Shown here piece by piece: positions 1 through 41,542 of a stretch of 41,542 bases of DNA. How positions within the stretch are numbered: the first letter of the stretch is position 1; each line of letters opens with the position of its first letter. Origin of the DNA: a virus; IMG/VR virus record IMGVR_UViG_3300044736_000014, positions 1-41,542 of that record; one strand, given 5' to 3'. The notes beneath the pieces were generated by a model, which searched no databases, was not told the origin of the DNA, and saw only the letters and a list, made by a program, of their open reading frames with translations. A program made the position numbers and the translations under genes.

Positions 1-1
1 C

Positions 2-64
2 CGATACCTAACCTTCTCGGCCACCCAAGCGGCCCGGATTAGAACTTTCGGTGCTGGAGGCTAG
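2..64 (+). CDS. possible C-terminal end of an unidentified gene
   Basis: An open frame enters from the left edge and stops with TAG at 62-64, giving about 20 residues that end in TFGAGG. No other frame stays open from the edge this far with a plausible composition. The piece is too short to assign. It is followed by a 42-bp gap holding the start signals of the next gene. It could also be chance. Confidence 0.3.
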   Translation, partial: RYLTFSATQAARIRTFGAGG

Positions 65-94
65 CGAATGATGCACATTCCCCGCGGTTTCCCG

Positions 95-100
95 TAAGAT
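95..100 (+). promoter_or_regulatory. -10 box for a leaderless transcript
   Basis: TAAGAT lies exactly 6 nt before the ATG at 107, and no Shine-Dalgarno sequence precedes that ATG. In actinobacteria a TANNNT box at this distance places the transcription start on the A of the start codon. The same geometry is seen before the portal gene (TAACCT) and the small terminase gene (TAGCGT). Confidence 0.5.
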
Positions 101-106
101 CCGGGC

Positions 107-586
107 ATGGGCCGAATGCGTACCGTCATCGACGCCATCGCGGCCGACCTCCAAGCCACCATCGCCTTCCCGGCCGGCCTCCACCTCCAGAAGTACGCCC
201 CACCCATGTCCCTGACGCCTGAGCGCTGCCCGATGTTCGCCGTCTATGCCATCCGCTACCCCCGCCAGATCATCGCCACCCCCGGCACCTACGAGCAGGA
301 CCTGGAGCTCGAAATCGCCTACTACGAGTCCGGGGCCAGCTACGGCGAGACGTCAGGCGGCACCGATCCGGACCTGCCCGGCCGCCTGCTGGACACCATC
401 GAAGCCATCGGCGACCGCATGGAGACCTACGCCGTAGCCATCCCCGGCGTGGCCGGAATCCCGCCCAACCTCACCAGCTACGGCACCATCGGCGCGGGCG
501 AGACCTCCCCCAGCGCCTCGGCCATGGTCTGGCGGGCCATGCAGGAGCTCACCGTGACCGGCACCGCCCTGAGATCAATCCCGTGA
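107..586 (+). CDS. tail terminator-like protein (tentative)
   Basis: This 159-residue protein has an N-terminal helix, a central strand-rich part with a run like TYEQDLELEIAYYE, a helix LLDTIEAIGDRM, and a C-terminal strand MQELTVTGTA. Size and pattern resemble small alpha/beta tail-completion or tail-terminator proteins that cap the tail tube, but no diagnostic motif exists. A terminator is usually encoded just before the tail tube gene, and none is seen in that place here (10.8-12 kb), so this could be the displaced copy. It has no ribosome binding site and a TAAGAT box 6 nt upstream, so it is probably leaderless. An in-frame ATG at 116 is the alternative start. Its stop overlaps the next GTG (GTGA). 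Confidence 0.45.
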   Translation: MGRMRTVIDAIAADLQATIAFPAGLHLQKYAPPMSLTPERCPMFAVYAIRYPRQIIATPGTYEQDLELEIAYYESGASYGETSGGTDPDLPGRLLDTIEAIGDRMETYAVAIPGVAGIPPNLTSYGTIGAGETSPSASAMVWRAMQELTVTGTALRSIP

Positions 587-798
587 GCGACCCGGATCCG
601 GTTCTAGCGGTGGCTCTGGCCGCCGAGGCGATCTTTCGGAAGTGGGTCGACGCCTATGCCGAGTTGCTGATACCTGCCTTTGACCAAGCGGCTGTCTTCG
701 GTGAAGCAATCGACTCGGCGGACATCGTGGCGCTCTCAACGGCCATCGCAGCTTGGCGAAACGAGGAACCCCGCTGGACCGGAGTACGCCCGCTGTGA
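583..798 (+). CDS. small hypothetical protein
   Basis: A 71-residue, Ala-rich, mostly helical and acidic protein of unknown function. It starts at a GTG that shares four bases (GTGA) with the stop of the upstream gene, and its own TGA overlaps the next GTG in the same way. It is therefore probably translated by coupling within a four-gene run that ends at 1303. No signal peptide, membrane segment or known motif is visible. Confidence 0.6.
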   Translation: MSDPDPVLAVALAAEAIFRKWVDAYAELLIPAFDQAAVFGEAIDSADIVALSTAIAAWRNEEPRWTGVRPL

Positions 799-1016
799 CC
801 CTCAGCCCCCACGACTTCGAGCCCGAGCCCGAGGACTACAACCCCGATCCCGATACACTTTGTCCCAATTGCGTCACCGACGTGATAGCCCCCGAGTCGT
901 TCTACGGCTGGTGCGCCCGCTGCGCCGACAAGCGTAAGACCGCCCTCAAATCGCAGCGGCAGCAGCGCTGGGCACCCGACGGCTGGCGCAAGAGGGTCAG
1001 CGAGGCGGCCGGATGA
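795..1016 (+). CDS. small zinc-ribbon protein
   Basis: The start was set at the GTG overlapping the upstream TGA, giving 73 residues; a longer reading would run deep into the upstream gene. The N-terminus is acidic and Pro-rich. Two CxxC knuckles (CPNC near residue 23 and CARC near residue 42) can bind one zinc ion, followed by a basic tail rich in Lys, Arg and Gln. This suggests a small nucleic-acid or protein-binding factor. It is one of more than a dozen CxxC microproteins in the window. The exact role is unknown. Confidence 0.6.
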   Translation: MTLSPHDFEPEPEDYNPDPDTLCPNCVTDVIAPESFYGWCARCADKRKTALKSQRQQRWAPDGWRKRVSEAAG

Positions 1017-1303
1017 TTTGGGCTTGGATCGTCCTCGCCTTCCTGGTGCTCTATGCGATCGTCGTGACCCGTTTGGCATGGCAGTTGCGCCCCAAGCCGA
1101 AGTACCCCGAGCCCCACCCGAACGTCATCGTCCACACCCGAGATGACCGCTCAATCGAAGGCGTCCAGATGCTGCGTGACGGCTGGGGAATCCTGCTGGG
1201 CGCTGCCAAGCTGCTCAACGAGGGAGCCGAGCCAGACGTATCCTTGAGCGGCGACATCCGCATCCCGCTCGCCAACATCCGCATGATCCAGGAGGCCCAT
1301 TAA
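1013..1303 (+). CDS. single-pass membrane protein
   Basis: A 96-residue protein joined to the previous gene by an ATGA overlap. Residues 1-23 are a hydrophobic segment (WAWIVLAFLVLYAIVV) followed at once by Arg and Lys, typical of a membrane anchor with a cytoplasmic C-terminus. The rest is a soluble domain with alternating strands, including VIVHTRDDRSIEGV and IPLANIRMI. No known motif was recognised. It closes the first gene run, and a 161-bp non-coding gap with tRNA-like pieces follows. Confidence 0.6.
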   Translation: MIWAWIVLAFLVLYAIVVTRLAWQLRPKPKYPEPHPNVIVHTRDDRSIEGVQMLRDGWGILLGAAKLLNEGAEPDVSLSGDIRIPLANIRMIQEAH

Positions 1304-1305
1304 GA

Positions 1306-1367
1306 GGTCGCCGGTTCGACCCCGGCCACTGATCTGGCGGTGTAGCTCAGCGTGGGAGAGCAGCGGA
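1306..1367 (+). other. tRNA-like fragments in reversed order (3' half then 5' half)
   Basis: Positions 1306-1333 read as a tRNA variable loop, a perfect T-arm (GCCGG, TTCGACC, CCGGC) and a 3' acceptor strand CACTGAT. Two bases later, 1336-1367 read as a 5' acceptor strand GGCGGTG, TA, a perfect D-arm (GCTC/GAGC) and the first half of an anticodon stem GCGGA. The two acceptor strands can form six of seven pairs, two of them G-U. The 3' side of the anticodon stem that would match GCGGA is absent. No full tRNA in normal order can be folded here. It could be decayed tRNA remnants, an attachment-site relic, or a permuted tRNA-like element. Confidence 0.5.
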
Positions 1368-1452
1368 GAAGCACAAAAGGGCCAAAGGTTGGGCCAGAAC
1401 GAGCCCCCACTCGCCAACCTCGGCCCATCCGTGGAACCGTCTCCCTAGCGCC

Positions 1453-1458
1453 TAACCT
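1453..1458 (+). promoter_or_regulatory. -10-like box before the portal gene
   Basis: TAACCT is followed by exactly 6 nt and then the ATG at 1465. No Shine-Dalgarno sequence is present. The geometry fits a leaderless actinobacterial start. No convincing -35 box is visible. Confidence 0.45.
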
Positions 1459-1464
1459 GCCGCC

Positions 1465-2856
1465 ATGAGGGTGCTCACCGCCCAGGGCGGCTACCAGGAC
1501 GTCGCCAGCCGCAGCTTCCTCGACGGCATCGCAGGCGGCTCGGGCGGCCCGTTCAACGCCACCGGCCAGGGCCGCGTGCCGCTCGCAGGCAAGCCCACGG
1601 GCGAGACGATGTGGGCCAGCTATTCGGACATCTACCGGCACAACCCCTGGTGCTACGGCGCCGTGAACACCATCAACCGCGGCCTGTCCAACCTCCCCCT
1701 GCAGGTCTTCCTGGCGCTGCCCGACGGCGACCGCCAGCAGATCCTGGCCGACATCAACGCCTCGCCCGGCCCCCTGTCCGACCAGCAGCGCCTGGCCCGC
1801 CTGCTGCGCGCCCCCGAGCCCCGCGTCAGCTGGAACCGCCTCATGAAGCGCGCGATGTGGAACTGGCTGATCAAGGGCAACACCCTGATCGAGAAGGTCC
1901 GCGGCCCGGACGGCAAGATCATCGCCCTGAAACACTGGCCCTGGCGCTACGTCATGCCCGCTCGCTACGGCCAGTACGGGCTCGTCTACGGCGGGTGGTC
2001 CCCCGGCCTCGGCCCGATCGTCCACTGGCTCGTCTGGGAGGTCCCGTCGTGGGACTGGCGCATCATCCTGCCGATGGACGCCATCCACATCCACTACGGC
2101 GATGCCGAGGACGGCGAGCTCGGAATCTCCCCGCTCGAGCCCGTCGCCAAGGCCCACGGCCTGCAGGACGCGATGGGCCGCCAGCTCATGAACTGGTTCG
2201 CCAACGGGGCCAACCCCAGCCTGCACGTCAAGGTCGCCAAGAAGCCCAGCGACCCCGAGCAGAAGTGGCTGGAGGCCCAGTTCAACACCCAGTACGGCGG
2301 CCCCGAGAACGCCGGAAAAACCATCTTCTCGACCGGGGACCCTACCCCGCTGAGCACCGCCCCCGCCGCCAACGCCGTGACCGAAATTACCAAGATCAGC
2401 CGGGAAGAGATGTTCGCCGCTCTCGGCGTGCCCCCGGTCCTGATGGGCGTACTCGAGAAGGCCGCCCTCGGCAACGTCCGGGAGCTCCGTTCCTGGTACC
2501 TCCGTGACCTCGTCGGCCCCTACGCCACGACGGTTGAGGACGAGGTGTTCGCCCAGCTCATCACCGATCCCGCCGAGCCGAACTGGGCCGGCCTGTTCTC
2601 GCTCTTCGACCTCGACAGCCGCCTACGCCCCGACCTCCAGGAACTCGCCACTGCCCAGGCGGCGCTGGTCGCCGGAACCCTCCAGACCCCGAACGAAGGC
2701 CGCCGCGTGCTCAACAAGCCCCGCATCACAGACCCGTCCGCAGATCAGCTCTGGGGCCTCGTGACGACCGCCCCGATCAAGAAGCTGGCCGCCCCCGCAC
2801 CCGTGGCACCCACCCCGGAACCCAGCACCAACGGCAAAGCGCCCGCTCTGGCATGA
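1465..2856 (+). CDS. HK97-family portal protein
   Basis: This 463-residue protein forms the dodecameric ring at one capsid corner through which DNA enters and leaves and to which the tail attaches. Family features seen are an N-terminal part with YSDIYRHNPWCYGAVNTI, the DAIHIHYG segment, a clip/stem region with LMNWFANGANPS, and the C-terminal ISREEMFAALGVPPVLMG stretch typical of HK97-type portals. The C-terminal 30 residues are Pro- and Ala-rich. Length is normal. It is encoded before the small terminase, whereas most relatives have terminase first. The stop overlaps the HNH gene (ATGA). Confidence 0.93.
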   Translation: MRVLTAQGGYQDVASRSFLDGIAGGSGGPFNATGQGRVPLAGKPTGETMWASYSDIYRHNPWCYGAVNTINRGLSNLPLQVFLALPDGDRQQILADINASPGPLSDQQRLARLLRAPEPRVSWNRLMKRAMWNWLIKGNTLIEKVRGPDGKIIALKHWPWRYVMPARYGQYGLVYGGWSPGLGPIVHWLVWEVPSWDWRIILPMDAIHIHYGDAEDGELGISPLEPVAKAHGLQDAMGRQLMNWFANGANPSLHVKVAKKPSDPEQKWLEAQFNTQYGGPENAGKTIFSTGDPTPLSTAPAANAVTEITKISREEMFAALGVPPVLMGVLEKAALGNVRELRSWYLRDLVGPYATTVEDEVFAQLITDPAEPNWAGLFSLFDLDSRLRPDLQELATAQAALVAGTLQTPNEGRRVLNKPRITDPSADQLWGLVTTAPIKKLAAPAPVAPTPEPSTNGKAPALA

Positions 2857-3128
2857 GTCGCCCCTACGATCAGCGGGAGTGGCGGCGCACGGTCCGCACG
2901 CTGCTGGACGATCCCGCTGCCTGCTGCTGGCGCTGCGGCTCCACGAACGACCTGACCGGGGGCCACATCCATCCGGGTGGCGGCAACGGAATCGACAACG
3001 CCCGGGCCGAATGCCGCTACCACAACAGCCAGGACGGCGGCCGGCGCGGTCAAGCGCAACGCCGGGCCCGCGTTCATCCACCCCAGCAGGGCGGCAACTT
3101 CGCAACGTCTCCCCCGCCCGTAGCCTGA
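2853..3128 (+). CDS. HNH endonuclease
   Basis: A 91-residue HNH nuclease. A CWRC knuckle near residues 25-28, GHIHPGG at about 37-43, and C-x-x-H-N near residues 53-57 make the beta-beta-alpha metal fold with its catalytic His. Free-standing HNH proteins next to terminase genes often nick DNA during packaging, and some are homing nucleases. The position right after portal and before terminase supports a packaging role. The start overlaps the portal stop. The C-terminal 30 residues (basic, then Gln/Pro) look disordered. Confidence 0.85.
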   Translation: MSRPYDQREWRRTVRTLLDDPAACCWRCGSTNDLTGGHIHPGGGNGIDNARAECRYHNSQDGGRRGQAQRRARVHPPQQGGNFATSPPPVA

Positions 3129-3351
3129 GCAAAGGCAGTCCCCGAACAGGTACTGCTGGCCGGGTGGTCGACGGCTCAACCTGGGTCAGAGCCAGCCCAC
3201 GCCGTACGCCACTGGCAAGGGGAGCGAGCAGGACGGAGGGAGTCGCCTCGCAAGGGGAACGGGCGCAGGGATGGGACCGGGCAACAACCACCCCCCACCC
3301 CACCCAACCCCCAGGGGCTACGGCCCCCCAGCCCGACAAGGAGGATCCCAA
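3129..3351 (+). other. non-coding stretch
   Basis: About 220 bp between the HNH gene and the next small gene. A C-rich run of CCCCCACCCC type lies near 3290-3335. Frames on both strands run through it but have the composition of shadow frames. I see no tRNA, no clear promoter and no strong hairpin. Confidence 0.35.
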
Positions 3352-3480
3352 GTGTTCATGCCCGACGAGGACGACAGTGCCAGCCCTACCGAAAGGTGCC
3401 CCTACTGCGGACATGAGTGGCGCCTCCACGACGAGGACGGCTGCCTGGTGGCGACATGCGACTGCACCGAGCCGGGCTAG
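3352..3480 (+). CDS. zinc-knuckle microprotein
   Basis: A 42-residue protein. AAGGAGG at 3338-3344 sits about 7 nt before the GTG at 3352, which fixes the start; an in-frame ATG at 3358 is the alternative. The reading contains CPYCGHEW near residues 16-23 and a second Cys pair in CDC near residues 37-39, enough for one zinc site, between acidic stretches. The function is unknown. It stands alone, between two non-coding gaps with hairpins. Confidence 0.6.
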   Translation: MFMPDEDDSASPTERCPYCGHEWRLHDEDGCLVATCDCTEPG

Positions 3481-3544
3481 CCGGGTAGGGGGCCGAAAAA
3501 CCTTTGCGCCGGCCTGGTGGCGACTCTCGCTTCAGGTCCGAAAA

Positions 3545-3565
3545 AGCCCCCCTGTCATCGGGGCT
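3545..3565 (+). terminator. hairpin downstream of the zinc-knuckle gene
   Basis: AGCCCC (3545-3550) and GGGGCT (3560-3565) form a 6-bp stem with a 9-nt loop. It is preceded by a run of A and not followed by T-rich sequence, so on the plus strand it would be a weak terminator. Confidence 0.35.
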
Positions 3566-3697
3566 ACCCCAAGGGCGGTCAAATCGGACATAGCCCGAGC
3601 CCACAAGATCAGCCCCGAGACTTAGCCAAACCCCTTGCCAACCCACGGGAGGGGAACTAGGCTCTTAGCTGCTCAGGTTCCGCCCGGACCCCGAGAC

Positions 3698-3738
3698 CGA
3701 AAGGCCCTCTCTTCCTCTCTTCCTTGGGGGGCCTTTCG
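3698..3738 (+). terminator. long hairpin upstream of the small terminase gene
   Basis: CGAAAGGCCC (3698-3707) and GGGCCTTTCG (3729-3738) are perfect 10-bp complements with a pyrimidine-rich loop between them. It could end transcription from the left and isolate the terminase genes, which have their own -10-like box at 3763. The downstream sequence GCGTCTCCC recurs after the hairpin at 7501. Confidence 0.55.
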
Positions 3739-3762
3739 CCTTCTCAGCGTCTCCCGCTCCCG

Positions 3763-3768
3763 TAGCGT
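3763..3768 (+). promoter_or_regulatory. -10-like box before the small terminase gene
   Basis: TAGCGT is followed by 6 nt and the ATG at 3775, with no Shine-Dalgarno sequence. This is the third example of the TANNNT-6-ATG layout in the first 4 kb. Confidence 0.45.
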
Positions 3769-3774
3769 GGGGTC

Positions 3775-4239
3775 ATGGGCGCTCATGGCTCGCTGCCGGC
3801 ACCACTTCCCCCGAACGTGTCCCGCCTGCGCGGGGAGGCCACGCACTCCACCCCGGCCCCCGCCCTCAAGTCCGCCCCATTGGCCCCCAGGATGCCCGAG
3901 GCGTGGCTCGAGGCGTCCCGCTGGAACCCGCTGCGCCGCAAGGTCTGGCGGGCCACGGTCAAGGAGCTGGAGCCGCTCGGCATCCTCGCCAAAGCGGACA
4001 AGGAGGTCCTGATCTCATTCGTCGAGGCCGTCGTGCTGCGGGAGCGGGCCACGGCCGAGCTGGAGGAGGACGACCTACTGGTCCGCACCGAAACCGGCTA
4101 CGTCCGCAACCCCAACCTGCTCACGCTCAAGCAGGCGACGGACTCCATCGAAAAGCTGGCCCGCCAGCTCGGCTGCACCCCCGCCATCCGGCTCCGTATG
4201 CCCCGCCCCGAGCCCGACGACGAGGACCTGGCTCTGTGA
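3775..4239 (+). CDS. terminase small subunit, P27 family
   Basis: This 154-residue subunit recognises phage DNA and guides the large subunit to start packaging. The C-terminal two thirds have the P27-type helical pattern: LGILAKADKEVLISFVEA, then VRNPNLLTLKQATDSIEKLA and RQLGCTPAIRLRM. The first 45 residues are Pro-rich and probably flexible. The start at 3775 is supported by the leaderless-type box 6 nt upstream. The C-terminus is acidic (PDDEDLAL). The stop overlaps the next GTG. It is separated from the large subunit by three genes, which is unusual. Confidence 0.88.
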   Translation: MGAHGSLPAPLPPNVSRLRGEATHSTPAPALKSAPLAPRMPEAWLEASRWNPLRRKVWRATVKELEPLGILAKADKEVLISFVEAVVLRERATAELEEDDLLVRTETGYVRNPNLLTLKQATDSIEKLARQLGCTPAIRLRMPRPEPDDEDLAL

Positions 4240-4460
4240 CCCACCGCCGGGAGCAGACCCCGCTGGACGCCACCACCGAACTGCTCATCTACAGGATTCT
4301 CGGCGAACACGAAGGCAGGATCCAACGACTGGAGGATGCAATGGCAACGCTCGAACAGGCAGTGCAGGACATCTCAGACGCCGCAGGCGCGCTCGAGGCC
4401 GAAGTGACCACGCTACAGGACGCCCTCAAGGCCACCCCCCCAATGGCCCCCCCCCGATGA
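4236..4460 (+). CDS. small coiled-coil protein
   Basis: This 74-residue protein starts at a GTG overlapping the terminase stop (GTGA). Residues 17-65 form an almost uninterrupted heptad pattern (IYRILGEHEGRIQRLEDAM, then LEQAVQDI, LEAEVTTLQDAL) that predicts a coiled coil. The tail is Pro-rich. It may oligomerise and assist packaging or the fibre genes that follow, but no family was recognised. Confidence 0.6.
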   Translation: MTHRREQTPLDATTELLIYRILGEHEGRIQRLEDAMATLEQAVQDISDAAGALEAEVTTLQDALKATPPMAPPR

Positions 4461-4471
4461 GGCCCGTTTAG

Positions 4472-4846
4472 GTGGCAACGGTCAACGTCAGCGCCAGCCA
4501 GGCCGCCTCGGGGGTCCTGCTGGCGGCTGGCGCCGTGGCCTCCCAGACCGACCTGCGCCTCACGGACATCGTCGGGAGCCGGGTCATATTCGTCCTCAAC
4601 ACGGCCACGGCCAGCGGCGGGAACACCGTCCAGATCACGTTCAACGGGATCACCTCCAGCGGCTTCATCTACCCCCTGCTGACCGCCGTCGCCGTGGCCG
4701 CCGTCGCCGTGACCCCGTACCGGATCGGGATGGGTTTCACCCCTTCGGCGAACGCCGTCGCCAATGACGCCCCGCCCCGCGTGATCCAGGCCGTCGTCAC
4801 CGTCGTGGGCACCGTCTCATACGGCATCGACTGGTTCGTTCGCTGA
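4472..4846 (+). CDS. hypothetical virion-type protein
   Basis: This 124-residue protein, starting at GTG, is rich in Ala, Val, Thr and Ser with alternating beta strands (RVIFVLNTATASGGNTVQIT). It has almost no charged residues in its second half. This is the composition of phage decoration or fibre-associated proteins. Its last base is the first of the next ATG, so it is coupled to the glycine-rich fibre gene. I infer that the two act together on the virion surface. No specific family was recognised. Confidence 0.55.
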   Translation: MATVNVSASQAASGVLLAAGAVASQTDLRLTDIVGSRVIFVLNTATASGGNTVQITFNGITSSGFIYPLLTAVAVAAVAVTPYRIGMGFTPSANAVANDAPPRVIQAVVTVVGTVSYGIDWFVR

Positions 4847-5634
4847 TGGGCAACACCGGCACCCAGGACATCCCCGTTGCGCTGAGCATCGCGGCGACCA
4901 CGCTCACCGGCAGCGGGTCCTACATCGTGCCCGCAGGAGTCACGCTCGCCGAAATCACCGCAATCGGCGGCGGCGGTGGCGGTGGTGGGGCAGGAGCCGC
5001 GTCGGGAACGACCGCACAGCGCGGGGGGGGCGGGGGCGGCGCTGGGGCCACGGTCCGCAGGGTCGTGGCGGTCACGGCTGGCCAGACTCTGACGGTCACC
5101 ATCGGTGCCGCAGGGGCAGCAGGTACCTCGGGAGCGGCCAATGGCAACCCGGGAGGTGCGGGCGGGTTCGGCGGTACGACCTCCGTGACCGGCTCCGGGG
5201 TGAACGTCTTCGCCGATGGGGGCAGCGGAGGCCAGGCGTCCGACGGCAATTCCACGGGTCTCGCCAGCGGGGGGGCCTACGGGGCCGGGAGCGTCCAAGC
5301 CCTCACCGATGTCCGCTGGGGAGGCTCAGGCGGCCTGTCGTCGGGCACCAGCGCGGCTCCGATCGGCTCTGCCATGGGTGGGGCTGGTGGCGGCTCCGCA
5401 TCGGCGACCCTCGGCGGCGGCGGAGGAGCCGCAGGCTCTCTCTCGATTGCCCTGGCTCAGCCCGGATCGGCGGCCGCTTCGGCTACGGCGGCGGGCGTGG
5501 TAGGCGCTACCCCAGCAGCCACCGATTATGGATGTGGCGGCGGCGGAGGAGGCGGGGGCGCTGCTGGCACAGGTGCCGGGGCCGCTGGGGGCGCTGGCCA
5601 AGCCGGATGGGTGATGATCCGCCCCATCGGCTAG
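4846..5634 (+). CDS. glycine-rich fibre/adhesin-like protein
   Basis: This 262-residue protein has a short beta N-terminus with YIVPAGVTLAEITAIGGG, followed by long Gly/Ala runs (up to eight Gly in a row) and a short hydrophobic C-terminus (WVMIRPIG). The start of the glycine domain, with a strand, a Gly block and then AVTAGQTLTVTIGAAG, is the pattern of the glycine-rich domain found in many phage tail fibres and adhesins, where polyglycine-II sheets can bind receptors. It lies between the small and large terminase genes, far from the other tail genes. It probably binds the host surface or decorates the head; this is inference. Confidence 0.7.
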   Translation: MGNTGTQDIPVALSIAATTLTGSGSYIVPAGVTLAEITAIGGGGGGGGAGAASGTTAQRGGGGGGAGATVRRVVAVTAGQTLTVTIGAAGAAGTSGAANGNPGGAGGFGGTTSVTGSGVNVFADGGSGGQASDGNSTGLASGGAYGAGSVQALTDVRWGGSGGLSSGTSAAPIGSAMGGAGGGSASATLGGGGGAAGSLSIALAQPGSAAASATAAGVVGATPAATDYGCGGGGGGGGAAGTGAGAAGGAGQAGWVMIRPIG

Positions 5635-5638
5635 TCCG

Positions 5639-7303
5639 GTGGAGACCCGCTACAACGAGGCGAAGGCTGAGCACGCCGTAGAGTTCTTCGCCAAGCACCT
5701 CCGGCACACAACCGGCCGATGGCGGGGCGCCCCGTTCGTCCTCGAGGACTGGCAGGCCGACGAGATAATCCGGCCCCTCTTCGGCTGGGAGCGCTTCTCC
5801 CCCGAGCTGGACCGCTGGATCCGCCAGTACCGCAAGGCGTACCTCGAGCTGGTCAAGAAGACGGGCAAGTCCGAGCTGGGCGCCGGCCTGGCCGACTATG
5901 GCCTGTACGCCGATGGCGAGGGCGGCCCGGAGGTCTTCGGCGTGGCCTCGGACAAGAAGCAGGCCGGGCTGGTCTTCGGCGTGGCGGCCGACATGGTCGA
6001 AGCCAACCCCGTCCTCAAACGCCGCAGCCAGGTCAACCGCAGCCGGATCGCCCACCACGGCGTCATCTGGGACCGCAAGGGCAACGGCGTCTACAAGGTG
6101 CTGCCCGGGGACGCGGCCACCATCGACGGCATCAACCCCAGCATGGTCATCCTCGACGAGCTCCACCGCCAGCCGGGCCGGGAGCTCTACGACCTGCTCG
6201 ACCAGTCCTTCCCGGCCCGCGACCAGCCCCTGTTCATCATCCTCACCACCGCCGGCCACGACGAGCCGGGCAATGTGGCGTGGGAACTCCACAACTATGC
6301 CCTAGACGTTGTCCGCGGTGTCATCGAGGACCCGTATCTGTTCGTCTATATGAGATTTTCCTCCCCCGAAGAGACCGCAGGCGTCGGCTGGCGCAACGAG
6401 GCCCTGTGGAAAAGGGTCAACCCCGCCCTCACATCGTTCAACCCGAGCTACATAGACGAGATGCGCCGGGTGGCCGCCGAAGCCGCCCGTAGCCCCGCCA
6501 AGGTGGTCTCGTTCAAGAGGTTGTTCTTGAACGTCTGGCTGCCACGGGCCGCCGCCAGCGCCGACAAGCTGGTCGACCTCGACGCGTGGGACCAGGCCGC
6601 GGGCATCCGCCGGGACTTGGAGGACTTCCGCGGCCGGGCCTGTTTCGCCGGCCTCGACCTCGCCGGCAGCGTCGACATCAACGCCCTGATCGGCCTGTTC
6701 CCGAACGAGCCAGGAACCTGCCCCGAGCCTGGCTGCCAGGCCGCTACGGAGCGCTGCTACCACCTGCTGGCCCGCTTCTGGGTGCCCGAGGAAGCCTTCG
6801 GCGAGAACGCCCGGGAGTGGGCTCGGCCGCTCAAGGAACAGCTCGCCATGTGGGCCGCCGACGGGTCCCTGACCGTGCTCCCCGGCCGGGTGATCGACGA
6901 CCGCGCCATCCAGGCCGAGATAGAGGAGTGGGCCGGTGTGCTCGGCACCCTCGTCATCGCCAAGGACCCCTGGCAGTCCAAACAGCTCGGCGTGCTGCTG
7001 GAGGAAGCCGGGCTCGACGTCTTCGACCAGGGCCAGACCTTCGCCAAGTTGGCCGACCCCACCGACCACTTCATCCGCCTCGCCGTCGGAGGCCGCATCC
7101 ACCACGGCGGCCACCCGGTGCTGCGCTGGATGGTGAGCAACGCCATCGCCGCCCAGGACACCGCGGGCAACAAGAAGCCCGACCGCAAGCGCTCCCAGGG
7201 CAAGATCGACGGCGTAGCCGCCACCGTGAACGCCGTCGCCGCCATCCTCCGGCCCGACGACGAAGGCCAGGTCTGGGCGCTCGCCGTGGGCCACCCGGCC
7301 TAG
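5639..7303 (+). CDS. terminase large subunit
   Basis: This 554-residue motor pumps DNA into the capsid with ATP and cuts the concatemer. The ATPase half has a variant Walker A (VKKTGKSEL, about residues 70-79) and a Walker B with catalytic Glu (MVILDELH, about 168-176), followed by the coupling motif region IILTTAGHD. The nuclease half begins near residue 334 with an RNase-H-like strand carrying Asp (FAGLDLAGSVD); later Asp residues near VIDDRAI and the C-terminal GKIDGVAATVNA helix complete the fold. Length is normal. The GTG start lies 2 nt after the fibre stop, with no clear ribosome binding site. Confidence 0.95.
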   Translation: METRYNEAKAEHAVEFFAKHLRHTTGRWRGAPFVLEDWQADEIIRPLFGWERFSPELDRWIRQYRKAYLELVKKTGKSELGAGLADYGLYADGEGGPEVFGVASDKKQAGLVFGVAADMVEANPVLKRRSQVNRSRIAHHGVIWDRKGNGVYKVLPGDAATIDGINPSMVILDELHRQPGRELYDLLDQSFPARDQPLFIILTTAGHDEPGNVAWELHNYALDVVRGVIEDPYLFVYMRFSSPEETAGVGWRNEALWKRVNPALTSFNPSYIDEMRRVAAEAARSPAKVVSFKRLFLNVWLPRAAASADKLVDLDAWDQAAGIRRDLEDFRGRACFAGLDLAGSVDINALIGLFPNEPGTCPEPGCQAATERCYHLLARFWVPEEAFGENAREWARPLKEQLAMWAADGSLTVLPGRVIDDRAIQAEIEEWAGVLGTLVIAKDPWQSKQLGVLLEEAGLDVFDQGQTFAKLADPTDHFIRLAVGGRIHHGGHPVLRWMVSNAIAAQDTAGNKKPDRKRSQGKIDGVAATVNAVAAILRPDDEGQVWALAVGHPA

Positions 7304-7306
7304 GTA

Positions 7307-7335
7307 TTGACTTTCCCGCTGAGGCTGCATACCAT
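7307..7335 (+). promoter_or_regulatory. sigma-70-type promoter for the capsid operon
   Basis: TTGACT (7307-7312), a 17-bp spacer, and TACCAT (7330-7335) match the vegetative promoter consensus at 5/6 and 4/6 positions. It lies just after the large terminase stop and in front of a 220-nt leader and the protease-capsid genes. It would separate late structural expression from the packaging genes. Confidence 0.5.
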
Positions 7336-7362
7336 CAGCACCACTATCGAGCTACTGGCTCC

Positions 7363-7520
7363 CCGTGCACAGCGGCCGTAAGCCGTGGGGATAACGCTCA
7401 ACCGTTGGCAGTGACCAGGGACCAACGGAGCCGCCCTCAGGAGGTACCGCCGACCGCCTAGGTCTGAGGGAGCAGAATAGAGCCAAGAGTCGGAGTCGGG
7501 GAGGCCCTTTCGGGGGCCTC
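7363..7520 (+). ncRNA. multi-hairpin leader RNA upstream of the capsid operon
   Basis: Downstream of the promoter at 7307 come successive inverted repeats: a CCCC...GGGG pair enclosing CGGC-CGTAA-GCCG (about 7363-7390), CCGTTGG/CCAACGG (7402-7408 with 7422-7428), CCCTCAG/CTGAGGG (7434-7440 with 7464-7470, loop containing AGGAGG), and GAGGCCC/GGGCCTC (7501-7520). No credible gene occupies this stretch. The arrangement looks like a structured 5' leader, an attenuator, or a small RNA ending at the 7501 hairpin. Confidence 0.45.
7501..7520 (+). terminator. terminator-like hairpin before the protease gene
   Basis: GAGGCCC and GGGCCTC form a 7-bp stem with a TTTCGG loop, followed by TTCGCTTTGGGCGTCTCCCC. 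The same loop occurs on the minus strand at 38543-38560. Lying between promoter and gene, it may act as an attenuator. Confidence 0.5.
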
Positions 7521-7559
7521 TTCGCTTTGGGCGTCTCCCCTTGTGGTTGGCTTTCAGCC

Positions 7560-8405
7560 GTGACCGACCAGCAGATTCGCTATCGCTCCGTGAAGATGCG
7601 CGCCACGGCCCACAGCGACCCAAAAGGCGTCTTCGAAGCCCTCGGAGCCGCCTACGGAGTCACCTACGACGTCTTCGACTGGTGGATGGGGCCGAGCAAG
7701 GAACGCCTGGCCCCCGGCGTCTTCGCCAAGTCCATCGCCGAGAAGTCCACCATCCCCGTTTTCTGGCAGCACGGCTGGGAACAGGCAGCCATCGGCCACG
7801 GAGCCGCCAGCGAGACCGACAACGCCCTGAAACTCAACGGGCAGTTCTATCTGGACGATCCGATGGTGAGCCGGGTGTACCAGAGCGTCGTTTCCGGCGC
7901 CGTCGATGAGTGGTCCATCGGCTGGATCCTCCAGGACTCGCACAACGAGAAGGAGGACGGGCAGGACGTCGAGGTCGCCGAGCGCGGCCAGCTTGTCGAG
8001 CTGTCGTCCGTGGTCATGGGGGCCAACCCCGGCACCCAGACCATCAGCGTCCGCTCAGCGGCCGACCTGCTGAGGCTGCGCCGGGTGCTGCCCCGGGCCA
8101 TCCGCCACCGGCAGGACACCGACGAGGACCCCGGAGCGCTCGCCCAGGCCGTCGACGCCGCAATCGACGAAGCCCTGGAGGTCATCGACGACAACCCCGC
8201 CCAGGCCAAGGCGCTGCTGCAGGCCGCCGAGGTCTCCAGCGATGCCCTGCTGGCCCTGCTCGGCGTGGACGATGCCGACGACCTCGAGAGTCGGGCCCGC
8301 GGCCTCAGCGCCAAGGAAGCCAAGCGGGTCCTCCAGCTGCGGGCCAAAGACCTCATATCCGAAGACGATGCCGTGAAGCTGATGACCCGAAAGGGGGTGG
8401 AGTAG
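7560..8405 (+). CDS. HK97-family prohead protease with C-terminal extension
   Basis: This serine protease matures the capsid by cutting the N-terminal delta domain of the capsid protein. The first 165 residues match the family: FDWWMGPSKERLAPGVF, the catalytic-His region PVFWQHGW, and the Ser region VDEWSIGW, ending with ELSSVVMGANPGTQ. Residues after about 170 form an Ala-, Asp- and Leu-rich helical extension that may serve as a fused scaffold. The GTG at 7560 was chosen because VTDQQIRYRSVKMRA gives a typical N-terminus; GTG 7542 is an upstream alternative. It abuts the capsid gene. Length 281. Confidence 0.9.
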   Translation: MTDQQIRYRSVKMRATAHSDPKGVFEALGAAYGVTYDVFDWWMGPSKERLAPGVFAKSIAEKSTIPVFWQHGWEQAAIGHGAASETDNALKLNGQFYLDDPMVSRVYQSVVSGAVDEWSIGWILQDSHNEKEDGQDVEVAERGQLVELSSVVMGANPGTQTISVRSAADLLRLRRVLPRAIRHRQDTDEDPGALAQAVDAAIDEALEVIDDNPAQAKALLQAAEVSSDALLALLGVDDADDLESRARGLSAKEAKRVLQLRAKDLISEDDAVKLMTRKGVE

Positions 8406-9692
8406 GTGCCAGTCGTAACCGCTGACGAGCTTCCCAAGCTCCAGGAAATGATTGAGAGCGACGTTCGGGAGGAAGCCCGGATGCGGGCCGTGGCCCAGAC
8501 TCGCCTCGACGAGATTCGCAAGAACAACAAGCCCGAAGCCCTGCTACGCAACAAGGAGATCTTCGAAGAGGTCGATGGGATCTTCCGCCCGGCCGACGCC
8601 AAGCGGCAGGAGATCGCCGAGCTTCGCCAGCGCTACGCCAAGCTGGCCGACCCGGGCCAGCCCCCGTCCCCCGAAGGACCGGCGCCGACAAGCGCCCTCA
8701 ACCGCTCCCAGCCGTTCAACCCGGGCCTGCGGATGTGCTCCAGCGACGAGTACAAGCGCTTCATGGAGATGTCCCGGACCATGCCCGTCAAGGACGCCTG
8801 GCTGCGCTCCAGCCCCGCTGAGGTCATGAGCCGTGACGAGGTGGTCGCCAGCCGGTTCGGCACCCGGCCCGAAGGACTCAGGGAGCGCGCCATCACGCTC
8901 ACCAACCTCCCCTGGTCCGACCGCCAGCCAGACCAGTTCGTCGGCCTCCCCGCCCGCAAGATCATGCTCATGGACCTCATCAGCATGGCGACCACGGACA
9001 GCAGCAGTATCGACTACGTCCAGCAGACGGCCCGCACCGACGCCGCAGCCGCCACCGCCTACGGCACCCTGCTCCCCGAGCACAGCCTGACCCTCATCAA
9101 CGTGAACGTCGTGGTCAGCCGCATCGGCACCTGGACCCCGGCGACCGAGGCCCAGCTTGCCGACCAGGGCCAGCTCCAGGACATCATCAACGCCGACCTT
9201 CTTGGCGACTTCGCCCGTGCGCTGGAGAACCAGATCGTCAATGGCAGCACCACCCCCTGGAACGGCATCCTGAACGCCAGCGGCATCAACACCCAGGCGA
9301 GGGGCGGGGACACCTGGCTCGACGCCATCCACAAGGGCATGACCCAGATCCGGTTGGCCTATGGGGAGCCCAACGCCCTCGCCCTCCACCCGACCGACCT
9401 CCAGAGCGTCACCCTGCAGAAGGACGCCCAGGGCAACTACCTGTTCCGCATCGGCGAGGCGACGAACATCTGGGGCCTGCTGACCGTCCCCACCCCCGTC
9501 TTCTCCCAGGGCACGGGGCTACTCGGCGACTGGCGCTACGCCACCCTCTGGACCCGCCAAGGCGTCAGCGTGCAGGCCAGCAACGAGTACAGCGACTACT
9601 TCCTGAGGGGCCAGGTCGCCATCAAGGCTGAGGGGCGAGCCGCCTTCGCAACCAAGCGCCCGTCGTGGTTTACGGCACTTACCGGACTGTAA
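8406..9692 (+). CDS. major capsid protein, HK97 fold
   Basis: This 428-residue protein begins at a GTG directly after the protease stop. Residues 1-95 are charged and helical (DELPKLQEMI to RQRYAKLAD), a typical delta domain that is removed by the protease. The remainder shows HK97-fold landmarks: a long helix-like stretch with FARALENQIVNG, then NALALHPTDLQSVTLQKDAQGNYLF, and the C-terminal strands VSVQASNEYSDYFLRGQVAIKAEGRAAF. This last segment is highly characteristic of the family. It forms the icosahedral shell. Confidence 0.93.
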   Translation: MPVVTADELPKLQEMIESDVREEARMRAVAQTRLDEIRKNNKPEALLRNKEIFEEVDGIFRPADAKRQEIAELRQRYAKLADPGQPPSPEGPAPTSALNRSQPFNPGLRMCSSDEYKRFMEMSRTMPVKDAWLRSSPAEVMSRDEVVASRFGTRPEGLRERAITLTNLPWSDRQPDQFVGLPARKIMLMDLISMATTDSSSIDYVQQTARTDAAAATAYGTLLPEHSLTLINVNVVVSRIGTWTPATEAQLADQGQLQDIINADLLGDFARALENQIVNGSTTPWNGILNASGINTQARGGDTWLDAIHKGMTQIRLAYGEPNALALHPTDLQSVTLQKDAQGNYLFRIGEATNIWGLLTVPTPVFSQGTGLLGDWRYATLWTRQGVSVQASNEYSDYFLRGQVAIKAEGRAAFATKRPSWFTALTGL

Positions 9693-9703
9693 GGAGGACA
9701 GCC

Positions 9704-10246
9704 ATGGCAGTTGACACGTCCGGGATCACCCGGCGAGACGAAGTGGAGACCTCGACGAAGGGGAAGTACATGGCGAACCTCGTGACCGTCCGCACCCATG
9801 CGCTTCTGATCGATGGCCGAACGGTCCAGCTCATGCCGACGAACGACGCACGGGCCGAACTCCCGCCCGACGCCGTTGTGATCTGGCATGAGCGCATGGG
9901 CCAGACGCCCCAGGAAGTGGCGCTCGCCGGCAGCCAGCCCGTGGACGGCTCGGAGATCACCGCCAAGACGGCGCTGGCCGGGGTGGATGAATTCTCCCTG
10001 GCCCCCCGGATCGCTGGCCTTGAGACCGAGTTGCGCCGGCTCAAGGAACTCGTTGGCAACCGGCTACATGGCGACACGCTCGCCAGCCTTGAATCCCAGG
10101 TCGCTGACCTGAAAAAGAAGGTGGAGGACCCGGCCACCGGTCAGCCTGCCCCCGACATGACCGACCCGGCCCAGAACCCGAACGTCCCCGCTCCCGATCC
10201 CGAGAAGGTCCGCACCGCCGTCAAGCCCAGCCCGTCGAAGCCGTAA
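9704..10246 (+). CDS. hypothetical structural-region protein with coiled coil
   Basis: AAGGAGG at 9690-9696 precedes the ATG at 9704 and fixes the start (180 residues). The N-terminal half is beta-rich with VTVRTHALLIDGRTVQLM, the middle contains a heptad segment (LAPRIAGLETELRRLKEL and LESQVADLKKKV), and the C-terminus is a Pro/Asp-rich tail. Position right after the capsid gene suggests a head decoration, scaffold-like or head-completion protein. No family was recognised. Confidence 0.6.
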   Translation: MAVDTSGITRRDEVETSTKGKYMANLVTVRTHALLIDGRTVQLMPTNDARAELPPDAVVIWHERMGQTPQEVALAGSQPVDGSEITAKTALAGVDEFSLAPRIAGLETELRRLKELVGNRLHGDTLASLESQVADLKKKVEDPATGQPAPDMTDPAQNPNVPAPDPEKVRTAVKPSPSKP

Positions 10247-10255
10247 GGAGACGCC

Positions 10256-10852
10256 ATGCCCGGCCCCGGATACTCCGCAGCCCTCAACCGCTGGGTCAAC
10301 CGCAGCACGCTCGTCCTCAAGGCGCTCGGCTCCGAAACGCTGTCGACCTCGGGGGCCTGGGTGGACGTGGGCGACACCGATGCGGGAGAGTTCGACGTCG
10401 TCGTGACCATCGCCGGGACCTCGCTCCTGGTGGACGTCTACGGCTCGGGCTCCGGGCTCACTCGCACCGTTGCCGACGGCGTGACGAACACGGACACGTC
10501 GCTGGTGAGCGCCACCGCGGCCTTCACCGCCGCCGACGTGGGCAGCCAGGTCTGGGGCATCGGCATCGCCCCCAATACGCATATCGTGAGCCGCACCAAC
10601 GCCACCACCGTCGTCCTCAGCGCCGCCACCACGGCGACCGCGACCGGCGTGACCATCATCATCGCCGAGGCGTTCAAGATCGCCACCATCGGCGCCAACG
10701 GGTTCGTCATGGGGCTCGCGGCGGACCCGACCGCCATCAGCGCCGTGGGCACCTACCGGGCCGGCTTCGGCATCGGCGCCCGCTACCTCCAGTACCGCTC
10801 CCGCATCACCAGCGGCCCGTTCACCTATTCTGTGATCCTCGACGCCTCATGA
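10256..10852 (+). CDS. hypothetical virion protein
   Basis: A 198-residue protein starting at ATG with TAAGGAG 7 nt upstream. It is Thr-, Ala- and Val-rich with few charges. Residues 65-135 form a beta-rich module (TDTSLVSATAAFTAADVGSQV, then TTVVLSAATTATATGVTIII), similar in style to repeats seen in phage head or tail fibres. It ends in ATGA with the connector gene. It probably sits on the head or at the neck; this is inferred from position alone. Confidence 0.55.
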   Translation: MPGPGYSAALNRWVNRSTLVLKALGSETLSTSGAWVDVGDTDAGEFDVVVTIAGTSLLVDVYGSGSGLTRTVADGVTNTDTSLVSATAAFTAADVGSQVWGIGIAPNTHIVSRTNATTVVLSAATTATATGVTIIIAEAFKIATIGANGFVMGLAADPTAISAVGTYRAGFGIGARYLQYRSRITSGPFTYSVILDAS

Positions 10853-11718
10853 CCCGAATCCTGGTGGGGCGGCCGAGCACGGTCTACTGGACCCTGGAGG
10901 ACGGGGACGGGAACACGATGGACGCCACCGGCACCCCCACCGTCGTCGCCACCCGCAACCGTGATTCCACGGTACTTTCCCCCGTGACCGTGGCCCACGT
11001 GGCCCCCGCCGCATCAGGGAAGTACGCAATCACCCTGCCCGCCCAGGCCGCCCCCGAGCTCATCACGGCGTCTGTGACCGCTGTCGCCCCTGCCCCCCTC
11101 AGCGGCACCGTCACAGACGCCGTGGATGTCTCGGCCGTCACCGCCCGCCTGGTGAACCTGTCCCGGCTCAAGCAGGACTCCGAGCTGGCGGCGCTGTCGG
11201 CCGACGTGCTCAGGGAGGCGCTGGAGGCCACGGAGGACGAATGCCGGGACAACCTGGGCTATCCGCCCACCCCGGCGATGGAGAGGGTCGACGTGGACAC
11301 CGGGGGCCGGATGCTCATCACCCCGAACCCCTGGCCGCGTTACATCGTGGCCGCCACTCGCCCGAACGGCACCGTGCTGACCGGCCCGGAGATCGCCATG
11401 GTGTCCTACTCGGACGGCGCCCTGATCTGGTCCGACCGGCGCAACTGGGACGAGGGGACCTGGGCCGTCTGGCTCGTCCATGGCCGCTGGGACATCCCCC
11501 CCGTCGACCTCCAGCGGGCGGCGCTCATCCGGGCTCGCTTCCTGGCCCGGCGGCTGGCGAACAAGGACCAGATGCTGGAGCGGGCCAGCACCGTCACCAC
11601 CGAAAGCGGCACCATGTCCTTCGCCTTCCCCACCCTGCCCCGGCCCACGGGCCTGCCTGACGTGGACATCGTCTACATGCGCTACGCCCTCGCCTCGCAG
11701 ATGCCGGTGAAGGTATGA
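10849..11718 (+). CDS. head-tail connector protein
   Basis: This 289-residue protein combines an Ig-like N-terminal half (residues 1-105, strand-rich, with SPVTVAHVAPAASGKYAITL) and an alpha-helical connector half. The latter has LKQDSELAALSADVLREALEATE, DNLGYPPTPAM, and AALIRARFLARRLANKDQMLER, as in phage adaptor proteins that bind below the portal. The middle contains NPWPRYIVAATRPNG and GTWAVWLVHGRWD, common in actinophage head-tail connectors. The order capsid, connector, tail tube fits. Confidence 0.75.
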   Translation: MTRILVGRPSTVYWTLEDGDGNTMDATGTPTVVATRNRDSTVLSPVTVAHVAPAASGKYAITLPAQAAPELITASVTAVAPAPLSGTVTDAVDVSAVTARLVNLSRLKQDSELAALSADVLREALEATEDECRDNLGYPPTPAMERVDVDTGGRMLITPNPWPRYIVAATRPNGTVLTGPEIAMVSYSDGALIWSDRRNWDEGTWAVWLVHGRWDIPPVDLQRAALIRARFLARRLANKDQMLERASTVTTESGTMSFAFPTLPRPTGLPDVDIVYMRYALASQMPVKV

Positions 11719-11945
11719 CCCGCTACCGGGTGTCCGAGCCGGTCCACCTCGAGACCCACCACGACACGCACGGCTCCATCGAACTCACCTTCGAGGGAGG
11801 CGAGTACGTGCCCCGCTCCGAACAAGAGGAAGCGGCCCTAGTCCACCTCACCACCATAGGTTTTGCCGAGGCAGTAGCCGAGGTGAGGGCCGCTGAGCCA
11901 AGCCTACCGCCAGCCGAACCCGAGGTAACCCATGCCCCTGAATAA
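11715..11945 (+). CDS. small hypothetical protein, neck region
   Basis: A 76-residue acidic protein (many Glu), ATGA-coupled to the connector gene. The first half is strand-like (HGSIELTFEGGEYVP), followed by a helix (EQEEAALVHLTTIGFAEAV) and a Pro/Glu-rich tail. The 3' end overlaps the tail tube gene by 14 bp. Similar short acidic genes between connector and tail genes are common, but no function can be named. Confidence 0.55.
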   Translation: MTRYRVSEPVHLETHHDTHGSIELTFEGGEYVPRSEQEEAALVHLTTIGFAEAVAEVRAAEPSLPPAEPEVTHAPE

Positions 11946-12921
11946 GCGCATCCTCCAGGTTGGGCTGGCCAAGCAATCGGCCAAGGGAGCTGCGGCCACC
12001 CAGCCCGTCGTCATCCACGGCGTCGAGTCGGGGGCCGCGGGCGACGTGGCCCTGACCGAGCCCGACATCGCCAGCACGGCAGCCAGCCGCATGAGCGCCG
12101 CCAGCGTCCGGGAGCAGATCGTACCCGGCCTGGGCTACACCTCCCTCGGCTTCTCCCGCTCCATCGCGCAAGAGCTGTTCGGCGTGCTCGGCACGAACGT
12201 GGACAGCGGTGCGGGCGACCCGTGGAGCCACACGATCACCGGCCCGACCTCGGATGTCTCCTGGTGGACCGCGTTCGGGAGAACCAACACCGAATACCTG
12301 AACGTGGTCGACTGCAAAATCGACTCGGTGAAGATCGATTTCGACATGGCGCTTATCAAGGTCACCGTCGTCGTCAAGGGCTGCACGCTGACCCTGGGGG
12401 CGAGCGCATGGACCCCGACCAACACCGACGACGAGGTCACGCCGGGGGCGCTCTACAGCACCGGCCAGGCTGCTGCGGCCTTCACCCTCGACGGCGTCAA
12501 CATGCGGGTGACGAAGGGGAGCATCGAAATCAACAACAACCTCACGCCCATCATCCCGGCATACAAAATCACCCCGGATGACTTCGGCGTGGGCGAGCAG
12601 ACGGGCAAGGTGCAGTTCACCATCGTCCCCGACGATTTGGTGATCTTCAAGAAGTCCATCACCGGTACCGGTACCGGTACCACGGTTGCGAACGTGCCCT
12701 ACTACGCCACCTGGAGCGTCAAGTTCCTCGAGAACGTGACCAGCGCTACCCATGACCTGACCATCACCGGAGCCCGGTCGAACCTGCGGGTTGCGTTCCC
12801 GCCCGGCGACCCCAAGGGCGGGGCGATGGAAGTCGTTGTGGACGGTTCGATCCTCGACCCCCGCACCGGCTCCGCAGCCATCACGGCAGTCCTCCGCAAC
12901 GGCCTCGCCACGATCACATAG
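11932..12921 (+). CDS. major tail tube protein
   Basis: This 329-residue protein stacks as rings to form the tail tube. The pattern matches actinophage tube proteins: an N-terminal KRILQVGLAKQSAKGAA, paired beta-strand blocks with CKIDSVKIDFDMALIKVTVVVKG, then MRVTKGSIEINNNLTP and KVQFTIVPDDLVIF, and a C-terminal domain with TWSVKFLENVTSATHDLTI. An ACCGGT-type tandem (12661-12682) encodes alternating Gly/Thr in a loop. The upstream GAGGTAACCC gives a weak ribosome binding site. A hairpin follows the stop. Confidence 0.82.
   Translation: MPLNKRILQVGLAKQSAKGAAATQPVVIHGVESGAAGDVALTEPDIASTAASRMSAASVREQIVPGLGYTSLGFSRSIAQELFGVLGTNVDSGAGDPWSHTITGPTSDVSWWTAFGRTNTEYLNVVDCKIDSVKIDFDMALIKVTVVVKGCTLTLGASAWTPTNTDDEVTPGALYSTGQAAAAFTLDGVNMRVTKGSIEINNNLTPIIPAYKITPDDFGVGEQTGKVQFTIVPDDLVIFKKSITGTGTGTTVANVPYYATWSVKFLENVTSATHDLTITGARSNLRVAFPPGDPKGGAMEVVVDGSILDPRTGSAAITAVLRNGLATIT
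12661..12682 (+). repeat. GGTACC hexamer tandem
   Basis: Three-plus copies of the hexamer GGTACC occur in tandem inside the tail tube gene, encoding a Thr-Gly run. It is a length-variable microsatellite candidate and a set of overlapping palindromes. Confidence 0.6.
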
Positions 12922-12949
12922 CAGCACGTCACCACGCGGCCGGACAGAC

Positions 12950-12979
12950 GCCCCGTCCCCCGGTCGACCGTCACGGGGC
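12950..12979 (+). terminator. hairpin after the tail tube gene
   Basis: GCCCCGT (12950-12956) and ACGGGGC (12973-12979) form a perfect 7-bp stem. The loop contains the palindrome CGGTCGACCG, which can extend it. No T-run follows. It lies in the 84-bp gap after the tube gene, a usual place for partial termination to make tube protein abundant. Confidence 0.5.
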
Positions 12980-13005
12980 ATCCGAGCACTCACCCGGAGG
13001 CACCC

Positions 13006-13395
13006 ATGCCCCTGCCACGTACCCGCCTCACGTTCATCTTCGCCGACGAGTCCGAAGAGGTCATCGAAACCAAGCTCTACCGCTGCACGGCCGATGAGAT
13101 CGCCTTCGAGCGCCACTACGGCTTCACTTACGGCTCCACGCTCCCCTACGGGGCCTACGCCGCCCTCAGAGTGGCCGGGAACGTGGCCGACCTCGACCCA
13201 GCCACCCGCAAGGAGCTGGCCACCGTCTCAGACGAGCACGCCGTCTACTTCGCATGGCGCTGCTGGGCCCGCGCCCACTCGGATCCCACCCCGTTCGACG
13301 CCTTCCTGGAGACGCTGGGCAACCTCGACGTGTCGGGGGCGGTGGACGATGCCGTGGACCCTACGGCGGCTACAGCGGCCCTCTCTGGCGGCTAG
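13006..13395 (+). CDS. tail assembly chaperone, upstream frame
   Basis: This 129-residue protein starts at ATG after CGGAGG (13 nt upstream of the coding part GCACCC). It sits between tail tube and tape measure, where siphoviruses encode chaperones that coat the tape measure. It is acidic and helical, with RCTADEIAFERHYGF and DEHAVYFAWRCWARAH, typical of the family. The C-terminal end (DAVDPTAATAALSGG) runs alongside a reading in the -1 frame that continues into the next short frame, suggesting the usual programmed frameshift. Confidence 0.78.
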   Translation: MPLPRTRLTFIFADESEEVIETKLYRCTADEIAFERHYGFTYGSTLPYGAYAALRVAGNVADLDPATRKELATVSDEHAVYFAWRCWARAHSDPTPFDAFLETLGNLDVSGAVDDAVDPTAATAALSGG

Positions 13396-13397
13396 CG

Positions 13398-13544
13398 GTG
13401 GCGAGCATAGAGACCGGGCTTGAAATCTGGACCGCTCCCGACGACCTCCAGGAGATGCTGCTGGGCGCGTGGGCCGAGCGGCGGAAGAACGCCGCGCAGA
13501 AGGCGCTGGAGGCTGACGTGACCGCCGCGCTGAGCAAGCGCTGA
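13398..13544 (+). CDS. tail assembly chaperone, downstream frame
   Basis: From a GTG at 13398 this frame gives 48 residues (VASIETGLEIWTAPDDLQEM and a Lys/Ala-rich tail). It is open in the -1 frame relative to the upstream chaperone gene well before that gene's stop, where it reads GPYGGYSGPLWRLAVASIETG. A -1 slip near GGGGGCG at 13335-13341 would fuse the two, as in many siphoviruses, though this site is not a canonical slippery heptamer. Alternatively it is translated alone from GTG. Its TGA overlaps the next ATG. Confidence 0.65.
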   Translation: MASIETGLEIWTAPDDLQEMLLGAWAERRKNAAQKALEADVTAALSKR

Positions 13545-13960
13545 TGGCCGCCGGGATCCAGATCCAGGGGCTGGCCGAGTTTCGCCGCGACCTGCGCCGG
13601 GCGGGGGAGTCCACCAAGGATCTCACGGCCGTCATGAAGAAAACGGGCCAGGTCATCCTTGCCCGGGCGGAACAGATCGCGCCGAAGGGTTCCACCGAAT
13701 CTGGGGACAAGCACCCCGGCAAGCTGGCATGGTCGGGCCGGGTGCGGGCATCGGGGACCAAGGGGCGGCTCGTATGGAACCTGCCCTATGCCGCCGGCGC
13801 CGAGTTCGGCACGCACGGCAAGTGGACCGGCTTCGACAAGTGGGGGCCGCCGCCCCGCTTCGGCTACCGGGCGCTGGAGGAAAAGAGCGGTGAGGCCGCC
13901 GAGATGATGGCCTACGGGATGGAAGAACTGGTATCCGTGTACGGCTGGTTCCACCGCTGA
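13544..13960 (+). CDS. HK97 gp10-like head-tail/tail completion protein
   Basis: This 138-residue protein has the gp10-family pattern: IQIQGLAEFRRDLRRAG at the start, a helix with MKKTGQVILARAEQIAP, then LAWSGRVRAS, NLPYAAGAEFGTHGKWTGF and a C-terminal helix. These small proteins complete the neck or tail after assembly. The usual place is before the tail tube gene; here it is between the chaperone and the tape measure. It overlaps both neighbours by TGATG joints. Confidence 0.8.
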   Translation: MAAGIQIQGLAEFRRDLRRAGESTKDLTAVMKKTGQVILARAEQIAPKGSTESGDKHPGKLAWSGRVRASGTKGRLVWNLPYAAGAEFGTHGKWTGFDKWGPPPRFGYRALEEKSGEAAEMMAYGMEELVSVYGWFHR

Positions 13961-16575
13961 TGGCGAACAAACAGCTCGTCGTCACCTACGGGGCCGATGC
14001 CAGTCCGATCAAGAAGGCCACCAAGGAGATCGAGGACGCCCATAGCCAGATGGGTTCCAAGGTCATCTCATCCGGCAAGGACATGGTGGCGTCGTTCGAA
14101 AAACTCGGGAACGCCTTCGGCATCAATCTCGGTCCCTTCAAGTCCATCGCTGAGCATGGGCTCGACGCCTTCAAGAAATTGCAGAGCGAGGGCGGTGCGG
14201 CCCTCAAAGGGGTTGAGAGCGCCGCCAAGGACGCCGGGGGTGGGGTCGGGGGTCTCGGTTCGGGAATAGCCGGCCTTGCGGCCCCGATGGCGATTGGAGT
14301 CGGGGCCGCGGTAGGCATCGGCGTGGCCATGATGAAAATGGCTGGTACGGCTGCCGAAGTCGCCGGGGAGATCCGCAAGCTCCAGGCGGTCACCGGGGCC
14401 AGTGCCGAGGATGCTTCCCGGCTGCGGTTCGAGTTCGTCCACTTCGGCGTAGACGCTGAGGCGGGCGGAACGGCGCTGGTCAAGTTCTCGAGGAACCTGG
14501 AGGAGGGCAGCGCCAAGTTCAAGGGCTGGTTCACCGAGGCCGACCTTGCCCACATGAAGGGCCAGGACCTGACCAAGGATCTCCCGCTGCTGGCCGAGAA
14601 GTACCAGTCGCTGGGGACCGCCGTCGAGAGGAACACCTTCCTGCTGGACGTGTTCGGCAAGGGCGGGACGGTGTTGCGCCCGATCCTTGCAGCCAACGCC
14701 GAAGACATCGCCCGGGTGGGGCGCGAGGCGGACAAGCTCGGGCTGACCTTCTCCCAGAAGGGACTGGCTGACGCCAAGGCGTACACCATCGCCCAACGGG
14801 ACCTGGGCGAGGCCATGAAGGGGCTCGAAGTCCAGATCGGCAAGGGCGTCATCCCAGCTGTCACCGGGTTCACCAGCAGTCTCACCAAGGCCATCGCCAG
14901 CATTACGTCGCTCAACGACAAGATGAAGAGCGCCACGGGAGGGGCCTTCGGGCTCGGGAACGCCTTCCAGGCCCTGATGGGGACTCCCTACAGCGCCAAG
15001 GCGATGGAGAACGCCGCCGCTACGGACAAGGCCCGTCTCGCCGTCGAGGCTGACAACCAAGCCCTTCAGGAGAACGCCGCTGAGGCCGAGAAGGCAGCGA
15101 AGGCTGAGGAGGCGCTGACCGACAAGATCGTCAAGAGCTTCGCTCCCCTGAGTAGCGCCATCTCCGGGATTGCCTCGCTGGACAAATCCACGGCGTCCGC
15201 GGCCAAGTCGAGCGACCAGTACGCCTACGACCTCCAGAACCTGAACGAATTGCAGAAGGACGGAGTCATAAACACGAAGGCCCTCGACGCGGCCATAAAG
15301 GGCATCGAATCCACCTCGCGGGCGACGGAGACGGCACAGGTCGCACTGGTCAAGGCTGGTGACACCGTCACGGCGGCGCTCAAGAAGGAGGCCGACGCGG
15401 CGCAGGCCCTCCAGACCCTGCTTGGGGGGCCGAGTGCCACGGACCAGGCCAAGGCTGAGGAGGACGTCGGCAAGGCGAAGGACGCCAACACCCGGGCATC
15501 CCTGAGCCTCCAGGACGCCATCGACGCTGAGAACAAGCTGAAGGCCAGCGGCACAGCGACGGACCGCCAGTTGCTTGACGCCTCTCTCGCCGTCAACGCT
15601 GCCCGCTTCGGGGAGACTGATGCTGTCCGGGCTCAGGGGGTGGCTGAGCAGGCGCTGTACGACCTCCAGCACGCCGCCGACGCCGGCTCGAAGCAGCGGG
15701 TCACGGCCGAGGACAACCTGAAAACGGCCCACGATGCCGTCACGGACTCGCTGCGGGCACAGGCCGATGCCGTCCGGGCCGTGTCCGACGCACAGAAGGC
15801 CGAGAAGGACGCCGCCACCGCGCTGCAGGTGGCCCAGGCCCCGGATGAGGCGATGGTCAAGGCCATCTCGGACGCTGAGCGGACCTTGGCGAAGGACACG
15901 CAATCGGCCGGGGGAGCAATCTCCGGGCTGGCCAGCACGACGGCCATCAGCTTCGCCGAGATCAAGACCCAACTCACCCAGCAGATCACCGATATGAACA
16001 ACTGGGCGACGAACCTCAAGTTCCTCGTCGAGCACGGCGTCTCGGACTCTGTCCTGGGGCCGCTGGCCGAGATGGGGCCGAAGGCGGGCCCCGCTCTGCA
16101 AGCCCTCCGTGACGAGGTGGCTCAGCATGGCGCCGGGGCCATCAACGACCTGGGGGCCGGGATCACCGCGGCCGAGCAGAAGGTGAACGACGCGCTGGCG
16201 GCCGAGCACGCTGGGATCCAGACGTTCTTCCTCCAGAACCCGATCGTGGTCGCTGCGGACCTGCGGTTCTCCAAGGACCAGATCGCGGCCATGCAGGCGT
16301 TCGCGGGCCAGAGCGTGCAGCGGGCCGGGGGGGCTCAGGCATTCGCCGAGGGTGGCATCGTGAAAGGCCCGTACGGCTCGCCGCAGTTGATCGTTGCCCA
16401 TGCGGGCGAAGAGGTGATTCCGCTCGGGGGCGGCACGGGCAGCTCGGGCGGCAACACGTACGTGGTCAACGTGAACGTGGGGGGCAGCGTTGCGTCCGAG
16501 CACGATCTGACCAATGCGATCTACGAGCAGCTACTTGAGTTCAAGCGGCGGCAGGGCACGCTGGGCCTCGCCTAG
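13960..16575 (+). CDS. tape measure protein
   Basis: This 871-residue protein sets tail length and is ejected with DNA. It is the longest gene of the window and follows the chaperone. It is rich in Ala, Lys, Asp and Glu with long heptad stretches (residues about 350-660). A hydrophobic, Gly/Ala-rich segment at about 103-135 (APMAIGVGAAVGIGVAMMKM) could cross the host membrane. The C-terminus contains FAEGGIVKGPYGSPQLIVAHAGE, a typical end motif of tape measure proteins. No peptidase or lytic domain was seen. Confidence 0.9.
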   Translation: MANKQLVVTYGADASPIKKATKEIEDAHSQMGSKVISSGKDMVASFEKLGNAFGINLGPFKSIAEHGLDAFKKLQSEGGAALKGVESAAKDAGGGVGGLGSGIAGLAAPMAIGVGAAVGIGVAMMKMAGTAAEVAGEIRKLQAVTGASAEDASRLRFEFVHFGVDAEAGGTALVKFSRNLEEGSAKFKGWFTEADLAHMKGQDLTKDLPLLAEKYQSLGTAVERNTFLLDVFGKGGTVLRPILAANAEDIARVGREADKLGLTFSQKGLADAKAYTIAQRDLGEAMKGLEVQIGKGVIPAVTGFTSSLTKAIASITSLNDKMKSATGGAFGLGNAFQALMGTPYSAKAMENAAATDKARLAVEADNQALQENAAEAEKAAKAEEALTDKIVKSFAPLSSAISGIASLDKSTASAAKSSDQYAYDLQNLNELQKDGVINTKALDAAIKGIESTSRATETAQVALVKAGDTVTAALKKEADAAQALQTLLGGPSATDQAKAEEDVGKAKDANTRASLSLQDAIDAENKLKASGTATDRQLLDASLAVNAARFGETDAVRAQGVAEQALYDLQHAADAGSKQRVTAEDNLKTAHDAVTDSLRAQADAVRAVSDAQKAEKDAATALQVAQAPDEAMVKAISDAERTLAKDTQSAGGAISGLASTTAISFAEIKTQLTQQITDMNNWATNLKFLVEHGVSDSVLGPLAEMGPKAGPALQALRDEVAQHGAGAINDLGAGITAAEQKVNDALAAEHAGIQTFFLQNPIVVAADLRFSKDQIAAMQAFAGQSVQRAGGAQAFAEGGIVKGPYGSPQLIVAHAGEEVIPLGGGTGSSGGNTYVVNVNVGGSVASEHDLTNAIYEQLLEFKRRQGTLGLA

Positions 16576-17258
16576 TGGCTATCTCCCTCGTGGGCTCACC
16601 TGTGACCGGTTCCGGCGTGACGACGCTGTCACTCAACCCTACGGCCATCGGCAACGGGTTTGTGCTGTACGTGAGCATCCCCGACAACGTCAGCCATGTG
16701 ACCTCGGTTACCGGCGGTAACTGCACCTGGAGCGGGCCTATTGCGGGGCCGACGGTGGACACGAACGGGACCCCGAAGACGCACGAGAAGTGGCTGGGCA
16801 CGGCAACGGCGACGGGTGCACAGACGCTGACCGTGGCGAACTCGGCTTCATCCGTCATGGACCTCGACGCGCAGCAGGCAAGCTCGGGGCTGGGGGCCAC
16901 GACGGTATGGGCCAAGGACGGGAGCCAGAGCGGCTTTGCCAACAACGCCAGCAGCACGACGCTGACCTACCCGACCCTCACGCCGGCCGCTGCTGCCTGG
17001 TACGTCGGCCATGGGCGGGCGCCCAGCGGGACGACGCTGTCGGGGGCCACGGCGGGCTTCACCTACACCGTGGACGCCAACGGGAACCAGTTCATCAACA
17101 ACCCGAACGTGTCGGCCGCCAGCTCGCCCACCGGCACATCGGGCGCGGCCACGGTGAGCCATTGCATCGGCGTGCTCATCAAGGCGTCCCTGCCCGCTGC
17201 CTCCGGGATCCTTGTCCCGCCCCGCCTCAAGGTCGCTGTCCGAGCGACGTTCACGTAA
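16575..17258 (+). CDS. tail-associated beta-rich protein
   Basis: This 227-residue protein starts at a GTG sharing one base with the tape measure stop. It is dominated by Thr, Ser, Gly and Ala with repeated strands (TGAQTLTVANSASSVMDLDAQ, TTLTYPTLTPAAAAWYVGHG). Such immunoglobulin- or fibronectin-like folds are common in distal tail proteins. Only position and composition support a tail role. The C-terminal VPPRLKVAVRATFT is followed by AAGGAG for the next gene. Confidence 0.55.
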   Translation: MAISLVGSPVTGSGVTTLSLNPTAIGNGFVLYVSIPDNVSHVTSVTGGNCTWSGPIAGPTVDTNGTPKTHEKWLGTATATGAQTLTVANSASSVMDLDAQQASSGLGATTVWAKDGSQSGFANNASSTTLTYPTLTPAAAAWYVGHGRAPSGTTLSGATAGFTYTVDANGNQFINNPNVSAASSPTGTSGAATVSHCIGVLIKASLPAASGILVPPRLKVAVRATFT

Positions 17259-17268
17259 GGAGAACCCA

Positions 17269-17775
17269 GTGTCCGAGAAGCTTTATAAGGTCACCAACGG
17301 GCCGATGGTGACGACTGCCGGGCCCGCCAAGGTGACGACCGGCACCGCCATCAAGACCATGTTGCAGGTCAAGCCGGGGGCCAATGATCCCCTCCGGGTA
17401 GTGGAGTGGGGCATCTCGTTCGACGCCGCGGCGCTGGCTACCCCGATCCTGATCGAGCTGGTGGAGACAGGCACGGTTGCGGCCACGGTCACGGCCTACG
17501 TGGCGAACGACGTGCAGCCCTACAACGATCCGAACGCCCCGGCCTCCAACTTGCAGGTAGGCACCGCAGCGAGCGGGTACACCTCCTCGGCTGAGGGATC
17601 CATCGTGGCCAGCCGTAGCCTCGACGAGCAGTTGTGGGACCCGGCCATGCCATACAAGAACCAGTTCCCGCAGTACCGGGAACCGGAATTCAAGGCGGGC
17701 AGCATCGGACGGATCCGGGTGACGTCCGGCGTGGCCTATGGGTGCCTCTGCTACATCATCTACGCCGAGGGCTAG
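17269..17775 (+). CDS. hypothetical tail protein
   Basis: The start at GTG 17269 is set by AAGGAG at 17258-17263. The 168-residue product is beta-rich with LYKVTNGPMVTTAGPAKVTTG, and later VVEWGISFDAAALATPILIELVE and RIRVTSGVAYGCLCYIIYAEG. The pattern (an effect of chain symmetry on repeated strands) resembles small tail or decoration proteins in actinophages, which are poorly characterised. No catalytic motif was seen. Confidence 0.55.
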   Translation: MSEKLYKVTNGPMVTTAGPAKVTTGTAIKTMLQVKPGANDPLRVVEWGISFDAAALATPILIELVETGTVAATVTAYVANDVQPYNDPNAPASNLQVGTAASGYTSSAEGSIVASRSLDEQLWDPAMPYKNQFPQYREPEFKAGSIGRIRVTSGVAYGCLCYIIYAEG

Positions 17776-17778
17776 ACC

Positions 17779-19710
17779 TTGCCGTACCCCGGGCGCACCT
17801 ACCCGATCCGGCGCCGTGTGCCGTCCCTGCTGTTCGGCGGGGCCACGTCGCTCATCACCAACGTGTCAGGCAACTGGCCCACGCCGAAGCTGGAGTGGAG
17901 CCCGACGACGAACCCGGCAGACGCGCCCGTGTGGGTGGACATCACGTCGAAGCTGCGGCGGTTCAGCATCAACCGGGGGCGGCGCAACTGGCTCTCCCAG
18001 ATGAGCCCGGGGACGGCCACCTTCGACCTCGACAACACGGCGGGGGACTTCACGCCGGCCAACGCCTCGAGCACCTACTACCCGAACGTGATCCCCGGCA
18101 AGCGGGTCCGGTTCAGCGTCTCGTTCGGGGGCGTGACCTACAACCGCTACGTGGGGTTCACCACGGGCTACCCGACCGGCTGGAAGAACACCGACAGCCA
18201 GGTCACGCTCACCTGTGTCGATGGGCTGGGGCTGCTCAACCTGGCGCTGATGAACGGCGTCTATGCCATGTCGGTGCTGGCCGATTCCCCGACGGCGTTC
18301 TATGAGTTCAAGGAGTCCTCGGGGCCGACGGCGGTGGACGCCTCCCCGAACCGCAACGCCGGGATCTACAGCGCCAGCGGGATCACCTGGGCGCAGGTGG
18401 ACCCGATCACCGACGGCAGCGACCATGCCGTCCAGTTCGACGGGCAACACGGCTACGTCACCACGCCCAGTTTCAGCATGTCGTCGAACTGGAGCGTCGA
18501 GGCATGGTTCCTGGCCCCGTCCGCGACCAACGTGCAGACCATCGTCGCCAGCGACCAAACCCTCTACCCAAGGTGGAGCATCACGGTTGGCGGGGCCGGG
18601 ATAGGGGTCATCGACGCCAACGTGGCCTACTCGGACGCCACCACGACGACGTACACATCGCTGGCGACGAACTACGCCGACGGGGCTTGGCACCATGTTG
18701 TCCTGACCTGGAGCGCCGGGAACATCCTGACGCTCTACGTGGACGGGGTGAGCAACTCTTCGGGCTCGTCGGTAGCCGCCACGTTCCCCACCCGGCCGAT
18801 CACCATCGGGCCGGTCGACGAGGGCTCGGGGGCCACGACGCTGAACATGGTCGCGGTGGCAATCTGGACGGGGACCACACTTTCGGCCGTGCGGGTGCTG
18901 GCCCACTACCAGGCCCGGAACGCCTGGCTCAACGACCTGTCGAACGCTCGCATCAGCCATGTGCTGGACGCCGTGAGCTGGTCGAACAGTGACCGCAACA
19001 TCCTCGGGATCGGTTCGTCCACCCTGTCGTCGGCCGACGACGCCGCCGGGAAGTCGGCACTGGCGGCCATCAACGAGGCGACGACGAGTGAGAACGGGCT
19101 GACGTTCATCGACCAGTCCGGGCGGCTGACGTTCATCCCCCGGAACCTGCTCCAGCTGGCGCCGTACAGCACGTCGCAAGGGACCTTCGGGGACAACGTG
19201 GCGGAGATCGCCTACCCGATGGGCGACGGCAAGATCACGCTGGACGATCAGGACCTGTGGACCCAGGTCAACGTCCAGCGCAAGGGGGGGCCGCTGTTCA
19301 CCGCGACGGCTTCGACCGCGGTGGTCAACCAGTTCTATACCGTGCGTCGGCCGGCAACGGTCACGTCGCTGGCGAACAACGATGTCGAGCCCCAGCAGCT
19401 TGCCAACTGGCTCATGAACCAGTCCTCGGTCGCTGCGCCCCGGGTGGACACCATCAACATGAAGGGGACCGCGGGCAACTTGGCGAACATCCTGCCTCGG
19501 GAGCTCGGGGACCTCGTGACCTACAAGGGGCGGCCCGCAGGGGTCGGGACCGTCTCACAGGCCGCCAGAATCCTGGGGATGAAGGAGTCAGGGGACCTCA
19601 AGGAGCGCGTCTACCACACGTCGTGGCTGCTGTTCGCCCGGGAGCCGCAGGCGATGGTCTGGAGCGATGCCACGTACGGTTTCTGGGACACGTATCCCTG
19701 GGGGATCTGA
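17779..19710 (+). CDS. minor tail protein with LamG-like domain
   Basis: This 643-residue protein starts at TTG 17779. The first 150 residues resemble tail-hub proteins (SKLRRFSINRGRRNWLSQMSPGTA, then VTLTCVDGLGLLN). Residues about 170-385 form a concanavalin/LamG-like jelly roll: FYEFKESSGPTAVDASPNRNAGIY, AVQFDGQHGYVTTP, WSVEAWFLAP and GAWHHVVLTWSAGNILTLYVDG. Such domains bind sugars. The C-terminal part continues as hub-like sequence with VQRKGGPLF and QLANWLMN. It probably helps tail-tip binding to the host surface. Confidence 0.82.
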   Translation: MPYPGRTYPIRRRVPSLLFGGATSLITNVSGNWPTPKLEWSPTTNPADAPVWVDITSKLRRFSINRGRRNWLSQMSPGTATFDLDNTAGDFTPANASSTYYPNVIPGKRVRFSVSFGGVTYNRYVGFTTGYPTGWKNTDSQVTLTCVDGLGLLNLALMNGVYAMSVLADSPTAFYEFKESSGPTAVDASPNRNAGIYSASGITWAQVDPITDGSDHAVQFDGQHGYVTTPSFSMSSNWSVEAWFLAPSATNVQTIVASDQTLYPRWSITVGGAGIGVIDANVAYSDATTTTYTSLATNYADGAWHHVVLTWSAGNILTLYVDGVSNSSGSSVAATFPTRPITIGPVDEGSGATTLNMVAVAIWTGTTLSAVRVLAHYQARNAWLNDLSNARISHVLDAVSWSNSDRNILGIGSSTLSSADDAAGKSALAAINEATTSENGLTFIDQSGRLTFIPRNLLQLAPYSTSQGTFGDNVAEIAYPMGDGKITLDDQDLWTQVNVQRKGGPLFTATASTAVVNQFYTVRRPATVTSLANNDVEPQQLANWLMNQSSVAAPRVDTINMKGTAGNLANILPRELGDLVTYKGRPAGVGTVSQAARILGMKESGDLKERVYHTSWLLFAREPQAMVWSDATYGFWDTYPWGI

Positions 19711-20340
19711 GTGGCGACCTGGACGACCACCTCAGACGTCGCAGCCGGGGGCGCCGTAGCCTCGGCCACCGACCGCAACGCCATGATCGGGGCCGGCGGC
19801 AACCTCCAGTACCTCTACGACGGGCGGGTCTACAAGATCGCCGAGTTCGTGCTGGGCATCGTGACGGCCAGCGTGACCTTCTCCAGCATCCCGGGCACCT
19901 ACCGGCACCTCGTCATCCCCTGGGGAGCCCGGGGCGACAATGCCACCGCCTCAACGGCTCTGGTCATGCAGGCCAACGGCGACACCACGGCCAATTACGA
20001 CTCCGAGCTCTACCAGTTCCACGGATCGGTTTCGGGTCCGTTTGTGCAAGAACTGATCGGGACGGCTACCCCCGCGGTAGGCGACCTCGCGGCCGCAAGC
20101 GCGCCGGCCGGGTTCGCCGGGGGTGGGGTGATCGAGATTCAGAACTACGCAGGAACGACGTTCAACAAGCAGGCCACGGGTCGAAGCGCCTTCAAAGGGG
20201 CCAACACCACGGGCAACATCAACCACGAGATCGAGGCGTGGTTTTGGCGCAACAGCGCAGCCATCACGGCGATAAAGCTGCTGCCGGGGGCAGGGAACTT
20301 CGTGGCTGGGTCCATGTTCCAGCTTTACGGGTGCAACTGA
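19711..20340 (+). CDS. tail tip or fibre protein
   Basis: This 209-residue protein starts at GTG one base after the LamG protein stop. It contains an N-terminal segment common to tail-tip genes (ATDRNAMIGAGGNLQYLYDGRVYK) and then a beta-rich domain with GTYRHLVIPWGARGD, GVIEIQNYAGTTF, and a final strand MFQLYGCN. The pattern resembles short receptor-binding or fibre proteins. No enzyme motif was recognised. Confidence 0.6.
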   Translation: MATWTTTSDVAAGGAVASATDRNAMIGAGGNLQYLYDGRVYKIAEFVLGIVTASVTFSSIPGTYRHLVIPWGARGDNATASTALVMQANGDTTANYDSELYQFHGSVSGPFVQELIGTATPAVGDLAAASAPAGFAGGGVIEIQNYAGTTFNKQATGRSAFKGANTTGNINHEIEAWFWRNSAAITAIKLLPGAGNFVAGSMFQLYGCN

Positions 20341-20341
20341 C

Positions 20342-20656
20342 ATGACCAACCGGACGGAGATCAACTGCGCCACTGGGCAAGCCGCCTCGGTACCTCTGAC
20401 GGCCGCCGAGCAGGCGGCGTTCGACGCGGCTCTGGCCGCGGCTCCCGCTCTGGAAGCTGCCCGGCTGGCGGCGCTCGGCAACGCCCGGACCTTGCAGACC
20501 AACGTCGCTGGGGCGCTCGCCCGGTTGCGCCAGATCGCCGCTGCGGACCCGAACACGGTCACGCTCCCCCAGGTGGCGGGGGCCGTGAAAGACCTCGCCA
20601 CCGATGTGCTGTTCCTCGCCCGGGTCGTCTCCCAGCAGTACGACGGGACCAGCTAA
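20342..20656 (+). CDS. small helical tail-region protein
   Basis: A 104-residue, Ala-rich helical protein. Its composition (AEQAAFDAALAAAPALEAARLAAL) and last part (VKDLATDVLFLARVVSQQYDG) resemble short proteins encoded next to tail fibres, some of which act as fibre assembly helpers. No motif gives a function. It is separated from the lysis genes by a 36-bp gap. Confidence 0.5.
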   Translation: MTNRTEINCATGQAASVPLTAAEQAAFDAALAAAPALEAARLAALGNARTLQTNVAGALARLRQIAAADPNTVTLPQVAGAVKDLATDVLFLARVVSQQYDGTS

Positions 20657-20692
20657 CTCTAGGCGTCTGAGACAACGTGGGAGAATGAGGCC

Positions 20693-21538
20693 ATGGACAT
20701 CCCGTTCTTGCAGGCAAAGTTCTACACGCCAGTCGGCGGACGCCGGATCATCTGGCTCGTTCTCCACGACATGCAGGCACCCAACAAGGGGGGGATCGCC
20801 TCGGCCGTAGCCAACTACTTCCACACGATGGACGTGCCCCGGAAGAACGGGGCCAGCGCCCATGAGTGCATCGACGGCAGTTCGGTCGTCCAGTGCGTCC
20901 ATGACGGGGATGTGGCGTGGGCGGCACCGGATGCCAACTCTCTCGGCTACCACTTCGAGATGACGGGGTACGCCTCGCAGTCGACCAATGACTGGCTGGA
21001 CGCCTACGGCCACGACATGCTCAAGCTCGCCGCTGAGCGGGTTCGGGCCAAGGCTGACGAGCGTGGGATCCCGATCGTGTTCCGGCGGGCTCCCGACCTT
21101 GTAGCGGAGCTGCCGGGAGTCACGACGCACTACGAGTGCTCCAAGGCGTTCGGCGGGGACCACTGGGATCCAGGTCCCGGCTTCCCGATGGACTACTTCA
21201 TCTCGCTCGTTCTGGGGCAGGCCGCCCCCGTCCCGCCGTCCACCCCCCGACCGAAAGGACTGGCCGTGTACGACCCGCCGCTGCAAGTCCGCTCATTCCT
21301 GGCCCGTCCCGGGATCGGCGCCTGGGTCCTGTTCCCCGACGGCGGTATCGGAGCTCTCGGCGCTCCCGACCGGGGCAACGTTCACGGCAAGCCCTATTTC
21401 GCCAACATGACCGCGGACCATCTGGAGTTCCCGACCACGCCTGACGAACTCGCCCAAGCCGCAGCAAAGGGCTGGGGGCCGCAGGACTGCTACGTGATCG
21501 TGAGCACGGACGGCCACCGCTACGGGCCGGTGTTCTGA
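20693..21538 (+). CDS. endolysin, N-acetylmuramoyl-L-alanine amidase (Amidase_2 type)
   Basis: This 281-residue enzyme cuts the amide between MurNAc and L-Ala in peptidoglycan to release progeny. Residues 1-175 show the Amidase_2 pattern: zinc-binding His in IIWLVLHDMQ (about 24), ASAHECI (about 56), and HWDPGPGFP near 157 (the second His and catalytic region). A Pro-rich linker follows at about 178-195, then a C-terminal domain of about 85 residues rich in Gly, Phe and Pro with VLFPDGGIGALGAPD, probably cell-wall binding. It lacks a signal peptide, so export depends on a holin. GGGAG lies upstream. Confidence 0.88.
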   Translation: MDIPFLQAKFYTPVGGRRIIWLVLHDMQAPNKGGIASAVANYFHTMDVPRKNGASAHECIDGSSVVQCVHDGDVAWAAPDANSLGYHFEMTGYASQSTNDWLDAYGHDMLKLAAERVRAKADERGIPIVFRRAPDLVAELPGVTTHYECSKAFGGDHWDPGPGFPMDYFISLVLGQAAPVPPSTPRPKGLAVYDPPLQVRSFLARPGIGAWVLFPDGGIGALGAPDRGNVHGKPYFANMTADHLEFPTTPDELAQAAAKGWGPQDCYVIVSTDGHRYGPVF

Positions 21539-21931
21539 TTGGCGAACATCGTCGTCCTCATCACCACGGCCGTCATGGCGCTGGGCGCAAAGCCGCCTGC
21601 CCCTGTAAACTCTGAGGTGATTGCGGTGTCGAGAAGTGGTATCTCGCCTACTGCTCATAGCGTAGGAGTCTCCGGTTCGATTCCGGGCCCCCGCAACGTC
21701 CTCGCCTGTATCCGCCGCTGGGAATCCGCCACCAAAGGACTTTACCGGGCCATCTCGCCGGGCGGGTTGTACCGGGGCGCTTACCAATTTGACCTGTTGA
21801 CGTGGCTGGGCGTCGGGGGGAGTGGGGACCCGGCGCTTGCCACCCCAGCCGAGCAGGACTACCGGGCGGGGCTGCTGGTCGGGCTACGGGGGCTGGCGCC
21901 CTGGCCGACACCAGCTCGGAGGTGCGCGTGA
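21539..21931 (+). CDS. transglycosylase (Rpf-like) lysin, tRNA-like sequence in 5' part
   Basis: Residues from about 55 match the resuscitation-promoting-factor/lysozyme-like fold: CIRRWES with the catalytic Glu, SPGGLYRGAYQFDLLTW, GSGDPALATPAEQDYRAGLL and a closing WP. Such domains cleave glycan strands. The earlier residues (TTG at 21539) include a hydrophobic stretch, possibly a weak signal. The piece encoded by 21622-21695 reads as a tRNA-Met-like sequence. No start codon exists between that sequence and the domain, so translation must pass through it. Other starts: GTG 21617 or 21626. Confidence 0.65.
   Translation: MANIVVLITTAVMALGAKPPAPVNSEVIAVSRSGISPTAHSVGVSGSIPGPRNVLACIRRWESATKGLYRAISPGGLYRGAYQFDLLTWLGVGGSGDPALATPAEQDYRAGLLVGLRGLAPWPTPARRCA
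21622..21695 (+). tRNA. tRNA-Met(CAU)-like sequence, imperfect
   Basis: A near cloverleaf: acceptor TGCGGTG pairs 6 of 7 with CCCCGCA, D-arm GAGA/TCTC with an AGTGGTA loop, anticodon loop CTCATAG with CAT at 21656-21658 (stem CTAC/GTAG plus G-C with one bulged T), and T-arm TCCGG-TTCGATT-CCGGG. The end CCCCCGCAAC resembles initiator tRNA ends (CCCCGCAACCA), though CCA is not encoded. One extra C between T-stem and acceptor and the bulge make function doubtful. It could be a phage initiator-type tRNA, a relic, or an attachment core. Confidence 0.5.
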
Positions 21932-22143
21932 AGCCGATCACGGAGGCGGCGCTGGTGTGCCTGCTGCCGGGCCAGTGCCCGGGGTGCCGGGGCAAGCTCG
22001 AGGAGACGACGACCTGGCAACCGGCGCTGTTCGTTGCGTGCGACTACGGGGCCGCGACGGCGACGACCATCCGGCGGTGCCACGGGTGCGGATGGTGGAT
22101 CGCAACGGGCCAGCAGACGGTGAACCCCCGGGTGTTCGCATGA
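21928..22143 (+). CDS. zinc-ribbon microprotein
   Basis: GTG at 21928 overlaps the lysin stop and is preceded by CGGAGG, giving 71 residues. Two CxxC pairs (CPGC near residue 18 and CHGC near residue 51) form a zinc ribbon. A Trp-rich stretch GWWIATGQ follows. It belongs to the lysis-region run of overlapping genes but looks like a DNA- or protein-binding adaptor; no role is proven. Confidence 0.6.
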   Translation: MKPITEAALVCLLPGQCPGCRGKLEETTTWQPALFVACDYGAATATTIRRCHGCGWWIATGQQTVNPRVFA

Positions 22144-22241
22144 GGCGCAGCGAGATCATCGTGGTCCTGACCGCGGCGGCGCTGTGCACGGGCGGATTCG
22201 TCATGTTCCTGCTGTCGTTGCACCGGGCGGCGGTGCGGTGA
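22140..22241 (+). CDS. 33-residue membrane peptide
   Basis: ATGA-coupled to the zinc-ribbon gene. The peptide starts MRRSEIIVV, then one hydrophobic segment (about residues 6-27) and a basic end (LHRAAVR). Size and topology fit a tiny lysis-region membrane protein. It is the first of six small membrane-type genes in a row. The stop overlaps the next GTG. Confidence 0.5.
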   Translation: MRRSEIIVVLTAAALCTGGFVMFLLSLHRAAVR

Positions 22242-22579
22242 ATGTACCCGCCCTGCTGGCTTCCGTTGCTGTCGTGCTGGGAGCCGCGATCACGGGCGGC
22301 ATGGCCTGGCTCGTCACCCGGCGTACGTCGTCAGGCAAGATCGCCCGCTCGACGGCAGCGGATCTGTGGACTGCCAGCGACCAACTACAGACGCGCCTGC
22401 TGGCCGAGGTGGACCGGATGCAGCGCATCATCGACAGCCTCCGGACCGTCGTGGCTGCCATGACCACCGCGGACGTGGAGAAGTCGGCGGAACTGGTGCG
22501 GCTCCACGGCGTCATTGACGATCTGGAGGCTGCGGTGCGCTCATTGCGGGAGCTGGCAGCCGGACGGGTCACACCGTGA
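22238..22579 (+). CDS. membrane-anchored coiled-coil protein
   Basis: GTG at 22238 overlaps the previous TGA; 113 residues. Residues 3-24 form one membrane segment (LLASVAVVLGAAITGGMAWLV), followed by basic residues and a helical region with heptads (LLAEVDRMQRIIDSLRTVV, then VIDDLEAAVRSLREL). This layout recalls spanin- or holin-partner proteins, but actinophages often carry such genes without known function. Coupled by GTGA to the collagen-like gene. Confidence 0.55.
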   Translation: MNVPALLASVAVVLGAAITGGMAWLVTRRTSSGKIARSTAADLWTASDQLQTRLLAEVDRMQRIIDSLRTVVAAMTTADVEKSAELVRLHGVIDDLEAAVRSLRELAAGRVTP

Positions 22580-23202
22580 ACACCCCCGGCCAGGAGGCCC
22601 TCAAAAAGGAGTCGGGAGCCCTCACCGAACGCTTTGCCGCTGCGCCGGAGGTGGCAAAGCTGCCCGGCCAGCGCACGCAGCTCGTCCTGTGCGGAGCCTT
22701 GTTCGTTCTCGTCTGCGCACTCGCCTTCTTCGGCTACCGCTACGCCCATACCCTCACGAAGATCAGCCAGCTCGAGCGCCAGATTGCCACTGCACCGCCC
22801 GAGCAACGTGACCGCATCCTGGGGGAGCTCCATCACGAGGTGGTCACGGCTGGGGTGCCGGGGCTGAGCGTAGCGGGACCCAAGGGTGAGACCGGAGCTG
22901 CGAGTACGGTGCCGGGGCCAAAGGGGGACACCGGTGCAGCTAGCACAGTGCCGGGGCCAAAGGGCGAGAAGGGGGACAAAGGGGATACGGTCGTAGTTCC
23001 TTCGCCGTATCCGGTGTTTGTCCTGGGACCTACGGTGACGATCACTCCCCCGCCGCCGAAGCCCAGCCCGCGCCCGCGTCGCCCCACGGATACGGCCACG
23101 TTCGGGCCGACACCTTCGCCCAGTCCGACACCTTCGCCCAGTCCGTGCCTGCTCATCGTCTCATCGACGGCTGTCACCATCGGCGGTCTCATCTGCCCAT
23201 GA
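22576..23202 (+). CDS. membrane protein with collagen-like repeats
   Basis: A 208-residue protein from GTG 22576. A cytoplasmic N-terminus of about 34 residues is followed by a membrane segment (QLVLCGALFVLVCALAFFGYRY), a short coiled part, then Gly-x-y repeats (GPKGETGAAS, GPKGDTGAAS, GPKGEKGDKGD) at about residues 98-137, and a long Pro/Ser tail. Collagen-like repeats can form triple helices. The topology places the repeats outside the membrane. In a lysis cassette it may span the cell wall, but function is unknown. Internal tandem repeats are marked separately. Confidence 0.6.
   Translation: MNTPGQEALKKESGALTERFAAAPEVAKLPGQRTQLVLCGALFVLVCALAFFGYRYAHTLTKISQLERQIATAPPEQRDRILGELHHEVVTAGVPGLSVAGPKGETGAASTVPGPKGDTGAASTVPGPKGEKGDKGDTVVVPSPYPVFVLGPTVTITPPPPKPSPRPRRPTDTATFGPTPSPSPTPSPSPCLLIVSSTAVTIGGLICP
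23107..23142 (+). repeat. 18-bp tandem repeat, two copies
   Basis: The 18-mer beginning CCGACACCTTCGCC occurs twice head to tail and encodes Pro/Thr/Ser repeats in the tail of the collagen-like protein. Confidence 0.8.
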
Positions 23203-23215
23203 AAGGAGGTACACC

Positions 23216-23350
23216 ATGCTCGCAGGGATCTTGCTCGTCGCCGGTTCGTTTCTGACTCACTACGTTCCGTTCATCGGCCCGTTCCTCGGGGGCGGTCTCG
23301 ACACGCTGGCCGCAATCTTGCAGGTCATCGCCCGCGGAGGCATCGGCTGA
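23216..23350 (+). CDS. 44-residue hydrophobic protein, holin candidate
   Basis: AAAGGAGGT at 23202-23210 lies 5 nt before the ATG, one of the strongest ribosome binding sites in the window, so a high expression level is likely. The product is nearly all hydrophobic (MLAGILLVAGSFLTHYV, then LDTLAAILQVIA), with a Gly-rich centre that could form a hairpin of two short membrane helices. Its place after the lysins suggests a holin or antiholin. No family assignment. Confidence 0.55.
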   Translation: MLAGILLVAGSFLTHYVPFIGPFLGGGLDTLAAILQVIARGGIG

Positions 23351-23361
23351 AAGGAGCCGTC

Positions 23362-23676
23362 ATGTTCAAGAAGCTGCACGCCAAGATTGACGAGGTGCTG
23401 GCGATTCTCAGGCTTCTCCCGGCGCTGATGGGAGACGTGAAGGCGACGATGGCGATCATGCACAAGGACGTCACCGACGGTGTGGCAACGCTGCACGAGG
23501 TGCGGGCGCTGACGGGGCACACAGCCACGGTCACGGCAATGGCGGCTCAGGCATCGGTGCCTAGTTCGGTGCCCGTCGTGCTGCCGCCCGCTCCTGCGCC
23601 CGCTCAGGCGCTCCAGAAGGACCTGGGGAGCATCGTGGCGGGGGTGGACCCGATGAAGGGCGTCCACCTGCCGTGA
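23362..23676 (+). CDS. small helical protein of the lysis region
   Basis: This 104-residue protein starts at ATG with AAAGGAG 6-7 nt upstream. Residues 1-55 are an amphipathic helical region (KLHAKIDEVLAILRLLPALM, then MAIMHKDVTDGVATLHEV), followed by a Val/Pro/Ala-rich linker and a short end. It could act with the adjacent membrane proteins. Its stop overlaps the next GTG. Confidence 0.5.
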   Translation: MFKKLHAKIDEVLAILRLLPALMGDVKATMAIMHKDVTDGVATLHEVRALTGHTATVTAMAAQASVPSSVPVVLPPAPAPAQALQKDLGSIVAGVDPMKGVHLP

Positions 23677-23870
23677 GCCTTCTGCGTTCGGAACCGGCGC
23701 TGGTGGGTGGACTACTGGCGTCGGTCATGGTCCTGGGTGCCGCCTACTTCCTGACGACAGCCCAGATGATCGCGGCCGGGGCGCTGATACCGATCGTGGC
23801 CGGGCTGTTCATCCGGTCACAGGTCGTTCCCGCGTCGAAGGTTGAGCCGGTCATCCCGCCCCCGAAGTGA
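23673..23870 (+). CDS. two-pass membrane protein, holin-like
   Basis: From GTG 23673 (GTGA overlap), 65 residues. Two hydrophobic segments, about residues 9-27 (LVGGLLASVMVLGAAYFL) and 31-49 (MIAAGALIPIVAGLFI), are separated by a short turn. A Pro/Lys tail follows. Such short two-helix proteins beside an endolysin are typical holins that open the membrane at a set time. It competes with the 23216 product for that role. Confidence 0.6.
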   Translation: MSLLRSEPALVGGLLASVMVLGAAYFLTTAQMIAAGALIPIVAGLFIRSQVVPASKVEPVIPPPK

Positions 23871-23989
23871 TCCTCGCCGACGTCTACTGGTTCTACGCCC
23901 AGCGGGCTTGGGCTGTGGCCATCACGCTCATCGTCGCCATGATCTGCGGGACCACGATCCTGCTGTACTGGTGGAGCAACCGGCGCTGA
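23867..23989 (+). CDS. 40-residue membrane peptide
   Basis: Starts at a GTG overlapping the holin-like stop. VYWFYAQRAWAVAITLIVAM and the following hydrophobic run form one membrane segment, ending WWSNRR with basic residues inside. It is the last gene of the late region. Function unknown; probably a lysis accessory. Confidence 0.5.
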   Translation: MILADVYWFYAQRAWAVAITLIVAMICGTTILLYWWSNRR

Positions 23990-24071
23990 GCGGTCATGCG
24001 GTCTGGGGCCAGTCGTTTAGTTCGCAACAGTGTGACATGGAGTGAGAGCACAAGCAATACAGCGACAGGGG

Positions 24072-24100
24072 TTGACAGGGACCTAGTGGACATGCACAAT
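24072..24100 (+). promoter_or_regulatory. early promoter upstream of the HTH gene
   Basis: A perfect TTGACA (24072-24077), 17-bp spacer and CACAAT (24095-24100) form a sigma-70-type promoter. Transcription would start about 24106-24108, at most a few bases before the ATG at 24110, so the mRNA would be nearly leaderless. It opens the 14-kb rightward early region. Confidence 0.6.
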
Positions 24101-24109
24101 AGCCAAGCC

Positions 24110-24304
24110 ATGGCTAAGACACCAGTGAAGTGGACACCAGCACCGCAGACCGGACAGCAGATTGCGGCCCTGTACCGAGCCCACAAGACGCCTGCGGAGA
24201 TCGCTGTCGAGGTGGGCTGCACACAGAGGACCGTCTACCGCTGGCTGCACCGACTGATGGACGCCGGGGAGATCGAGCCGGCCGGAGAAGAGAGGACGGC
24301 GTAA
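24110..24304 (+). CDS. small helix-turn-helix DNA-binding protein
   Basis: A 64-residue protein. Residues 16-48 are a clear helix-turn-helix: QQIAALYRAHKTPAEIAVEVGC then TQRTVYRWLHRLMDAG, as in resolvase- or Mar-type winged folds. It is the first gene after the early promoter and is probably a regulator of the early region or a DNA-binding replication factor. ATG 24110 was chosen because the promoter -10 box ends at 24100; an in-frame ATG at 24092 lies within the promoter. Confidence 0.75.
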   Translation: MAKTPVKWTPAPQTGQQIAALYRAHKTPAEIAVEVGCTQRTVYRWLHRLMDAGEIEPAGEERTA

Positions 24305-24561
24305 TGGCTGAGCAGATGGCTTTCGAAGGGATGGACATCGAACAGGAGCGCATCAAGCTCAAGGCGGCTTGGGTGGCGGGGCTCGGCATGTTGCACATCG
24401 GGGACAAGGTGCGGATTGAGGGCACCGCCAAGTGCGTCGGGGTCGCATTCGAGAAGGACCCGAAGACGGGCGAGGGCATCCGCATCCACATCATCGCCGC
24501 CGAAGAGATCACGGCCACGGAAGTCGTCACCGACGACACCATCGCCGGTCTCGGGAACTAG
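24304..24561 (+). CDS. hypothetical early protein
   Basis: This 85-residue protein shares one base with the stop of the HTH gene. The first half is helical and charged (DIEQERIKLKAAWVAGLG), the second half beta-rich with KVRIEGTAKCVGVAF and IRIHIIAAEEI. No motif. A frame shared with the first early gene suggests joint expression. Confidence 0.55.
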   Translation: MAEQMAFEGMDIEQERIKLKAAWVAGLGMLHIGDKVRIEGTAKCVGVAFEKDPKTGEGIRIHIIAAEEITATEVVTDDTIAGLGN

Positions 24562-24571
24562 GGGAAAGGCA

Positions 24572-24823
24572 GTGCCCCCCGCTGTGAACGAGGGGCACCG
24601 GGGCCAGGCAATGGCTTCGGACGGATTCTACCCGGAAGGGGGCAGGGCAATGGGAGCAGGGACATCGGAAGAGATTCAGGAGCGCATCGCTGCCGCGCTG
24701 GTGCTAGCCGAGCGGGTCTGCGCCAAGTGCCGACCCGCACGCATCGAGAGCGGCCCCCAGTCCGAGGCCCAGTGGGAAGAGGACATGCGGGAGATGTACC
24801 CGGGGTGGGGTGAGGCCGAGTGA
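24572..24823 (+). CDS. small early protein with one CxxC
   Basis: GTG 24572 follows AGGGGA at 24560-24565 and gives 83 residues; ATG 24611 and ATG 24650 are in-frame alternatives. The C-terminal half is helical and acidic (EEIQERIAAALVLAERVCAKCRP, EAQWEEDMREMYPGWGEAE). A single CAKC pair could bind metal in a dimer. Function unknown. The stop overlaps the next GTG. Confidence 0.5.
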   Translation: MPPAVNEGHRGQAMASDGFYPEGGRAMGAGTSEEIQERIAAALVLAERVCAKCRPARIESGPQSEAQWEEDMREMYPGWGEAE

Positions 24824-25002
24824 CCTACGTGCTGACGTTGGCGTGTCGCAACGGGCATCGGTTCTCCGGGCCGGAAGAACTCGTAAGGCCGATGAACCTC
24901 CAGCCGTGCCCCGGCGACGGCGAGCCCTGCGGCCGGCCGTTGTTCATTGCGAAGCTCGAGGTTCGGCTGAACGTGCGGGTCACGAAGGTGTGTGCCGAGT
25001 GA
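24820..25002 (+). CDS. zinc-binding microprotein
   Basis: From GTG 24820 (GTGA), 60 residues with Cys at about 9, 31, 38 and 58 and His at 13, spaced ACRNGHRF, PCPGDGEPCGRP and KVCAE. The layout may form a single zinc site or a small ribbon. Basic C-terminus. Function not recognised. It is the first of a long chain of 4-bp overlaps (24820 to 28719). Confidence 0.55.
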   Translation: MTYVLTLACRNGHRFSGPEELVRPMNLQPCPGDGEPCGRPLFIAKLEVRLNVRVTKVCAE

Positions 25003-25242
25003 GCGCCTCACCGCGGTTCGACGTCGATGGCGAATCGTTCCCCCTTTTCTCCCCGGCTGAGCTTGGCGAGGACGAGAGCCCGATCGAGCGGGACCTGCGG
25101 GAGGCACGGTTTGCGGGAGGCGAAGGCCCGGGAGGCGCAGAAGTTCCGGTGCCCGACGTGCCTTGTGCCGGGGGCGCTCGCCAGAGGTGGTGATCGGTAT
25201 CACGGCCCGGGGCTCTGCGACCAGCCGGGGGGTGCGGCATGA
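24999..25242 (+). CDS. zinc-ribbon microprotein with a +1 frame change
   Basis: The frame from GTG 24999 (GTGA overlap with the upstream stop) reads DVDGESFPLFSPAELGEDE and then LREAR before turning unconvincing and stopping at 25193. The frame one base ahead reads LREAKAREAQKFRCPTC, then a second Cys in GLCDQPGG, and stops at 25242, making ATGA with the next gene. The start of one frame and the end of the other both show coupling overlaps. One extra base around 25108-25120 would explain both. It is a sequencing or assembly error, a real mutation, or a programmed +1 shift. Confidence 0.5.
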
Positions 25243-25445
25243 GGTCCGCCCCCGAGGTGCTGGTGCGGATGCTGATCGGGGCGCCCGTTGCGTTCCTGCT
25301 CACCCTGGGCTTCGTGTGGATCGTCGACCGGGTGTTCGGGGAGACGGAGACGGTGCTCGAGCTGGTGCAGCGGACGGAACTCGACCTGGCCGAGCGGGAC
25401 CTGTGGGACCGGCTGGCGGTGGGCGCCTGCGAGTGGCTGCCATGA
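25239..25445 (+). CDS. single-pass membrane protein
   Basis: This 68-residue protein is joined by ATGA to the zinc-ribbon gene. Residues 8-30 form a membrane segment (VRMLIGAPVAFLLTLGFVWIV), followed by an acidic helical part (FGETETVLELVQRTELDLAERD). It overlaps the next gene by ATGA. No homologue recognised. Confidence 0.55.
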   Translation: MRSAPEVLVRMLIGAPVAFLLTLGFVWIVDRVFGETETVLELVQRTELDLAERDLWDRLAVGACEWLP

Positions 25446-25687
25446 ACGTTGCCAAGGACGACGCCCGAATGTTCGCCGCCAAGATGAACCTCCCGCTTGC
25501 GCCTAACTCACTCACCGGGGCGGTGGAGGTCGCTGAGAGGTTTCTACTGTTCCACTCGTTCAGCGTCTCGGACGATGCGTCACGCGCGCTGGCCAGCGCC
25601 ACGTTCATCTTCGGCGGCAATCGCGAAGCGTGGGAGGTCTACCGGACCGTGCAGGACTTCTGGGCTGTCCGGAGGTTCGGATCATGA
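25442..25687 (+). CDS. small hypothetical protein
   Basis: An 81-residue, mostly helical protein that starts in an ATGA overlap. Ala- and Phe-rich with a central AVEVAERFLLFHSFSVSDDAS and a C-terminal AWEVYRTVQDFWAVRRFGS. No motif. Early-operon context only. Confidence 0.5.
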   Translation: MNVAKDDARMFAAKMNLPLAPNSLTGAVEVAERFLLFHSFSVSDDASRALASATFIFGGNREAWEVYRTVQDFWAVRRFGS

Positions 25688-25854
25688 AGCGCCCGGAGCC
25701 GCTGGCCAGCTGCCGGAACTGCGGGGCCGAATACCTCTTCCTCGTCCCGGCTCGGTGCCACCTCTGCGGGGTCCCGATGCTGGTCCTCATCAAGCCCGAG
25801 CCCAAACCAACCACTCGACTTCTAACCATTGTCCAAAAGGGGGATTCACTGTGA
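25684..25854 (+). CDS. zinc-ribbon microprotein
   Basis: A 56-residue protein starting at ATG 25684 (ATGA). SCRNCGAEYLFLVPARCHLCG has two CxxC knuckles spaced 13 residues apart, a compact zinc ribbon. The Lys/Pro-rich C-terminus runs into the stop that overlaps the next GTG. Confidence 0.6.
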   Translation: MKRPEPLASCRNCGAEYLFLVPARCHLCGVPMLVLIKPEPKPTTRLLTIVQKGDSL

Positions 25855-27248
25855 GCGGCCAGGATCTTGCGGTACAGCAGCCGGGGGGGCTTGCCGATCC
25901 CGGGGGGACGCATCCAGTCCCGAGGATTTCGCCTGACCTAGTGCGGCCTCGGCTGCCCGAGGTGGGGCGGATCCGGCTCGGCGAGAAGAAGGGCGAGAAG
26001 GGCTACCCGGCGAAGCTGGACACGTTCCGGTTCACGTCCCGGGACAAGGCGCTCATGGAGGTCGTCGCCGAGCGGTTCGGGGGCCACGTGCTGGACTGGA
26101 TGAGCGACGAGGGGCCGCAGTTCCAGGTCTACTCGCAGGCCACGTCGCTCGAGGTCGTCGTGCCCCGAACCGAGCTCGCCTTCTCCCAGTGGTTCGAGAA
26201 CTGGGACGGGGCGGTCTGCCGCCGTCGCTGCGACGGGCACCACGACATCATCGGGGACCGGGCCTGTGTCTGCGACCCTGACAAGCAGGACTGCCTGCCG
26301 ACGACCCGGCTGAACATCATGCTCCCGGACATCCCCGGCATGGGCGTGTGGCGGGTGGAGTCGCACGGGTTCAACGCCGCTGCCGAGATTCTGGGCACGA
26401 TCGAGCTGGCAGCGGCGTCCGGGGCGAGCCTGCTGCCCGCCACGCTGACCCTCGCCCAGCGGTCCAAGCGGCGGCCGGATCCCAAGAACCCGATGAAGAT
26501 CGTCACCAACCGGTTCGTCGTGCCCGTGCTGGTCATCAACGCCAGCCTCCGGGAGATGGTCGCCGAGCAGGATGCCATCCGCCGCCGCACGCTGGGGATG
26601 CTGCCGATGGCCGAGCTTGCCGACGAGAGCCGCATGCGGGCGCTGCGGACAGCGGTGTTCACGCGCTGGCCCAAGAGTGTCGACGAGCCCGAGCGGTCAC
26701 AGCGCCTCGCCCAGCTTTCGGCCATGCTCGGGCGGCCGGTGCTGACCATCTCGGCCGACCACGATCTGACCATGCGGGAGGCCATCCTTCTGACCGACAC
26801 GGTGGAGTCGCTGCTCGCCGACAACAGGACTGTCACAGCCGGGGAGCCTGTCCCCCAGGTGAGCCCCGAGGATTCCTCGGGAGAGGGGGTGATGCCGGCC
26901 GAGACAGATGGGCCGGATTGGAACGAGGATCCGACACGGCCCGCAGATGTGCCGGGCGGGGTGGGAGCTACCAAGGGTCAGGGGACCCGACAGGCACCCG
27001 CCCCGCCGGCACCACACATGACTGAATCGCTGCTGGATGAGTCGGATGCGGAGGTGGAGTACCGGGAGATCAAGGCGCAGATCAAGGAACGGCGTCGTAG
27101 CGCCGCAGCCATCGCCACCACTCGGGAGTTCCTGATCGGGCTCGGCGGTGAGTTCAAGGGGATGACCGAGGTTGATGCCGTCAAGGCGCTGAGCGAAAGC
27201 CAGCTTGAATCACTGACCGCCAAGCTGATTGAACGGCACCTCTCGTGA
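25851..27248 (+). CDS. recombination directionality factor, phiC31 gp3-like
   Basis: This 465-residue protein begins with a short variable part, then from about residue 40 matches gp3-type factors: VGRIRLGEKK and LDTFRFTSRDKALMEVVAERFGG, a WFENWDG block, a zinc-like cluster CRRRCDGHHD...CVCDPDKQDC, TTRLNIMLPDIPGMGVWRVESHG and PATLTLAQRSKRR. gp3 switches a serine integrase from insertion to excision. This one is about twice the size; residues 310-465 are an acidic linker and a helical tail. No integrase is visible here, and lytic relatives carry gp3-like genes too. Confidence 0.8.
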   Translation: MSGQDLAVQQPGGLADPGGTHPVPRISPDLVRPRLPEVGRIRLGEKKGEKGYPAKLDTFRFTSRDKALMEVVAERFGGHVLDWMSDEGPQFQVYSQATSLEVVVPRTELAFSQWFENWDGAVCRRRCDGHHDIIGDRACVCDPDKQDCLPTTRLNIMLPDIPGMGVWRVESHGFNAAAEILGTIELAAASGASLLPATLTLAQRSKRRPDPKNPMKIVTNRFVVPVLVINASLREMVAEQDAIRRRTLGMLPMAELADESRMRALRTAVFTRWPKSVDEPERSQRLAQLSAMLGRPVLTISADHDLTMREAILLTDTVESLLADNRTVTAGEPVPQVSPEDSSGEGVMPAETDGPDWNEDPTRPADVPGGVGATKGQGTRQAPAPPAPHMTESLLDESDAEVEYREIKAQIKERRRSAAAIATTREFLIGLGGEFKGMTEVDAVKALSESQLESLTAKLIERHLS

Positions 27249-27508
27249 GCATCGTCAAGGTGACCCGGGAGTGCGTGACCTGCGGGGCAACGTTCAAGGT
27301 TGACTCGAGGTCGAAGGCTACGGAGTGCTGGGCGCACCATCTGGTCTCGCAGGCGAAGGCTGAGATTGAGCACGCCGACCGGCACGCGGCAGCGATGGTG
27401 GAGTTCGCGGCAGCCCACGCCGATGAAGACCCGTTCCTGAACCGCTGGGGGCAGCCCTTCGGCATGACGCACACGGGCAAGGACCCGCACCGGGCGGTGA
27501 GGCCATGA
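27245..27508 (+). CDS. small zinc-finger-like protein
   Basis: 87 residues from GTG 27245 (overlap). CVTCGATFKV is one CxxC knuckle; a C...H pair (ECWAHH) may complete a C2CH site. The rest is helical, with HAAAMVEFAAAHADED. It ends with TGA overlapping the next ATG. It is probably a nucleic-acid-binding microprotein; the role is not recognised. Confidence 0.6.
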   Translation: MSIVKVTRECVTCGATFKVDSRSKATECWAHHLVSQAKAEIEHADRHAAAMVEFAAAHADEDPFLNRWGQPFGMTHTGKDPHRAVRP

Positions 27509-27726
27509 GCAGCACCAAGCTACGGCCATGCCCTTCATGCGGATGGATTCGCAACGCCCGGTCTGACGACTCGTCGTGTCGATCCTGCAAGTCCCCCAGC
27601 GAGAGCGTGACCCAAGGGGTAGCTGAGGCAGTTGAGGCTGAGGCCCGGAAGCGGTTCATGGTGGCAATGGTGTACCTAGCCCTCAGCGCCGACATCAAGC
27701 AACGGAAACAGAGGCGGTCGGCATGA
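27505..27726 (+). CDS. zinc-ribbon microprotein
   Basis: This 73-residue protein starts at ATG 27505 (ATGA). Two CxxC pairs, CPSC and CRSC, are spaced 17 residues apart in a zinc ribbon of the rubredoxin-knuckle type. A helix with AVEAEARKRFMVAMVYLAL follows, then basic residues. Function unknown. Confidence 0.6.
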   Translation: MSSTKLRPCPSCGWIRNARSDDSSCRSCKSPSESVTQGVAEAVEAEARKRFMVAMVYLALSADIKQRKQRRSA

Positions 27727-27857
27727 ACGTGCAGACGTGGAAGGCGCGGTGCGTGCTGTGCGGGAAGCTGGTGGCGGTGCGGGCCAGCTCGGATGAGGCC
27801 GCCAAGGTGCTCGACCACCACCTGGCGAAGGAGCACGGGATCGCGGTGGAGTCGTGA
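27723..27857 (+). CDS. 44-residue zinc-finger microprotein
   Basis: ATG 27723 overlaps the previous stop. CVLCGK and a later HH-x-x-x-x-H (DHHLAKEH) form a possible C2H2 zinc finger (C-x2-C ... H-x5-H). It looks like a single classical finger, rare in bacterial phages but common among actinophage small genes. The stop overlaps the next GTG. Confidence 0.55.
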   Translation: MNVQTWKARCVLCGKLVAVRASSDEAAKVLDHHLAKEHGIAVES

Positions 27858-28204
27858 AGCGCTTCGAGGGCCTGGACCTGATGGCGAACCTAGTGGAGCC
27901 GGGGTGGAGCGGGACCACGGGCGCCCGAGCGTTGTGGTGCGGGTGGCGTGGTACCGACACATCTGAGACTTGGGAGCCGAACTTTCAAGGCATCCCCTGC
28001 TGCATTGAGGGTGCCGAGCGCCGAGCGCAGACGATCCTTTTCCGGGTGCCGTTCCCTCCTGCCCGCTTCCTCCCCGCCCCGCCTGAGGGCTTCGAGGGAT
28101 GGAGCCAGTGGAACGACGCCGATGGCCGCACGCAGCAGCAGGTAATCGACTTCCTCCGCAACCTCGCCGCCATCGAGCGGGTCAAGGAAGCGAGGGCAGC
28201 GTGA
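27854..28204 (+). CDS. hypothetical protein
   Basis: 116 residues from GTG 27854. Mixed composition with many Trp and Pro (WSQWNDADG; PPARFLPAPPEGF). No motif recognised. The last 25 residues form a helix (QQVIDFLRNLAAIERVKEA). It lies in a chain of overlapping genes in front of the RusA-like gene. Confidence 0.5.
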   Translation: MKRFEGLDLMANLVEPGWSGTTGARALWCGWRGTDTSETWEPNFQGIPCCIEGAERRAQTILFRVPFPPARFLPAPPEGFEGWSQWNDADGRTQQQVIDFLRNLAAIERVKEARAA

Positions 28205-28719
28205 GCGATTTCGTGCTGAGCCCGTGGAGCAACCAGGGCCTTTCGCTGCGCGATGCTCCAACGCCGATCACGGTCGTCGTGCCGTGGCCGCGGGTGCCAG
28301 TGCTGACGCCGGGGGGCAAGCCGTCGAAGGCGAAGATGGCCGGGCGGCTCATCCCCTGGCTGTCGGCGAACGTAGTGAACAACCTGCCGAAGCCCGTCTA
28401 CCGCTCGCACGTGACCCGGTGGCGGGAGGCCACGCTAGGAATGGTGCCGCAATACGAGGGCATGTGCCGAGGGGAGGACCCGAACTGGCATCCGGCCTTC
28501 ACTGGCCCCGTTGAGGTGTCTGTGAAGCTCTACAAGGCCACGGCGAGCCTGATGGACCCGTTGGCCGTGCTGGAGGGTCTAAAGCCCGTGGTGGACGGCC
28601 TGGAGGCGTCTGGGCTGCTTGTGAACGACCGCCAGGTGGTCGGGGGCTGGGGTGAGGCGCTGAAGGCCGGGAGCCGGGATGAGTGCCGCGTTGTCGTGAC
28701 CTTGATACCGGTGGCATGA
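28201..28719 (+). CDS. RusA-like Holliday junction resolvase (tentative)
   Basis: A 172-residue protein from GTG 28201. RusA enzymes are small dimeric nucleases that cut four-way junctions using Asp residues in a D-x-D-N...DD pattern. Here, the segment GPVEVSVKLYKATA, then MDPLAVLEGLKPVVDGLEASGLLVNDRQVVGGW shows the family layout, but the DN motif reads DP-LA and the later pair is ND, so two of the usual acidic residues appear changed. It may have a different or lost activity. Sits near other DNA-processing genes. Confidence 0.5.
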   Translation: MSDFVLSPWSNQGLSLRDAPTPITVVVPWPRVPVLTPGGKPSKAKMAGRLIPWLSANVVNNLPKPVYRSHVTRWREATLGMVPQYEGMCRGEDPNWHPAFTGPVEVSVKLYKATASLMDPLAVLEGLKPVVDGLEASGLLVNDRQVVGGWGEALKAGSRDECRVVVTLIPVA

Positions 28720-29195
28720 AGCAGCCCTCGCCTCGAGACGGCGTAAAGCGGTTCTGGTCGAAAGTTGATCGGCATGGACCCATACCGGACTACCGACCGG
28801 ACCTTGGCCCCTGCTGGCTCTATCCCAAAGCTCTGACCGAACACGGCTACTCCTACTTCATAGTCAATGCGAAGTCGGTAGCTATTCACCGGTTCGCTTA
28901 CGAACTCATCGTTGGCCCGATCCCCGATGGTATGCAGATTGACCACCTATGCCGAGTCCGCCGCTGTGTGAACCCTTGGCACCTAGAGCCTGTCACGAAT
29001 CGGGAGAACGGACTGCGGGGGATCAGTTTTGCAGCAGCGAACGCCCAGAAAACCCATTGTCCACACGGCCACCCGTACGACCAAGAGAACACCCGCATCG
29101 GCTCAAAGGGTGAACGTCTCTGTCGAGCCTGTGCAACGCGTCGCTCAAGCCGAAACGCGGCAAAGCGCAAGGAACTTAGGAGGAAAGCATCTTGA
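28716..29195 (+). CDS. HNH homing-type endonuclease
   Basis: A 159-residue protein. It has FWSKVDR near the start, GPCWLYPKAL, then HRFAYELIVGPIPDG and DHLCRVRRCVNPWHLEPVT (HNH core), plus a C-terminal CPHGHPYDQENTRI and CRACATRRSSR zinc part. This architecture is common in actinophage free-standing homing nucleases, which spread by cutting uninserted alleles. It is inserted between the RusA-like gene and a run of small genes. AGGAGG follows its stop region for the next mini-gene. Confidence 0.85.
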   Translation: MKQPSPRDGVKRFWSKVDRHGPIPDYRPDLGPCWLYPKALTEHGYSYFIVNAKSVAIHRFAYELIVGPIPDGMQIDHLCRVRRCVNPWHLEPVTNRENGLRGISFAAANAQKTHCPHGHPYDQENTRIGSKGERLCRACATRRSSRNAAKRKELRRKAS

Positions 29196-29233
29196 GAACT
29201 TTGGAAGTCACGCTGCTGGCAGTGGCGCCGTGA
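29192..29233 (+). CDS. 13-codon leader peptide
   Basis: AGGAGG at 29178-29183 lies 8 nt before a TTG at 29192, the best ribosome binding site nearby. The frame reads 13 residues (MRTLEVTLLAVAP) and stops at 29231-29233, overlapping GTG 29230 of the next gene (GTGA). This suggests a coupled leader peptide that delivers ribosomes to the weak start at 29230. It could also be the remnant of a gene cut by the HNH element. Confidence 0.45.
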   Translation: MRTLEVTLLAVAP

Positions 29234-29436
29234 GCGAGTCCAAGTTCAAGGGCAGTCGGCCAGCGTATCCGTCGGCTGACCTGTGCCTCGACGTGAAGAA
29301 GCACACCTTGCACCCGAAGAACTTCCTGGGGCACGTGGCATGGGCTGACGAGATGAACAAGACCCATGACCAGACCCAATGCTCTACCTGTGGCTACTGG
29401 GCCATATGGATTCCACGGCCGAAGGTGAAGCCGTGA
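29230..29436 (+). CDS. small protein with CxxC pair
   Basis: 68 residues from GTG 29230. SESKFKGSRPAYPSADL is basic; a CSTCGYWAIW segment near residues 53-62 is a CxxC knuckle and a Cys near 20 (LCLDVKKH) could contribute. It depends on coupling from the 13-codon leader for translation. It is also coupled to the next gene by GTGA. Confidence 0.5.
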   Translation: MSESKFKGSRPAYPSADLCLDVKKHTLHPKNFLGHVAWADEMNKTHDQTQCSTCGYWAIWIPRPKVKP

Positions 29437-29591
29437 CCCCCGTTGCGGTGGGTGTGGTGGTGCGGGACGGGGCCAGGCGGGAGCGGCTGCGGGTGCTGGA
29501 GCTGCTGCCGGGCGGGGTGGCGCGGTGCGTGGACACGGCGCAGCGGATCCACTGGCTGCCGGCGGAACGGTTGCGGGCGGTGAAGCGGTGA
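29433..29591 (+). CDS. 52-residue hypothetical protein
   Basis: GTG start overlapping the previous TGA. A compact beta-rich domain (VAVGVVVRDGARRERLRVLEL then GVARCVDTAQRIHWLPAERL) with basic residues. It resembles a small SH3-like fold, but no family can be named. The stop overlaps the GTG of the methylase. Confidence 0.5.
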   Translation: MTPVAVGVVVRDGARRERLRVLELLPGGVARCVDTAQRIHWLPAERLRAVKR

Positions 29592-30883
29592 GCTCGTATG
29601 TGATCCGTGGCGACGCCCGGCGGATCCCGCTGGCGGACGAGTCTGTGGACCTCATCATCGAGTCTGGTCCCTACTGGGGTTTGCGCTCGTACCGCGACGG
29701 CGGGAGCCACTACGACGGGCAGATGGGCAGCGAGCCTCACCCGCAGCTCTGGCTCGAGAACTACTGGGCGCACATGAAGGAGAACTGGAGGGTCCTAAAA
29801 CCCACGGGGTCCTGCTGGATCAACCTCGGCGACAAGAGGGCCGGGAGCGGGGGCCACAACAATTGGCACACAGCCCCCATCGAAGGCGGCAAACGAAGGC
29901 TGCGGGAACGGGCGGCCGAACAGAACTCGGGGCCGCTCTGTAGGACGCGCAATGCACCGGATCGGTACGAGCAGGCGGCGTTCGGGCGGCCGAAGTCGAA
30001 GATGCTGCTGCCCCATCGGTTCGCCATCGGGTGCGAGGATGGGCTTGCGGACCCGGATGGCATCGGCTGGATTGTGCGGCAGGACCAGGTCATCGCCAAG
30101 CTGAACGGGCTGCCCGAGAGCGTGACCGACCGGACCCGGGACTCACACGAGATGTTCTTCCACATGGTCAAGCAGGAGCGGTACTTCAGCGCCACGGATG
30201 AAATCCGGGAGCGGTACACCGAGGGCACAGCAGAGCGGTACGCGACCGGCTACGGCGTCGGAAGCTACGAGGGTGCGCAGATCGGCAAGGGCTACACCAA
30301 CGGTGGCGGGGGACCTTCCGCGGTCAACCCCCTGGGGAAGTTGCCGGGATCGGTGTGGTCGGTGGCGTCCGAGCCGTTCATCGTGCCACCGGACATCAAG
30401 GCCCGCTACGACCTGCCCGATCACTTCGCTGCGTTCGTGGGCGGCACGGAGCTGGTGCGGCGGATCATGCTGGGCTGGAGCCCCCATGCGATCTGCCTGA
30501 CCTGCGGCGAGGGCCGTCGGCCGGTGGTGGAGCGGTCGCCGATGGAAGTACGGGCCTCTGCCCGACGTCTCGCGGCACAGACGAACGGAGAAGCAAGCCG
30601 TACAGCTGTCGGCGGCACGATGACCAAGGCGCACGAGGCCACCATCCTCGGCTACTCGTGCGCCTGCGGGGTGGACCCGGATGAGCCGTCGCGCCCGGCG
30701 GTGGTGCTGGACCCGTTCGTCGGCAGCGGCACAACGCTGCTCGTAGCGAACGCTCTGGGGCGTACGGGGATCGGGCTGGACCTTTCGGCCGACTACACGC
30801 GTCTCGCGGCCTGGCGGGCCTCACAGCGGTCGGAGAAGGTTGTCAGCAGGACGTGGGCCGAGCGGCAAGGTTCGTTGCTGTGA
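29588..30883 (+). CDS. DNA methyltransferase (N4/N6, beta-type order)
   Basis: A 431-residue enzyme adds a methyl group to an amino nitrogen of A or C from S-adenosylmethionine. The catalytic loop motif IV comes first, near residues 24-29, as SGPYWGLRSY instead of the usual (D/N/S)PPY; the second residue is Gly. The cofactor motif I (DPFVGSGTTLL, about 374-384) is near the C-terminus, followed by GIGLDLSADYTRLA. The order IV-target-I is the beta class. The middle 200 residues (target recognition) include a Cys pair (CLTCGE, CACGV) like a zinc knuckle. It would protect phage DNA or compete with host restriction. Confidence 0.88.
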   Translation: MSSYVIRGDARRIPLADESVDLIIESGPYWGLRSYRDGGSHYDGQMGSEPHPQLWLENYWAHMKENWRVLKPTGSCWINLGDKRAGSGGHNNWHTAPIEGGKRRLRERAAEQNSGPLCRTRNAPDRYEQAAFGRPKSKMLLPHRFAIGCEDGLADPDGIGWIVRQDQVIAKLNGLPESVTDRTRDSHEMFFHMVKQERYFSATDEIRERYTEGTAERYATGYGVGSYEGAQIGKGYTNGGGGPSAVNPLGKLPGSVWSVASEPFIVPPDIKARYDLPDHFAAFVGGTELVRRIMLGWSPHAICLTCGEGRRPVVERSPMEVRASARRLAAQTNGEASRTAVGGTMTKAHEATILGYSCACGVDPDEPSRPAVVLDPFVGSGTTLLVANALGRTGIGLDLSADYTRLAAWRASQRSEKVVSRTWAERQGSLL

Positions 30884-30904
30884 CTCCAGGACCCGTCCTG
30901 GAGT
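30883..30904 (+). terminator. rho-independent-type hairpin after the methylase
   Basis: CTCCAGGA (30884-30891) and TCCTGGAG (30896-30903) form an 8-bp stem, extended by A-T, with a CCCG loop. TTTGGG follows. It overlaps the methylase stop codon and lies just upstream of a -10-like box. Confidence 0.65.
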
Positions 30905-30934
30905 TTGGGAGCACGGTGTCTTAGATGCTAAGAT
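30905..30934 (+). promoter_or_regulatory. promoter-like TTGGGA-18-TAAGAT
   Basis: TTGGGA (30905-30910), 18-bp spacer, TAAGAT (30929-30934). The same -10 hexamer and spacer length occur in the leftward promoter at 39972-40001. Transcription would start around 30940, just before the hairpin leader. Confidence 0.45.
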
Positions 30935-30942
30935 GCCGGGGC

Positions 30943-30988
30943 AAAAGAAAAGACCCGACAGTGGTTCGACGCACCGCCGGGTCTGAGG
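30943..30988 (+). promoter_or_regulatory. A-rich/hairpin leader element
   Basis: AAAAGAAAAGACCCG precedes a hairpin: AGACCCG (30951-30957) with CGGGTCT (30978-30984), and inside it GTGGT with ACCGC. The layout -10 box, AAAAGAAA, GGACCC-type hairpin, GAGG also occurs in the 126-bp repeat (33273-33398). On the minus strand the hairpin is followed by T-rich TTTTCTTTT, so a terminator reading is also possible. Confidence 0.5.
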
Positions 30989-31021
30989 CCAAGCCGCATC
31001 CAGAGCGATTGGAGGCAGCCG

Positions 31022-31075
31022 ATGTTCCATCGTAACCGACACAGCCCCCTGTGGTCACATCCAGGGGTGGCCTGA
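31022..31075 (+). CDS. 17-codon leader peptide
   Basis: GGAGG at 31011-31015 is 6 nt before ATG 31022. The frame (MFHRNRHSPLWSHPGVA) ends in TGA at 31073-31075, sharing one base with ATG 31075 of the replication gene (TGATG). The next gene lacks a good ribosome binding site, so it is probably translated by coupling. A CCCCTG/CAGGGG inverted repeat overlaps the leader and could hide the start. Confidence 0.5.
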   Translation: MFHRNRHSPLWSHPGVA

Positions 31076-31773
31076 TGGTCTGGGTCAGGGTCGACGACGA
31101 TTTCCCTCAGCACCCGAAGGCTCGCAAGGCTGGGCCTGTCGGCATGGCGCTCTGGCTCGCCGGCCTGTGCTACTCCAGCCATTACCTCACCGATGGCCTA
31201 GTGCCCGTCGAAGTCCTCTCCGGGCTCCTGCCGCTGGAGAAGAAGGAACTGACCCGGACGGTGGACAAGCTCGTCTTCTCGGGCCTCTGGTCCGTTGCCG
31301 AGGGCGGCTACGAGATCCACGACTACCTCGATTACCAGTCGTCGCGTACGGAGGTGCTGACCGAAAGAGAGAGGGTACGGAAATGGCGAGAGAACAAAAA
31401 GCGTACGCGTACGGAACCCGTTCGAAACGACGACGCTCCAGGCGCCGTACAACGTCCGACTCCGACTCCTATACCAAGTACCAAGAACAAAAGCCCCTCC
31501 GGGGGCAGATCGGCTTCGCCTCCTGACCCTGAGATGCCCAGTGGATTTGTCGGATTCTACGTGGACGAGTGCAAGTCCCGAGGCTACGAGCCGGTGCGTC
31601 AGTGGCGGGACCAGATCGGCAACCAGTCGAAGCGCATCGCTGCGGAGAAGCCCTCCGAGATCATCCGCAGCGCCATCCGGATCATGGCCGACGAGCGCAA
31701 AGCGCCCGGCATCTTGGCTCACGTCATCGCCGACATCGAGGCAGGGAGGAACGGCAATGGTCAGAGCGCGTGA
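31075..31773 (+). CDS. replication initiator-like protein (replisome organiser/DnaD-type)
   Basis: A 232-residue protein. Residues 1-100 have the winged-helix pattern of phage replication initiators: VWVRVDDDFPQHPKARKAGPVG then ALWLAGLCYSSHYLTDGLVP and LSGLLPLEKKELTRTVDKL. A charged, Arg/Lys-rich linker with Pro follows (KWRENKKRTRTEP), then a DnaB-loader-like helical end (EIIRSAIRIMADERKAPGI). It probably binds origin DNA and recruits host helicase, replacing a phage helicase. The start relies on the coupled leader peptide; GTG 31051 is an alternative. Confidence 0.65.
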   Translation: MVWVRVDDDFPQHPKARKAGPVGMALWLAGLCYSSHYLTDGLVPVEVLSGLLPLEKKELTRTVDKLVFSGLWSVAEGGYEIHDYLDYQSSRTEVLTERERVRKWRENKKRTRTEPVRNDDAPGAVQRPTPTPIPSTKNKSPSGGRSASPPDPEMPSGFVGFYVDECKSRGYEPVRQWRDQIGNQSKRIAAEKPSEIIRSAIRIMADERKAPGILAHVIADIEAGRNGNGQSA

Positions 31774-32239
31774 CGAGGAGATCCACGGCCGGCGTGAAGC
31801 GGAGTCGGCGCGGGGGGCGGCGTTCGACTGCGAGTTCTGCGTGCGGCCCGACGACGAGCGGTACCGGGGGCCGAAGGTGGACGAGGACGGCGAGGACCTG
31901 GCCCCGTGGGAGGTGCTGGAGTTCTACAACCAACGCCGCTACGAGCATCTCCAGACCTTCCTGACGACCAAGGAGCTCCGTGTGCACCTCGAGGACCGGG
32001 CTCACTGGTGGACGCAGGGCAAGGGCCGTGAGGCGCTGGACACGGCATTGCAGACGGTCGACAGCACCGTGGAGATGCTGGAGCGGCGCCGGGATGCGAA
32101 AGTTGCCGACGAACGTGAGGGCAGACGCGTCGCCCGGGAAGCTGCGAAAGCCCTCAAGCCGGCGACGGACTTTGCGGAACCCGCGGACGAGCTGGCCGAA
32201 GTCGAACGTGTCCGAGCGTGGGCCGAAGCCGATGCGTAA
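31757..32239 (+). CDS. acidic helical protein with CxxC pair
   Basis: A 160-residue protein with GGGAGGA about 8 nt before ATG 31757, overlapping the previous gene by 17 bp. Highly charged and helical (WEVLEFYNQRRYEHLQTFLTTKEL; EMLERRRDAKVADEREGRRVARE). A CEFC pair near residue 25. It could be a replication accessory or helicase-loading partner; not recognised. Confidence 0.55.
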   Translation: MVRARDEEIHGRREAESARGAAFDCEFCVRPDDERYRGPKVDEDGEDLAPWEVLEFYNQRRYEHLQTFLTTKELRVHLEDRAHWWTQGKGREALDTALQTVDSTVEMLERRRDAKVADEREGRRVAREAAKALKPATDFAEPADELAEVERVRAWAEADA

Positions 32240-32939
32240 GCGCAAACTGGTCGATGGCTTCTGCGGGGCCGGTGGGGCTACCAAGGGATACCAGCGTGCG
32301 GGGTTCTACGTCGTCGGAGTGGACATCAAGCCTCAGCCGCACTACTGCGGCGACGAGTTCATTCAGGCCGACTTCATGACGTTCCCCTTGGACGGTTTCG
32401 ACGCCGTTCACGCCAGCCCCCCGTGTCAGCGGTTCACGGCTCTGTCGGCGATGTGGAACTCGAAGGAGCACCCCGACCTGCTGACTCCGACGCGGGAAAG
32501 ACTACGAGCCTGGGGCGGCCTGTATGTGATCGAGAACGTCGAAGGCGCACCCATGCCGGAAGCATTCACGCTCTGCGGTTCGGTCTTCGGGCTCGGTTCG
32601 GGGGATGCGGAGCTACGTCGGCATCGCCAGTTTGAGACGAACCTCGGGCTGATCCTGGTGCCGCCCTGTTGGCACAATCAGCGGGCAGCCACGGTAGGTG
32701 TCTACGGCAGCACCGGCGGATCGTCCAACAGGGCGAAGTCCAGAGTGATCGGCGTCTACGGCGGCCACGGTAGGGATCGCCGTAGACGCTTCAACACTCA
32801 GGGATTCAGCACGGAGGAGCGCCGAGAGGCGATGGGCATCGACTGGATGACGGGAGAAGAACTGTCCCAGGCAATCCCACCCGCCTACACGGAGTTCATC
32901 GGTGCCCAGTTGCTCGCCGCGCTGGAGTCAGCCGCATGA
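32232..32939 (+). CDS. DNA cytosine-5 methyltransferase
   Basis: This 235-residue enzyme transfers methyl to C5 of cytosine. Motif I is DGFCGAGGATKGYQ (residues about 8-21), motif IV with catalytic Cys is SPPCQRF (about 62-68), motif VI ENV (about 100), motif VIII RHRQFETN, and the final motif X AYTEFIGAQLL. All motifs are present in the normal order, but the target recognition region is only about 60 residues, much shorter than usual. The start at ATG 32232 overlaps the upstream gene by 8 bp. Confidence 0.88.
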   Translation: MRKRKLVDGFCGAGGATKGYQRAGFYVVGVDIKPQPHYCGDEFIQADFMTFPLDGFDAVHASPPCQRFTALSAMWNSKEHPDLLTPTRERLRAWGGLYVIENVEGAPMPEAFTLCGSVFGLGSGDAELRRHRQFETNLGLILVPPCWHNQRAATVGVYGSTGGSSNRAKSRVIGVYGGHGRDRRRRFNTQGFSTEERREAMGIDWMTGEELSQAIPPAYTEFIGAQLLAALESAA

Positions 32940-33314
32940 GAGACCTGAGCTGGCTCGACCGTATCGCCTGCGCCGGCATGGACCGACATCTTCTTCCCCG
33001 AGCGCGGCGAGCGGGCCGAGGCCGCAAAGGTCGTGTGCCGCACCTGCCCGTGGGTCCGCCATGTCCCGGAGGTAGGTGAGACGTGTCTTGTGTATGCCAT
33101 GCCGTTCTGGGCCGGTGAACTTACGTTCTACACGATGCTGCGAAGTGCGGGCACGGCTTGCCTCGGTGATTGGAACGACCGGCAGACCGACGTGGGCGCC
33201 GTTCTCGGCATGACCCTGCAAGCCCTCATCGCCGAACTGTGCAAACCCACTTCCACGCACCACCGCGAAGGCGTAACATCTAGCCCAGAAAAGAAAGGAC
33301 CCCGGGGGCTCTGA
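32936..33314 (+). CDS. WhiB-like regulator, frame changed (+1)
   Basis: From ATG 32936 (ATGA with the methylase) the frame reads RIACAGMD and then loses sense, stopping at 33074. One base ahead, the frame reads DIFFPERGERAEAAKVVCRTCPW, typical of WhiB after the first Cys (AC-x-G-M-D), and continues to 33314. The +1 frame has no start before CRTC except GTG 33030, so a shift around 32981-32987 is needed. After CRTCP, the fourth Cys is 12 residues further than usual and the GVWGG turn is absent. WhiB proteins are iron-sulfur transcription regulators. The gene looks damaged or programmed; the last 40 bp run into the repeat. Confidence 0.5.
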
Positions 33315-33398
33315 CACCCCCGAGGCACTTTCGCCCGACCCGTATAGGAGGCCAGGCATGCCAGAGCGTACCGAGTCGCAGCATTCCGAAGCAAGCCC
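33273..33398 (+). repeat. 126-bp inverted repeat, left copy
   Basis: Every base matches the reverse complement of 41417-41542. From left to right it holds TAACAT (-10-like), AAAAGAAAGG, a hairpin CGGGGG/CCCCCG (33303-33308 with 33317-33322), TAGGAGG, the ATG at 33358 and 14 codons. The right side of identity ends at 33398. The left side cannot be bounded because the other copy meets the window end. Confidence 0.95.
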
Positions 33399-33690
33399 GC
33401 AGCACACGCCCGGCCCTTGGCGCGTGGTAAGCAGCGTGTACGTCGATGATGTGTACGGGCCGGATGGCGACATGCTCGCCAGTGTCCTCTCGCCTGCTGA
33501 TCCAGACGTGACGGCGCACATGAACGCGGGGATCATCGGCGCGGCCCCCGACCTGCTGGCGGCGCTCAAGTCGCTGCTGGCCTGCGTGGATGCGACTGAG
33601 GACGAGCGCTGGCCGATCATCCGCATCACTCGCCCGATGGTGGAGATTCTGGACGGGCTGGTCGCCAAAGCCGAAGGGCGGCAGCCGTGA
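33358..33690 (+). CDS. HTPGPW-type hypothetical phage protein
   Basis: This 110-residue protein is read from ATG after TAGGAGG. Its first 14 residues (MPERTESQHSEASP) come from the repeat; from residue 16 it shows HTPGPWRVV, VYGPDGDMLASVL, and AGIIGAAPDLLAALKSLL, a pattern found in many phage proteins of unknown role. Its stop overlaps the next GTG. It is the first gene downstream of the leader and probably transcribed with the FtsK-like gene. Confidence 0.7.
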   Translation: MPERTESQHSEASPQHTPGPWRVVSSVYVDDVYGPDGDMLASVLSPADPDVTAHMNAGIIGAAPDLLAALKSLLACVDATEDERWPIIRITRPMVEILDGLVAKAEGRQP

Positions 33691-34169
33691 CGCCCACCGC
33701 AAGCTCAACCTGCAGCCTGCAGGACCCGAAGCGCCCCGCGTGGCAGCCGCTCGCACTCTGCACTGGCTGCCACGCTGAGCAGAACAGCGCAACTCGCTCC
33801 GACGGGCTCGGCTACTACTGCGGCAAACGCAAAGACGGCCTGATCGGTGAGAACGGCGCCGAGTCGCGGCGCAACCCCCGGAAAGTGACCCTCTACGACT
33901 CCAAGCCCGTCGGCTACTCCCGCGCCATCCCCGGCGGCATGAAGTCCGCGGGCCGCCCCGAGAAGTATCCGTACAGCCAGTGGTTCGACGACCAGCCCCA
34001 CACGCTGACGGCAGGCGTGGACTTCGGCCACGACACCATGACGGCGCACGGCATCCAGGCGTTCCGCAAGGTCGTCATCGACGCCGCCTTGAAGCGCCGC
34101 TACGACGTGACCGTCTCCGCGCTGGGCAGCATCGTCACTCTCACCCCGAGAACGCAGGCCGTGGCATGA
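33687..34169 (+). CDS. hypothetical protein with CxxC
   Basis: 160 residues, GTG start overlapping the previous gene. ALCTGCHAEQ is a possible single knuckle; YYCGKRK gives one further Cys. The rest is mixed, with KVTLYDSKPVGYSRAIPGG and a beta-rich end (YDVTVSALGSIVTLTP). No known family. Confidence 0.5.
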   Translation: MTPTASSTCSLQDPKRPAWQPLALCTGCHAEQNSATRSDGLGYYCGKRKDGLIGENGAESRRNPRKVTLYDSKPVGYSRAIPGGMKSAGRPEKYPYSQWFDDQPHTLTAGVDFGHDTMTAHGIQAFRKVVIDAALKRRYDVTVSALGSIVTLTPRTQAVA

Positions 34170-34666
34170 GCATCCCGGGTTTCGCGGACATGGCAGCACG
34201 CATCGACCGGCTCGCCGCGGAGCATGAGGTCGCCGTGACGTGGTGTGATTCGGGTAGCAAGGCGTACACCGATCAGCGCCGTATTGCCATCCGGCCGGTA
34301 CGCACTGAGGTGACCTACGCTGTCGCCCTGCACGAGTTGGGCCACATTCTCGCCGAGGGCGGGCAGGGGCTCTTCTGGATGGACCTGGACGCCGAGAGTT
34401 GCGCTTGGGAATGGGCGCTCCGCAATGCTGGCACCGTCGGCCCGAGATTCCGTGCGACAGTCAAGAGGGGCCTTCAGAGCCACTACAACTGGGCGCTGCG
34501 GGAGCGGAACTGCACCCCTCGGACCCTCAGTTTCCAGACCTACTTGGCTGCCAAGAACAGCGCGCCGTCACTCCCGCCGAGTGACAACCGCTTTTGGCCC
34601 CTCCTGCGAAACGGCTGCCTCTGTCCTGAGGCTCACGAAGAATTCTGCCACCTGGACGACGAATGA
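34166..34666 (+). CDS. zinc metalloprotease-like protein (HExxH)
   Basis: This 166-residue protein has HELGH near residues 56-60 in AVALHELGHILAEGG, and, about 16 residues further, a downstream Glu in AESCAWEWAL. This is the ImmA/IrrE-like gluzincin layout, where two His and one Glu bind zinc. ImmA-type proteases cut phage or mobile-element repressors; others have unrelated roles. It is coupled to the neighbours by ATGA overlaps. The C-terminal third is basic and not recognised. Confidence 0.7.
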   Translation: MSIPGFADMAARIDRLAAEHEVAVTWCDSGSKAYTDQRRIAIRPVRTEVTYAVALHELGHILAEGGQGLFWMDLDAESCAWEWALRNAGTVGPRFRATVKRGLQSHYNWALRERNCTPRTLSFQTYLAAKNSAPSLPPSDNRFWPLLRNGCLCPEAHEEFCHLDDE

Positions 34667-36438
34667 CCCCCACCCCGCCCCCCGTGCCGCTGGAGCGAGC
34701 CCACGAGCTCAACACGTTCCTCGACGGGATCGGCCGCAGCGTGGGCGAGTTCCTGAGCCGACCGCACATGGTCAGCGTGAGCAGCGTGCACGTCCACATC
34801 GCCCCGCACCTGGCACTCGCCGCGTTCCCCATCGCCGGGGCCGCTCTCGCCCTGCCGGCCGGCCTGTGGGCGAAGCGCCATGCCGACGACTTGGCGATGC
34901 GCCTCGGTGGCCTCGACCCTCGGGTGCGCTCGGAAATGATCCGCTGGAACCGCATGACGGAAAAGGTGTTCCCGGAAAAGCCGGGCTTCATGGCCGAGGC
35001 CCCCATCATTCAGAAGGCTATCGGCGGCCGCAGCACGAAATCCGGCGTGACCCTGCTGATCCACTTCGCCAACCGGGGCAACCCCGAGGGCCTGGCGAAC
35101 GAGAAGGTGCTGGCCGGCGTGGCATCTCATCTGGGTTGCCCGGTGGAGATCGAACGCATCTACCTCAAGCCGCATCGTGCCCTCGCCCGCCTCCAGCGCC
35201 GTGACACGCTCGCCAAGCCCACTCCCTGGCCGTGGCTCAACCGGGAGACGACGGACTTCCTCGGTCCCATCCCCGTGGCTGTGGACCTGAACGGAAAGAC
35301 GCTCACCGTGGATCTGCGGGAGAAGAACGCGCTGGTAGGTGGCGAGCCCGGCGGTGGCAAGTCCGTGACCCTGCATGAGTACATCGCCGCCGCGGCCCTC
35401 GACATCCGGGTCCGCATCCACGTCTTCGCCGGCAAGCAGGGAGCCGACTTCCGGGTGTGGGAGCCCATCTGTGACACGTTCGTCACCGACGACGAGGACG
35501 ACGCCGACAAGCTGATTCCGGCCCTGGCGAAGATCAAGGCCCGCATGGACCGCACTTACAAGTCCTTCCCGCTCGGCGTCCACGCGATCAACTGGGACAC
35601 GGCGCAGCGTGTCGACCTTGTGGTGATCGACGAGCCCGGCGCCTTCCCCCCGGCCCTGTGGAAAGCCGAGCTCGCCTTCAACGCCCGGGGCCGGGCTGCC
35701 GGGGTCATGTCAGTCCTCGCCACGCAGCGCCCCTCGAGCAAGATCATGGACACCGACCTGCGGGCGCTGTACCAGATCCGCCACGGCCACCGCCTCGAGG
35801 ACGCCGGGATGCTGATGACCCTCGGCGACAACTACCGGGGCTACAGCGCCAAGGCGTTCGGCCCGGACCGGGCGGGCGAGTGCTGGCTGGTCCCGAACGA
35901 CCGCACACCGGTCCACTGCCGCTCGTTCTTCCTGACCGATAGGGACCTATCTACCCTTGCGGAGCGGGCCAGGGTGCTCCGGGCTATCGATGCCGCCCCT
36001 ACTGGTTCGGTCCCTGACAATACCGCCAACAACGGTCCCCAGAACGCGGAGGACATCCCCCCCGCCGCCGTTGCTCCCAAATTGGAACTTATCTCCAGCA
36101 CGGCCCCCAAGGTTGAGACTCCGGCGGTGAGGCTGACTGGTACCGAAGCGGCTCAGAAGCTCAGGGACCTGCTGGAAGCCATTGCCGAGCTCGGCCCCGA
36201 AGTCACCGGCCCGGCCCTCCGCACTGCCCTGCAGGTGGGCTCCGACGTGATCTCAGTCCGCGGACGGAAGTTGTTGGACGCGGGCTACGTCCAGAATGCC
36301 CGCAAAGCCCCCCAGGATGCCCCCAGCGGCGGAAGCCGGGATCCGCTGGTGTGGTCGATCACCGATCCCGGCAGAGAGGCGCTGAAGGCATCACGCAACG
36401 ATCCGGTTGCACAACCGAGAGAGGCAGGTGCACAGTGA
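34663..36438 (+). CDS. FtsK/TraB-like DNA translocase
   Basis: This 591-residue ATPase has a hydrophobic N-terminal segment near residues 50-70 (HLALAAFPIAGAALALPAGLWA), Walker A GGEPGGGKSV (about 226-235), Walker B VVIDEPG (about 320), and a sensor-like LATQRPSS. The central RecA-like domain pattern (RIHVFAGKQGADFRVW) is like FtsK and the TraB/TraSA transfer ATPases. The C-terminal 100 residues end in a winged-helix-like domain. Such proteins move double-stranded DNA, in plasmid transfer or chromosome segregation. Start at ATG 34663 overlaps the protease gene. Confidence 0.8.
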   Translation: MTPTPPPVPLERAHELNTFLDGIGRSVGEFLSRPHMVSVSSVHVHIAPHLALAAFPIAGAALALPAGLWAKRHADDLAMRLGGLDPRVRSEMIRWNRMTEKVFPEKPGFMAEAPIIQKAIGGRSTKSGVTLLIHFANRGNPEGLANEKVLAGVASHLGCPVEIERIYLKPHRALARLQRRDTLAKPTPWPWLNRETTDFLGPIPVAVDLNGKTLTVDLREKNALVGGEPGGGKSVTLHEYIAAAALDIRVRIHVFAGKQGADFRVWEPICDTFVTDDEDDADKLIPALAKIKARMDRTYKSFPLGVHAINWDTAQRVDLVVIDEPGAFPPALWKAELAFNARGRAAGVMSVLATQRPSSKIMDTDLRALYQIRHGHRLEDAGMLMTLGDNYRGYSAKAFGPDRAGECWLVPNDRTPVHCRSFFLTDRDLSTLAERARVLRAIDAAPTGSVPDNTANNGPQNAEDIPPAAVAPKLELISSTAPKVETPAVRLTGTEAAQKLRDLLEAIAELGPEVTGPALRTALQVGSDVISVRGRKLLDAGYVQNARKAPQDAPSGGSRDPLVWSITDPGREALKASRNDPVAQPREAGAQ

Positions 36439-36581
36439 ACAGGACCGCAGAGGACGAGCAGGCCAGCGACGACCAGGTGTCGACAGCCCTCTGGCTCGAG
36501 AACAGCCACGCTGGTTGGACCCGGGAGGACACCATCGCCGAGCGGTGCGACGAAGCCGCGAGGCTACGGAAAGAGAGTTGA
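36435..36581 (+). CDS. 48-residue acidic protein
   Basis: GTG start overlapping the translocase stop, with GAGAGGCAGG about 7-15 nt upstream. Acidic and helical (ENSHAGWTREDTIAERCDEA). No motif; probably translated with the translocase. Confidence 0.45.
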   Translation: MNRTAEDEQASDDQVSTALWLENSHAGWTREDTIAERCDEAARLRKES

Positions 36582-36582
36582 C

Positions 36583-36846
36583 ATGGGCCTCATTGACGAA
36601 GCAGCGATGGCCAGCTGGACGGCCTGGCATCTCGACAAGCTCGCCATCCATGGGGCCTCCAAGGCGTACCAGCTGGCCCAGGAACTGGCCGCGTGGGCAC
36701 GGCTCCAGCCCGACCACTACCCCAAGCACTGGGGGGCCTCCAGCGGCGGCTACGACGAGGACGGCGAGGAAATCTGCCAGGGCTACATCATGTACGACGA
36801 CTACGGAATCGAGGCCGGCGCCGAACCTCTCGGGCTGCCGGAATGA
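36583..36846 (+). CDS. small hypothetical protein
   Basis: This 87-residue protein begins at ATG 36583, one base after the previous stop. It has many Trp, Tyr and Asp (ASWTAWHLDKLAIHGASKAY; YDEDGEEICQGYIMYDDYG). No known motif. Its stop overlaps the next ATG. Confidence 0.5.
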   Translation: MGLIDEAAMASWTAWHLDKLAIHGASKAYQLAQELAAWARLQPDHYPKHWGASSGGYDEDGEEICQGYIMYDDYGIEAGAEPLGLPE

Positions 36847-37142
36847 GCGAAAGGACACCAGACGTGAACGACCCCGAACTGAACGCCATGCAGGCCATCG
36901 CCGAGGCTGTGCTTTCCCTGAACCCAGCCGACCAGAAGCGCATCGCCCGCTGGTCCATGCCCACCACCACCGTCGAGGTGAGGGCCCAGGGAGCCGTCCT
37001 GGCGGCCCTCGAGCCCTTGAGCGAGCCCCAGCGCCAGCGTGTGATCCGCTGGACCGTGAGCCGCTTCACCGGCCCCGTCGGCACCAAGGCCGGCCGTCCC
37101 AAGAAGGCCCAGGACCACGTCCGGAGCGCTGATGCCGCATGA
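36843..37142 (+). CDS. small protein with AT-hook-like end
   Basis: A 99-residue helical protein from ATG 36843. The body repeats a two-part helical pattern (AIAEAVLSLNPADQKRIARWS, then VLAALEPLSEPQRQRVIRWT). The C-terminus (KAGRPKKAQ) contains GRP between basic residues, an AT-hook-like DNA-binding tail. It is probably a DNA-binding early protein. Confidence 0.55.
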   Translation: MSERTPDVNDPELNAMQAIAEAVLSLNPADQKRIARWSMPTTTVEVRAQGAVLAALEPLSEPQRQRVIRWTVSRFTGPVGTKAGRPKKAQDHVRSADAA

Positions 37143-37480
37143 GTCCGTCTGAGGTGCTTCTACGGGCAGCGGACCGGGTGCAGTTCGGCGGCTGGACGCA
37201 GTTAACCTACGCTCAGACCGCCGATGGCAGGTGCGTGGCCGCTCGTCATCCTGACGCTGTGAAGTGGTGCGCCAAGGGGGCTCTCAAGGCTGAGGCCCGC
37301 AACCGATACCAGTTTGGGAAATGCGTCTCTCTGGTGGAAGATGATCTGAACCAGCGGGACCGGGTCTACCACAACTGGACTCTCATGACCTGGAACGACC
37401 AAGCAGGCCGCACCGCCGGTGAGGTGGCAGACACGATGCGTCGGACCGCCAAGGAGCTATCGAACGGGGCGGCGGCATGA
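37139..37480 (+). CDS. DUF6197-like protein
   Basis: 113 residues starting in an ATGA overlap. The pattern VLLRAADRVQFGGWTQ, then VKWCAKGALKAEA and TWNDQAGRTAGEVADTMRRTAKEL matches the DUF6197 layout that is frequent in actinobacterial phages and plasmids. No activity is known. Confidence 0.6.
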   Translation: MSPSEVLLRAADRVQFGGWTQLTYAQTADGRCVAARHPDAVKWCAKGALKAEARNRYQFGKCVSLVEDDLNQRDRVYHNWTLMTWNDQAGRTAGEVADTMRRTAKELSNGAAA

Positions 37481-37611
37481 TCTTCTCGGCCCTCCTGATC
37501 GCCGTCCTGTCCGTCGCCCTGGTGCTCGGGATCCTCTGGCTCACGCTCCGGCTGACCGTGCCCGGCGAAGAGAAGGTCATCACCGACGCCTTCCGGAGGC
37601 GCCAGTCATGA
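37477..37611 (+). CDS. 44-residue membrane peptide
   Basis: ATG 37477 overlaps the previous stop. Residues 2-27 form one hydrophobic helix (IFSALLIAVLSVALVLGILW), followed by a basic tail with VITDAFRRRQ. Not recognised. It overlaps the next ATG. Confidence 0.5.
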   Translation: MIFSALLIAVLSVALVLGILWLTLRLTVPGEEKVITDAFRRRQS

Positions 37612-37793
37612 GCGAGACTGTGACCTGTTTCCGGTGCCAAGGTGACGGAATCACAGGAACGTACTGGACTAACGATACGGCCTACAACGTCGAGTGCCCT
37701 GATTGCAACGGGGAGGGTCAGGTGTCTAAGAAGTCCTGGCAAGGGGAGGAATCCGAGACAGCTTGGCACCGGGTGGGGAACTACTCGAAGTGA
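37608..37793 (+). CDS. DnaJ-type zinc-finger microprotein
   Basis: 61 residues from ATG 37608. CFRCQGDG and CPDCNGEG are two CxxCxGxG repeats, the zinc-binding motif of the DnaJ central domain, but without a J-domain. Such short proteins occur in phages and may bind unfolded proteins or DNA. The stop overlaps the next GTG. Confidence 0.65.
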   Translation: MSETVTCFRCQGDGITGTYWTNDTAYNVECPDCNGEGQVSKKSWQGEESETAWHRVGNYSK

Positions 37794-38401
37794 GCACGAA
37801 GGAAGCCTCCCGCCGCAGCCCCCTGCACGACGAATGGGCGCTCCGAATCAAGGGCCGCGACCATTGGAAGTGCTGGGGCTGCGGCATGTCTGCGGACGAA
37901 GCCAAGGCCCGTGGGGGGCGTTTGGAGGCTGCCCATTTCCTGCCGCACAACGAGTACCCCGACCGCCGCTACGAGATGGATAACGGCCGGGCACTCTGCA
38001 CCTTCCGTAACCGCCAGCATCCGAAGGGGTTGGGCGGTGGCTACGGCTGCCACAATGCTGTCTCAGGTCATTGGAACCACGGAGGGAACGCAGTGCCATT
38101 CCACTCACACCCGGGCGGCTTCTGGCACAAGGTGGGCGTCCTGGTCCTGTCGATCCCGCTGTGGTGGGCCATCGTCATCGCCGACATCGACCTGCGCTAC
38201 TACTGGGCCTGGTCCCGGCACTTCACCTTCGGCCAGGCCACCACGATCGGGGGCATGTTCACCCTGCTCCTGGGCCTCGTGGCCCTCTGGGGCGCCTGCC
38301 TGACCCTCTGCCACGTAGCCCTACGCAGACGCTGGCTGGGCCGCTCTGCCCGCGGAATCTGGCACGCCCTGGCACGGCTGGCAAAGTGGGCGAAGCCATG
38401 A
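37790..38401 (+). CDS. HNH nuclease fused to a two-helix membrane region
   Basis: This 203-residue protein begins at GTG 37790. The first 100 residues form an HNH domain: WALRIKGRDHWKCWGCGM, AAHFLPHNEYPDRRYEMDNGRALC, and CHNAVSGHWNHGG. The second half has two membrane segments, KVGVLVLSIPLWWAIVIADI and TIGGMFTLLLGLVALWGACL, then a basic tail. The same frame is open throughout. GGAGGG before an in-frame GTG near 38092 could start the membrane part separately. If fused, this would be a membrane-anchored nuclease. Confidence 0.6.
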   Translation: MSTKEASRRSPLHDEWALRIKGRDHWKCWGCGMSADEAKARGGRLEAAHFLPHNEYPDRRYEMDNGRALCTFRNRQHPKGLGGGYGCHNAVSGHWNHGGNAVPFHSHPGGFWHKVGVLVLSIPLWWAIVIADIDLRYYWAWSRHFTFGQATTIGGMFTLLLGLVALWGACLTLCHVALRRRWLGRSARGIWHALARLAKWAKP

Positions 38402-38574
38402 GGACTCGTTCGGCGCTTTCCCGATGCGGGCACGGGTTACCTCCCCGTTGCCCGTGGTGCTTGGACGATTGGGCAGCGTTGAATGCCCCTCCGTGGCGTC
38501 GGAAAGGAAGGCCGTTAGCGCAACCTGAGCCAGAACGCAAGAGAGCCCCCGAAAGGGCTCCCAAGCTGGGATAA
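38398..38574 (+). CDS. 58-residue Cys-containing protein
   Basis: ATG 38398 overlaps the previous stop. RCGHGLPPRCPWCLDDW contains CPWC and further Cys/His, a possible zinc knuckle; the tail is Arg-rich. It is the last rightward gene; a terminator-type hairpin lies in its final codons. Confidence 0.5.
   Translation: MRTRSALSRCGHGLPPRCPWCLDDWAALNAPPWRRKGRPLAQPEPERKRAPERAPKLG
38543..38560. terminator. bidirectional hairpin between convergent operons
   Basis: GAGCCC and GGGCTC form a 6-bp stem with CCGAAA loop (TTTCGG on the minus strand), near the convergent ends of the rightward gene (38574) and the leftward gene (38585). The loop is the same as in the hairpin at 7501. Confidence 0.6.
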
Positions 38575-38584
38575 GCAGAGGGGG

Positions 38585-38947
38585 CTACAGCGCAGCCAGT
38601 TCCCGGTAGCAGGTAGCCCATCCAAGTCGCCGTGCCTGATCATTGATCACCTTGCGCCAGTTCTCCGGGTAGTCCCGGTCCTCATCCTCGCCGTCACCGT
38701 CCATGTAGACTGTCGGGCAGGACGGAACTTGAGCAATCCAAGTGATCCCCAACCGCTCAGCATCGGCTTTGAGCGTGTCGATCCCGGCGCTCAGATCCGT
38801 CACGGCGTACCTCAGACTCAGCCGACCTTCGGTGCTGGCCTTGTCGCAAAACCCATTGTCCTTGAACTCCAGGGATATGCTCCACTGCTCCCCGTCGGCG
38901 TAGTACCTGACCATGATTCCCGTGCTCCAGTAGCCCTCGCCGATCAT
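38585..38947 (-). CDS. hypothetical leftward protein
   Basis: 120 residues on the minus strand from an ATG at 38947, read toward 38585. Beta-rich start with YYADGEQWSISLEFKDNGF, then a helix (GIDTLKADAERLGI). Acidic patch DGDGEDED. No motif. Last of six leftward genes, convergent with the rightward region. Confidence 0.55.
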   Translation of the reverse strand: MIGEGYWSTGIMVRYYADGEQWSISLEFKDNGFCDKASTEGRLSLRYAVTDLSAGIDTLKADAERLGITWIAQVPSCPTVYMDGDGEDEDRDYPENWRKVINDQARRLGWATCYRELAAL

Positions 38948-38948
38948 G

Positions 38949-39122
38949 TCACAGCCCTCCCTTTCGCATGGCCCGCCCGAATCCCCGCCACAGCGCCTTG
39001 CGGACCAGCCGGCGCCCCAGCGGCTTCACGCTCCCCGTCCTGACAGACTGCCTCACAGCCTCGACGTCGCCCAGCACGCGGGCCCCCCGGTACAGCCCCC
39101 GCCGCAGCCCGGAGAGGGTCAC
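38949..39122 (-). CDS. 57-residue basic protein
   Basis: GTG at 39122 overlaps the upstream stop, giving a very basic peptide (LRRGLYRGARVLGDVEAV, then RRLVRKALWRGFGRAMRKGG). Similar short basic proteins with LGDVxA are found in actinobacterial mobile elements, from memory, with no known function. It may bind nucleic acid or membrane. Confidence 0.5.
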   Translation of the reverse strand: MTLSGLRRGLYRGARVLGDVEAVRQSVRTGSVKPLGRRLVRKALWRGFGRAMRKGGL

Positions 39123-39319
39123 GGCGCAGCGGCCTCGTACTCAGCCTTGGTTCCGAACCAGATATTGGTGCTGTCGGTGTACCAGTAATCGGCACTGACG
39201 AAGAACTCATGCTCTGCCCCAACGTGGTCCTTGATAGTGATCCGCACGTACCAACGGTGTTCGTCGAACTCCACCGACTCCGGGTGGTCGAACTTGACAA
39301 GATCCCCGTCCATCCTCAC
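39119..39319 (-). CDS. 66-residue beta-rich protein
   Basis: GTG 39319 overlaps the previous stop (GTGA); an in-frame ATG lies two codons later. Strand pattern (EHRWYVRITIKDHVGAEHEFF, then DSTNIWFGTKAEYE). No family. Confidence 0.5.
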   Translation of the reverse strand: MRMDGDLVKFDHPESVEFDEHRWYVRITIKDHVGAEHEFFVSADYWYTDSTNIWFGTKAEYEAAAP

Positions 39320-39477
39320 ACCTGCCGTCCGGCAGCGGCTTTGGCCTCACGTCGGGCGATGTCTGCGGCTACGTCTTCGTACTGGCGGATGCAGTAGACC
39401 CAGGACTCCGAGGAACACACGTCGGCACGCTGGAGAATCCACGGCCGCACTTCACGTTTGCATCTGGGACAAACCAT
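39316..39477 (-). CDS. 53-residue zinc-knuckle protein
   Basis: From ATG 39477, MVCPRCKREV begins with a CxxC knuckle; Cys at about 21 and 29 may complete the site. Then a helix (QYEDVAADIARREAKAAAGR). It lies 3 nt after the AlpA-like gene stop and overlaps the next gene. Confidence 0.55.
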   Translation of the reverse strand: MVCPRCKREVRPWILQRADVCSSESWVYCIRQYEDVAADIARREAKAAAGRQV

Positions 39478-39480
39478 GTC

Positions 39481-39708
39481 TCACGCCTCCTGTTCGGGTG
39501 CTGCCGAGATAAGAATTCCGTCCTTGGTGCGCACCGTCCTGGCCCTCAGCCATGCCTCCACCTCGACCCAGTCCCACACCGGCCCCATCTCGAGCTGGAC
39601 GGGCTTGGGGAAGTCGCTGTGGCGCTTCGTCCAGCTCCACACGGTGGCCTTGACCACCCCCGCCCGTTGCGCAATCTCGCCCGCCCCCACAGGGTCCGAG
39701 AGGGTCAT
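39481..39708 (-). CDS. AlpA/excisionase-like DNA-binding protein
   Basis: 75 residues. GAGEIAQRAGVVKATVWSWTKR is a MerR-type helix-turn-helix, then FPKPVQLEMGPVWDWVEVEAWL completes the winged-helix pattern typical of AlpA or excisionase proteins (HTH_17). These bend DNA or activate excision. It overlaps the first leftward gene by ATGA. With the gp3-like factor elsewhere, it may take part in excision or regulation. Confidence 0.75.
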   Translation of the reverse strand: MTLSDPVGAGEIAQRAGVVKATVWSWTKRHSDFPKPVQLEMGPVWDWVEVEAWLRARTVRTKDGILISAAPEQEA

Positions 39709-39935
39709 CGCGAAGGCCGTCCGTACCTGATCGCACGTCGGTAAAAATCACGTTGCTCGCCCGGCTCTGCTGTTTCCGCCTCCGGGAAAGCGAAGTCGTG
39801 TGCTGGCTCCGTGCTCCAGATCTCTCGCTTGCCGACGATGATGGGTGCTGCCTCGTCGATGTGAGGAGCCCACGCTGGCACAAGAACCCGTTCTGCCCGG
39901 TCAGGGTCTACGGGGGCTATCCAGTACAGATCCAT
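39705..39935 (-). CDS. first leftward gene, hypothetical
   Basis: 76 residues from ATG 39935, which has GAGAGGA 7 nt upstream; longer readings lack a binding site. Contains WAPHIDEAAPIIVGKREIWS and an acidic middle. No motif. It follows the leftward promoter by about 30 nt. Confidence 0.55.
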   Translation of the reverse strand: MDLYWIAPVDPDRAERVLVPAWAPHIDEAAPIIVGKREIWSTEPAHDFAFPEAETAEPGEQRDFYRRAIRYGRPSR

Positions 39936-39971
39936 TTCAGTTCCTCTCGCTCGGTGTTCTCTGTGCCTCAT

Positions 39972-40001
39972 ATCTTACGGCATTAAGGGAATGGGTGTCA
40001 A
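39972..40001 (-). promoter_or_regulatory. leftward early promoter
   Basis: Read on the minus strand: TTGACA (40001-39996), 18-bp spacer, TAAGAT (39977-39972). It lies about 37 bp upstream of the first leftward ATG. It shares -10 and spacing with the promoter-like site at 30905. Confidence 0.65.
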
Positions 40002-40004
40002 GAG

Positions 40005-40217
40005 ATGTGGGGCAGAAAGGTCTCAGACACCGAAGTCCTTGACGAGCTCCAAGTTCTGATTCTCACCTGTTCTCGCCGCTCCGTAGTAACGCTTCTTATT
40101 ACGTCGGCTAAACGGACGAGCGGGACGAAAAACGGAGGCGATCGGCGACCCCGCGGGATCCACCTATCGTTCGGGCGCTCAGAACTGCCGATATCCCCCA
40201 AATGGGGCATGGCCTGA
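40005..40217 (+). CDS. doubtful small rightward frame
   Basis: A 70-residue frame opens at ATG 40005 with a plausible start (MWGRKVSDTEVLDELQVLIL) but a basic, low-order end. There is no clear ribosome binding site and no neighbour overlap. An opposite frame of equal length exists. I consider the 40002-40280 stretch mainly an intergenic region, possibly holding an operator for the leftward promoter. Confidence 0.25.
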   Translation: MWGRKVSDTEVLDELQVLILTCSRRSVVTLLITSAKRTSGTKNGGDRRPRGIHLSFGRSELPISPKWGMA

Positions 40218-40280
40218 CGGCGTGAGAAGCCGCATTGCAGTAAGAACGGGGTGATCGGTTCGGGTCGGTCAGATGAGCGT

Positions 40281-40304
40281 GTAGCGAATCGCGATACGCG
40301 CTAC
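40281..40304 (-). terminator. hairpin at the end of the short methylase gene
   Basis: GTAGCG (40281-40286) and CGCTAC (40299-40304) form a 6-bp stem around a TCGCGA-containing loop. It overlaps the stop codon of the leftward methylase gene. Confidence 0.4.
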
Positions 40305-40840
40305 CGGCGGGCCTCCATCGCCGGCGGTGAGTCCCCGTCGAGGGGGTTGCCGGCGACGATGTGCCGGGCCAGGGCCTCGGGCGGGATGGTGCCACCCGTC
40401 TCGAGCGACACCGCCACGCGGGCGAGCTCGGCTGCCACGGGGTCGATGTCGATGCCGAACACCGACCACAGCACCACGGTCGGCATGACGGCGAACACCT
40501 GGGCGGCCGTGGGTTGGCCACCGAACAGCCGGCCGGCGTAGTTGGCGGCGAGCAGCCGGGCGGCCTCGACGAGGAACACGCCGCAGCCGCAGGCCGGATC
40601 GCACACCACCAGGCGAAGGATGGCCTGGGGGTCCTGCCCGTCGACCTGGCGGATTGCCTGCTCCAGGGCGAAGGTCGTCATGAACGTGGCGACGGGCTTG
40701 GGCGTGTAGAAGATCCCGCCGGCCGTGCGTTCGGCCATCGCCACCATCGCCTCATACGTCTCGCCGAGCAACTCGGCGTCGAGGTCCTCGCCGTAGCGGG
40801 ACCTGGCCTCGTCGAGCACGGCGGCCGCCGTGACCGTCAT
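40301..40840 (-). CDS. short N6-adenine methylase (Eco57I/N6_Mtase type)
   Basis: This 179-residue protein has GIFYTPKPVATFM (X region), motif I DPACGCGVFLVEAARLL (about 76-92), a motif II-like FGIDIDPVAAELARV, and HIVAGNPLDGD where a IxxGNxLxG segment is expected. It stops there, before any NPPY catalytic motif. A full enzyme of this type is 400-1000 residues, so this one lacks catalytic and target recognition parts. It is either inactive, a subunit, or acts with the Cys-rich upstream protein, to which it is joined by ATGA. Confidence 0.7.
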   Translation of the reverse strand: MTVTAAAVLDEARSRYGEDLDAELLGETYEAMVAMAERTAGGIFYTPKPVATFMTTFALEQAIRQVDGQDPQAILRLVVCDPACGCGVFLVEAARLLAANYAGRLFGGQPTAAQVFAVMPTVVLWSVFGIDIDPVAAELARVAVSLETGGTIPPEALARHIVAGNPLDGDSPPAMEARR

Positions 40841-41457
40841 GGCTCCGGGTGGTCGATGCCGTCGATGCCGTCGAACGGGCCGACGCCGAAAGCGAAGTCC
40901 ATGAGGATGGCGACCCCCAGCGCCCGGCGGGCTGCGGCCTCTTCGGGCGTGCAGTCGCACCAGGCCAAGTAGGCGCCCTGGCGCTCGACGTCGTCGAAGC
41001 GACGACAGCCACACCTACGGCCCCGGCAGCGGCCGGCGAGGGTGTACGGCTTGCCGTCCCACGTCTTGGCGCCGCGGAAGGTCTTACGGTGGTGGCGGCT
41101 CTCCGGGCATCCGCAGATGCACGTTCCGCCGTGGCACCACCAAGCGTGCGGCAGACCCGGACAGGCCGCGCAGCCGTCGCAATGGGGTGTGACCGTCAGC
41201 GTGCAGGTGGGGCATTGCCGGCCGAACTCGGGCCCGTAGGGACTCTCTACAAAGGACGCGTACACCAGGCGCACCGCCGCCCGCTCCTCGGCCTCGAGGG
41301 CGCCGACTTCCCATTTCGTGATGCGCTCGTCCCAGATGCCTTTCCGTTTCCAGCGGTCCAGGATGTCGTTCTGCTCGTTGCTCGACCACGAGAGGAGCGT
41401 GTAAAACGCGCCTTCGGGGCTTGCTTCGGAATGCTGCGACTCGGTACGCTCTGGCAT
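40837..41457 (-). CDS. Cys-rich protein starting in the repeat
   Basis: 206 residues from ATG 41457, with TAGGAGG upstream, both inside the repeat. The first 14 residues (MPERTESQHSEASP) are identical to those of the 33358 gene. The middle contains CPTCTLTVTPHCDGCAACPG, CHGGTCICGCPESRHH and CRGRRCGCRRF, at least a dozen Cys that may form several zinc sites. No family recognised. It is coupled to the short methylase and may supply DNA binding for it (inference). Confidence 0.65.
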   Translation of the reverse strand: MPERTESQHSEASPEGAFYTLLSWSSNEQNDILDRWKRKGIWDERITKWEVGALEAEERAAVRLVYASFVESPYGPEFGRQCPTCTLTVTPHCDGCAACPGLPHAWWCHGGTCICGCPESRHHRKTFRGAKTWDGKPYTLAGRCRGRRCGCRRFDDVERQGAYLAWCDCTPEEAAARRALGVAILMDFAFGVGPFDGIDGIDHPEP

Positions 41458-41542
41458 GCCTGGCCTCCTATACGGGTCGGGCGAAAGTGCCTCGGGGGTG
41501 TCAGAGCCCCCGGGGTCCTTTCTTTTCTGGGCTAGATGTTAC
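41417..41542 (-). repeat. 126-bp inverted repeat, right copy
   Basis: Exact reverse complement of 33273-33398, reaching the last base of the window. It directs the leftward Cys-rich gene and the short methylase. Because identity continues to the window edge, the true length may be greater. Confidence 0.95.

Follow-up and report, generated by a model that had tools for sequence, protein, structure and literature searches.

The window analysed here is an entire IMG/VR virus record of 41,542 bases, in which positions 33273-33398 and 41417-41542 are reverse complements of each other over 126 of 126 nucleotides (100%). The two arms lie 8,018 nt apart and form the sole long inverted pair within the window, and an inverted identity of this kind cannot arise by chance. 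Each arm carries the start region of a gene, referred to as gene C on the left and gene B on the right; we call the shared sequence cassette R and its right copy R'. The features at the locus are the following:

33251..33256, + strand: possible -35 box TTCCAC of the left promoter, with a 17-nt spacer to TAACAT
33273..33398, + strand: cassette R, left (native) copy; its parts in order are an extended -10 box (GTAACAT), the A-rich leader with its hairpin, AGGAGG, the start codon ATG and 41 coding nt
33293..33332, + strand: leader hairpin (predicted)
33346..33351, + strand: ribosome binding site AGGAGG, assigned from its sequence
33358..33690, + strand: gene C, phrog_1273 protein of 110 aa (match E 1e-11, residues 15-109)
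39972..40001, - strand: separate promoter TTGACA-18-TAAGAT of a leftward operon, assigned from its sequence
40301..40840, - strand: N6 adenine methyltransferase, 3'-truncated, 179 aa, stopping just before the catalytic NPPY motif
40837..41457, - strand: gene B, an orphan of 206 aa rich in cysteine motifs, whose reading frame continues that of the 14 shared codons
41417..41542, - strand: right copy R', its outer edge being the record end

In the left copy the -10-like box TAACAT occupies 33274-33279 and the start codon ATG lies at 33358. The leader folds with a z-score of -1.94, 5 of 200 shuffled sequences folding equally well. The first 14 codons of gene C fall inside the repeat, and the homology to phrog_1273 starts at residue 15, where the repeat ends. 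The first-pass annotation had described an inverted identity over every base, with each copy holding a -10-like box, an A-rich stretch, a hairpin, a strong ribosome binding site and 14 codons before joining unrelated genes; the arms are indeed fully complementary and all of these elements are present, the shared coding part measuring 41 nt or 13 2/3 codons. As the plausible -35 box lies outside the shared 126 bases, the copy as seen is without the whole promoter, so that either the true copy extends beyond the 126 bases or its promoter is weak. The sequence GTAASAT occurs in the window at only four positions (94+, 33273+, 39978- and 41542-), all of them operon-type starts, with 1.4 occurrences expected by chance. 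R is most likely an ordinary early promoter of the extended -10 type (GTAASAT) whose leader forms a hairpin ahead of a strong ribosome site. No known RNA family was found above chance in the cassette leader, and no relatives of gene C were confirmed in IMG/VR. The first of the four positions belongs to a further start:

94..107, + strand: GTAAGAT promoter, immediately inside the other contig end, from which the first rightward gene has a near-leaderless start

Both here and in a related genome (45316-45329 of G001, see below) 6 nt separate GTAAGAT from the start codon of this first gene, a start of the leaderless type.

The cassette is unique within the record: no further copies of the 126 bp exist elsewhere in the 41,542 bases, no extra copies of its hairpin or ribosome-site region were found in the window, and a scan of IMG/VR with the exact cassette pattern gave no match. 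The octamer CGAAGGCG directly precedes the left copy (33266-33273) and directly follows the right copy (41416-41409); the window contains it 10 times.

A search with the FtsK-like protein yielded one relative, IMGVR_UViG_3300011270_000008 (here G001, also L006), of 51,992 bases, which is largely colinear with the window apart from a rotation. The best match to the cassette in all of G001 is the syntenic region 35841-36010 (rank 1 of 5,184 tiles), which is reciprocally best with the left leader and equalled by none of 2,000 shuffles; an initial stringent scoring failed to single out this site and a gentler one did. It is framed by colinear blocks, window 33171-33244 corresponding to G001 35020-35093 and window 33489-33564 to G001 36344-36419. 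The order of parts in the G001 leader is the same as in R, i.e. AGGCGTAAGATC, a hairpin (z -2.24), ATAGGAGGCC and ATG, and the first 15 codons align without gaps to those of G001 gene 1 (25 of 45 nt identical, codon-shuffle p 0.003). The homology is modest at the DNA level and rests also on synteny. This best and reciprocal match at a syntenic site between colinear flanks identifies the left copy as native and the right copy as derived. The first-pass annotation had suggested searching relatives for the same leader before other genes, and in G001 the orthologous leader does precede a different gene body: its gene 1 runs on into a different 87-aa protein and the phrog_1273 gene comes next, whereas the phrog_1273 body in the window follows the start immediately. 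G001 carries two phrog_1273 paralogs (29905-30201 and 36237 onward), each near a promoter and hairpin leader, and the window has one.

Several other loci stood out. The gene at 24311-24561 is 79% identical to G001 39641-39891, far from its expected colinear place in G001. The protein encoded at 25497-27248 contains a phiC31 gp3-like recombination directionality factor domain (PF18897) and is 73% identical in G001. Short collagen-like Gly-X-Y repeats (GPKGETGAASTVPGPKGDTG) at 22576-23202 are encoded by a 39-bp tandem repeat. A non-coding stretch of 202 bp (window 7327-7528) is 95% identical to G001 12679-12478 on the opposite strand, inverted and in a different intergenic region; elsewhere the two genomes mostly share 66-84% identity where alignable, far below this value. 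The conserved part opens with a promoter-like sequence, TTGACT-17-TACCAT here and TTGATC-17-TACACT in G001, and closes with a hairpin and T-rich tail that resemble a terminator. The element has no match in Rfam, phages or GTDB genomes, matches only G001 in IMG/VR, and its predicted fold is no better than that of shuffles. A natural guess is a small RNA gene which moved as a unit and is possibly mobile. The slot after the large terminase gene holds a different sequence in each of four related phages, comprising about 700 nt without an evident gene in G001:

window 7303-7540: terminase slot
L006 1966-2690: terminase slot
L009 5633-5793: terminase slot
L010 9433-9683: terminase slot

On the right side, gene B has its coding signal in the fused frame immediately behind the join, with a codon log-likelihood of 0.50 compared to -0.76 and -1.08 in the other frames. 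It has no matches in IMG/VR, GTDB genomes, phages or plasmids, and it overlaps the start of the methyltransferase fragment. Relatives of the latter are found on actinobacterial plasmids of Streptomyces and Nonomuraea (~39-43% identity, about 395-418 aa), the nearest being those of Streptomyces; a frameshift behind the short methyltransferase was ruled out, the homology being continued in no frame. Both genes lie in the divergent region that extends from the short leftward operon to the first rightward gene, and since the leftward operon has its own promoter, B and the methyltransferase form an upstream unit of their own. No such genes are present at that place in G001, which makes the pair either an accessory insert or a join. 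Known phages show no DNA similarity to 33.0-41.5 kb or to 38.4-41.5 kb.

The right copy stops exactly at the final base of the record, the repeat abutting the scaffold end to the base, and the earlier suspicion of a contig end was justified. A k of 127 is a common maximum in assemblies. The repeat length of 126 equals 127-1, i.e. k-1 of this usual maximal k. Perfect end overlaps of metaSPAdes scaffolds are often n-1 long for a largest k-mer of n (Chen et al. 2020, PMC7111523). The repeat resembles these in its perfect identity, its exact scaffold-end position and its length, and differs in that the overlap matches an internal inverted site, thereby recording a real or artificial fork in the graph. 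As a yardstick we used 80 microvirus contigs from IMG/VR, 28 of which have an exact direct terminal repeat, with lengths recurring at 99, 121, 123 and 127; two other perfect end repeats in this set are exactly 126 long. The 126-bp length and the outer edge of the repeat are probably products of the assembler. Because the extent corresponds to a k-1 end overlap at k=127, neither the length nor the outer boundary counts as biological evidence, and the informative part is the inner edge, a single fork at 33398/41417 where one sequence has two different continuations. The left contig end (1-126) has nothing in common with R, which rules out the repeat as the closing point of a circular genome. A terminal inverted repeat or another true genome terminus, suggested by one arm sitting at the contig end, is scarcely credible for the same reason, the other arm moreover being internal at 33.3 kb.

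The first-pass annotation had read the perfect identity as recent duplication, gene conversion or active recombination. The extent of the identity loses its weight as evidence, being equal to the k-1 overlap of a k=127 metaSPAdes assembly, but the join fits promoter, ribosome site, start and frame. Recent duplication stays the best reading since the right join sets all four correctly before a gene; gene conversion and active inversion are left without specific support. By a crude estimate, a random join would fall just downstream of such a start with correct orientation and frame in ~1/1,000 cases (4 starts x 60 nt / 41.5 kb x 1/2 x 1/3), and an accidental fit of all signals is unlikely.

On balance we lean towards a real second copy of the cassette in the same genome, joined recently to acquired genes. 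In this model R would be the native start of an early rightward operon, comprising its promoter, hairpin leader, ribosome site and start codon. A second copy of at least 126 bp would lie in inverted orientation on the opposite side of the genome, within the divergent region, where R' would read in frame into the acquired orphan gene B followed by the truncated N6-methyltransferase. Recent illegitimate or homologous recombination may have fused the cassette, near codon 14, with the body of a newly gained gene, which would give B transcription and translation initiation without a start of its own; the contig would stop at R' because a k=127 assembler cannot pass the shared k-mer unambiguously. 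The same shared start in front of a different body in G001 fits this recombination reading. The sequence identity, the in-frame join, the syntenic orthology of the left leader and the truncation of the methyltransferase are shown directly; we infer the presence of both copies in one genome, the recombination event and expression. Several points count against the model: the copy stops right where the record does and is as long as an assembly overlap, the sequence being known only to 41542; the path via the left copy is resolved and the path out of the right copy is not, which a simple fork without a second copy would match; the left contig end (1-126) matches nothing in R; and the join to B occurs in no relative, B having no match in the searched collections. 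The methyltransferase is cut mid-domain, so that 40301 could be a second, artificial join.

Such a fork could reflect a mixed population, in which some genomes have R followed by B as the local first gene and others have R followed by C owing to a deletion, the assembly having followed one of the branches while the other survives as an overhang of k-1 bases, and the connection between the truncated methyltransferase and the leftward operon being a misjoin or a strain rearrangement. We consider this unlikely. It agrees with the inner edge as the only informative part of the repeat, with the methyltransferase truncation at 40301 and with the order in G001, where another first gene stands between the leader and phrog_1273, a CCC-CAG stretch in both frames offering a site at which a deletion could fuse them. 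However, it requires a second unexplained inverted join at 40301, where there is no repeat to cause it, and B shows no homology to the first gene or any other part of G001.

A fold-back chimera from amplification or library preparation, in which the strand that ends in B would have primed again at 33398 on the opposite strand, is unlikely. Single-molecule chimeras are usually discarded in a k=127 assembly, which argues against this origin, as does the correct promoter, ribosome site, start codon, orientation and frame before a coding sequence. The geometry would suit it, the arms being inverted and 8 kb apart with identity unbroken up to the contig end: of the chimeras formed in multiple displacement amplification, 85% were inversions, favoured at less than 10 kb between segments (PMC1855051). 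The present case shares with them two sites less than 10 kb apart joined in inverted orientation, and differs by a join in frame behind a promoter and start codon.

By geometry alone, identical inverted arms around an 8-kb segment would also suggest an invertible segment (33399-41416) whose gene order is switched by recombination. This is very improbable: no site-specific recombinase domain was recognised among ten proteins scanned in or next to the segment (31-41 kb, small ORFs partly covered), the FtsK-like, HNH-like and other genes inside are colinear with G001 in fixed orientation, and the outer flank of the right arm lies beyond the record end. The phiC31 gp3-like domain at 25.5-27.2 kb resembles a directionality factor, not an inversion recombinase. 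Active inversion has no support.

Phage genomes are mosaic, gene bodies being swapped or fused behind a fixed upstream region. The window and G001 resemble this pattern as two related phages with the same promoter and start but different gene bodies; the difference is that the shared unit takes in the first 14 codons and is 100% identical at both positions. Cluster K mycobacteriophages have start-associated sequences (SAS/ESAS; PMC3203893), and motifs resembling these occur in Microbacterium phages (PMC7302621). R is like them in being a constant, near-identical start element over the ribosome site before genes of different families, with an AGGAG core and an inverted repeat just upstream of the ribosome site, here the hairpin at 33293-33332. 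In contrast, SAS has 13 bp, many copies per genome and no coding part, whereas R has at least 126 bp, a -10 box, 14 codons and two occurrences. A 13-bp GGGATAGGAGCCC-type motif repeated before many starts was not seen in the window: even with as many as 3 mismatches allowed, GACCCGTATAGGAGGCCAGG is confined to the two copies. We rejected membership of R in this class as the defining short, many-copy motif is missing. A bolder reading, which we regard as doubtful, is a portable expression-and-tag module of this phage group whose constant promoter, hairpin leader, ribosome site and ~14 codons have repeatedly recombined before different bodies at about the same codon. The bodies would be the 87-aa G001 gene, phrog_1273 and B, and such a module, equally doubtful, would provide a standing route to early control of acquired genes.

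For metagenomic virus records, a perfect terminal inverted repeat should be checked first against the k-mer length of the assembler. What remains here after this check is a single promoter-and-start unit with two different genes attached. Should both joins be present in one genome, the locus would represent a recent and still readable case of a phage gaining expression signals for an acquired gene, the route being recombination within the start of a gene.
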